Shown piece by piece: positions 1 through 34,546 of a stretch of DNA of 34,546 nt (positions are counted from its first letter, which is position 1; every line of letters starts with the position of its first letter). This stretch comes from Azonexus sp. GTDB lineage: Bacteria > Pseudomonadota > Gammaproteobacteria > Burkholderiales > Rhodocyclaceae. Both the position numbers and the translations under genes were made by a program. The DNA lies in contig JAUYEI010000092.1 in the NCBI GenBank assembly GCA_030691385.1, positions 1-34,546 on the forward strand, in the 5' to 3' direction. A model generated the notes under the pieces. It ran no database searches. It was not told the DNA's origin and worked only from the letters and a program-made list of their open reading frames with translations.

Positions 1-153
1 CTGCAAGGAGAAGCGACAAAGCCGGACGCCCGACCAGACGTGCCAGCGGCTGCGTAGCGCTGTCACCCAACAGGTGAATGGCATCGAAGACACAAAGGCC
101 TGTATTCATGCGGCTGACCAGGGCTGGATAAGCGGTCAACCGAGGTTTCAAGG
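1..153 (+). repeat. Partial copy of a dispersed MITE-like repeat
   Basis: Bases 1-153 align without net gaps to 26566-26718, with roughly 80 percent or more identity by eye. Shared blocks include CTGCAAGGAG, GCGACAAAGCCGG, AAAGGCCTGTATTCA and GGCTGGATAAGCGGTCAAC. The right end, CAACCGAGGTTTCAAGG (137-153), is the same terminal repeat that bounds the complete copy. The left terminus lies outside the window. The element sits just downstream of the stop codon of the TonB receptor at 187. No open reading frame in it looks real. Confidence 0.8.
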
Positions 154-157
154 TTCA

Positions 158-175
158 TTCGGGACTGTTCCCGAA
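158..175. terminator. Hairpin downstream of the TonB receptor, weak terminator candidate
   Basis: TTCGGGA (158-164) pairs with TCCCGAA (169-175) around a 4-base loop, 12 bases past the receptor stop codon on the minus strand. No clear T-run follows on that strand, so intrinsic termination is uncertain. It may instead mark the edge of the neighbouring repeat. Confidence 0.35.
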
Positions 176-186
176 AAAGCCGGGGG

Positions 187-2271
187 TTACATTTCGAACC
201 TGATCCCGCCGTAGACGAACCGCCCCCGGTTTGGCCCCCAGATATGGGTGACATCGATGTTGCCGGCGGCGTTGATCCACAACATGCCGTCGTGCTTGCT
301 CTGCTTGAAATCGAACAGGTTGTCGGCGCCGGCGAAGACGGCCCAGCGTTTGTCGATGGCGTACTGGATGCGCGCATCGACGGTCCAGAAGGCCAGGCTC
401 TTGTCGGGCTTGGCGCTGCCGTCGAAGTTGTAGTGCTGTTCGTCGCGGTAGTAGAACTTGGCCAGATCCTGCGGGCCGGTCCACGTGGCGCGCACGAAGA
501 CATCGAGCGGGCCACTGTCCCAATCGGCCGAGAGATAGAGACGACGGTCCGGGCGGGCGAAGGCGAGGGTGCCGACCGGGAAATCGTAGTGCGCCGCTTC
601 AAGCCCGACGCTGGCAGCCAGCGATTTACTTACTTGGTAGCCCAACTGCATGTCGAAGCCCTTGACCTTGACCGACTCGCTGGCGCTGCGCAGGACCGAT
701 TCCGTCGTGCCGATGTCGAGCCAGGCCAGGTTGTCGAGTTTGGTGTAATGGGCGTTGCCGAGGAATTTCCAGTCGCCGTCCTGATAGTCGAAGGTGTACA
801 TCAGGTTCTTTGATTTCTCGACGCCTTCGGTGGCGTTGCGGATGACCAGCGTTTTGAGGATGCCGTGATCCTGCTCGAAATAGCTGGTCGGGGCGCGGTA
901 GCCATGGCCGGCGGAGAACCGGCTGTTGGCGTGTTCGTTGTGGCGCCAGAGCAGGTTGAGTCGCGGCGTCAGTCGCTCGCCATAAACGTTGTGATTTTCC
1001 CGGCGCAGGTTGCCGCTGACCTCTAACTGGTCATTAAAAAAGCCATAGTTGGCGGCCAGGCCGAGGCCGGGCGTGCGAAAGGTGTAGTTGTCGAGGCCGT
1101 TGGCCGGTGTGCCGTCGGGCAGTTCGGCCTTTGACCGCAGGTCTTCGTAGCGCCAGTCGGCCAGCGCCGTCCAGATGCCCCCGGCCAGTGGCGCCTTGAG
1201 GCTGCCCATCAGGTAGCCCTGATTCTGTTTCGCCTTGTAGACGTTGCCTTCGTAGAAGGAATCCTGATCGTGATGGGCATAGCCGGCGGCGATATTGAGG
1301 ATCGCTGCGCCGAGGCGTTTTTCACCGGTGACGTAGGCCGACTCGCGTTTCGTGAAAATGATTTCGGACAGTCCGGTGCGGCCGTCGGCATAGCTGACCT
1401 TGCTGCCGTCGATCGGATTGACCCAGCCATCGACGTAAGGCGAGGCACGGGCGCCCCTGGAGAAGTCGAAGGGGTTGCCGCTGCGGTTGGCCTTGATCGC
1501 GTCGTAATCGGTCCCCATGGCGCCGCCGTTGCGTTTCTCGTCGATGGCATCGACTCGGCCCTTGAGCTTGAAGCCGCCCACATCGTCAACAAAAAAACCG
1601 ATGCCGCCCAGCTTGCGGCCGTAGCCGGTGTATTCGGAAATACCGTTGCCGTCGCCATCCACTGAGTCGTGGCGGTTGGTGTGGATATTGGCAGTGATGG
1701 CCCCGGCTGTGCCTGTCGTCGCCGCCTGGGCATCAAGCCGGCGGCTGCCGTATTGGCCGACGGCGATCTCGATCAGGGCTTCGTCCTTGACCGGGCGGCG
1801 GGTGATCATGTTGACCGTACCGGCCAGTGCATCCGGTGTCAGGCCGGAGGCCCCGGCGCCGCGCATCAGGTCGATGCGCTCCAGGCCGCGCAGGCCGACC
1901 GAGTCGAGGCCGTAGGCCTGCGAGACGGCCGAGAACAGTGGCACGCCATCGATCAGCAGGGTCGTGTAGCGGCCGGGCAGGTTGTTCAGTGAAATGAAGC
2001 GGGCGTTGCAGATCGAGCATTCGACCTGGACGGCAACCCCCGGCCGCTTGTCGAGCGCCTCGTTGATGTTGGTCGCGCCGGATTTGGTGAATTCCTCGAC
2101 GGTGCAACTTTCGACCGGTGCCACCTGGTCGCGCAGGAAGGGGCGCTTCGCCGAGCCTTCCCGTTGCTGGCCGACGACCACTTCACCCAGGATTTTCTCC
2201 TTGTCAGGTGATTCGGCGGCGACGCACTGTGTGGCGACGAGTGTGACCAGCAGCGGGAGAGTGAGGCGCAT
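187..2271 (-). CDS. TonB-dependent outer-membrane receptor with a CxxC motif in the plug
   Basis: A 694-aa TonB-dependent receptor expected to import a scarce substrate across the outer membrane using TonB energy. It has a signal peptide (MRLTLPLLVTLVATQCVAA), a plug domain (about residues 45-200, with LIDGVPLF and MRGAGASG) and a beta-barrel ending in aromatic VYGGIRFEM. The start at 2271 is chosen because the signal peptide begins there. The ATG overlaps the stop of the upstream S4-like gene by one base (TAATG) and has no clear ribosome-binding site, so it probably depends on translational coupling. The plug carries C85-S-I-C88, an unusual CxxC just before the LNNLPGR segment. The substrate is unknown. 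As the last gene of the Fur-type operon, a metal or heme-related ligand is the best guess. Confidence is high for the family and low for the ligand. Confidence 0.9.
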   Translation of the reverse strand: MRLTLPLLVTLVATQCVAAESPDKEKILGEVVVGQQREGSAKRPFLRDQVAPVESCTVEEFTKSGATNINEALDKRPGVAVQVECSICNARFISLNNLPGRYTTLLIDGVPLFSAVSQAYGLDSVGLRGLERIDLMRGAGASGLTPDALAGTVNMITRRPVKDEALIEIAVGQYGSRRLDAQAATTGTAGAITANIHTNRHDSVDGDGNGISEYTGYGRKLGGIGFFVDDVGGFKLKGRVDAIDEKRNGGAMGTDYDAIKANRSGNPFDFSRGARASPYVDGWVNPIDGSKVSYADGRTGLSEIIFTKRESAYVTGEKRLGAAILNIAAGYAHHDQDSFYEGNVYKAKQNQGYLMGSLKAPLAGGIWTALADWRYEDLRSKAELPDGTPANGLDNYTFRTPGLGLAANYGFFNDQLEVSGNLRRENHNVYGERLTPRLNLLWRHNEHANSRFSAGHGYRAPTSYFEQDHGILKTLVIRNATEGVEKSKNLMYTFDYQDGDWKFLGNAHYTKLDNLAWLDIGTTESVLRSASESVKVKGFDMQLGYQVSKSLAASVGLEAAHYDFPVGTLAFARPDRRLYLSADWDSGPLDVFVRATWTGPQDLAKFYYRDEQHYNFDGSAKPDKSLAFWTVDARIQYAIDKRWAVFAGADNLFDFKQSKHDGMLWINAAGNIDVTHIWGPNRGRFVYGGIRFEM

Positions 2272-2888
2272 TACATCCGTGTTGCGTAGTACTCGACGAC
2301 GCGCTGCAGGTCGAGCGGGAAAGGCGCGGCATCGCCATCCGGCAAGTGACTCAGGCGTGCCGTCTGCGTGGTGCCGTCGTAGGCGATCCATTCCGGACGA
2401 TCCAGTGCCGGCGCTTCGAGCGTTGCGCGGACGAGGTCGACTTTTTTGCCGGCATCGGTCGGGCCGAAGCTGTCGCCGATGCGGATGCGGATGGACGGAA
2501 TGGTGACGCGCTTGCCGTTGAGCTGGAATTTGCCATGGCTGACCAGTTGCCGGGCGGCCGGGATGGTCGGGGCGAAACCGGCGCGGAAGACGAGGTTGTC
2601 GAGGCGGCGTTCGAGCAGTTCGACCAGCTTGTTGCCGGTGGCGCCGCGGTCTTTCTTGGCGTCGGCAACGACACGGCGCAGTTGCCGTTCGGTCAGGCCG
2701 TAGTTGTAGCGCAGCTTCTGTTTTTCCATCAGTTGCAGGCCGAATTCGGACTTGCGGCCGGCGTTTTTCTTGGCGCCATGCTGGCCGGGCGGCTGGCTGC
2801 GTTCCTGCATCGATTTGCGGGACAGGCCGGGCAGATCGACGCCGAGAGCGCGCAGGACTTTGAGGCGGGGGCCGGTATAACGGGACAT
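2271..2888 (-). CDS. Ribosomal protein S4 paralogue (alternative S4)
   Basis: A 205-aa S4 family protein. S4 binds 16S rRNA and helps nucleate 30S assembly. The N-terminal S4 domain (MSRYTGPRLK, PPGQHGAKK, KQKLRYNYGLTERQL) is followed by the S4 RNA-binding domain (LVELLERRLDNLVFRAGFAPTIPAARQLVSHGKFQLNG). The sequence resembles cyanobacterial or plastid-type S4 more than the usual proteobacterial form (LSRREGTDLFLKS), and it contains no cysteine. The ordinary rpsD would be expected in the alpha operon with rpsK and rpoA, so this is probably a second copy. A good SD (AAGGAG) precedes the ATG. It lies between a small unknown gene and a TonB receptor whose ATG overlaps its stop. Its placement in a metal-uptake operon suggests a stress-specific ribosomal variant, which is inference. 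Confidence 0.88.
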   Translation of the reverse strand: MSRYTGPRLKVLRALGVDLPGLSRKSMQERSQPPGQHGAKKNAGRKSEFGLQLMEKQKLRYNYGLTERQLRRVVADAKKDRGATGNKLVELLERRLDNLVFRAGFAPTIPAARQLVSHGKFQLNGKRVTIPSIRIRIGDSFGPTDAGKKVDLVRATLEAPALDRPEWIAYDGTTQTARLSHLPDGDAAPFPLDLQRVVEYYATRM

Positions 2889-2916
2889 TGGGTTCTCCTT
2901 GGTATGTGAAAACGGG

Positions 2917-3195
2917 TTAGTGCAAAGATTGGCCGGGTGCGGTCAGCGGGCAGAGCGGGACACTGACCGAGGCCGGGTGGCAGTCCACGGCCCGCCAGCC
3001 GGCCAGGGATTGTTCGAGGGCGTCGCGCAGTTGCGGCGCCAGCGTCGGGTCGGCGAGAGCAGCGAACAGGTGGGTGCGCAGGGCGGCGGTCTTGGCGACC
3101 GTCGGACCGCGCAGGGCCGAGGCCGAGAGCAGGGTGACAATGGCGGCCAGGCGCAGGTCGAGTGGCATGGGATCGGTTTCGTCGCTGTCGCTCAT
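2917..3195 (-). CDS. Hypothetical protein, 92 aa
   Basis: An unrecognised 92-aa protein with an acidic start (MSDSDETDP), a central alanine/leucine-rich helical stretch (about residues 12-66) and a tail with two cysteines (VDCHPASVSVPLC). No signal peptide or convincing transmembrane helix is visible. The start is supported by a strong SD (AAGGAG) seven bases upstream and by sitting three bases after the DUF2149 stop codon. It is the seventh gene after the CxxC protein in the same minus-strand operon, so it is likely co-expressed with the CobN/ExbB-like set. No function is assigned. Confidence 0.6.
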   Translation of the reverse strand: MSDSDETDPMPLDLRLAAIVTLLSASALRGPTVAKTAALRTHLFAALADPTLAPQLRDALEQSLAGWRAVDCHPASVSVPLCPLTAPGQSLH

Positions 3196-3198
3196 GGC

Positions 3199-3522
3199 TT
3201 ACTCCTTGCCTTCCGGGACATAGACCATCGAGCCGTCCTTCATCCGGTAGGCGACGCCGGCCTTTTCGCCGTCGCCGCTGCCGATGTTGCCGTTGGCCTT
3301 GTAGTGCTCGATCTTCTCGCCCTTCTTGATGGTCACTTCCATGGTCGGCTTGCCGGGATCGGTGATCACGGTGACGTCCTGCTTGTTGAAGGGGTTGATC
3401 AGCGGGTTCTGCGCCACGGTGATGAACAGCGCGGCGATGATGACGAGGAAGATGTCAATCAGATTGACCACCGAGAGGATCGGATCCTCGGTCTCGGGTT
3501 CGTGCAGCAGCTTGAGGCTCAT
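3199..3522 (-). CDS. DUF2149 membrane protein, HmuV-like
   Basis: A 107-aa protein with an N-terminal membrane helix (about residues 14-38, SVVNLIDIFLVIIAALFITVA) after a short cytoplasmic leader (EPETEDPIL), then a periplasmic domain ending GVAYRMKDGSMVYVPEG. That ending is characteristic, to my recollection, of DUF2149. These proteins are found next to MotA/TolQ/ExbB-type channels and CobN-like proteins in Bacteroidetes and methanogens. The topology imitates ExbD (one N-terminal helix, periplasmic domain), although an ExbD assignment is less likely because the C-terminal domain differs. The ATG overlaps the stop of the ExbB-like gene (ATGA), so the two products are probably made in linked amounts and form a complex. 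Confidence 0.75.
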   Translation of the reverse strand: MSLKLLHEPETEDPILSVVNLIDIFLVIIAALFITVAQNPLINPFNKQDVTVITDPGKPTMEVTIKKGEKIEHYKANGNIGSGDGEKAGVAYRMKDGSMVYVPEGKE

Positions 3523-4001
3523 GCTTGCGCCCCGCGCAATGCTTCGATTTCGAGCATTTCCTCGGCCAGCCAGCGGCGGCGGACATTGACCACCCAGTAG
3601 GTGATGGAAGCGGCGATCAGCGCCAGGATGACGGCCGAGAAGGCGATGGTCAGGTTGTCGGAGACCTTGGCCAGGTTGCCGTCGGAGAGCGATTTGAGCG
3701 CCGGGCCCATGGGGATCATGGTGGCGACCAGGCCGAGCATCGGCGTTACGCGGCTCGCGATGCGCGGGGCTTCGAGCAGCTTGTGGGCGATGACGTCGAG
3801 GTCATCCACGGTCAACCGGAAATTTTGCCTAAAAATGGAAACCAGCGGCCGCCCCTGGCCGCGCCGGCGGTAGTAGGCGAGCAGGCAAAACTCGCCGAGC
3901 ACCCAGAAGGCGTAGAGAAAGAGGGCAGCGATCAGCAGCAGCGTCGGGATCAGGAAGAGCTGCGAGATCTGGTACATCGACAGTTCGATCAGGTTGGGCA
4001 T
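3519..4001 (-). CDS. MotA/TolQ/ExbB-type proton channel protein, HmuU-like
   Basis: A 160-aa inner-membrane protein with three predicted helices: about residues 14-40, then a pair at about 86-106 (TPMLGLVATMIPMGPAL) and 115-138 (NLTIAFSAVILALIAASITYWVV). The order and the G-x-x-A-T-M-I-P-M-G-P segment match the MotA/TolQ/ExbB family, which powers outer-membrane or periplasmic work with the proton gradient. It is shorter than a standard ExbB. An SD (GGAG) lies five bases upstream. The cytoplasmic loop segment SIFRQNFRLTVDD is encoded by one copy of the 36-bp dispersed repeat (3806-3842). It is translationally coupled to the DUF2149 gene downstream. Likely job: energise the neighbouring receptors or the CobN-like machine. 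Confidence 0.85.
   Translation of the reverse strand: MPNLIELSMYQISQLFLIPTLLLIAALFLYAFWVLGEFCLLAYYRRRGQGRPLVSIFRQNFRLTVDDLDVIAHKLLEAPRIASRVTPMLGLVATMIPMGPALKSLSDGNLAKVSDNLTIAFSAVILALIAASITYWVVNVRRRWLAEEMLEIEALRGAQA
3806..3842 (+). repeat. 36-bp dispersed repeat, copy 1 (inside ExbB-like gene)
   Basis: Begins CCACGGTCAACCGGAAATTT and continues with a GCCTAAAAATGGAAA segment. It lies antisense within the ExbB-like coding region and keeps the frame open (FRQNFRLTV). See the consensus described for the other copies. Confidence 0.75.
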
Positions 4002-4048
4002 GAATACTCCAGGGAAACAATTCGGTTGGGGTGGCGGTCAGGGGCGGC

Positions 4049-4228
4049 TTACGGTCGTGCCGGCCCATGCGGTGGGGAGGTGAGAAGGTGGATCAGTTCG
4101 ATCAGGTCGGGGATGCCGAGGGCAACGGTGGTGATCGTCAGGAGCAGGGCGCCTGCCGACAGGAGATAAAGCACCAGTCGTTCTTTGCTTTCCCTGTCCG
4201 GTTGATGCGGATGTCGTGTCGATGCCAT
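4049..4228 (-). CDS. Single-helix membrane peptide, 59 aa
   Basis: A small protein with a charged cytoplasmic leader (MASTRHPHQPDRESKERL) and one hydrophobic helix (about residues 19-42, VLYLLSAGALLLTITTVALGIPDLI), then a short tail. Two starts are possible. ATG 4228 (chosen) has GGGGGAG upstream. ATG 4261 overlaps the end of the preceding TonB receptor and has GGAGG five bases upstream, giving 70 aa. It lies between a TonB receptor and the ExbB-like gene, where Bacteroidetes hmu operons also carry a small membrane gene, but homology cannot be claimed from this sequence. A role as an accessory subunit of the channel complex is inference. Confidence 0.65.
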   Translation of the reverse strand: MASTRHPHQPDRESKERLVLYLLSAGALLLTITTVALGIPDLIELIHLLTSPPHGPARP

Positions 4229-4254
4229 GAGCTCCCCCTCGATGAAAACGGAAT

Positions 4255-6384
4255 TCACCATTTGCCCTCCAGCGACAGCATCACGCTACGCTGGCCGCGC
4301 TCACTCGTTGCCAGCGACCAGTTGTCGTTGCCCGAGCGCGCGCCGGCCAGGCGGCGGGTGTCGGTGCCGAGTACGTTCTGGGCTTCCAGGCGCAGGTTGA
4401 GCTGCGGGGTCAGGCGGCGGGCGACGTAGAGGTCGAGCAGGGTGCGCGCTTTCTGGCGGGTAGCCAGTTCGCCCGGGATGTCGGTTTTCGTGGCGCCGTA
4501 CAGATTGAACTGGAAGCCGGTGCTGGCCTGCCAGGCGGCCAGCGCCTGGTCGACGCCGAGGCTCCACTGGTAGCGCGGCAGGTCGCGGGCGTCGCGGGTC
4601 AGGCCAAGGCGTTCGTCCTCGACGCGGGCCTTGGGCAGGGTCAGGTGGCTGCGGATGGAGGCACCTTTCCAGCCGAAGGCGTCGCCCTTGAGCTTGGCGT
4701 CGAACTCCACGCCCCAATGACGGGCCGTGCCTTCGTTGTAGGGGCGATCCACCCAGCGGCTGCCTTCGAGTGCTGAACGCCGTTCAATGAAGTCCTCGGT
4801 GCGCCGCACGTAAACATTGGCGCCGACGATGCCGGCTTCCTTGGGCAGGTGCTTGTCGAGTGCCAGTTCCCAGTTGATGTTGCGCTCGGCCTGCAGGTTC
4901 GGGTTGCCGCCGCGGTCGGCTTCGAGCGGGCTGTTGAAGCCGGCGCCACGCATGGTCAGGGCGGAAATTTCTTCCAGTTTCGGGGCCTTCAGGCCCGCAC
5001 CAATCGAGGAGCGCAGGATCAGGTCGGGGGCAAATTCGAAGCGCCCGGCCAGCGACGGCGCCAACTGGCTGGCGGTGCGCTGGCGACCATCGGCTTCGAG
5101 CGCGACATGCTCGCCACGCAGGCCGCCGGTCAGCATCAAGGCCTTGGCGACTTGCCATTCGTGCTGCAGCCAGGCCGTCCATTGTTTGGCGCTGGCGTCG
5201 AAGTCGCCGGCATAAATGCTGCTGCCGGTGGTCCGCTGGCTTTCCTCGCGGCGGTGCCAGCTCTGCTCGATACCGGCCGAGAGCAGGCCGTCGCCGAGGC
5301 TGCGGTCGAGGCGGATGGCGGACGACAGTTCGCGCTCGTCGCGGCGGATTTCCTCGCGGCCACTCGTGCTGTTGCCGACGGCGTCGATCCGGGTCCGGTC
5401 GGTGTCCTGCTCGCGCCGGGTGCCCATCACGGCAATCCGGCCGGACAGCTTGCCGAGTCCGGTCTTGCGCTCACCTTCGGCGCGCAGACGGGCGATGGTC
5501 AGTTGACTTTCCTCGCGTTCGCGGCGGCTACCGTCGGCGGCCAGGCCGGTGCCGGCCGCCGGGTCGGCGTAGGCGTCGCGGCTGAACTCGCTGCGCCGTT
5601 CACCCCGGTTGTGATAGAGGCTGGGCCACAGCGACAGGCTGCCCTCACCATCGCGCCAGGTCAGGCGCGGCGAGACGATGAATTCGTCGAGCCGGTAGGG
5701 GCTAGCTTCACGCTCCTCCTGCCACAGGGTGCGCGTCCCGCTGCTGCTTTGCTGGCGGGTCGTGGCCTTCTCCAGCGGCATGGCGTGGTGGTTGATGGTG
5801 AGCGGCACGATCCACGAAAAGCCACGGTCGCCACCGCCCTGGCTCAGCGTGAATTGGCCGTTCGGCTCGTCGCCGCGCAGGCCGACGGCCGCCTTCAGGG
5901 CGGTCGAATTTTGCGGCCGGGCCTTCTTCATGATCAGGTTGACCGTGACCGGCGCACTGCCGCCATGTTCGGCCGAGGCGCCGCGCAGGATTTCGACGCG
6001 TTCCAGTTCGCCGGAAGGCAGGCGGCCGACCGTGGTCAAGGCATAGCGGGCATTGGCCGAAGGGCGTTCGCCATCGACCAGAAACTGTACGGCGTCGCGC
6101 CCCATGCCGCGGGCGTTGGCCGAGGGGCCACCGTCGCCGCTGTGGGCGCCGGCCTCGATGCCGGGCAGTTTGCGGATTACTTCGCCGACGGTCAGGCCGC
6201 CCAGGGCCTCGATTTCGGCGCGGTCGAGCACTGTTTTCTGGGTGACGGCAGCCTGCCGTTCGCTCTCGCCGTCGGCCGTGGCGGTCACGGTTATTGCCTT
6301 GAGTGTTGTCGCTTGGTCAGCCAATGCGTTGCCGGCGAACAGCGCGACCAGGAGGGCTGCCAGCGGTTTCAGGCTGGCGCTCAT
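4255..6384 (-). CDS. TonB-dependent outer-membrane receptor
   Basis: A 709-aa TonB-dependent receptor with a signal peptide (MSASLKPLAALLVALFAGNALA), a plug domain (about 45-165, with RGMGRDAVQFLVDGERP and VEILRGASAEHGGSAPV) and a beta-barrel. A KAPKLEEIS...GGNPNLQAE segment (about 475-500) resembles the FRAP/NPNL boxes of heme and siderophore receptors, and the C-terminus ends in aromatic W (SLEGKW). The ATG overlaps the CobN-like stop by four bases (ATGA), showing tight coupling. The ligand is unknown. Immediate linkage to the exported CobN-like protein suggests a tetrapyrrole or its released metal. Confidence 0.9.
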   Translation of the reverse strand: MSASLKPLAALLVALFAGNALADQATTLKAITVTATADGESERQAAVTQKTVLDRAEIEALGGLTVGEVIRKLPGIEAGAHSGDGGPSANARGMGRDAVQFLVDGERPSANARYALTTVGRLPSGELERVEILRGASAEHGGSAPVTVNLIMKKARPQNSTALKAAVGLRGDEPNGQFTLSQGGGDRGFSWIVPLTINHHAMPLEKATTRQQSSSGTRTLWQEEREASPYRLDEFIVSPRLTWRDGEGSLSLWPSLYHNRGERRSEFSRDAYADPAAGTGLAADGSRREREESQLTIARLRAEGERKTGLGKLSGRIAVMGTRREQDTDRTRIDAVGNSTSGREEIRRDERELSSAIRLDRSLGDGLLSAGIEQSWHRREESQRTTGSSIYAGDFDASAKQWTAWLQHEWQVAKALMLTGGLRGEHVALEADGRQRTASQLAPSLAGRFEFAPDLILRSSIGAGLKAPKLEEISALTMRGAGFNSPLEADRGGNPNLQAERNINWELALDKHLPKEAGIVGANVYVRRTEDFIERRSALEGSRWVDRPYNEGTARHWGVEFDAKLKGDAFGWKGASIRSHLTLPKARVEDERLGLTRDARDLPRYQWSLGVDQALAAWQASTGFQFNLYGATKTDIPGELATRQKARTLLDLYVARRLTPQLNLRLEAQNVLGTDTRRLAGARSGNDNWSLATSERGQRSVMLSLEGKW

Positions 6385-9300
6385 GCGGCCTTCCGCTGGC
6401 GACGAACCACGCTCAGTGCGCCGCCCGTCGTGGCGAGCAGCAGCAGGGCGCCGCCGGCCAGGGCAAGCGGCGGTTGCGGCGGTATCCGCTTGTCTACCTT
6501 CTCCAGCACCATGCCCTGGATCGGTGGCGGGGCCGGCGGGGGCGGTGCTACCAGGTCGGCAGCCGTTTGCGGCCGGGTTGGGGAAGGCGCCGGCGCGGGC
6601 AGCGGTGCAGCCAGGCCGAAGCCGGCCGCAGCAAATTTCTCGAAGGCGGCGTTATCGCTCTTTACGTCATGGCGTTTGGCCAGCTCGCGGTAGCGCTGCT
6701 TCAGTTCGGCCACCGTTTTCGCATCGGCCTGCCAGTAGCCGTGGCGGGCCATTTCGAGCATTTTCTCGATGCTCTGGGCCAGCGCGTGCGGGTTGTTCTT
6801 CTCGAACCAGTCCTTGAGGCCGAGCTTGTGCTTGTCGCGGACATAGACATCGACGAACTCCTGCCACTGGTCGTCGCGCACGATTTCGCGCGAGACGGTG
6901 GTCCACCCGGTGAAGTTGTTGATGCCGTCGAGCACCTGCAAGGTGCCGGCGTAGCCTTCGGCCATCAGGCCCTGGATGTAGCCGGGGTGGAAGTTGCGGG
7001 TGGCCAGTTCCTTGGCCAGGAACTGGGCGGCGCCTTCGATACGCCCGCCCTTGCCGTCGGCGCCGCTGTTGCGCAGGTTGGAGATGTAGAGCTCGGGCGC
7101 CTTGCCGTCGAGCGCCCGGACCGCGGCGCCGATGCCACCCAGGTACTGGAAGGGGTCGTCGGTGGTCAGCATGCCGTAGAGGTTGGAGGTGCGGGCCAGC
7201 ACGGCGCCCTCGGTGCCTTTCAGGTGCACGGCGTAGAGGTTGAGGCGGGCGGCCTTGCCCTCGGCCCCGGCGATGCCTTGCGCGCCCCAGTCGGCCTCGT
7301 CGGCGCCGTAGGCGAACTGCATCTTGGACAGGTAGAGCTTGGCCAGTTTCTTGTCGGCCTCGCCCTTGCTCTTCCAGGTATCGGTGGCCAGCGCGGCGTC
7401 GTCCAGCCCGGTGCCGTAGCGGCCGGATTCGGACGAAAAGATGCGTGTCTCGGCGGCCTTCTGTGCTGCCTTTTCCGGGATGCCCTGGGCGACCAGGCGT
7501 TCGGCGATGGCGCGGCTGTTGGCGTACAGCGGGTTGTCGGCCTCGTTGGCGCGGGCGGCGAGTTGTACGGCCTTGGCCAGTTGCTTCATGGCGTTGGGAA
7601 AATGGTCGCGGTAGAGGCCGGTGGCGGAGAGCACGACATCGACGCGCGGCCGCTTCAACTGCTCGCGCGGCACCAGTTTGACGTCGATAACGCGCCCACC
7701 GGCGTCCCACACCGGTTCGACGCCCATGGTCCACAGCGCCTGCGCTTCGAGGATGCCCTGGTGGCGCATGGTTTCGACCGACCACAGCGAGAAGGCGAGC
7801 TTCTTCGGCGGCCGGCCGGCCTTGGCCGTTTGCGCCGCGATCAGCGCGTCGGCGGCGTCCTTGCCGGCTGCCCAGGCCTGCTGGGTCGGCACCCGCGAGG
7901 GGTCGAAGCCGTAGAGGTTGCGGCCGGTCGGCAGGGCGTCCGGGTTCTTGATCGGGTCGCCGCCGTAGGAGGTCGGGCGGTGCTGGCCGGCCAGGGCCGA
8001 GAGCAGCCCGGCGATTTCGCCCTGGGCGCCGAGGTCGGCGTACCAGCGGCGGCCTTGTTCCAGTTTTTCGGCCAGCGCCTTGTCGGCTGGTAAAGGTGTT
8101 TTGCCGGCCAGCGCTTCGCTGAGCATGCGGAAGGGTGGCGTATTGGTCAGCTTGGTGTAGTCGCCGACGAAAAGCTCGTCGAGATCGTCCTCCTTGACGC
8201 CCATGATGCGGGCGGCAGCTTCGTGGAAGCTCTGGCCGAGCATCAGCAGCACGGTGCCCAGCCGGTGCTTTTCCAGCGGCGGCGTGCCGAAGGTGTGCAG
8301 GCCGAGCGGCTGGGCCATCAGCGCCAGCTCGTGCAGGTGATTGTGCAGTGCGTCGATGAAGGGGCGGAATTCCCGGTCGATACGCGCTTCCGTCCAGCCC
8401 ATATCGCGGTCGATATGTTCTTTTTTGACCCGTTTTTTCAGGTCGACCGCCAGCTTGTCCTTGACCGCACCATCGTCCTGGGCCAGCCACTGGTGCAGCA
8501 GGTCGTGGATGACGGTCAGCGACTCGTGCAGCCCGGCTGGCGCGAAGGGTGGCGTCTGGTGGGTGACGATGACTGCCCGGCCGCGTCGCTTGGCCTGCAG
8601 CGCTTCGCCGATGTTGTCGACGATGTAGGGATAGACCACCGGCAGGTCGCCGACGGCGAGCAGCGGGTAATCAGTGACGGCCAGGCCACGTTCCTTGCCG
8701 GGCAGCCACTCCTGCGAGCCGTGCGTACCGTAGTGGACGAGGGCGTCTGCCTTGAAGTGCTCGCGCAGCCACAGGTAGTGGGCGAGGTAAAAGTGCGAGG
8801 GGGCGGCCTTGGTCGAGTGATAGAGCGCTTTTTCCTTGTCTTCCCAGCGCTCGCCGCGTGGGGCTTGCGGGCTGAAAATGACCTTGCCGACGGCCAGGCG
8901 GGGCATCACGAAGACCGCTTCGCCGCGGTCGACGATAACCATGCCCGACTTCTCCGGGTCGCCCCAGCGTTCGCGCAGTTCGTCCTGGATGGCTGGCGGC
9001 TGCTTTTTCAGCCAGGTGCGGTAGGTGGCGACCGGCAGGCGCTCGGCCAGGCCGTCGCGCAACAGGCCTGCGAGCTGGCCGTCGCGGTAGAACGGCGCAA
9101 GCAGGCGCTGCAGGCTGGTGACCAGCGAAATTTCGGTTTCACCGTGGGTGTCGTAGCCGGCTTCCTTCAGGGCTTTTAGCGTGGTTTCGAAGCTGCGTGG
9201 CAGGTTCATGAACGAGGCGGACATGTTCTTTTCGCCCGGCGGATAGTTCCAGAAAAGCATCGCCACCTTTTTGTCGGCATTCGGCAGTCGTTGCAGGCGG

Positions 9301-10343
9301 ACCAGATTAAGCGCCTTGTTGGCGACGGCGGCGGTCTGCTCGGGGATGACGACGACTTCGCCGCTCGCCTTGTCGCTGGTATTGGCGACGATGGCATCGA
9401 CGATGCCGGCGTATTCGCCCTGCGCCAGGTAGAAGGGCACGTCGATCAGCGGCACACCCTGCGGGTCGGCGCGCCAGGCGGCTTCGTCGCCCTTGCGGTA
9501 AGCCAGAGCCTGGATGACCGGGATGCCGAGTTCGGCCAGCTCCTTGCGCCGGCCTTCGGGGTCGAGGACGATCTGGGTGTTGATCACGGCGTCGGCGATG
9601 GGTTTGCCATCAACGGTCAGCATTTTCTTGTGCGGGCCAAGGACGCCGGCGTAGTAGGGCAGGGCGATGGCGCCGCCGGCTTCGATGCGGGCGAACAGGT
9701 CGTCGATGAAGGTGGTCTGCTCGGCCCCGAGGTAGATCTGGTGCAGCGCGATGGCGATGGTCGGCGGCCGTTTGGCGAGCTCGATGCCGCGCCATTTGAA
9801 GTATTCGGCCGGTGTGGCGAAGACGCGGTTCGGCGCTTTCGGGTGATAGATCGCTTCATCGGGGAAGACGAAGGGTGGCGCCACCTTGGGCAGCGGCTGG
9901 CCGCGCAACTGGGCGGCCAGGGTGGCGAAGAAGCCCTCGTAGTTGGCCCGCCCGCCGTTGGTGTAATAGGCGTGCAGCGTGGCGGCCACTTCCTTGGGTA
10001 GCCCGCCGGCGGCCGGGCCGCTGTCCTTCATCCACAGGTGCGGCGTCTTCAGGCCGTCGAGCCCTTTGCCTAGCTTGCCCTTGACGGCATCCTGCATGTG
10101 GCTGCGGGCGGCGTCGAAGATGATGAAATTGCGGTTTTCCAGCAGTTTTGCCGCTTGCTCGGCCGGAATGTGCTCGGCGAATCTGGCTTCCACGGTCAAC
10201 CCGAATTTTTGGCCAATTTCGGAAACGGTCTTGAACTTGCCGGGCGGCACCGGCGAGGTGGCGACGATCAGGATATTCTCGGCGATGGCGCCTTGCCCCA
10301 GGCAGAGGGCAGCGAGCAGGCAGGCGAAGCGAAGGAGTTTCAT
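6381..10343 (-). CDS. Exported, membrane-anchored CobN-like chelatase, HmuS-like
   Basis: A 1320-aa protein of the CobN/ChlH/BchH large-chelatase family. The signature VHYGTHGSQEWLPGK lies at about residue 535. Unlike cytoplasmic cobaltochelatase CobN, it starts with a signal peptide (MKLLRFACLLAALCLGQGAIA) and ends with a proline-rich linker (about 1230-1280) and one transmembrane helix (about 1293-1312) followed by RRQRK. This predicts a periplasmic enzyme tethered to the inner membrane. The ATPase partners CobS and CobT are absent here. From memory, the same architecture occurs in HmuS of Bacteroidetes, reported to remove iron from heme anaerobically. With a heme-type TonB receptor and ExbB/DUF2149 genes alongside, heme or corrinoid demetallation is the best inference. 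One repeat copy encodes about residues 40-52 (GQKFGLTVEAR). The SD is weak. Alternative: a cobalt or other tetrapyrrole chelatase. Confidence 0.88.
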   Translation of the reverse strand: MKLLRFACLLAALCLGQGAIAENILIVATSPVPPGKFKTVSEIGQKFGLTVEARFAEHIPAEQAAKLLENRNFIIFDAARSHMQDAVKGKLGKGLDGLKTPHLWMKDSGPAAGGLPKEVAATLHAYYTNGGRANYEGFFATLAAQLRGQPLPKVAPPFVFPDEAIYHPKAPNRVFATPAEYFKWRGIELAKRPPTIAIALHQIYLGAEQTTFIDDLFARIEAGGAIALPYYAGVLGPHKKMLTVDGKPIADAVINTQIVLDPEGRRKELAELGIPVIQALAYRKGDEAAWRADPQGVPLIDVPFYLAQGEYAGIVDAIVANTSDKASGEVVVIPEQTAAVANKALNLVRLQRLPNADKKVAMLFWNYPPGEKNMSASFMNLPRSFETTLKALKEAGYDTHGETEISLVTSLQRLLAPFYRDGQLAGLLRDGLAERLPVATYRTWLKKQPPAIQDELRERWGDPEKSGMVIVDRGEAVFVMPRLAVGKVIFSPQAPRGERWEDKEKALYHSTKAAPSHFYLAHYLWLREHFKADALVHYGTHGSQEWLPGKERGLAVTDYPLLAVGDLPVVYPYIVDNIGEALQAKRRGRAVIVTHQTPPFAPAGLHESLTVIHDLLHQWLAQDDGAVKDKLAVDLKKRVKKEHIDRDMGWTEARIDREFRPFIDALHNHLHELALMAQPLGLHTFGTPPLEKHRLGTVLLMLGQSFHEAAARIMGVKEDDLDELFVGDYTKLTNTPPFRMLSEALAGKTPLPADKALAEKLEQGRRWYADLGAQGEIAGLLSALAGQHRPTSYGGDPIKNPDALPTGRNLYGFDPSRVPTQQAWAAGKDAADALIAAQTAKAGRPPKKLAFSLWSVETMRHQGILEAQALWTMGVEPVWDAGGRVIDVKLVPREQLKRPRVDVVLSATGLYRDHFPNAMKQLAKAVQLAARANEADNPLYANSRAIAERLVAQGIPEKAAQKAAETRIFSSESGRYGTGLDDAALATDTWKSKGEADKKLAKLYLSKMQFAYGADEADWGAQGIAGAEGKAARLNLYAVHLKGTEGAVLARTSNLYGMLTTDDPFQYLGGIGAAVRALDGKAPELYISNLRNSGADGKGGRIEGAAQFLAKELATRNFHPGYIQGLMAEGYAGTLQVLDGINNFTGWTTVSREIVRDDQWQEFVDVYVRDKHKLGLKDWFEKNNPHALAQSIEKMLEMARHGYWQADAKTVAELKQRYRELAKRHDVKSDNAAFEKFAAAGFGLAAPLPAPAPSPTRPQTAADLVAPPPPAPPPIQGMVLEKVDKRIPPQPPLALAGGALLLLATTGGALSVVRRQRKAA
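10190..10225 (+). repeat. 36-bp dispersed repeat, copy 2 (inside CobN-like gene)
   Basis: Begins CCACGGTCAACCCGAATTTT and continues TGGCCAATTTCGGAAA. It lies antisense within the 5' part of the CobN-like gene, in frame, encoding part of the segment EIGQKFGLTVEA. It is the most palindromic copy (AATTTTTGGCCAATTT). Confidence 0.65.
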
Positions 10344-10418
10344 GCGGGCGAGAGTCCGTTCTGCGGAAGTGAGGCGAAGTTCATGGCTGGCGGAAATCCG
10401 GCTGGCTGGTGCAGACGG

Positions 10419-10676
10419 TCAATGCAGGGCACGTGTCTCGGCGGCCGGGTAAGGGTCGTCGGAGATGGCCATGTGCAGTTGCGACCACTGGTCTTCCAGT
10501 TGCCGGCCGATCTGTTTGATCAACGGTGCCAGTTGGTCGTCCGGGTAGGCTTGCAGCAGCGCCAGTTCCTTGCGAATCAATGCTGCCTGCTGCGGACACC
10601 CCAGGCAGGAGAAGCGGGTCATTCGATTGAGCAGCGAAGCAATCAGGGCACTGGCGTCGGGAAGTTGGGCAGGCAT
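10419..10676 (-). CDS. Small CxxC protein, 85 aa
   Basis: An unrecognised 85-aa helical protein with C24-L-G-C27 near the N-terminus and a helix-rich remainder (LIRKELALLQAYPDDQLAPLIKQIGRQLEDQWSQL). It has no signal peptide and is probably cytoplasmic. The start at 10676 is preferred over the ATG at 10682 because AGGAA sits about seven bases before 10676 and only two before 10682. It lies just after a strong terminator that follows the heme-type receptor and 75 bases before the CobN-like gene. The CxxC could bind metal or carry redox activity. No family is assigned. Confidence 0.65.
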   Translation of the reverse strand: MPAQLPDASALIASLLNRMTRFSCLGCPQQAALIRKELALLQAYPDDQLAPLIKQIGRQLEDQWSQLHMAISDDPYPAAETRALH

Positions 10677-10688
10677 GTTCATTTCCTG

Positions 10689-10727
10689 AAAAAAAGCGTC
10701 GGCCGCTTCTTCGAAAAGCGGCCGACG
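10689..10727 (-). terminator. Rho-independent terminator/attenuator between receptor and CxxC gene
   Basis: A 13-bp perfect stem, GCGTCGGCCGCTT (10696-10708) with its complement at 10716-10727, has a 7-8 base loop. On the minus strand it is followed directly by seven T residues (10689-10695). It lies 12 bases after the TonB receptor stop codon and just before the SD of the CxxC gene, so it should limit read-through into the CobN half of the operon. Confidence 0.85.
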
Positions 10728-10738
10728 CCAACGCGGGA

Positions 10739-13009
10739 TCAGAAATCGGCCTGGAACGAGAGACGCAGATTGCGGCCGGGCTGAGTGTAGAAATCGACCG
10801 CCGTCGGATTGTTTCCTTCCGCCGTGCGGATGTCGGACCACCGCCAGTATTTCTGGTCGAAGACGTTGTTGACCGCAAGCACGACACGGGTATTGGCTGT
10901 CGGCTTGATCCAGCCGGCCAGGTCGGAGACCCCGTAGCCCGGCGTGCGGAACCAGGTGCCGCCGCTGTCATCGACCCGATCCTTGCCGCTGGCCAGGCGC
11001 AGGCGCCATTCGCCGCCCCACTGGCCGACGTCGTAGGCCAGTCCGAAGGAGGCGCGCAAGGGCTCGATGCTGTTGATCGCCACGCCGGTATCGCTGTTCT
11101 CGCCGTGGGCGTAGGCAATGGCGCCATCAACCCGCCAGTTGCGGGCGAAATTCCAGTTGGCGCGAAGCTCGGCGCCGTAAATCCGGACGTTGGCCAGATT
11201 CCTGTACATATAGGTGGTGTACGGAGTGCCGCCGACCGAGACGCAGTTGGGATCGCTCGGGCACGACAGGCGAACGTTCTCGATGAAGTTCTTGTAGTGG
11301 TTGTCAAAGACGGTCACCTGGCCGCGGGCGCTACCCATCCGGGCGCGCAAGCCGACCTCGACGCCCAGGCTGGTTTCCGCCTTGAGGTCCGGGTTCGGCG
11401 TGCTGGCATAAAGCTGCGCGGCATTGCGGAAAGCGCCGTTGACCTCGTTGTAGTTCGGTGCCCGGAAGCCGGAAGCCACTTGTCCGTACAGCGACAGCGC
11501 CTCGTTGAACTTCCACTGGCCGCCGATCTTGGGCGACAGGTGGCCGAATTCCTTTTCGGCGGTCTGGCGATTGATGATGCTCAACACCTGCTGGGCGAGG
11601 GCATCGACCTCCGGTGTCAGGCGGGTGTAGTCGTAGCGCATGCCGGGCGTCAGGGACAGGCGATTGTTCAGCATGGAAATTTCATTCTGGACGTACAGGC
11701 CCAGGGTGTCGGTCACGCCATTGGCGAAATCGCGCAGCGGGTAAGTTTCGCCAGCCAGACCGTAAGTCACGACGCCGGTGTTGACGTTGAGCACGCGGCC
11801 GTCCCGTTTGGTCTCGACACGCTGGCGCATGACGTCCACGCCGTAGGTCAGCAGATTGGCTGCACCGCCAAGCTGGAAGAGCGATTCAAACTGCAGGCCA
11901 AGCCCGCTCGTCTGCTGCTCGAAGAAGAAGTGCTGATTGATGTCGCAGGTCGCGGTCGGCGCTGCCGTGCTGGAAGCCGAGCATCCGGAGGCGGCGGAGT
12001 AACGCGCATTGCTGCGGATCTGATGGTTGGCGTTGTGGCTTTCCGACTCCTGGTGATAGACGCGGCTGACCAGGCGGTTGTAGAACCATCCATTCTTGTG
12101 CTCGTATTCCAGACCGTAGCGGTAGCGCTTTGTTTCATCATCGCCATCCATCGAAGTCACCCGCGACAGTGAGGCTGGCACGCGCATGATGGTGGTTGCG
12201 GCCTCCTGCTCGCGTCCCTCGAAGCTGGCGGTCAGCTTGTGCCCGGTGGCCGGCCGGAAAATGAACTTGGCCAGTGCGCCGCGATCCTCGGTTGTTGCAG
12301 GATTGGCTTTGCTGCGTAGCGGGCCGTAGGTGCTGTCGCTGCCCTGGTTTTTTGTCTCTTCGCCATTGATTTGGGCATAGCCGAGGAGAACGTCCAGTTT
12401 CTCGCTGCGCAGGGCGCCGATGACGCTGCCGGAGAATGCCTGGCTGGCCCCGAAATAGCTGCCGCGCAGACGTGCCCCCTGTTTTGCATCGCCCCGGGCG
12501 ATATCCTCGGGATTGAGCGTCAGGTAGCCGACGACACCGCCGATGGCATCGGAGCCGTAAAGGCTGGAGGCCGGGCCGCGAACGATTTCCACCTGACGCA
12601 GGAAGTCGGTCATCGGGCCCGAGGGGGCATTCATCGTGTAATTGGTCGGGCCGCCGCCATTGAAATAATCCGGCAGGCGAACCCCGTCGACCATCTGCAC
12701 GACACGGTTGTCCTCGATGCCGCGGATATTGACCCGCGTCGCCCCGTGGCGGCGCATGTCGCGCGCCATCGTGATATCCGGCTCATCACGGAAAAGATCG
12801 GCGTCGTCGACCGGCAGGCGACGATCGATATCGCGCCGGTTAATGCTGGTTACCGTCGCGCTGAGTTGGTCGATGGCCGTTTCGTGGCGGTTGGCGGTAA
12901 CGACGGTGTCGCGCAACTCGGCTTCGGCGATAGCGGCGGGTGCGGCGAAAGCCGACAGCAAAACAAATGGAATGACCCGCATCTTCGTGCGGGTGAAAGG
13001 GCTGTGCAT
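10739..13009 (-). CDS. TonB-dependent heme/hemoglobin-type receptor
   Basis: A 756-aa receptor with a signal peptide (MRVIPFVLLSAFAAPAAIAEA after a short leader). The plug domain carries RVNIRGIEDNRVVQMVDGVR and VEIVRGPASSLYGSDAIGGVV, close to the pattern of heme/hemoglobin receptors (PhuR/HmuR/HemR type). The barrel holds FRAP (about 514-517) and NPDLKAE (about 540), the FRAP/NPNL boxes of heme receptors, though I see no histidine between them. It ends FQADF, a normal barrel C-terminus. The start at 13009 is supported by GGAGGT six bases upstream. It is the first gene behind a Fur-box promoter and has its own terminator. Heme or heme-protein import is likely. Confidence 0.88.
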   Translation of the reverse strand: MHSPFTRTKMRVIPFVLLSAFAAPAAIAEAELRDTVVTANRHETAIDQLSATVTSINRRDIDRRLPVDDADLFRDEPDITMARDMRRHGATRVNIRGIEDNRVVQMVDGVRLPDYFNGGGPTNYTMNAPSGPMTDFLRQVEIVRGPASSLYGSDAIGGVVGYLTLNPEDIARGDAKQGARLRGSYFGASQAFSGSVIGALRSEKLDVLLGYAQINGEETKNQGSDSTYGPLRSKANPATTEDRGALAKFIFRPATGHKLTASFEGREQEAATTIMRVPASLSRVTSMDGDDETKRYRYGLEYEHKNGWFYNRLVSRVYHQESESHNANHQIRSNARYSAASGCSASSTAAPTATCDINQHFFFEQQTSGLGLQFESLFQLGGAANLLTYGVDVMRQRVETKRDGRVLNVNTGVVTYGLAGETYPLRDFANGVTDTLGLYVQNEISMLNNRLSLTPGMRYDYTRLTPEVDALAQQVLSIINRQTAEKEFGHLSPKIGGQWKFNEALSLYGQVASGFRAPNYNEVNGAFRNAAQLYASTPNPDLKAETSLGVEVGLRARMGSARGQVTVFDNHYKNFIENVRLSCPSDPNCVSVGGTPYTTYMYRNLANVRIYGAELRANWNFARNWRVDGAIAYAHGENSDTGVAINSIEPLRASFGLAYDVGQWGGEWRLRLASGKDRVDDSGGTWFRTPGYGVSDLAGWIKPTANTRVVLAVNNVFDQKYWRWSDIRTAEGNNPTAVDFYTQPGRNLRLSFQADF

Positions 13010-13113
13010 GCAAGACCTCCAGCAAGTGAATGAATCAATTGGCTGGCTGCCTTGCAAAGCTAGGTGGCTGGCGTTAACTGTTTACAAGTTGCTCCCTGTG
13101 CAACCTGGTAAAA

Positions 13114-13132
13114 CATAATGATAACGATTCGT
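13114..13132. promoter_or_regulatory. Fur box over the heme receptor promoter
   Basis: CATAATGATAACGATTCGT matches the 19-bp Fur consensus GATAATGATAATCATTATC at 13 positions by eye. It covers the -10 element and spacer of the promoter at 13118-13146, so Fur with iron would block transcription of the heme receptor operon. Confidence 0.7.
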
Positions 13133-13146
13133 AATTCGATTGGCAA
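13118..13146 (-). promoter_or_regulatory. Sigma-70 type promoter of the heme receptor operon
   Basis: On the minus strand, TTGCCA (13141-13146) and TATCAT (13118-13123) are separated by exactly 17 bases. The predicted transcript would start near 13110, giving a leader of about 100 bases before the ATG at 13009. Confidence 0.55.
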
Positions 13147-13220
13147 GGCGTATCGAACTTCGTTGCACTACGGATACGCTCGCCGTTCGATGTCAGGCAA
13201 TTCCGTCAGGTCCGGGACTG

Positions 13221-14459
13221 TCATGCATCGGCCTGTGGCTTGACCGGCTCGTCGCAGCCTTGCCCGCCGTCCGGCCGTGGCCCGGCAAGAGTTTGCCAGG
13301 AGAAGAGGAGATAGACGCCCCAGGCCAGAACCCAGAGCAGGGCGGCCGTATGCAGCAGGGGGGCGAAAAGACCGGCCAATAGCGGCCAGCCGGCTGCGCC
13401 ACGGAGCAGGGCCGCGGCCAGCAGCAGGCCGGCGGTGAGCGGCAGCCAGCGCCGGTGATCGAGGCCCCAGCCGCTGTGCATGCGGCCGGCCACGGCCATG
13501 ACGATCAGCACCGACAGGCCGAGGGCGCCGACCAGCAGCAGGTGTTCGCCGGCGCTGGTCAGCGGGCTGTCGGTGAGCAGGCCCCAGCCGATGGTGGCGT
13601 AGCCGAGCGCCATGCACCAATAGACGAGGTAGGGAATGAGCACCCAGCGCTGGCCCAGCGCCCGGCCGACGTGCCAGTCGTTAAGCAGGTTGAAAACGGC
13701 GGCGGCAGCGGCCAGGGCGAGCCAGCCGGTGACGGCGTTGCCGGGGAGCAGGAATGCGCCGAGGCTGTAGGCGGCAATGGCGACGATGGCCAGATTGCGC
13801 CGTGGCGGCCGGGCCAGGTAGGGGGCCGCGAAGCCGCCCTGGGTTTCGAGCACATCGTTGACCAGGCGCATCGAGATGCGCGACAGGGCGACGACGATGA
13901 GGATCATCAATAACCCGATGGTCAGGCGCAGCCAGGCCATCGCGTCGCCGCCGCTGTGCAGGGTGACGTAAAAGCCGGCATGGACGACGCCGAGGGCGAG
14001 CAGGGTGTGGAAGAAGGCGAGGTGGCGCCGGCTTGGTTGTTGCCACAGTGGTTTTGCCACGGCGGCCAGCAGTAGCGCCAGCAGGCCGAGATCGAAGGCG
14101 GCAGCAGGGAGCACGCCGAGCGTGCCGGACAGCGCGAAGGCAATGCGCCCGGCCAGCCAGATGGCCACCAGCAGTTGCAGGCGACGGCGTGGAATCGACG
14201 GGGTGCCGGTGAATTCCGGCACGGCCGTGAGCAGGAAACCGGCGATCGAGGCCGTTGCGAAACCGAAGAGCAGTTCATGGGCGTGCCAGACGACCGGGCC
14301 GCCGGCGACCTCGGGCAGCGGCAGCACACCGGCCAGCAGGCCGACCCACCAGGCGATGGCGAGCGCGCCGTGGGCGGCGGTGAGCAGGAAGAAGGGCCGG
14401 AAGGGGCAGATCCAGACTCCCACGGTCAACCGGAAAAAACGGCCAAAAATGAAATTCAT
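13221..14459 (-). CDS. nnrS: NnrS family heme-copper membrane protein
   Basis: A 412-aa polytopic inner-membrane protein with about twelve hydrophobic helices. The NnrS signature is clear: CPFRPFFLLTAAH near residue 18 and H59-A-H61-ELLFGFATASIAGFLLTAVPEFTG. NnrS proteins contain heme and copper and protect denitrifiers from nitric oxide stress. Its ATG overlaps the stop of the ABC ATPase (ATGA). The first 14 residues (MNFIFGRFFRLTVG) and the start codon come from a copy of the 36-bp repeat, so the ancestral start may have been further in. It is the last gene of an operon with a TonB receptor and an ABC importer, an unusual setting for NnrS. Confidence 0.9.
   Translation of the reverse strand: MNFIFGRFFRLTVGVWICPFRPFFLLTAAHGALAIAWWVGLLAGVLPLPEVAGGPVVWHAHELLFGFATASIAGFLLTAVPEFTGTPSIPRRRLQLLVAIWLAGRIAFALSGTLGVLPAAAFDLGLLALLLAAVAKPLWQQPSRRHLAFFHTLLALGVVHAGFYVTLHSGGDAMAWLRLTIGLLMILIVVALSRISMRLVNDVLETQGGFAAPYLARPPRRNLAIVAIAAYSLGAFLLPGNAVTGWLALAAAAAVFNLLNDWHVGRALGQRWVLIPYLVYWCMALGYATIGWGLLTDSPLTSAGEHLLLVGALGLSVLIVMAVAGRMHSGWGLDHRRWLPLTAGLLLAAALLRGAAGWPLLAGLFAPLLHTAALLWVLAWGVYLLFSWQTLAGPRPDGGQGCDEPVKPQADA
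14419..14455 (+). repeat. 36-bp dispersed repeat, copy 3 (5' end of nnrS)
   Basis: Reads CCCACGGTCAACCGGAAAAA and continues CGGCCAAAAATGAAA. It spans the first codons of nnrS on the opposite strand and abuts the end of the ATPase gene. Confidence 0.8.
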
Positions 14460-15187
14460 GCGCGCTCCGGCAAGGCAAAGGCGGCGCGGATGTCCGGCCA
14501 GCGGATGAACTCGGCGGTGCGGGCGAAGACCCAGTCCTCGTCGCGCTCGGCAACCGGCGTCCGGATGGCGCGCTCGGCGACGATGCGCCCGGGGCTGCCG
14601 GCCATGACCAGAATGCGGTCGGCCAGGCGGATGGCTTCCATCAGGTCGTGGGTGATCATCAAGACCGCACAGCCGCTCGCCACGCGCTCGCTGGCGAGCA
14701 ACTGGTACAGCTCGCTTTTCAGGCCGATGTCGAGGGCCGAGAAGGCTTCGTCGAGCAGCAGCAGGTCGGGCTGCACGGCGAAGGCGCGGGCCAGCGCGGC
14801 GCGGCTCTGCATGCCGCCGGACAGGGCGCTCGGGTATTTGTCGAGATCGTCGGCGGTCAGGCCCATCTTCAGCGCCAGCGTCTCAGCCGCGGCATGGCGG
14901 GTGGCGCGCGGCTGGCCGGCGGCCTTGAGGCCGAGGGCGATGTTGTCGCGGGTGCGCTTCCAGGGCAGCAGGCGCGGTTGCTGGAACATCATGGCCGGTC
15001 GCTCGAAGCGGCAATCGATGCAACCCTCCCACGGGTCGAGCAGGTCGGCCGCCAGGTTGAGCAGCGTCGTCTTGCCGCAACCGGAGGGGCCGACCAGCGC
15101 CACCGCTTCACCGGCCGCGACGGTCAGGTCGATGTCTTCAAGGACGCGCTGGTAGCCGAAGCGATGGGCCAGCCGTGAAATGCTCAG
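14456..15187 (-). CDS. ABC transporter ATP-binding protein, NitT/TauT family
   Basis: A roughly 243-aa ABC ATPase: Walker A GPSGCGKTT (about residues 31-39), Q-loop MFQQPRLLPWKRT, signature LSGGMQSR, Walker B LLLLDEAFSALD and H-loop ITHDLMEA. The sequence style matches SsuB/TauB/NrtD. No ATG, GTG or TTG occurs at a sensible place. The reading frame is open upstream into the permease, and a CTG at 15187 overlaps the permease stop (CTGA) and gives the normal distance to Walker A, so I use it, with modest certainty. It acts with the permease and binding protein upstream to import an unknown small solute. Its stop overlaps nnrS. Confidence 0.85.
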   Translation of the reverse strand: MSISRLAHRFGYQRVLEDIDLTVAAGEAVALVGPSGCGKTTLLNLAADLLDPWEGCIDCRFERPAMMFQQPRLLPWKRTRDNIALGLKAAGQPRATRHAAAETLALKMGLTADDLDKYPSALSGGMQSRAALARAFAVQPDLLLLDEAFSALDIGLKSELYQLLASERVASGCAVLMITHDLMEAIRLADRILVMAGSPGRIVAERAIRTPVAERDEDWVFARTAEFIRWPDIRAAFALPERA

Positions 15188-16017
15188 GGATTTGATGAGG
15201 CAAACTCCCGCCAGGATTCGACCCGGCGCTTGATCGGTTCGAGCAACAGGTATTCGACGGCCAGAAGGCTGCCGACCAGCGCAACGATCCAGGCCATTGA
15301 GGCGGCGGTGTCGAGGTGGCTGCGCGTCACGGCCAGGGCGGCGCCGATGCCGTCGGTGGTGGACAGCAGTTCGGCCATCACGACGACCTTCCACGAGGTG
15401 CCGAGCGCCGTGATCCAGGCCGGGAACAGGTAGGAGACGATGTGCGGCAGGTAGACGTCGGTGAATTTCATCGACAGCGGCAGCTGGAACATGCGGGCGA
15501 CTTCCTTCAACTGGCCGTCCAGCGTCCGGGTGCCCTGCATGGCGCCGACGAAAATGATCGGGAAGCAGGCGATGAACACCGTAAACACCGGTGTGCCGTC
15601 GCCGGCACCGAACCAGAGCAGGGCGAGGATCAGCCAGGCGATCGGCGGCATGCCGACGAGCAGGGTGACGAGCGGGCGCGCCATCATCGAGGCGGTCATC
15701 GAGATGCCGGCGAGCAGTCCGAGCAGGCTGCCTAGAATCAGGGCCAAACCGAAGCCGAGCAGGGCGCGGCGGGCGGTGATCAGGATGTCGTCGCGGGCCG
15801 AGCCGTCCTGCAATAGCTGGCCGAGGGTGGCGAAGGCTTCACGCGGCGTCGGCAGGATCAGCGAGCCGAGGCTTTGTGCGGTCAACTCCCAAATAGCCAG
15901 GAAAATGAACAGGCTGGCCAGTGACCCCCAGCCGCTCCACAGGTAGTTGCCGGTAGCGGCCAGCCAGTCCAGGGCGCGATTGCGGCGCGCCAGCTCGGAA
16001 AATGCCGGGGCTTTCAA
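15184..16017 (-). CDS. ABC transporter permease, NitT/TauT family
   Basis: An inner-membrane permease of about 277 aa with six predicted helices. The EAA-type loop is visible at about residues 170-195 (GTRTLDGQLKEVARMFQLP), as in SsuC/TauC (BPD_transp_1). No ATG is available near the start. A TTG at 16017 overlaps the binding-protein stop (TTGA), mirroring the ATGA overlaps elsewhere in this operon, and leaves a short cytoplasmic N-terminus before the first helix. The ATG at 16245 is rejected because it would run 230 bases into the binding-protein gene with non-protein-like sequence. Partner of the ATPase and binding protein beside it. Confidence 0.85.
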   Translation of the reverse strand: MKAPAFSELARRNRALDWLAATGNYLWSGWGSLASLFIFLAIWELTAQSLGSLILPTPREAFATLGQLLQDGSARDDILITARRALLGFGLALILGSLLGLLAGISMTASMMARPLVTLLVGMPPIAWLILALLWFGAGDGTPVFTVFIACFPIIFVGAMQGTRTLDGQLKEVARMFQLPLSMKFTDVYLPHIVSYLFPAWITALGTSWKVVVMAELLSTTDGIGAALAVTRSHLDTAASMAWIVALVGSLLAVEYLLLEPIKRRVESWREFASSNP

Positions 16018-17021
16018 GGCCGGACCGGATTGCCGTAGAAGCGCTCGTCGGGCAGCTTGCCGCCGATCAGTGCCGAGTTTTTGCCCGCAAGCTGGTTGAA
16101 AAAGAATTCCAGTTCGCCCCGCGCGGCCTGGCCACTGACCGCCCGCATCTGGCTGACGGCCAGCGAATCGGCCACCGCCTGCGGTGTCAGCAGGTCGATG
16201 CGCTTGGCGACCAGCTCGCCGCATTGCAACGCGTTCTTCTGGCACCAGTTCAGGGACGTTTCGTAGGCGGCCATCACCTTGGCCTGCAGGGCTTCATCCG
16301 CCATGGCCTTGCCGATGACCGTAATGCCGGCCTGCGGAATGCGTGCCTCCCGCCCGTAAAGGCGGCCCCATTCCTGTTGCAGGTCGACGCTGCGGTGGAG
16401 TTCCGGCGCGATGAGGCTGACCGGGAAGGACTGGGTCTTGCGCAAGGCCATCGATACGGCGGGTTCGGCGAGCAGGGCGTGGTCGACGCGCCGGGTGATC
16501 AGCAACTGCATGGCGTCGAGCGGCGAAGCGACGTAGCGCAGCTTGAAGTCCTTTTTCGGGTCCAGCCCCTGCTTTTCGGCGATGAGCCCGAAGACGATGT
16601 CCGGCATGTCGGCCCGGAAGGGCATGGCGATTTCCTTGCCGCGAAAATCGGCCAGCGTCCTGGCCTTGGCATCGCGCGACACCAGCCACAGCACGCCCCA
16701 GGTCGAGACATTGAGCAACTTCAGCCCGACGCCCCGGTTGTAGAGGTTGGCCGCGACATTGCTCGGCATGGCGACGAAATCCGCCTTGCCGCCCAGAGCC
16801 AGCACCCGTAGTTGATCCGGATCCTTCCAGACGACGAACTCGACGCTGTCGGCGACATCCTTGAGTGCCCCGGTTTCCATCATGTGGATCAGCGGCGTCG
16901 ATACAGCAGCGGGCGGGCCGGCCAGGATCAGCTTGGGAAGTTTGTCGGCCCGGGCCGGCGTCAGCAGCGACAGCCAGCCCAGTGCGAGCAGGGAAAGGAA
17001 ACGGAACAGGGACAGGATCAC
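16014..17021 (-). CDS. ABC transporter substrate-binding protein, NMT1/SsuA-like
   Basis: A 335-aa periplasmic binding protein with a signal peptide ending ARA-DK (about residue 25). The NMT1/SsuA/TauA-type fold is suggested by GPPAAVSTPLIHMMETG, LALGGKADFVAMPSNVAANLYNRG and DFRGKEIAMPFRADMPD. The start is a GTG at 17021 with GGAGAG nine bases upstream. Members of this family bind nitrate, sulfonates, thiamine precursors or other small anions, and the ligand cannot be read from the sequence. It sits between a Fur-box TonB receptor and the permease, so it may take over what the receptor imports. Confidence 0.85.
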   Translation of the reverse strand: MILSLFRFLSLLALGWLSLLTPARADKLPKLILAGPPAAVSTPLIHMMETGALKDVADSVEFVVWKDPDQLRVLALGGKADFVAMPSNVAANLYNRGVGLKLLNVSTWGVLWLVSRDAKARTLADFRGKEIAMPFRADMPDIVFGLIAEKQGLDPKKDFKLRYVASPLDAMQLLITRRVDHALLAEPAVSMALRKTQSFPVSLIAPELHRSVDLQQEWGRLYGREARIPQAGITVIGKAMADEALQAKVMAAYETSLNWCQKNALQCGELVAKRIDLLTPQAVADSLAVSQMRAVSGQAARGELEFFFNQLAGKNSALIGGKLPDERFYGNPVRP

Positions 17022-17039
17022 AGGTTCAGGCTCTCCAGG

Positions 17040-19100
17040 TTAGAAACTGCCACGCCAGGCGAGCTGGAACGAACGGCCGGGCGACTTGATTTCCCAGCCG
17101 GAAACGCCTTCGGTCAGGTGTTCGTGGTAAGTCTTGTCGGCCAGGTTCCTGACGGCAAAACGCAGGCTCTGGCCCTTGGCAAAGGCCCAGGTGGCGCCGA
17201 GGTCGGCGGTGACGAAACCGGCCGTGGCGTTTTCGGCGCCCTTGGTGAATTGCGTCGCGACGCGGTCCTGGCGGTCAACCAGGCGCAAGGTAAAGTCGCC
17301 CTTGACGCCGGGCATGACATTGCCCAGCCAGCCTAGCGACATCTCGTCGGCTGGCATCTGGAATAGTGGCTCATCGAGGTCGTTGTTCGTGCCGCGCAGC
17401 ATCGAGTAGCCGGCCGTCAGCCATTGGCCATTGACAAACTGCCAGCGGGCCTTGGCCTCGATGCCCTTGATCGTTGCGCCGCCAAGGTTGACGGTTTTTT
17501 TGCAGTTGGCGGCATTGGGTGCGCCGCAGGCGGTAGTCGCGCTGGTGCCGGTCAGGATCTGGCCGGTGATGAAATTGTCGATCTGGTTGTAGTAGGCCGA
17601 AACCCCGTAGTTAAAGACGGCATTCGCCCCTTTGATGCCAATTTCGAACTGGTCGGCCTTTTCGGCCTCGACTTCCGGGCTGCCGGCATAGTGGTAGCCG
17701 TCGCCACGCAGGCCGGATTCGTAGCGTTCGCGCATGCCGGGGGCGCGGAAGGCACGGGCGTAGTTGGCATAGGGGCGCAGCAACGGGGTCACCTCGTAGA
17801 TCGCGCCGAGGCTGCTGGAGATGGCGCTGTCCTTGCCGTCGAGGCCGCTGGTCCGTGCGCCGTTGTTCATGCTGTCGGCGCTGCTTTTGACCGTGTCATG
17901 ACGCAGGCCGGCCAGCAGGTTGAGCTTGCCGAAGCGCATGTCGTCCTGAACGTAGAATCCCAGGGCCTTGATGCTGGCGTTCTGGAACGGGTTGTTGGCG
18001 GCGAAGGTGGTGAAGGTCGGCGCCGCCGCCATCATGCGGTCCGGATTGCCGGTCATTTCCCAGGCATTGACACCGAACGAGACCAGATGCTGCGGGTGGA
18101 CCAGCCAGTCGGCCTTGGCGTCGAAGCCGTCGGTCTGGAAAGTGACGTTGTTGGTAATGATGTCGCGGTTCAGCCAGTTGGCGTAGGCGTAGATTTGCCG
18201 CTCCATTTCCTGGCGATAGACCCGCACGTCGAGATTGAGCGGGGTGTCGCCGCTGCCCTTGCGGCTGTAACCCACTTCGTAGAGACGGCGTTCCTGTTCC
18301 GGCGAGCGCACCGTCGTGCTGCGCGTGGCCGGGTTGGTCGGGTGCGGGCGAGTCGAGCCGGGATACCAGACATCCTCGTCCCGGTGCAGTTGGGCCGAAA
18401 CGCGCAATTGCTGCTGGGCATCGATGCGGAAGCGATACTGGCCGATGAAGCTGTCGGAGTCGTAGCCGGTACGCTTGACCGTGCCTTCCGGCGACTTGTA
18501 ATCGTCGATACGGGCCAGCGAGGCGCCAAGCATCAGGGCGTGGTCGCCGCTGCTGGCGTTCATCACGGCCGTGCCGCGCAGGCCCTGGCTGGCCGAATCA
18601 AAGGAGGCGGCTGCCTCGACACCAATGCCGGGAACGAAACGGGCCTGTGGCAGCAACACGTTGATTGCCCCGCCCAGCGCTCCCGTCCCGTAGAGTACCG
18701 ACGAGGCGCCCTTGACCACCTCGACGCGCTCGGCCATGCCCAGCGACATGAACGATGCGATGGCACCGGCCGGCTGCGCCGAGTTGAAGCGCACGCCATC
18801 GACCAGCAAGACCACGCTGTCCTTGCCGAGGCCACGTATCACGGGGTTCTGGCCCTGCGCGCTGTCGTTGGAAACGGCAATACCCGGTTCGCCGCGCAGG
18901 GCGCCACCCAGATTTTGCCCGCCGCGCCGGGTGATTTCCTCGCGCTCAAGCGTGGTGGTCGAGATGGGCGTTTCCAGATCGGTGGCGGCATAGCCCTTGG
19001 CCGTGACATTGACCGGGGAAAGGGAGGTTTCTTGAGCGTTTACTGGGGAAAAAGCGACCAACAGGGCAAACGCCAAAGGATTGAGGCGAGGCAAGTCCAT
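17040..19100 (-). CDS. TonB-dependent receptor, heme-type boxes
   Basis: A 686-aa receptor with a signal peptide (MDLPRLNPLAFALLVAFSPVNA). The plug holds NPVIRGLGKDSVVLLVDGVRF and VEVVKGASSVLYGTGALGGAINV. In the barrel, FRAP (about 451) and SPEVEAEKADQFEIG (about 475) flank a histidine (GYHYAG), the arrangement typical of heme receptors. It ends FQLAWRGSF, an aromatic barrel terminus. A CGAPNAANC pair in an extracellular loop may form a disulfide. GGAG lies about ten bases before the ATG. It is the first gene of the TonB, binding protein, permease, ATPase, nnrS operon behind a Fur-like box. Heme, or another iron or copper complex, is plausible. Confidence 0.88.
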   Translation of the reverse strand: MDLPRLNPLAFALLVAFSPVNAQETSLSPVNVTAKGYAATDLETPISTTTLEREEITRRGGQNLGGALRGEPGIAVSNDSAQGQNPVIRGLGKDSVVLLVDGVRFNSAQPAGAIASFMSLGMAERVEVVKGASSVLYGTGALGGAINVLLPQARFVPGIGVEAAASFDSASQGLRGTAVMNASSGDHALMLGASLARIDDYKSPEGTVKRTGYDSDSFIGQYRFRIDAQQQLRVSAQLHRDEDVWYPGSTRPHPTNPATRSTTVRSPEQERRLYEVGYSRKGSGDTPLNLDVRVYRQEMERQIYAYANWLNRDIITNNVTFQTDGFDAKADWLVHPQHLVSFGVNAWEMTGNPDRMMAAAPTFTTFAANNPFQNASIKALGFYVQDDMRFGKLNLLAGLRHDTVKSSADSMNNGARTSGLDGKDSAISSSLGAIYEVTPLLRPYANYARAFRAPGMRERYESGLRGDGYHYAGSPEVEAEKADQFEIGIKGANAVFNYGVSAYYNQIDNFITGQILTGTSATTACGAPNAANCKKTVNLGGATIKGIEAKARWQFVNGQWLTAGYSMLRGTNNDLDEPLFQMPADEMSLGWLGNVMPGVKGDFTLRLVDRQDRVATQFTKGAENATAGFVTADLGATWAFAKGQSLRFAVRNLADKTYHEHLTEGVSGWEIKSPGRSFQLAWRGSF

Positions 19101-19173
19101 GTCAAAAAAGCTCCAAGGAGTAAGGCTGGCTTGCGACGGCTGGCTTGCCTGAGTTAGATAAGCAATGCCTGAT

Positions 19174-19200
19174 AGTATAGCAAATGAGAATGAGTATTAA
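19174..19200 (-). promoter_or_regulatory. Fur-like box and -10 element of the TonB/ABC/nnrS operon
   Basis: AAATGAGAATGAGTATTAA (19182-19200) resembles the 7-1-7 form of the Fur box (AATGATAATCATTATC, about 10 matches in 16). On the minus strand a TATACT (-10-like) at 19174-19179 follows it directly. It lies 80-100 bases before the receptor ATG at 19100. No good -35 is visible. Confidence 0.5.
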
Positions 19201-19361
19201 TTTGATGCACGTCGGTTTTTGTGTGGAAACCCGGCTTGAAGCGAATAAGCAGAGGACCCGCCGATTGGTCTGCTGGCTATTTCCTTTTCAGACCTTGGAT
19301 CTGGGTCGAATATTGCTTGAGCTACTTCGTGATGTTGTTTTTTTGGAAAGCGAGGTGCGTC

Positions 19362-19589
19362 ATGCATGATTTCCCGAACTCAATCAATGTCAATCCAGGT
19401 TTGACCGAAGAGGCCATGTTCTGGATACGTTTGGCTGCATTTGCCGGCATTTCGGAGTACGTGCTGTCGACGGGGGCTTCGTTGCTGGATGCCGAGGAGC
19501 TTTTGTTCGGCTATTGCCTGCCGGGTGACTTGCCGTCGCGCTATGCCAGTCTTTCGGGTGGGGCGGCCAATCCGCGCGTGCTGGTTTAA
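19362..19589 (+). CDS. Hypothetical protein, 75 aa
   Basis: A small acidic ORF (MHDFPNSINVNPGLTEEAMFWIRLAAFAGISEYVLS... ending NPRVLV) with GAGGTG five bases before the ATG at 19362. The frame stays open upstream to 19221, but that part has low coding character. The helical segment FWIRLAAFAGISEYVLSTGASLLDAEEL is amphipathic, and no domain is recognised. It points away from the Fur-regulated TonB operon and toward ahpF. It could be real or chance. Confidence 0.45.
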   Translation: MHDFPNSINVNPGLTEEAMFWIRLAAFAGISEYVLSTGASLLDAEELLFGYCLPGDLPSRYASLSGGAANPRVLV

Positions 19590-19637
19590 CGGGTTTGGGG
19601 CATCGCAGACGTTTGTCGGGTTGTCGACGAGACAAAA

Positions 19638-19670
19638 GGAAATCACGCACCGTGTCGGTGCGTGATTTCC
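19638..19670 (-). terminator. Rho-independent terminator of ahpF
   Basis: A perfect 15-bp stem GGAAATCACGCACCG (19638-19652), 3-base loop and complement (19656-19670) is followed on the minus strand by TTTTGT. It lies 26 bases beyond the ahpF stop codon and may also stop transcription from the small plus-strand ORF. Confidence 0.85.
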
Positions 19671-19695
19671 GGGTAAAGCGGGCTGACCGAATCGA

Positions 19696-21261
19696 TCAGG
19701 CCGGCGCCGAACTACGGATCAGGTGATCGAAGGCGCTGAGCGAGGCGGTGGCGCCGGCACCCATGGCGATGATGATCTGCTTGTAGGGCACGGTCGTGCA
19801 GTCGCCGGCGGCGAAGACGCCGGGCAGGTTGGTCTGGCCCTTGGCGTCGATTTCGATTTCGCCGAAGCGGCTCAGGTTGAGCGTGCCTTTGAGCCAGTCG
19901 GTGTTGGGTAGCAGGCCGATCTGGACGAAGATGCCTTCAAGTTCGACATGCCTGATTTCTTCCGTTGCGCGGTCCTTGTAGGTGATGCCATTGACTTTCT
20001 GGCCGTCGCCGGTGACTTCGGTGGTTTGTGCCGATTTGATGACGGTGACGTTGGGCAGGCTGTACAGCTTCTTCTGCAGGACGGCGTCGGCGCGCAGGGT
20101 ATCGGCGAATTCGAGCAGGGTGACGTGGGCGACGATGCCGGCCAGATCGATGGCGGCTTCGACGCCGGAGTTGCCGCCACCGATGACGGCGACGCGCTTG
20201 CCTTTGAACAACGGGCCGTCGCAGTGCGGGCAGAAGCAGACGCCTTTGGCCTTGTATTCCTGCTCGCCGGGCACGCTCATTTCGCGCCAGCGGGCGCCGG
20301 TGGCGAGGATGACGGATTTTGACTTGAGCGAGGCGCCGTTTTCGAGCTGGATTTCAACCAGGCCACCGGCTTCGCTGGCTGGCACCAGTTTGGCGGCGCG
20401 TTGCAGGGTCATGATGTCGACTTCGTAATCCTTGACGTGCTGTTCCAGGGCGGCGACGAGCTTCGGTCCTTCGGTATGGCTGACCGAGATGAAGTTTTCG
20501 ATGCCCAGGGTATCCATGACCTGGCCGCCGAAACGCTCGGCCAGCAGGCCGGTGCGGATGCCCTTGCGGGCGGCATAAACCGCCGCCGCAGCGCCGGCTG
20601 GCCCGCCGCCGACGACGAGAACGTCGAAGGCTTCCTTCTGGCCGAGTGCCTCGGCGGCGCGGGCGGCGGCGCTGGTGTCAACCTTGGCAAGGATTTCCTC
20701 GATGAGCATCCGGCCGGCAGCGAATTCTTCACCGTTCAGGTAAGTGGTCGGCACGGCCATGATCTGGCGGTCGTTAACTACGTCCTGGAACATGGCGCCG
20801 TCGATCATCGTGCTCGTTACGCCGGGATTGAGGACGGCCATCAGGTTGAGCGCCTGCACGACATCGGGGCAGTTGTGGCAGGACAGCGAGATGAAGGTTT
20901 CGAAATTGAAGGTGCCGGGCAGGGCCTTGACCTGCTCGATCACGGCGGCATCGACCTTGGGCGGATGGCCGCCGGTCTGCAGCAGGGCCAGCACGAGCGA
21001 GGTGAATTCGTGGCCCATCGGGATGCCGGCGAAGGTGATGCGCGGCGCTTCGCCGGGCAGGCCGATGGCGAAGGACGGGCGCAAGGCGGCGGTGCCGTTT
21101 TCGCGCAGGCTGACTTTGGGCGAGAGTTCGGCGATGTCGGTCAGCAGGCCGCGCATTTCCTGGGCCTTGGCGCTGTCGTCGAACGAGGCGACGAGTTCGA
21201 TCGGGCGTTGCAGTTTTTCGAGGTAGGCCTTGAGCTGGGCCTTGATGTTGCTGTCGAGCAT
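19696..21261 (-). CDS. ahpF: Alkyl hydroperoxide reductase subunit F
   Basis: A 521-aa flavoprotein of normal AhpF length. The N-terminal thioredoxin-like domain carries C128-H-N-C131. The pyridine nucleotide-disulfide oxidoreductase part has an FAD motif ([14 protein letters not shown], about 212), a redox-active CPHC ([12 protein letters not shown], about 343), an NADH motif ([14 protein letters not shown]) and a C-terminal FAD motif (GVFAAGDCT). It passes electrons from NADH to AhpC to reduce peroxides in the cytoplasm. GGGAGA precedes the ATG. It lies downstream of ahpC, separated by a 120-base gap holding a hairpin and a repeat copy, and a strong terminator follows it. Confidence 0.97.
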
Positions 21262-21294
21262 GTTGTTCTCCCTGTGCTGAATTTCACTGAAATT

Positions 21295-21330
21295 CCACGG
21301 TCAACCGGAAAATTTCGCTGAAATCCAAAT
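21295..21330 (+). repeat. 36-bp dispersed repeat, copy 4 (ahpC-ahpF gap)
   Basis: Reads CCACGGTCAACCGGAAAATT and continues TCGCTGAAATCCAAAT. It is intergenic, 34 bases upstream of the ahpF ATG, in the same orientation as all other copies. Confidence 0.8.
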
Positions 21331-21356
21331 GATCGAGCGGTGTGTGCCGCTCGATC
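21331..21356. terminator. Hairpin between ahpC and ahpF
   Basis: GATCGAGCGG (21331-21340) pairs with CCGCTCGATC (21347-21356), a 10-bp stem with a 6-base loop. On the minus strand, the direction of ahpC to ahpF, no T-run follows, so it is more likely an mRNA-stabilising or processing hairpin, or a leaky attenuator, that keeps ahpC message above ahpF. Confidence 0.5.
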
Positions 21357-21381
21357 CTCGATCCTGAAAACTACGGGCTAG

Positions 21382-21945
21382 TTAAATCTTGCCAACCAGG
21401 TCCAGCGACGGTGCCAGGGTGGCTTCGCCTTCCTTCCACTTGGCCGGGCAGACTTCGTTCGGGTGGCTGGCGACGTACTGGGCGGCCTTGAGCTTGCGCA
21501 GGGTTTCGGCGACGTCACGGGCGATGGCGTTGTCGTGCACTTCCATGGTCTTGATGACGCCGTCCGGATTGATCACGAAGGTGCCACGCAGGGCCAGGCC
21601 GGCTTCGTCGATATGCACGTCAAAGGCGCGGGTCAGTTGATGGGTCGGATCGCCGACCAGCGGGAACTGGGCCTTGCTGACGGCCGGCGAGGTTTCGTGC
21701 CAGACCTTGTGCGAGAAATGGGTGTCGGTGGTGACGATGTAAACTTCGGCGCCAGCCTTCTGGAATTCAGCGTAGTTGTTGGCAGCATCTTCGATTTCGG
21801 TCGGGCAATTGAAGGTGAAGGCGGCCGGCATGAAGATCACGACGGACCACTGGCCCTTCAGGTTGGCTTCGGTGACTTCGACGAACTTGCCATTGTGGAA
21901 AGCCTGGGCCTTGAACGGTTGAACCTGGGTGTTGATGAGCGACAT
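21382..21945 (-). CDS. ahpC: Alkyl hydroperoxide reductase subunit C (peroxiredoxin)
   Basis: A 187-aa typical 2-Cys peroxiredoxin. The peroxidatic cysteine is C47 in FMPAAFTFNCPTEIED and the resolving cysteine C166 in EVCPAKWKEG, so both catalytic cysteines and the C-terminal tail of the AhpC1/Prx1 type are present. The usual YPADFTFVCPTE reads MPAAFTFNCPTE here, a small departure at D to A and V to N. The start at 21945 has AGGAGA at the right spacing, and the longer frame to 22257 is rejected. It reduces hydrogen and organic peroxides using electrons from AhpF. A candidate OxyR site lies about 95-130 bases upstream. Confidence 0.96.
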   Translation of the reverse strand: MSLINTQVQPFKAQAFHNGKFVEVTEANLKGQWSVVIFMPAAFTFNCPTEIEDAANNYAEFQKAGAEVYIVTTDTHFSHKVWHETSPAVSKAQFPLVGDPTHQLTRAFDVHIDEAGLALRGTFVINPDGVIKTMEVHDNAIARDVAETLRKLKAAQYVASHPNEVCPAKWKEGEATLAPSLDLVGKI

Positions 21946-22037
21946 TGATTTCTCCTGGGTGGGTGTTGAAAATTGAAAGCAACGCCATGTTAGTGGCTGT
22001 TGTTTGATCAGGCTAATTGATTGGTCAAATATTGACG

Positions 22038-22074
22038 ATAGGTGATGGCTATTGCGCTTTGATTGTTCGATCAC
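22038..22074. promoter_or_regulatory. Candidate OxyR binding site upstream of ahpC
   Basis: ATAG (22038-22041), seven bases and CTAT (22049-22052) match one OxyR half-site pair exactly. The adjoining stretch to 22074 shows only a degenerate second half (TGAT...TCAC). Position and spacing fit activation of ahpC (minus strand). Confidence 0.5.
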
Positions 22075-22137
22075 TAGGTAAAAAGCATTAGTCAGTTTTT
22101 CCATTGGCACTATTCCGGCCCTTACGGCAGTATGAAA

Positions 22138-22151
22138 TTGATGCACATCAA
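22138..22151. promoter_or_regulatory. FNR/ANR/DNR-type box upstream of napD
   Basis: TTGATGCACATCAA is a perfect match to the FNR consensus TTGAT-N4-ATCAA. Its centre is about 84 bases before the napD ATG, so a class II promoter with a start near 22186 is plausible. It predicts induction of nap under low oxygen or nitrogen oxides. Confidence 0.85.
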
Positions 22152-22228
22152 TTGAAGTCCCCGTGCGGATCGGGATCATTGCCAGCCATGGCGGCGTTGG
22201 GCTGCCAAAGCTTGAGGAGATCGGCCGG

Positions 22229-22489
22229 ATGAATATTTCCAGCGCCATTTTGTACATCGCTCCGGAACGCCTGTATGAGGCGTGCGAAGCACTTCTCCTG
22301 ATGCCCGGGGTGGAAATTCATGCCCGGAGTCAGGAGGGTAAGGTGGTCGTTACTCTGGAGGATGACGACACGAACTCGGCTGCTGATAAATATGTAGCCC
22401 TGCATGGTGTACCCGGCGTCGCATCGGTGGCCATGGTCTATCAATATAGCGACGACGAATCAGTAGATACCGAGGAGGTAGAGGCGTGA
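22229..22489 (+). CDS. napD: NapD chaperone of periplasmic nitrate reductase
   Basis: An 86-aa NapD family protein ([44 protein letters not shown]). NapD binds the Tat signal peptide of NapA in the cytoplasm and holds back export until the molybdenum cofactor is loaded. The start at 22229 is chosen because the family begins at MNISS and GAGGAG lies upstream. The open frame to 22163 would run into the leader. First gene of napDABC, 78 bases after an FNR box. Its TGA overlaps the GTG start of napA. Confidence 0.93.
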
Positions 22490-24999
22490 AGCTCAATCGA
22501 CGCGATTTCATCAAGGCCAACGCGGCAGCGGCGGCCATGTCAGCAGCAGGGTTGTCCGCGTCCGGTACGGCCGCGGCTCAGGGTAAGGACGAGATTCGCT
22601 GGGACAAGTCAGCCTGCCGCTTCTGCGGCACCGGCTGTGGCGTTCTGGTCGGCGTCCAGGAGGGCCGCGTGGTGGCCACCCAGGGCGACCCGGATTCACC
22701 GGTCAATCGTGGCCTGAACTGCATCAAGGGCTATTTTTTGTCCAAGATCATGTATGGCGCCGATCGTCTGAAGACGCCCCTGCTGCGCATGAAGGACGGC
22801 AAGTACGACAAGAACGGCGACTTCGCGCCGGTCTCCTGGAAACAGGCCTTCGACATCATGGAAGAGAAGGCCAAGGCGACGCTCAAGGCCAAGGGGCCAA
22901 ATGGCCTGGCCATGTTCGGCTCGGGCCAGTGGACGGTGTGGGAAGGCTACGCCGCCGCCAAGCTCATGAAGGCCGGCTTCCGCACCAATAACCTCGACCC
23001 CAATGCCCGCCACTGCATGGCTTCGGCCGTTGCCGGCTTCATGCGCACCTTCGGCATCGACGAGCCGATGGGCTGTTACGACGACATCGAGCACGCCGAC
23101 GCCTTCGTGCTGTGGGGCGCGAACATGGCCGAGATGCACCCGATCCTGTGGACGCGCATCACCGACCGCAAGCTGTCGAACAAGGGGGTCAAGGTCGCCG
23201 TGTTGTCGACTTTCGAGCACCGCTCCTACGAGCTGGCCGACATCCCGATGACTTTCGTGCCGCAGACCGATCTGGCGATCCTCAATTTTGTCGCCAATTA
23301 CATCATCCAGAACGGCAAGGTGAATCAGGACTTCGTGTCCAAGAACATCAATTTCAAGAAGAGCGCCACCGACATCGGCTACGGCCTGCGTCCGACGCAT
23401 GCCCTGGAAAAGGATGCGACCAGCAATGGTTATCCCGGCGCTGACGGCAAGCCGAAGGGCGATACCGGAAAATCCGAGGCGATCACCTTCGACGAATACA
23501 AGAAGTTCGTTGCCGAATACACCGCCGAGAAGGTTTCCAAGCTGTCCGGCGTCTCGGTCAAGGATCTGAACACCCTGGCCGAACTCTATGCCGACCCCAA
23601 GGTCAAGGTCATGTCTTTCTGGACCATGGGTTTCAACCAGCATACTCGCGGCACCTGGGCCAACAACCTCGTCTATAACATCCACCTGCTGACCGGCAAG
23701 ATTTCCGAGCCGGGCAACAGCCCGTTCTCGCTGACCGGCCAGCCCTCCGCCTGCGGTACGGCGCGCGAGGTTGGCACCTTCGCCCATCGCCTGCCGGCCG
23801 ACATGGTCGTCACCAATCCCGAGCACCGCAAGCACACCGAGGAGTTGTGGGGCCTGCCGGAAGGCACCATCCCCGACAAGATCGGTTTCCACGCCGTGGC
23901 CATGGCCCGCGCCCTGAAGGATGGCAAGGTCAATTTCTACTGGCAGCAGTGCAACAACAACATGCAGGCCGGGCCGAACATCAACGAAGAGCTCTACCCG
24001 GGCTGGCGCAAGCCGGAAAACTTCATCGTCGTCTCCGACCCGTATCCGACGGTCTCGGCGATGGCTGCCGACCTCATCCTGCCGACTTCCATGTGGGTCG
24101 AGAAGGAAGGTGCCTACGGCAACGCCGAGCGGCGCACCCAGTTCTGGCACCAGCAGGTCAAGGCGCCAGGTGAGTCTCGTTCCGACGTCTGGCAGCTCAT
24201 GGAATTCGCCAAGCGCTTCAAGGTCGAGGAAGTCTGGCCGGCCGAACTGGTCGCCAAGGCGCCGAAGCTCAAGGGCAAAACGCTGTTCGATGTGCTTTAC
24301 GCCAACGGCGTGGTGAACAAATACAAGTTGAGTGAAACCGCGGCAGGCTTCGATAACGACGAGTCCAAGCATTTCGGCTTCTATATCCAGAAGGGGCTGT
24401 TTGAGGAATATGCCGCTTTCGGTCGCGGCCATGCTCACGATCTGGCGTCGTTCGATACCTACCACCAGTCCCGCGGCCTGCGCTGGCCGGTGGTAGGCGG
24501 CAAGGAAACGCTGTGGCGCTTCCGCGAAGGCTACGATCCGTATGTCAAGAAGGGCGAGGGCGTGAGGTTCTACGGCCACAAGGACGGCAAGGCGGTCATT
24601 TTCGCGCTGCCCTACCAGCCGCCCGCCGAGTCGCCGGACAAGGAATTCGACCTGTGGCTGTCCACCGGCCGTGTCCTCGAACACTGGCACACCGGCACGA
24701 TGACCCGCCGCGTTCCCGAGCTGTACAAGGCCTTCCCGGATGCTGTCATCTTCATGCACCCGGACGACGCCAAGGCGCGTGGCTTGCAGCGCGGCATGGA
24801 AGTCAAGGTGGTTTCGCGGCGCGGTGAAATCCAGCTCCGCGTCGAAACACGTGGCCGCAACAAGCCGCCGCGTGGCCTGGTCTTCATCCCGTTCTTCGAC
24901 GCCGGTCGTCTGGTCAACAAGTTGACGCTCGACGCAACCTGCCCGATTTCCAAGGAAACGGACTACAAGAAGTGCGCCGTCAAGGTTACTCGGGCCTGA
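22486..24999 (+). CDS. napA: Periplasmic nitrate reductase catalytic subunit NapA
   Basis: An 837-aa molybdopterin enzyme that reduces nitrate to nitrite in the periplasm. The Tat signal [19 protein letters not shown] is at the N-terminus. A [4Fe-4S] cluster is set by C44, C47, C51 and C79 ([16 protein letters not shown]). Molybdopterin-binding regions follow, with MoCo ligand cysteine in [12 protein letters not shown] (about residue 176) and the C-terminal dinucleotide-binding domain ([18 protein letters not shown]). The GTG start at 22486 overlaps napD by four bases and follows GAGGAGG. The length is normal for the family. Electrons come from NapC via NapB. Confidence 0.98.
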
Positions 25000-25025
25000 A
25001 GTGTCCGGCAAAAACACGGCTGATC

Positions 25026-25060
25026 CCACGGTCAACCGGAAAAATGAGCCAAAAAGCGAA
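25026..25060 (+). repeat. 36-bp dispersed repeat, copy 5 (napA-napB gap)
   Basis: Reads CCACGGTCAACCGGAAAAAT and continues GAGCCAAAAAGCGAA in the 100-base gap between napA and napB. It is open in the napB frame (TVNRKNEPKSE), which can mislead start prediction. Confidence 0.8.
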
Positions 25061-25099
25061 TGGAGCCCCGGCTCCAAACGCTCATCGGAGGTAATGAAT

Positions 25100-25543
25100 A
25101 TGAGATTGATCACTGCACTGGCCCTGGCCGCCGGCATGCTCCTGGGGGGAGTTGGCGGCGTCAGCGCGCAGGAATTGCGAGTGAATGAGATCGGCATCGA
25201 GTCGATCGAGGGGAATCCCAAGGTCGATATGTTCCGGCCTGAAAAGGATCAGGCCACCATTCCACGCAACTTTCAGAAACAGCCGCCGCTGATCCCGCAC
25301 AGCATCAAGGGCTACAACATCACGCAGAACTTCAACAAGTGCATGGACTGCCACTCGAAAGAACGGGCCGATGAAACCGGGGCAACGAAGGTGGCCAAGT
25401 CGCACTATCTGGATCGCGAAGACAAGAAGGGATCAAATATTTCTCCGCGCCGCTATTTCTGCATGCAGTGTCACGTGCCGCAGTTCGACGCCAAGCCGCT
25501 CGTCGCCAATACCTATAAGCCGGCTGCCAAGAAGGGGGAATGA
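25100..25543 (+). CDS. napB: NapB diheme cytochrome c, electron transfer subunit
   Basis: A 147-aa periplasmic diheme cytochrome with signal peptide [20 protein letters not shown] and heme sites C81-M-D-C84-H85 and C121-M-Q-C124-H125. It passes electrons to NapA. ATG 25100 is preferred because GGAGGT lies seven bases upstream. ATG 25094 is only two bases from that SD, and the longer frame from GTG 25001 would add 33 residues encoded largely by the dispersed repeat. Its stop overlaps the napC ATG (ATGATG). Confidence 0.95.
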
Positions 25544-26190
25544 TGAGTCTCGATAAATTCACACCCGCATGGGTCAAGCGCATCGGGCTGGTCACCGTAT
25601 TTGGCCTGTTTGCTGCCGGTGTCGTTTTCTGGGGCGGCTTCAACTGGGCTCTCGAAGCGAGCAACAAGGAATCGTTCTGTATCTCCTGTCACGAGATGGA
25701 GGAAAACGTCTTCCGCGAGTATCAGGACACGGTGCATTACACGAACCGCACCGGGGTGCGTGCCACCTGCCCGGATTGTCACGTACCCAAGGAGTGGGGC
25801 CCAAAGATGGTCCGCAAGATCCAGGCCTCCAACGAAGTGCTGCATCATGTCCTCGGTACTATCGACACGCCCGAGAAATTCAACGCCAAGCGCGCCCAAC
25901 TCGCCCAGAACGAGTGGAGGCGCATGAAGGCGAACGACTCGCAGGAGTGCCGCAACTGCCATCGCTACGACTACATGGATTACACCGAGCAGGGCAACCG
26001 CGCCGCAAAGCAGCATCCGCAAGCCTTCATCGAGGGCAAGACCTGTATCGACTGCCACAAGGGCATTGCTCACCAGTTGCCGGCAATCGACCAGCACATT
26101 GGCAAGCAGAACGACGGTGCAGTGGCTATCTCGCACGGCGAAAAACCGGTCGAGCCAGCCAAGCAAGAAGAGAAGCCGGCGGCCAAGTAA
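25540..26190 (+). CDS. napC: NapC/NirT-type tetraheme quinol dehydrogenase
   Basis: A 216-aa membrane-anchored tetraheme cytochrome c. One N-terminal transmembrane helix (about residues 15-37) is followed by four CXXCH sites (C47ISCH, C77PDCH, CRNCH, CIDCH) and a Lys/Glu/Pro-rich tail ([16 protein letters not shown]). It oxidises membrane quinol and feeds electrons to NapB/NapA. The start may be ATG 25540 or the adjacent ATG 25543. It is the last gene of the napDABC operon, and no napE, F, G or H is present here. A strong terminator follows. Confidence 0.96.
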
Positions 26191-26212
26191 TCCCGTTGCC
26201 GATGGCATCAAG

Positions 26213-26245
26213 ACAAACCCGGCTACATGCCGGGTTTGTTGTTTT
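26213..26245 (+). terminator. Rho-independent terminator of napDABC
   Basis: ACAAACCCGGC (26213-26223), loop TACAT, GCCGGGTTTGT (26229-26239), then TGTTTT. An 11-bp stem placed 23 bases after the napC stop. Confidence 0.85.
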
Positions 26246-26483
26246 GGCTAAATGGGTTGCCAGACGCATGAGCCTTGATGGCAGAACTTGGGGTCAGTTT
26301 CCTCCCGGCTTCATCAAGTAGAGTGAGGCCTTCGGTTCCTTTTTTATTCCTGTATGAACACGAATACTCGTTGAGACTGCAATCAAACTGCTAACTTGAC
26401 TGTAATCACTTTTTACATCAGTCGACTATCGAGCGTTGAAAACCCCGTAGTAATGCGGGTTTCGAGAGACGAGATTGAATTAT
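26246..26483. other. Noncoding spacer after nap operon
   Basis: No convincing gene. The stretch around 26321-26346 (GGCCTTCGG followed by six T residues) is a weak second hairpin. A TTGACT at about 26396 looks like a -35 element, but no matching -10 is clear. The rest is featureless up to the repeat element at 26484. Confidence 0.5.
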
Positions 26484-26718
26484 CCTTGAAACCTCAGTTG
26501 GACGTGGCAGATGGTGCGCCGGGGCGGGATGGCCGGCGCGCAGCGACGCCGCAGCAGGCTCATGCCTGCAAGGAGGCGCGACAAAGCCGGGCGCCCGACC
26601 AGGCGTGGCAGCGGCCACGTCGCGCTGTCAGCCAAGGGGTGAATCGCCTCGAAGGCGCAAAGGCCTGTATTCAGGCGGCTGGCCAAGGCTGGATAAGCGG
26701 TCAACTGAGGTTTCAGGG
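26484..26718. repeat. Complete MITE-like element with terminal inverted repeats
   Basis: The 235-bp unit is bounded by CCTTGAAACCTCAGTTG (26484-26500) and CAACTGAGGTTTCAGGG (26702-26718), a 17-bp inverted pair with one mismatch. The last 153 bases match 1-153 of the window. The interior is GC-rich with small inverted repeats such as GCCTCGAAGGC and shows no credible ORF. No obvious target-site duplication is visible. It directly precedes the radical SAM gene and ends 15 bases before its ATG, so it may supply that gene's leader. Confidence 0.8.
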
Positions 26719-26733
26719 ATTATACAATGTGCC

Positions 26734-27570
26734 ATGCTTACCACAGACGATCACCGCCGCGACAGTGCCGGCCTGCGCTATGTTTATCCCGTCATCTCGC
26801 GCCGGGCCGGCGGCGTGTCGATCGGCATCAACCTCAATCCCAACAATGCCTGCAACTGGGCATGCGTCTATTGCCAGGTCGACAACCTGACCCGTGGTGG
26901 ACCGCCGCCGATTGATCTGGATTGCCTGGAGCGGGAACTGGCCGGCTTTCTCGACGACGCGCTGAACGGTGACTTCATGCAGCGGCAGGTGCCGCCCGAG
27001 GCGCAGCGGCTCATGGACGTGGCTTTTTCCGGCAACGGCGAACCGACCAGTGCCGCCGAGTTTGCCGACGCGGTCGGTGTGGTCGGGAAGGTGCTCGAAC
27101 GCTTTGATCAAAAAGGCAAGCTGGTCGTGCGCCTGATCACCAACGGCAGCCTCATGCATCGCACCGAAGTGCAGTCGGGGATTCATCATCTGGCGGAAGT
27201 GGGCGGTGAAGTCTGGTTCAAGATGGATCGCGCCACCGCCGACGAAGTCGCCGAAATTAACGGCATTCCGTGGAAAATGTTAAAAACGTCAAAAAATCTC
27301 GAAATTTGCGCCGGGCTGGCGCCGACCTGGGTGCAAACCTGCTGGTTTGCGCTGGATGGCCTTGCGCCCTCGGCGGCATCGCGAGCGGCCTATTGCCAAC
27401 TGCTTCGCCCACTCGCCGGAAAGCTGGCTGGCATACACCTTTATGGTCTGGCGAGACCATCGCTACAACCCGCCGCGCCACGCCTCAGTGCCTTGCCAGC
27501 ACGGGCGTTGCTCGATTTTGCCGGGCAGGTAGAAAAGGAAACGGGCATCCGGGTCGTTGTTTCCCCGTGA
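26734..27570 (+). CDS. Radical SAM protein
   Basis: A 278-aa radical SAM enzyme with the cluster motif C40-NWA-C44-VY-C47 and downstream conserved AFSGNGEPTSAAEF (SAM-binding GNGEPT) and LVVRLITNGSL. The layout resembles the COG0731-like stand-alone radical SAM group, but the substrate is not known. The start at 26734 is taken because the protein-like sequence begins there. The frame open to 26605 runs inside the repeat element. A TATACA lies 10-20 bases before the ATG, close enough to suggest a leaderless or very short leader transcript starting at the repeat edge. No SD is visible. Confidence 0.88.
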   Translation: MLTTDDHRRDSAGLRYVYPVISRRAGGVSIGINLNPNNACNWACVYCQVDNLTRGGPPPIDLDCLERELAGFLDDALNGDFMQRQVPPEAQRLMDVAFSGNGEPTSAAEFADAVGVVGKVLERFDQKGKLVVRLITNGSLMHRTEVQSGIHHLAEVGGEVWFKMDRATADEVAEINGIPWKMLKTSKNLEICAGLAPTWVQTCWFALDGLAPSAASRAAYCQLLRPLAGKLAGIHLYGLARPSLQPAAPRLSALPARALLDFAGQVEKETGIRVVVSP

Positions 27571-27590
27571 TGCCCGTTGTTGCGGTCGAC

Positions 27591-27604
27591 GCCCCTTTCG
27601 GGGC
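27591..27604. terminator. Hairpin between convergent radical SAM and XRE genes
   Basis: GCCCC (27591-27595) with GGGGC (27600-27604) around a 4-base loop, between two convergent genes. A longer pair, ACGGGCATC (27541-27549) and GATGCCCGT (27569-27577), flanks the radical SAM stop. No proper T-run follows in either direction, so terminator function is tentative. Confidence 0.35.
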
Positions 27605-27609
27605 AAAAA

Positions 27610-27918
27610 TCAGGCCGCTTTTTTTGCGTGGGCGCGAGCCGACTTCTTCAGGGACTTGAACAGTTCCGGTTCCTGAGCCTTGAGGTATTCGACCACTTCG
27701 ATGTCGTCACGCTTGATGTTCTTGATATCGACTTGTTCGACATGAACCAGACGGAGCAGTTCGCGCACCGGCTTCGGCATGTTGCGGCCGCTTTCGTAGC
27801 GGGAACCGCCACTCTGCGTCACGCCGAGGGTGGACCAGAACTGTTGCTGGTTGAGGCCAAGCTTACGACGAATTTCACGAGCGTCGATTTTCTCGATGGT
27901 TTTAACTGTAGACATCAT
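27610..27918 (-). CDS. XRE-family helix-turn-helix regulator
   Basis: A 102-aa protein with a Cro/CI-type HTH (about residues 15-65: REIRRKLGLNQQQFWSTLGVTQSGGSRYESGRNMPKPVRELLRL) and a lysine-rich tail (KSLKKSARAHAKKAA). The HTH pattern is of the NadS/HigA-like kind with SRYESGR in place of a typical recognition end. It begins with two ATGs, and GGAG lies upstream of 27918. The region in front (27919-28010) is AT-rich and holds two inverted repeats, candidate autoregulatory sites. No toxin partner gene is adjacent. The lysine/alanine tail is reminiscent of nucleoid-associated proteins. Confidence 0.85.
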   Translation of the reverse strand: MMSTVKTIEKIDAREIRRKLGLNQQQFWSTLGVTQSGGSRYESGRNMPKPVRELLRLVHVEQVDIKNIKRDDIEVVEYLKAQEPELFKSLKKSARAHAKKAA

Positions 27919-27948
27919 TCAATCTCCATACGCTAGTGTAATAAGCTT

Positions 27949-28007
27949 ACCTAAGCATCCTAGCGATATATGCCTTAGGTGATATAACCAAGTGTATAGA
28001 TGGTTAT
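27949..28007. promoter_or_regulatory. Paired palindromes upstream of the XRE regulator
   Basis: ACCTAAGCAT (27949-27958) faces ATGCCTTAGGT (27970-27980), with one extra base in the right arm. ATAACCA (27984-27990) faces TGGTTAT (28001-28007) perfectly. Both lie 30-90 bases before the ATG of the regulator and are plausible operators. Confidence 0.45.
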
Positions 28008-28188
28008 GACATTTCGCAAGTGCCAATGCCGATAAATTTGTCAAATACGCGTAAAAATTTGTATTGATTAATGCCCTTGCTATAGCGATTCGACCTTATG
28101 CGAAACGAGAAGTGCCATGAGTCTTTCCGAATCACGGAGGATGCTCTAAGATCAACTGATCAATTAAAACCGAGTGCGGGAGAGCGCA

Positions 28189-28635
28189 ATGCAGGTGCGG
28201 GAAATTCTTCGAGTCAAGGGCGCCACGCTGTACACGGCGGCGCCACAACAGTCTCTGGCTTTCGCCATCGACAGCATGGCCGACCTTGATGTCGGCTCGC
28301 TGGTCGTCATGGATGGCGGCAAGATGGTCGGCATGCTGACTTTTCGCGAAGTCCTCCTGGCGCTCAAGCGCCAGGAGGCGACTGCGAAGAGTCTGACGGT
28401 TGGCGACGTCATGGTGACCAACCCGGTGACCGCTTTTCCGGATATGGAAGCCAACGACCTGCGCCGATTGATGATCGACAAGCGTTCGCGCTATCTGCCG
28501 ATCGTCGAAGATGACACGCTGATGGGGGTGATCTCATTCCTCGATGTGGCCAAGGCGGTTCTCGAGGAACAGAGCTTCGAGAACAAGATGCTGAAGAGCT
28601 ACATCAAGAACTGGCCGACCGATCAGCAAGCCTGA
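28189..28635 (+). CDS. CBS domain-pair protein
   Basis: A 148-aa protein made almost entirely of two CBS domains: about residues 8-65 (PQQSLAFAIDSMADLDVGSLVVMDGGKMVGMLTFREV) and 75-130 (DVMVTNPVTAFPDMEANDLRRLMIDKRSRYLPIVEDDTLMGVISFLDV). Such Bateman modules bind adenine nucleotides and act as energy or redox sensors for partner proteins. No catalytic domain is fused. The start at 28189 is supported by GGGAGA. The in-frame GTG at 28174 is a less likely alternative. A hairpin with UUCG loop follows. Confidence 0.9.
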   Translation: MQVREILRVKGATLYTAAPQQSLAFAIDSMADLDVGSLVVMDGGKMVGMLTFREVLLALKRQEATAKSLTVGDVMVTNPVTAFPDMEANDLRRLMIDKRSRYLPIVEDDTLMGVISFLDVAKAVLEEQSFENKMLKSYIKNWPTDQQA

Positions 28636-28656
28636 GTTTTTGGTGGCGCAATAACA

Positions 28657-28686
28657 GAAAAGACAGCTTCGGCTGCCTTTTCTTCG
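28657..28686 (+). terminator. Terminator after the CBS gene
   Basis: GAAAAG-A-CAGC, loop TTCG, GCTG-C-CTTTTC (28657-28682) with one mismatch, followed by TTCG. The A-rich left arm means it can work in both directions, also serving the convergent small gene at 28694. Confidence 0.7.
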
Positions 28687-28693
28687 TTTGCGG

Positions 28694-28852
28694 CTAGCGA
28701 TTGTCCCAGCCGTAGCGCTTGGTTCTTTGCCAGCGGTTGTCAGGCTGCTGGCGCGGGTTTGGCGCCGGGGCTGCACTTCCCTTGCGCGCCGGTGGCTGGG
28801 TCGAGGGTTTTGCTGCAGTCGATGGTGTGGGAGAGGTCTTTTTGCTTGGCAT
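28694..28852 (-). CDS. Small basic proline/alanine-rich protein, 52 aa
   Basis: A 52-aa protein starting MPSKKTSPTPSTAAKP and ending QRTKRYGWDNR, strongly basic with many Pro, Ala and Lys residues. Supported by GAGGAG seven bases before the ATG at 28852, codon usage like the neighbours and a terminator on the far side. The C-terminal DNRWQRTKRYGWDNR looks like the conserved part. It is divergent from aroC, with 36 bases between the start codons. The function is unknown. A nucleic-acid-binding role would fit the charge. Confidence 0.6.
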   Translation of the reverse strand: MPSKKTSPTPSTAAKPSTQPPARKGSAAPAPNPRQQPDNRWQRTKRYGWDNR

Positions 28853-28888
28853 GGTAAACTCCTCGTTCCATATTAGAACGCAGCTTCC

Positions 28889-29989
28889 ATGTCCGGCAAT
28901 ACCTTTGGCACCTTGTTTACCGTTACCTCCTTTGGTGAGTCGCACGGCCCGGCGATTGGCTGCGTCGTTGATGGCTGTCCGCCCGGACTGGCCTTGTCCG
29001 AGGCTGATATCCAGGCCGAACTCGATCGTCGCAAGCCGGGGACGTCGCGCCACGTGACGCAGCGCCGCGAGCCGGATACCGTCGAGATTCTCTCCGGTGT
29101 TTTTGAGGGCAAGACCACCGGCGCGCCGATTGGCCTGCTCATTCGCAACCAGGACCAGCGCAGCAAGGATTACGGCAACATCGCCGATACCTTCCGTCCC
29201 GGCCACGCCGATTACACCTATACCCAGAAATATGGCTTTCGCGATTACCGTGGGGGCGGTCGTTCATCGGCGCGCGAAACGGCAGTCCGCGTCGCCGCCG
29301 GGGCGATCGCCCGCAAGTGGCTGAACGAACGTTACGGCGTCAGCATTCGTGGCTGGATGAGCGCCCTCGGCCCGATTGAGATTCCCTTCGTTTCGGCTGA
29401 TGATATCGACGGCAACGCCTTCTTCGCGCCCAATGCGGCCATCGTTCCCGAGTTGGAAGCCTACATGGATAGCCTGCGCAAGTCGCTCGATTCGGTCGGT
29501 GCCAAAATCACCGTGACGGCCACCGGCGTTCCCCCGGGCTGGGGCGAGCCGGTTTATGACAGACTCGACGCCGAAATTGCCTACGCCATGATGGGCATCA
29601 ACGCCGTCAAGGGCGTCGAAATCGGCGCCGGCTTTGATTCCGTGGCCCAGAAAGGCAGCGAGCACGGCGATGAAATGACGCCGCAGGGTTTCGCGACAAA
29701 CCATGCCGGTGGCGTACTGGGCGGCATTTCGACGGGGCAGGACATCATCGTCAACATGGCGATCAAGCCGACCTCGTCCATCGCCCAGCCGCGGCACTCG
29801 ATTGATCGTCACGGCAATGCCATCGAAGTGGCGACCGAGGGGCGGCACGATCCCTGTGTCGGTATCCGTGCCACGCCGATCGCCGAAGCCATGCTGGCCT
29901 TGGTCCTGATCGATCACGCCTTGCGCCACCGCGCCCAGTGCGGTGATGTGACCTGCGCCACGCCGCGCATACCGGGTGAAATCGCGTAA
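28889..29989 (+). CDS. aroC: Chorismate synthase
   Basis: A 366-aa enzyme of normal length for AroC. It converts 5-enolpyruvylshikimate-3-phosphate to chorismate, the last shikimate-pathway step, using reduced FMN. Signatures: [18 protein letters not shown] (about residue 15), [18 protein letters not shown] (about 115-132) and [17 protein letters not shown] near the C-terminus. The SD is weak. It is divergent from a small basic protein gene and about 50 bases upstream of the YdcH-like gene. Confidence 0.98.
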
Positions 29990-30042
29990 AATTTTCAATT
30001 TGTCGCTACGGCGGCTGATCATCGCAACAGGGAGAGAAAACC

Positions 30043-30309
30043 ATGCAAGTCGATCATCACGATCTGTACCAGGAGTTCCCGGAATTCAAGGACGGCATTG
30101 ATCTGCTCAAGACCAGCAATGCCTATTTTGCCCGCCAGTTCGCTTCCTACAACCGCCTGACCGGCAAGGTCGAGGATCTGGAAGAGCATGACATGCCGGT
30201 CGCTGACTTCACCATCGAAGGCATGAAGAAACAGCGCGTCAAGCTCAAGGATGAGATCTACCATCTGCTGCTCGCCTTCCGCGCCGGCCAGCAATCCGTC
30301 AAGGCTTGA
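30043..30309 (+). CDS. YdcH/DUF465 family protein
   Basis: An 88-aa helical protein. DUF465 features are visible: FPEFKDGIDLLKTSNAYFARQFASYNRLTGKVEDLEEHDMPVADFTIEGMKKQRVKLKDEIYHLL. It is predicted to be coiled-coil and cytoplasmic, and no biochemical role is established for the family. GGGAGAG lies nine bases before the ATG. It sits between aroC and an MFS transporter gene on the same strand. Confidence 0.85.
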   Translation: MQVDHHDLYQEFPEFKDGIDLLKTSNAYFARQFASYNRLTGKVEDLEEHDMPVADFTIEGMKKQRVKLKDEIYHLLLAFRAGQQSVKA

Positions 30310-30330
30310 TCGAAGCCTGTGCCCGATCCT

Positions 30331-30354
30331 GCATCCGGTAAAATTGCCGGATGC
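30331..30354 (+). promoter_or_regulatory. Hairpin overlapping the MFS start codon
   Basis: GCATCCGG (30331-30338) pairs with CCGGATGC (30347-30354), 8 bp with an 8-base loop. The right arm contains the ATG at 30351, and no SD is visible. It could mask initiation or end the upstream transcript. Confidence 0.4.
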
Positions 30355-31538
30355 ATGCATTGCCTTACTGGCGCCTCTCGGGCTACTACTTTTTCTATTT
30401 CGCCTTCATTGGCGCCTTTTCGCCCTATTTCGGGCTCTATCTCCAATCCCTGAATTTTTCCGCCTGGGACATCGGCCTGCTGATGTCGCAGATGCAGTTG
30501 ATGCGCCTATTCGGCCCCAATCTGTGGGGCTGGCTGGCTGACCGTTTCGGTCGGCGCATGGCGATCATTCGTCTGGCCGCCGGGATCGGCCTGGCCGGAT
30601 TCACCGCCTTTTTCTGGCTCGACAAACTGCCCGGCATGCTGCTGGCGATGGCCGTGCTCGCCTTTTTCTGGAGTGCAGCGTTGCCGCTGGTCGAGACGCT
30701 GACTTTCGACCATCTGCGCGAGGAGCGCGGCCGCTACAGCCGCATTCGGCTGTGGGGGTCGATCGGTTTCATCGTCGCCGTCATGGGGACCGGCGCGCTG
30801 CTCGACATGGCGCCGCCGGTCGGCGTGCTCTGGGTGTGCTGGGCGATTCTGGCGGGAATTCTGCTCTATGCGCTGACCTTGCCGGAAGCGCCGCCGATTC
30901 CGCATGAGCGCGACGGCCAGCCGATCGGCGAAATCCTGCGCCAGCCGAAAGTCATTGCGCTGATGACGGCCTGTTTCGCGATGTCGGCGGCGCATGGCGC
31001 GTTCTACGTTTTCTATTCGATTCACCTCGACGCCCACGGCTACTCGAAGACCGAGGTCGGCTTGCTCTGGTCGCTCGGCGTGGTGGCGGAAATCGTCGTT
31101 TTCATGTTCATGGCGCGGCTGTCGCGGCAGTTCTCGTTGCGCGCCATCCTGCTCGCCAGTTTTGGCGCGGCGGTTGTCCGGTTTCTGCTCATGGGATGGG
31201 GCGTCGAATCCGCCGCCATCATGATTTTGGTTCAAGTGCTGCATGGCCTGACTTTCGGCGCCTATCACGCCGCCTCCATTGCCGCGGTCAACCAGTGGTT
31301 TCCCGGTCGGGCGCAGGGGCGGGGGCAGGCACTTTATTCCAGCCTGTCGTTCGGCGCCGGCGGCCTGCTCGGCGCGCTGATCAGCGGCCGGACCTGGGAG
31401 TCGCTGGGCTCCGGCTGGACCTTTACCCTCGGTTCGTTGTTCGCGCTGGTCGGCTTCGCGCTGGTCTGGGGCTGGGTCGGCGCCAATGCTACGGTCAACC
31501 GGGAAAACGGGCCAAAAATCAAAAATCCTGTGCAATAA
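30351..31538 (+). CDS. MFS transporter, HcaT/YcaD-like
   Basis: A 395-aa inner-membrane protein with about twelve helices. The first loop carries the MFS motif GWLADRFGRRMAI (about residues 60-72). The start WRLSGYYFFYFAFIGAFSPYFGLYLQ matches the MFS_1_like group that includes the phenylpropionate permease HcaT. The transported compound is unknown. The C-terminal tail ATVNRENGPKIKNPVQ is encoded by a copy of the 36-bp repeat (31489-31523), which appears to have replaced or extended the natural end. Its stop lies 30 bases before the leuC ATG. Confidence 0.87.
   Translation: MHALPYWRLSGYYFFYFAFIGAFSPYFGLYLQSLNFSAWDIGLLMSQMQLMRLFGPNLWGWLADRFGRRMAIIRLAAGIGLAGFTAFFWLDKLPGMLLAMAVLAFFWSAALPLVETLTFDHLREERGRYSRIRLWGSIGFIVAVMGTGALLDMAPPVGVLWVCWAILAGILLYALTLPEAPPIPHERDGQPIGEILRQPKVIALMTACFAMSAAHGAFYVFYSIHLDAHGYSKTEVGLLWSLGVVAEIVVFMFMARLSRQFSLRAILLASFGAAVVRFLLMGWGVESAAIMILVQVLHGLTFGAYHAASIAAVNQWFPGRAQGRGQALYSSLSFGAGGLLGALISGRTWESLGSGWTFTLGSLFALVGFALVWGWVGANATVNRENGPKIKNPVQ
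31489..31523 (+). repeat. 36-bp dispersed repeat, copy 6 (3' end of MFS gene)
   Basis: Reads CTACGGTCAACCGGGAAAAC and continues GGGCCAAAAATCAAA. It encodes TVNRENGPKIK at the end of the MFS protein and is the only copy in the sense strand of a gene it interrupts. Confidence 0.8.
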
Positions 31539-31568
31539 TTGAATGCTTTACGGCCCACATTACGCACC

Positions 31569-32975
31569 ATGTCGAAGACCCTTTACGACAAGCTTTGGGA
31601 GAACCACGTCGTCCATCAGGAAGCAGATGGCACGGCCCTTCTCTATATCGATCGTCACCTCGTCCACGAAGTCACCAGCCCGCAGGCGTTCGAAGGCCTC
31701 AAGCTGGCCGGCCGCAAGCCGTGGCGCATTTCGTCCATCGTCGCGACGGCCGACCACAATACGCCGACCGATCACTGGGACGAAGGCATCAAGGACCCGG
31801 TTTCCCGGCAGCAAGTCGAGACGCTCGATGCCAACATCCGCGAAGTTGGTGCGCTGGCCTACTTCCCGTTCAAGGATGCGCGGCAGGGCATCGTGCACGT
31901 CGTCGGTCCGGAAAACGGGGCCACGCTGCCCGGCATGACGGTCGTTTGCGGTGACTCGCACACCTCGACGCACGGCGCCTTTGCCTGTCTGGCACACGGC
32001 ATCGGCACCTCGGAAGTCGAGCACGTGCTGGCCACCCAGTGCCTGCTGCAAAAGAAGTCGAAGACCATGCTGATCGCCGTCGACGGCAATCTCGGCAAGG
32101 GCGTCACCGCCAAGGATGTGGCGCTGGCCATCATCGGCACCATCGGCACGGCCGGCGGCAACGGCTACGCCATCGAATTCGGCGGCAGCGCCATCCGCGG
32201 CCTGAGCATGGAAGGTCGCATGACCCTGTGCAACATGGCGATCGAAGGTGGTGCGCGCATGGGCTTTGTCGCGGTCGACGACAAAACCGTCGATTATTTG
32301 AAAGATCGTCCGTTCTCGCCGAAGGGTGACATCTGGGAGAGGGCGGTTGCCTACTGGCGCACGCTGCATTCCGATGCCGGCGCCCAGTTCGATCGCGTCG
32401 TCACGCTCAAGGCCGAAGACATTCGTCCGCAAGTGACCTGGGGTACCTCGCCGGAAATGGTTGTCGCCATCGATGCCGTCGTTCCCGATCCGGCCAAGCA
32501 GACCGACCCGGTCAAGCGCGAAGGCATGGAACGCGCCCTGCTATACATGGGTCTTAATCCCAATACGCCGATCCAGAATATCGCCATCGACAAGGTGTTC
32601 ATCGGCTCCTGTACCAACTCGCGCATTGAAGACCTGCGCGAGGCGGCATCCGTGCTCAAGGGCCGCCATGTCGCTGCAACCGTCAAACTGGCGCTGGCTG
32701 TGCCGGGTTCCGGCCTGGTCAAGCGTCAGGCCGAAGCGGAAGGGCTGGACAAGGTGTTCATCGAGGCTGGTTTCGAGTGGCGTGAACCGGGTTGTTCGAT
32801 GTGTCTGGCCATGAATGCCGACCGTCTGGAGCCGGGTGAGCGTTGTGCTTCGACCTCCAACCGCAATTTCGAAGGCCGTCAGGGTCCGGGCGGGCGCACC
32901 CATCTGGTCAGCCCGGCCATGGCCGCTGCTGCAGCGATTGCCGGTCGTTTTGCCGATGTGCGAGACGTTCTGTAA
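31569..32975 (+). CDS. leuC: 3-isopropylmalate dehydratase large subunit
   Basis: A 468-aa aconitase-family enzyme, normal length for LeuC. The [4Fe-4S] ligands are visible in [13 protein letters not shown] and [24 protein letters not shown] is the substrate-binding signature. With LeuD it isomerises 2-isopropylmalate to 3-isopropylmalate in leucine synthesis. The start at 31569 matches the family N-terminus ([15 protein letters not shown]). The upstream open frame to 31539 is not needed. First of the leuC, lipoprotein, leuD, leuB group. leuA is not in the window. Confidence 0.98.
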
Positions 32976-32990
32976 GAAGGAGCGACGATC

Positions 32991-33206
32991 ATGAAGAAGT
33001 GGCTTGTCTTGTTTGCTATGGTCTGCCTGGCCGGCTGCAATACTGCCCAGGGCATCAAGAAGGACGTCGCCATTGGAGCCGAAAAGACCGGTGAGGCGTT
33101 GCAGAAGGGCGGCGAAGCCGTCGAGCATGCCCTGCAGAAGAGTGGAGAAGCGGTTGGCAGTGCCCTCAAAAAGGGCGGCGACGCCGTGCAGAAAGTGGTG
33201 GAGTAA
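32991..33206 (+). CDS. Entericidin-like small lipoprotein
   Basis: A 71-aa predicted lipoprotein with signal peptide [16 protein letters not shown] and a lipobox LAGC (cysteine 16). The mature part is a set of 11-residue amphipathic repeats ([37 protein letters not shown]...). It resembles entericidin A/B-type proteins in length and style. GGAG lies eight bases before the ATG. It is embedded between leuC and leuD, and its TAA overlaps the leuD ATG (TAATG), so it is translated with the leucine enzymes. The function is unknown. Confidence 0.85.
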
Positions 33207-33844
33207 TGGATAAATTCGTTCGTCTGGAAGGTTTGGTGGCGCCTATCGACCGCAACAATGTCGATACCGATGCGATCATCCCGAAGCAGTTTCTCAAGTC
33301 CATCAAGCGTTCCGGCTTCGGGCCGAATGCCTTTGATGAATGGCGTTACATGGATGTCGGCGAGCCGGGCCAGGATGCCTCGGGGCGACCGAAGAACCCG
33401 AATTTCGTGCTCAATCAGCCACGCTATCAAGGCGCCGAAGTGCTGCTGACCCGTGCCAACTTCGGCTGCGGCAGCTCGCGTGAACATGCGCCCTGGGCGC
33501 TGCTTGATTTTGGCTTCAAGGCCATCATTGCCGAGTCGTTTGCCGACATCTTCTTCAACAACTGCTACAAAAATGGCATCGTGCCTATCGTGCTGCCAGC
33601 GAATGAAGTCAATGCGCTGTTCCAGCAGGTCGAAGCCACGCCGGGTTACAAACTGGTCGTCGACCTGCAGGCGCAGGCCGTGATTCGCCCCGATGGCTAT
33701 GGCATCCCGTTCCAGATCGACGCTTTTCGCAAGGAATGCCTGATCAACGGCTGGGACGACATTGGCCTGACCCTGCGTCATGCCGAGAAAATCCGCGAAT
33801 TTGAAGAGAAACGTCGTATCAACCAGCCCTGGCTGTTTAGTTAG
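33206..33844 (+). CDS. leuD: 3-isopropylmalate dehydratase small subunit
   Basis: A 212-aa LeuD with [12 protein letters not shown] and [20 protein letters not shown], the small-subunit signature. It joins LeuC to form isopropylmalate isomerase in the cytoplasm. The ATG shares its A with the stop codon of the lipoprotein gene, indicating coupling. Confidence 0.97.
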
Positions 33845-33945
33845 TCATTAGTTATTAGGAGCTTGAGCAGTTAGTGAGCAAGGACATGACTTACTCGCAC
33901 TGCTTTTGACTCGATCCTGAATCCTAACCACTGGATCCTGAAATC
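33845..33945. other. leuD-leuB spacer with short direct repeats
   Basis: A 101-base noncoding gap. It contains tandem-like TTAGTTA/TTAGTTATTAG units and GATCCTGAA twice (33913-33921 and 33934-33942). The same CTCGATCCTGAA stretch occurs after the ahpC-ahpF hairpin (21357 region). No terminator is seen. Confidence 0.5.
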
Positions 33946-34546
33946 ATGAAAATCTGCGTTCTGCCGGGTGACGGCATTGGCCCTGAAATTACCGCTGAAG
34001 CGGTGCGCGTATTGAAGGCTCTCGATCTCAAGTTCGAGATGGAAGAAGGGCTGCTCGGCGGCTGTGCGGTCGACGCGACTGATCATCCTTACCCGGAAGC
34101 GACGCAAAAGCTGGCGCGTGCGGCTGATGCCATCCTGCTCGGCGCCGTCGGTGGCCCGCAGTGGGACACTCTGCCGCGCGAAAAGCGCCCGGAGCGCGGC
34201 CTGCTCGGCATCCGCAAGGATCTGAATCTGTTTGCCAACCTGCGTCCGGCCATTTTGTATCCGGAACTGGCCAATGCTTCAACGCTCAAGCCGGAAGTGG
34301 TTGCCGGACTGGACATCCTGATCATTCGCGAACTGACCGGCGACATCTATTTCGGCCAGCCGCGCGGCATCCGTGAAGAAAACGGCGAGCGCGTCGGTTT
34401 CAACACCATGGTGTACAGCGAGTCGGAAATCCGCCGCATCGGCCATGTTGCCTTCCAGGCCGCCCAGAAGCGCGACAAACGCCTGTGTTCGGTCGACAAG
34501 ATGAACGTGCTCGAATGTACCCAACTCTGGCGCGACGTAATGATCG
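33946..34546 (+). CDS. leuB: 3-isopropylmalate dehydrogenase, 3' truncated by the window
   Basis: The first 200 codons of Leu[21 protein letters not shown] (dinucleotide-binding start), [22 protein letters not shown] and [14 protein letters not shown]. It oxidises 3-isopropylmalate to 2-isopropyl-3-oxosuccinate with NAD in leucine synthesis. The end lies beyond the window. It has a poor SD and follows a 101-base gap after leuD. Confidence 0.97.

Follow-up and report, generated by a model that had tools for sequence, protein, structure and literature searches.

A 34,546-nucleotide stretch of Azonexus sp. DNA (hereafter the window) encodes a PF02514 protein that, judged by its sequence, is an exported, membrane-attached chelatase of a class distinct from CobN and ChlH. 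Our tentative reading, held at slightly under even confidence, is that its genes form an iron-starvation locus that would release metal from heme or a heme-like metalloporphyrin in the periplasm, with an ExbB-like channel and a DUF2149 protein as the motor of the chelatase. The gene set, the predicted export signal, the clade of the chelatase, its tail helix, the near-constant partnership with ExbB and DUF2149, and the conservation of the promoter can be read directly from the sequences.

Organization of the locus

The first-pass annotation had listed a heme-type TonB receptor, a CxxC protein, an exported CobN-like chelatase, a second receptor, a one-helix peptide, an ExbB-like channel, and a DUF2149 protein, and every gene was found at its place on the minus strand. 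The features, in minus-strand order, are:

17040..19100, minus strand: TonB4, receptor of the linked upstream run (TIGR01785, 283 bits, below the cut-off of 317)
14456..17021, minus strand: linked ABC importer (PF00005, PF00528, PF12974), with open reading frames for SBP (16014-17021), permease (15184-16245), and ATPase (14456-15394), the true starts of permease and ATPase lying further in
13221..14459, minus strand: NnrS, last gene of the linked upstream run (PF05940, 278 bits)
13114..13146, minus strand: sigma-70-like promoter and overlapping Fur-like 19-mer (13/19 to a consensus)
10739..13057, minus strand: TonB1, PhuR-like heme/hemoglobin outer-membrane receptor (above cut-off of TIGR01785 and TIGR01786)
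10695..10729, minus strand: strong intrinsic-terminator-like hairpin (-29.7 kcal/mol, z -4.8)
10419..10682, minus strand: CxxC protein of 87 aa with FSCLGCP motif (open reading frame, ATG at 10682)
6381..10343, minus strand: exported CobN-type (BtuS/HmuS class) chelatase of 1320 aa (PF02514, 975 bits)
6495..6521, minus strand: IQGMVLEKV motif of the chelatase tail, directly ahead of the membrane helix
6405..6467, minus strand: C-terminal membrane helix of the chelatase (by hydrophobicity)
4255..6384, minus strand: TonB2, second TonB-dependent receptor (PF00593, PF07715)
4049..4261, minus strand: one-helix peptide of 70 aa in the HmuT slot (open reading frame and overlap)
3519..4001, minus strand: ExbB/TolQ-like channel with three hydrophobic segments (PF01618, 28.3 bits, cut-off 22.9)
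3199..3522, minus strand: DUF2149 protein (HmuV-type) with one membrane helix and conserved Asp23 (PF09919, 99 bits)

Profile searches of 3199-3522 and 6381-10343 bore out the earlier DUF2149 and CobN-like assignments, with the PF09919 and PF02514 scores listed above. TonB2 begins within the end of the chelatase gene, the two sharing 4 bp. The CxxC protein is indeed present, with a length of 87 aa from its ATG and not that of the 140-aa open reading frame. It reached no family cut-off in profile searches, and FSCLGCP-type motifs also occur at L067, L074, L076, and L137; the 80 loci to which names were assigned are the top-scoring ones of 558 and hence favor window-like chelatases. The 70-aa peptide gave no family match in a profile search, and a crude scan of 14 relatives found no hydrophobic small open reading frame at its slot. 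Upstream, the same strand carries a run of genes (13221-19100) for a receptor, the SBP, permease, and ATPase of an importer, and NnrS. Other genomes show these genes in linkage with those of the chelatase locus; in six relatives, the chelatase genes sit between the SBP and permease genes.

Directly 3' of TonB1 is a hairpin with a 16-bp GC-rich stem and a T tract. The gene order agrees with the single promoter-driven operon proposed earlier, but this terminator hairpin had been overlooked, and owing to it the receptor and chelatase genes may differ in expression level. Possibly, the hairpin is an attenuator between them.

Class and phylogeny of the chelatase

The chelatase is composed of a signal peptide, a chelatase core, a Pro-rich tail, and a C-terminal membrane helix. 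In the tree, it belongs to type A (support 100), and three HmuS sequences, taken from plasmid records, form their own clade (support 100). Both clades lie inside one deep exported clade (support 99 and 100), apart from cytosolic CobN. The grouping with HmuS anticipated by the first-pass annotation therefore holds at the level of the exported clade, but the window protein is in a sister clade outside that of HmuS. Here, "exported" denotes the best match to an exported-type seed together with placement in that clade; a crude rule recognized signal peptides in 97 of the 109 exported-clade chelatases and in none of the 50 cytosolic ones.

An ordinary cobaltochelatase subunit of B12 synthesis would account for the NCBIfam NF004644 (cobaltochelatase) score, which exceeds its cut-off (1380 vs 1248). 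It is nevertheless very improbable in view of the signal peptide, the tail helix, and the position outside the cytosolic clade. Moreover, the window genome (rated 99.93% complete) has no match to CobT (PF06213), and no cob gene was found among the window proteins scanned. A cytosolic B12 enzyme was thus rejected on export signal, clade, and absent CobT match; placement inside cytoplasmic CobN with linked CobST, the outcome that the annotation had set against its own proposal, is not what the tree and the CobT search revealed.

The motif VHYGTHG contains His541, which corresponds to HmuS His-538 and is conserved in 90 type A chelatases, the remaining one of the 91 having a gap. Since the HFG(T/A)HG motif is superfamily-wide, it is not diagnostic of HmuS. 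At the second site, unlike in HmuS, Asp1063 takes the place of His-1209 and Gln that of Glu-1212, as is usual in cytosolic CobN, and the window segment reads LTTDDPFQYLGG instead of the HmuS motif LSLDHxxEFMGG. The His-1209 position is Asp in 83/91 type A proteins and His in a sub-clade of eight, as in all three HmuS. A further mark of HmuS is its heme site with Met-79 and His-254. The Met-rich insertion of HmuS (domain IV) is missing from the aligned segment 700-775 of the window chelatase, although the Met fraction of this segment (type A mean 0.025) is only 0.031 in the Aureibacter HmuS, so that the mark is weak there too. Plain HmuS membership was rejected on the residues, the missing insertion, and the tree.

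Tail helix and its ExbB and DUF2149 partners

A hydrophobic C-terminal tail helix was found in 109/109 exported-clade chelatases, including the three HmuS examined, and in 0/50 cytosolic ones; the 159 proteins include at least one contig twice (L042 = L120) and several near-copies, and the helix was measured over a 15-residue window, changed from 17 after discordant rows were inspected. Both ExbB and DUF2149 are near the chelatase in 103/109 exported loci versus 0/50 cytosolic loci, 15 of the latter having at least 3.5 kb on both flanks. Five of the six exported loci missing the pair are at contig ends, and L149 has an exported chelatase with neither gene nearby. Among 398 Pseudomonadota genomes, DUF2149 lies beside an exported-clade chelatase in 19/19 places. 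PF02514 matches occur in 134 of these genomes, the proteins having been retrieved only in part; exported chelatases without DUF2149 may exist among the split, type-C-like matches in genomes with no DUF2149 match (G203, G287, and G447).

The tail motif [VIL]xGxx[LMFQ] is present in 97 of 98 type A and B tails, compared with 5.2% of shuffled tails, and is unmatched in the eight type C and three HmuS tails. Alignment of 97 ExbB partners revealed a conserved PMLGLvATMIPMGPAL segment; these partners keep the TM2 Thr and lack the TM3 Glu found in most of nine canonical ExbB proteins. The ExbD-type membrane Asp of DUF2149 is Asp in 102/103 sequences and Glu in one. In hhalign, DUF2149 and ExbD align over 19 columns, covering the membrane helix only (probability 55%), and the AlphaFold model of DUF2149 is unreliable (pLDDT 61.7). 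A profile made with the ExbD proteins of these loci recruited no DUF2149, and DUF2149 was rejected as a plain ExbD.

The ExbB-DUF2149 pair might instead energize the outer-membrane receptors, with the chelatase acting unaided, which we regard as rather unlikely. The HmuS authors draw HmuU/HmuV in this way in the part of their article available to us (PMC12583661), the channel is an ExbB homolog (PF01618), and receptors lie near most chelatases. In addition, a TonB gene with no adjoining ExbD lies close to receptor, chelatase, and ExbB-DUF2149, in the same orientation, at L041, L124, and L131, as if the pair serves TonB there. However, eight loci (L055, L075, L093, L096, L116, L139, L140, and L221) have a same-strand TonB-ExbB-ExbD set near the ExbB-DUF2149 pair, at a distance of up to about 7 kb; L143 has such a set as well, and its contig stops ahead of any ExbB-DUF2149. 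Besides the constant position of DUF2149 beside the chelatase, the pair adjoins the chelatase and not the receptor matches in 5/5 listed type B and C layouts (e.g., C57 and L059-L061). Over 64 loci, evolutionary distances of ExbB and DUF2149 correlate more strongly with those of the chelatase (r 0.74 and 0.67; partial 0.40 and 0.12) than with those of the receptor (r 0.46 and 0.39; partial 0.14 and -0.02), leaving DUF2149 with no partial link to the receptor; the partial values have overlapping bootstrap ranges, and an uncounted number of saturated-distance pairs was removed.

Receptors and the candidate substrate

TonB1 exceeds the cut-offs of both heme-receptor models (TIGR01786, 439 bits, cut-off 324; TIGR01785, 412 bits, cut-off 317), in keeping with its earlier description as heme-type. 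Its top solved-structure match is the heme receptor PhuR (319 bits; ShuA, 75 bits), and it contains FRAP and NPDL motifs. Among 30 rows of close homologs, a set that contains the window sequence twice, Tyr550 is kept in 29 with a gap in one, the PhuR ligand numbering being uncertain, and Cys359 and Cys371 are kept in all 30. In a profile search, TonB2 reached the cut-off of none of the specific receptor models.

Of 66 receptors encoded ahead of related chelatases, 34 match both heme models at E<=1e-96 (counted without L042, L114, L100, and L132). A ChaN-like gene of the same orientation is found no more than 7 kb away at 22 of 89 type A (window-type chelatase) loci; it accompanies 16/36 heme-receptor loci versus 0/30 others (Fisher 1.5e-5), six ChaN loci falling outside this test. 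The L098 protein was called by PF04187 (heme-binding, 124 bits) and the remainder by similarity to it; the window genome has no ChaN. Among the best 80 of 558 matches, the nearest chelatase relatives include L066 and L067, which pair with a heme-type receptor, and L095, L068, and L071 (79-87% identical), for which the first receptor is non-heme. As close relatives differ in receptor type, it is context that suggests heme as the substrate.

The window genome contains a FeoB candidate and, genome-wide, no match to either of two heme-oxygenase families (PF01126 and PF10615), extending an observation of the first-pass annotation; HemS (PF05171) is likewise unmatched. The locus is plausibly one of heme uptake and demetallation without oxygen, anaerobic use being suggested by HmuS chemistry. 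Of the periplasmic heme-iron release proposed earlier, gene content, export, clade, the PhuR-like receptor, and the Fur boxes and ChaN of relatives speak in favor, but the enzyme is not HmuS itself.

The chelatase could alternatively strip another metal complex, such as a zinc, cobalt, or nickel chelate, which we consider unlikely. According to the portions available, PA1922-1925 of Pseudomonas aeruginosa comprise the same four gene kinds (receptor, CobN-like, ExbB-like, called ExbD, and DUF2149) in one operon (PMC9431628), which unlike the window locus is Zur-regulated and zinc-linked (PMC4542158, PMC9431628) and up to 147-fold induced in a znuA mutant (PMC4542158); this system was compared by description, its sequence lying outside the tree. 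A Runella homolog sits inside hyp genes (NiFe-hydrogenase operon), and a protein of that locus is weakly like NicO, under the cut-off. The varied receptors of close relatives and the CobN-like residues at the second site point the same way. The co-occurrence of ChaN with heme-type receptors argues against such a substrate, as do the promoters of relatives, which are Fur-like and not Zur-like.

Promoter and probable metal control

Upstream of TonB1, the Fur-like 19-mer overlaps a sigma-70-like -10 element (13146-13118). All box scores refer to consensus sequences for Fur and Zur. About one 13/19 site is expected per window and five were found, two of them overlapping and one inside NnrS; a whole-window scan found no site within three mismatches of the Fur consensus. 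Taken alone, the window site is weak. Among relatives, 35/68 receptor promoters score at least 13, against 1.8% of Markov controls (32/64 against 3.1% with four copies removed), and this enrichment supports the Fur box. The Fur-box promoter named earlier is thus upheld by relatives more than by its own site.

Of the 13 fixed positions of the Zur consensus, the window promoter matches 9 at best; shuffled background sequences average 7.5 and reach at most 10. Only one of 64 relatives' promoters reaches 11 or more for Zur (score 12), and L090 (score 11) is a second locus standing out; apart from these two exceptions, scores are near background, and Zur control of these loci was rejected. The genes are probably induced under iron shortage.

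Comparison with known systems

In line with the earlier annotation, the window shares with hmuRSTUV of Bacteroidetes genes for a receptor, an exported chelatase, an ExbB-type protein, and a DUF2149 protein. Unlike the six-gene hmuYRSTUV, however, the window operon includes neither the hemophore HmuY nor a HmuT-size protein, the 70-aa peptide occupying the HmuT slot, and it adds a second receptor, the CxxC protein, and the Fur-like promoter. The BtuS/exported CobN-like class also comprises an exported, membrane-attached CobN-like protein beside uptake genes, but the window belongs to a proteobacterial branch in which the receptor is PhuR-like and some relatives also have ChaN. The part of PMC6460266 available to us, on that class, does not describe the ExbB-DUF2149 partnership.

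CobN of CobNST and ChlH/BchH of magnesium chelatase share the PF02514 core and active-site His with the window protein but differ in tail helix and nearby ExbB-DUF2149, as counted above. CobN and ChlH/BchH have AAA+ partner motors, and CobST-like genes are present at L155. The window set appears to resemble the proton-driven complexes ExbB-ExbD-TonB and TolQ-TolR-TolA, in which an ExbB-type channel is joined by a single-helix protein carrying an Asp in the membrane, and the third member combines one membrane helix with a Pro-rich linker. Here, in contrast, the third protein is a putative enzyme with the helix at its C-terminus, and the DUF2149-ExbD likeness found by hhalign covers the membrane helix.

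Proposed mechanism

From this context, we infer heme as the ligand, the direction of the reaction, and the coupling to a motor. Upon iron shortage, Fur repression would be lifted, and TonB1, energized by the ordinary TonB system of the cell, would move heme into the periplasm. There, the tail-anchored chelatase would bind heme and extract iron through the superfamily His541, with Asp1063 in place of the second His of HmuS, and Fe(II) would then be imported through FeoB. The ExbB-like and DUF2149 proteins most likely act as the chelatase's own proton-driven motor, rather than just energizing the receptor. The C-terminal helix and Pro-rich tail of the chelatase would sit within ExbB-DUF2149, like TonB in ExbB-ExbD, and the pair would replace the ATP motors CobST and ChlID, which cannot work in the periplasm.

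HmuS was shown in 2025 to remove iron from heme without oxygen, and the purified protein with NADH converts heme to PPIX, as described in the available part of PMC12583661; the motor is hence not strictly required in vitro. A periplasmic chaperone of heme or metalloporphyrin, or an enzyme of metal insertion and not release, is improbable. PPIX was still produced by a B. fragilis mutant lacking both btuS1 and btuS2 (PMC6460266), and the P. gingivalis authors leave room for a chaperone role (PMC13227078), as far as the accessible portions state. On the other hand, HmuS H538A binds heme yet loses PPIX formation (PMC12583661, same portion), and the equivalent His is kept as His541.

Implications

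HmuS, BtuS, and the window branch may, as a possibility that we hold with reserve, constitute a third class of tetrapyrrole chelatases powered by the proton gradient. The ExbB-DUF2149 stator, rotary or rocking, would pull on the chelatase through its C-terminal helix and tail and expel metal, outside the cytoplasm, from chelates such as heme and corrinoids. Related loci, among the best 80 of 558 matches, are mostly from Rhodocyclales and Burkholderiales, including Azospira oryzae DSM 21223 (L075). This kind of locus thus extends beyond gut Bacteroidota to bacteria of soil and water, where it comes with Fur-like promoters and neighboring genes for heme-binding proteins. Through the near-constant link of tail helix, ExbB, and DUF2149, the power source of a periplasmic chelatase is now addressable by point mutation.

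Operon organization and genomic setting

The window is the complete contig C82, and its genome is rated 99.93% complete. On the minus strand, the operon is transcribed in the order TonB1 (a TonB-dependent receptor), an 87-aa CxxC protein, a CobN-type chelatase, TonB2 (a second receptor), a 70-aa one-helix peptide, an ExbB-like protein, and a DUF2149 protein. Intergenic gaps within this run are at most 75 bp, and three overlaps are present. All of the genes named in the first-pass annotation were borne out by a profile or an open reading frame, with corrections. Two further features belong to this region:

10695–10729, minus strand, directly 3′ of TonB1: strong terminator-like hairpin with a T tract
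13221–19100, minus strand, upstream of TonB1: TonB4 (another TonB-dependent receptor), SBP, ABC permease, ATPase, and NnrS

The hairpin, previously missed, may allow receptor output to exceed chelatase output. The gap between NnrS and TonB1 is 163 bp. Relatives of the SBP, permease, or NnrS were flagged in 14 of 85 loci (L130 weakly) in three layouts; about 13 loci besides the window have them beside or around the chelatase genes, and the chelatase genes sit between SBP and permease in L084, L086, L089, L091, L127, and L152. Given this linkage in relatives, an extended unit is conceivable, and in the window it may span 3199–19100.

The FSCLGCP motif of the CxxC protein (10419–10682) is kept in several relatives, and a family profile search assigned this protein to no known family. 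A ribosomal-S4-like gene and a further TonB receptor lie 3′ of the operon (187–2888); the former also occurs near the module in L066, L071, L072, and L075, and the latter in L066. Elsewhere in the window, AhpF, AhpC, and the periplasmic nitrate reductase NapA are encoded at 19696–24999.

Phylogeny of the chelatase

Among the best 80 of 558 matches, the closest named relatives of the chelatase include those of an uncultured betaproteobacterium (L066, 89%), a Dechloromonas MAG (L067, 90% over residues 10–1222), and an Azonexus MAG (L068, 82%). Trees were built from 159 PF02514 proteins, with FastTree for all 159 and IQ-TREE for 48. In both, the Bacteroidota heme dechelatase HmuS and the exported types A, B, and C form one clade (support 99; SH-aLRT 100), separate from cytosolic CobN (100) and BchH (100). 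The window chelatase therefore lies outside cytosolic CobN in both trees. A CobT profile search of the window genome gave no matches; together, these results do not fit a cytosolic CobN working with CobST. Membership in HmuS itself was not borne out: HmuS is a clade of its own with three sequences, and the window protein falls outside it, within type A (91 entries; support 100).

The essential HmuS His-538 is conserved in the window chelatase, and the Met-rich insertion of HmuS was not found in it. At the position of HmuS His-1209, Asp occurs in the window protein, in 83 of 91 type A proteins, and in 36 of 37 cytosolic CobN proteins. The eight type A proteins with His at this position form one sub-clade (support 97). 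These eight (L043, L140, L142–L145, L181, and L182) carry the motif DHPFEYLGG, with the HmuS His and Glu.

Probable Fur-like control

A Fur-like site stands where a Fur box was initially assigned to the promoter and overlaps the predicted −10 element, but it is unremarkable by itself in the window; its support comes from recurrence in relatives. Matches of at least 13/19 to a Fur consensus precede 35 of 68 receptors of relatives, versus 1.8% of first-order Markov controls, and 32 of 64 versus 3.1% when four copies were dropped. For receptors at least 40% identical to TonB1, 17 of 27 promoters reach 13 matches. Against a Zur consensus, 1 of 64 promoters scored at least 11 (controls 0.3%) and 2 of 64 scored at least 10 (controls 3.0%). 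The window genome encodes Fur and a second, Zur-like family member, both named by sequence reading. The Pseudomonas aeruginosa counterpart is reported to be under Zur control (PMC4542158, PMC9431628).

Substrate of the system

TonB1 matches PhuR nearly over its full length (319 bits) and ShuA with 75 bits. Among 66 receptors beside type A chelatases, each of two heme models matched 34 and CirA matched 4 at E ≤ 1e-96; at E ≤ 1e-90, the counts were 34, 34, and 16. Of 89 type A loci, 22 encode a ChaN-like protein on the same strand and no more than 7 kb away; the call was made by PF04187 for the L098 protein (124 bits) and by similarity to that protein for the others, L080 being the weakest. Among loci with a TonB1-like receptor (at least 150 bits), 16 of 36 have this gene, versus 0 of 30 others (Fisher test, 1.5e-5), a comparison leaving out 6 of the 22 ChaN loci as copies or with the receptor unassigned. 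In the window genome itself, searches gave no ChaN and no match to PF01126, PF05171, or PF10615; a single candidate for FeoB, a 650-aa frame scoring 160 bits, was recovered.

Some near relatives speak against heme. TonB1-type first receptors are found in L066 and L067, but chelatases 79–87% identical in L095, L068, and L071 pair with a different first receptor. Elsewhere the class has other contexts, among them that of the Zur-controlled P. aeruginosa counterpart; type C chelatases adjoin CobO and CobB, including the second chelatase of the window genome (contig C57). The heme role suggested earlier is thus partly supported, and, with heme-type receptors and ChaN weighed against the other receptors and contexts, heme is the likeliest, putative ligand at this locus.

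Two settings outside this locus were observed in more detail. That second chelatase of the window genome, of the exported type (L006, 11814–17095), is flanked by CobO and CobB and accompanied by an ExbB and a DUF2149 of its own; this module is a corrinoid-context version. On a Runella plasmid (L146, 4110–12144), a receptor, a weakly NicO-like protein, ExbB, DUF2149, and a chelatase lie within a NiFe-hydrogenase maturation operon, a setting that hints at nickel.

A candidate motor for the exported chelatases

All 109 exported-clade chelatases have a hydrophobic tail helix (median tail 105 residues; lowest 15-residue mean 1.59). None of 50 cytosolic chelatases does, and these end a median of 4 residues past the core. 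Of the type A and B tails, 97 of 98 carry a short motif ahead of the helix, versus 5.2% of shuffled tails; type C and the three HmuS proteins do not match this pattern.

ExbB and DUF2149 are both near 103 of the 109 exported-clade chelatases; five misses are at contig ends, and L149 is a real case without the nearby pair. The pair was near 0 of 50 cytosolic chelatases, just 15 of which have 3.5 kb on both sides. DUF2149 was present in 17 of 398 sampled Pseudomonadota genomes, the window's own counted, and all 19 of its places had an exported-clade chelatase and ExbB nearby. The helix Asp of DUF2149 is present in 102 of 103 proteins in an ExbD-like setting; beyond the helix, no likeness to ExbD was found.

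ExbD occurs in 12 of 163 loci scanned. A TonB–ExbB–ExbD set lies on the same strand, within about 7 kb of the chelatase and ExbB–DUF2149, in L055, L075, L093, L096, L116, L139, L140, and L221 (Trichlorobacter lovleyi). Such a set is also present in L143, where the contig stops before any ExbB–DUF2149 pair, on the opposite strand in L141, and without a complete chelatase in L087. ExbB and DUF2149 distances track the chelatase more than the receptor, with overlapping bootstrap ranges of the partial correlations, and DUF2149 distances mainly track ExbB.

Three loci point the other way, and ExbB–DUF2149 may also serve TonB. L041 (4580–5344), L124 (9205–9900), and L131 (6946–7383) carry a same-strand TonB without adjoining ExbD in the receptor–chelatase run, the pattern expected if the pair drives TonB; one stator shared by TonB and chelatase is possible in these loci. 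The HmuS authors depict HmuU and HmuV as heme-import energisers (PMC12583661), and the P. gingivalis authors suggest heme transport across the inner membrane (PMC13227078). Based on the tail helix, the partnership, the nearby TonB–ExbB–ExbD sets, the distances, and the helix Asp, we infer with moderate odds that ExbB–DUF2149 drives the chelatase.

In earlier work, BtuS already appears as an exported third type related to CobN, for which Rodionov et al. (2003) suggested a role in salvaging metalloporphyrins (PMC6460266), and a CobN lacking CobS and CobT was noted on a Trichlorobacter plasmid (PMC3403914); the chelatase class is therefore already known. The motor idea was not found in the accessible parts of the open-licence literature on this class, which is no proof of absence. 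Added here are a Fur-box, heme-receptor-linked chelatase branch and the reading that ExbB–DUF2149 powers the exported chelatase, a bold, testable mechanism that would span the whole exported class.
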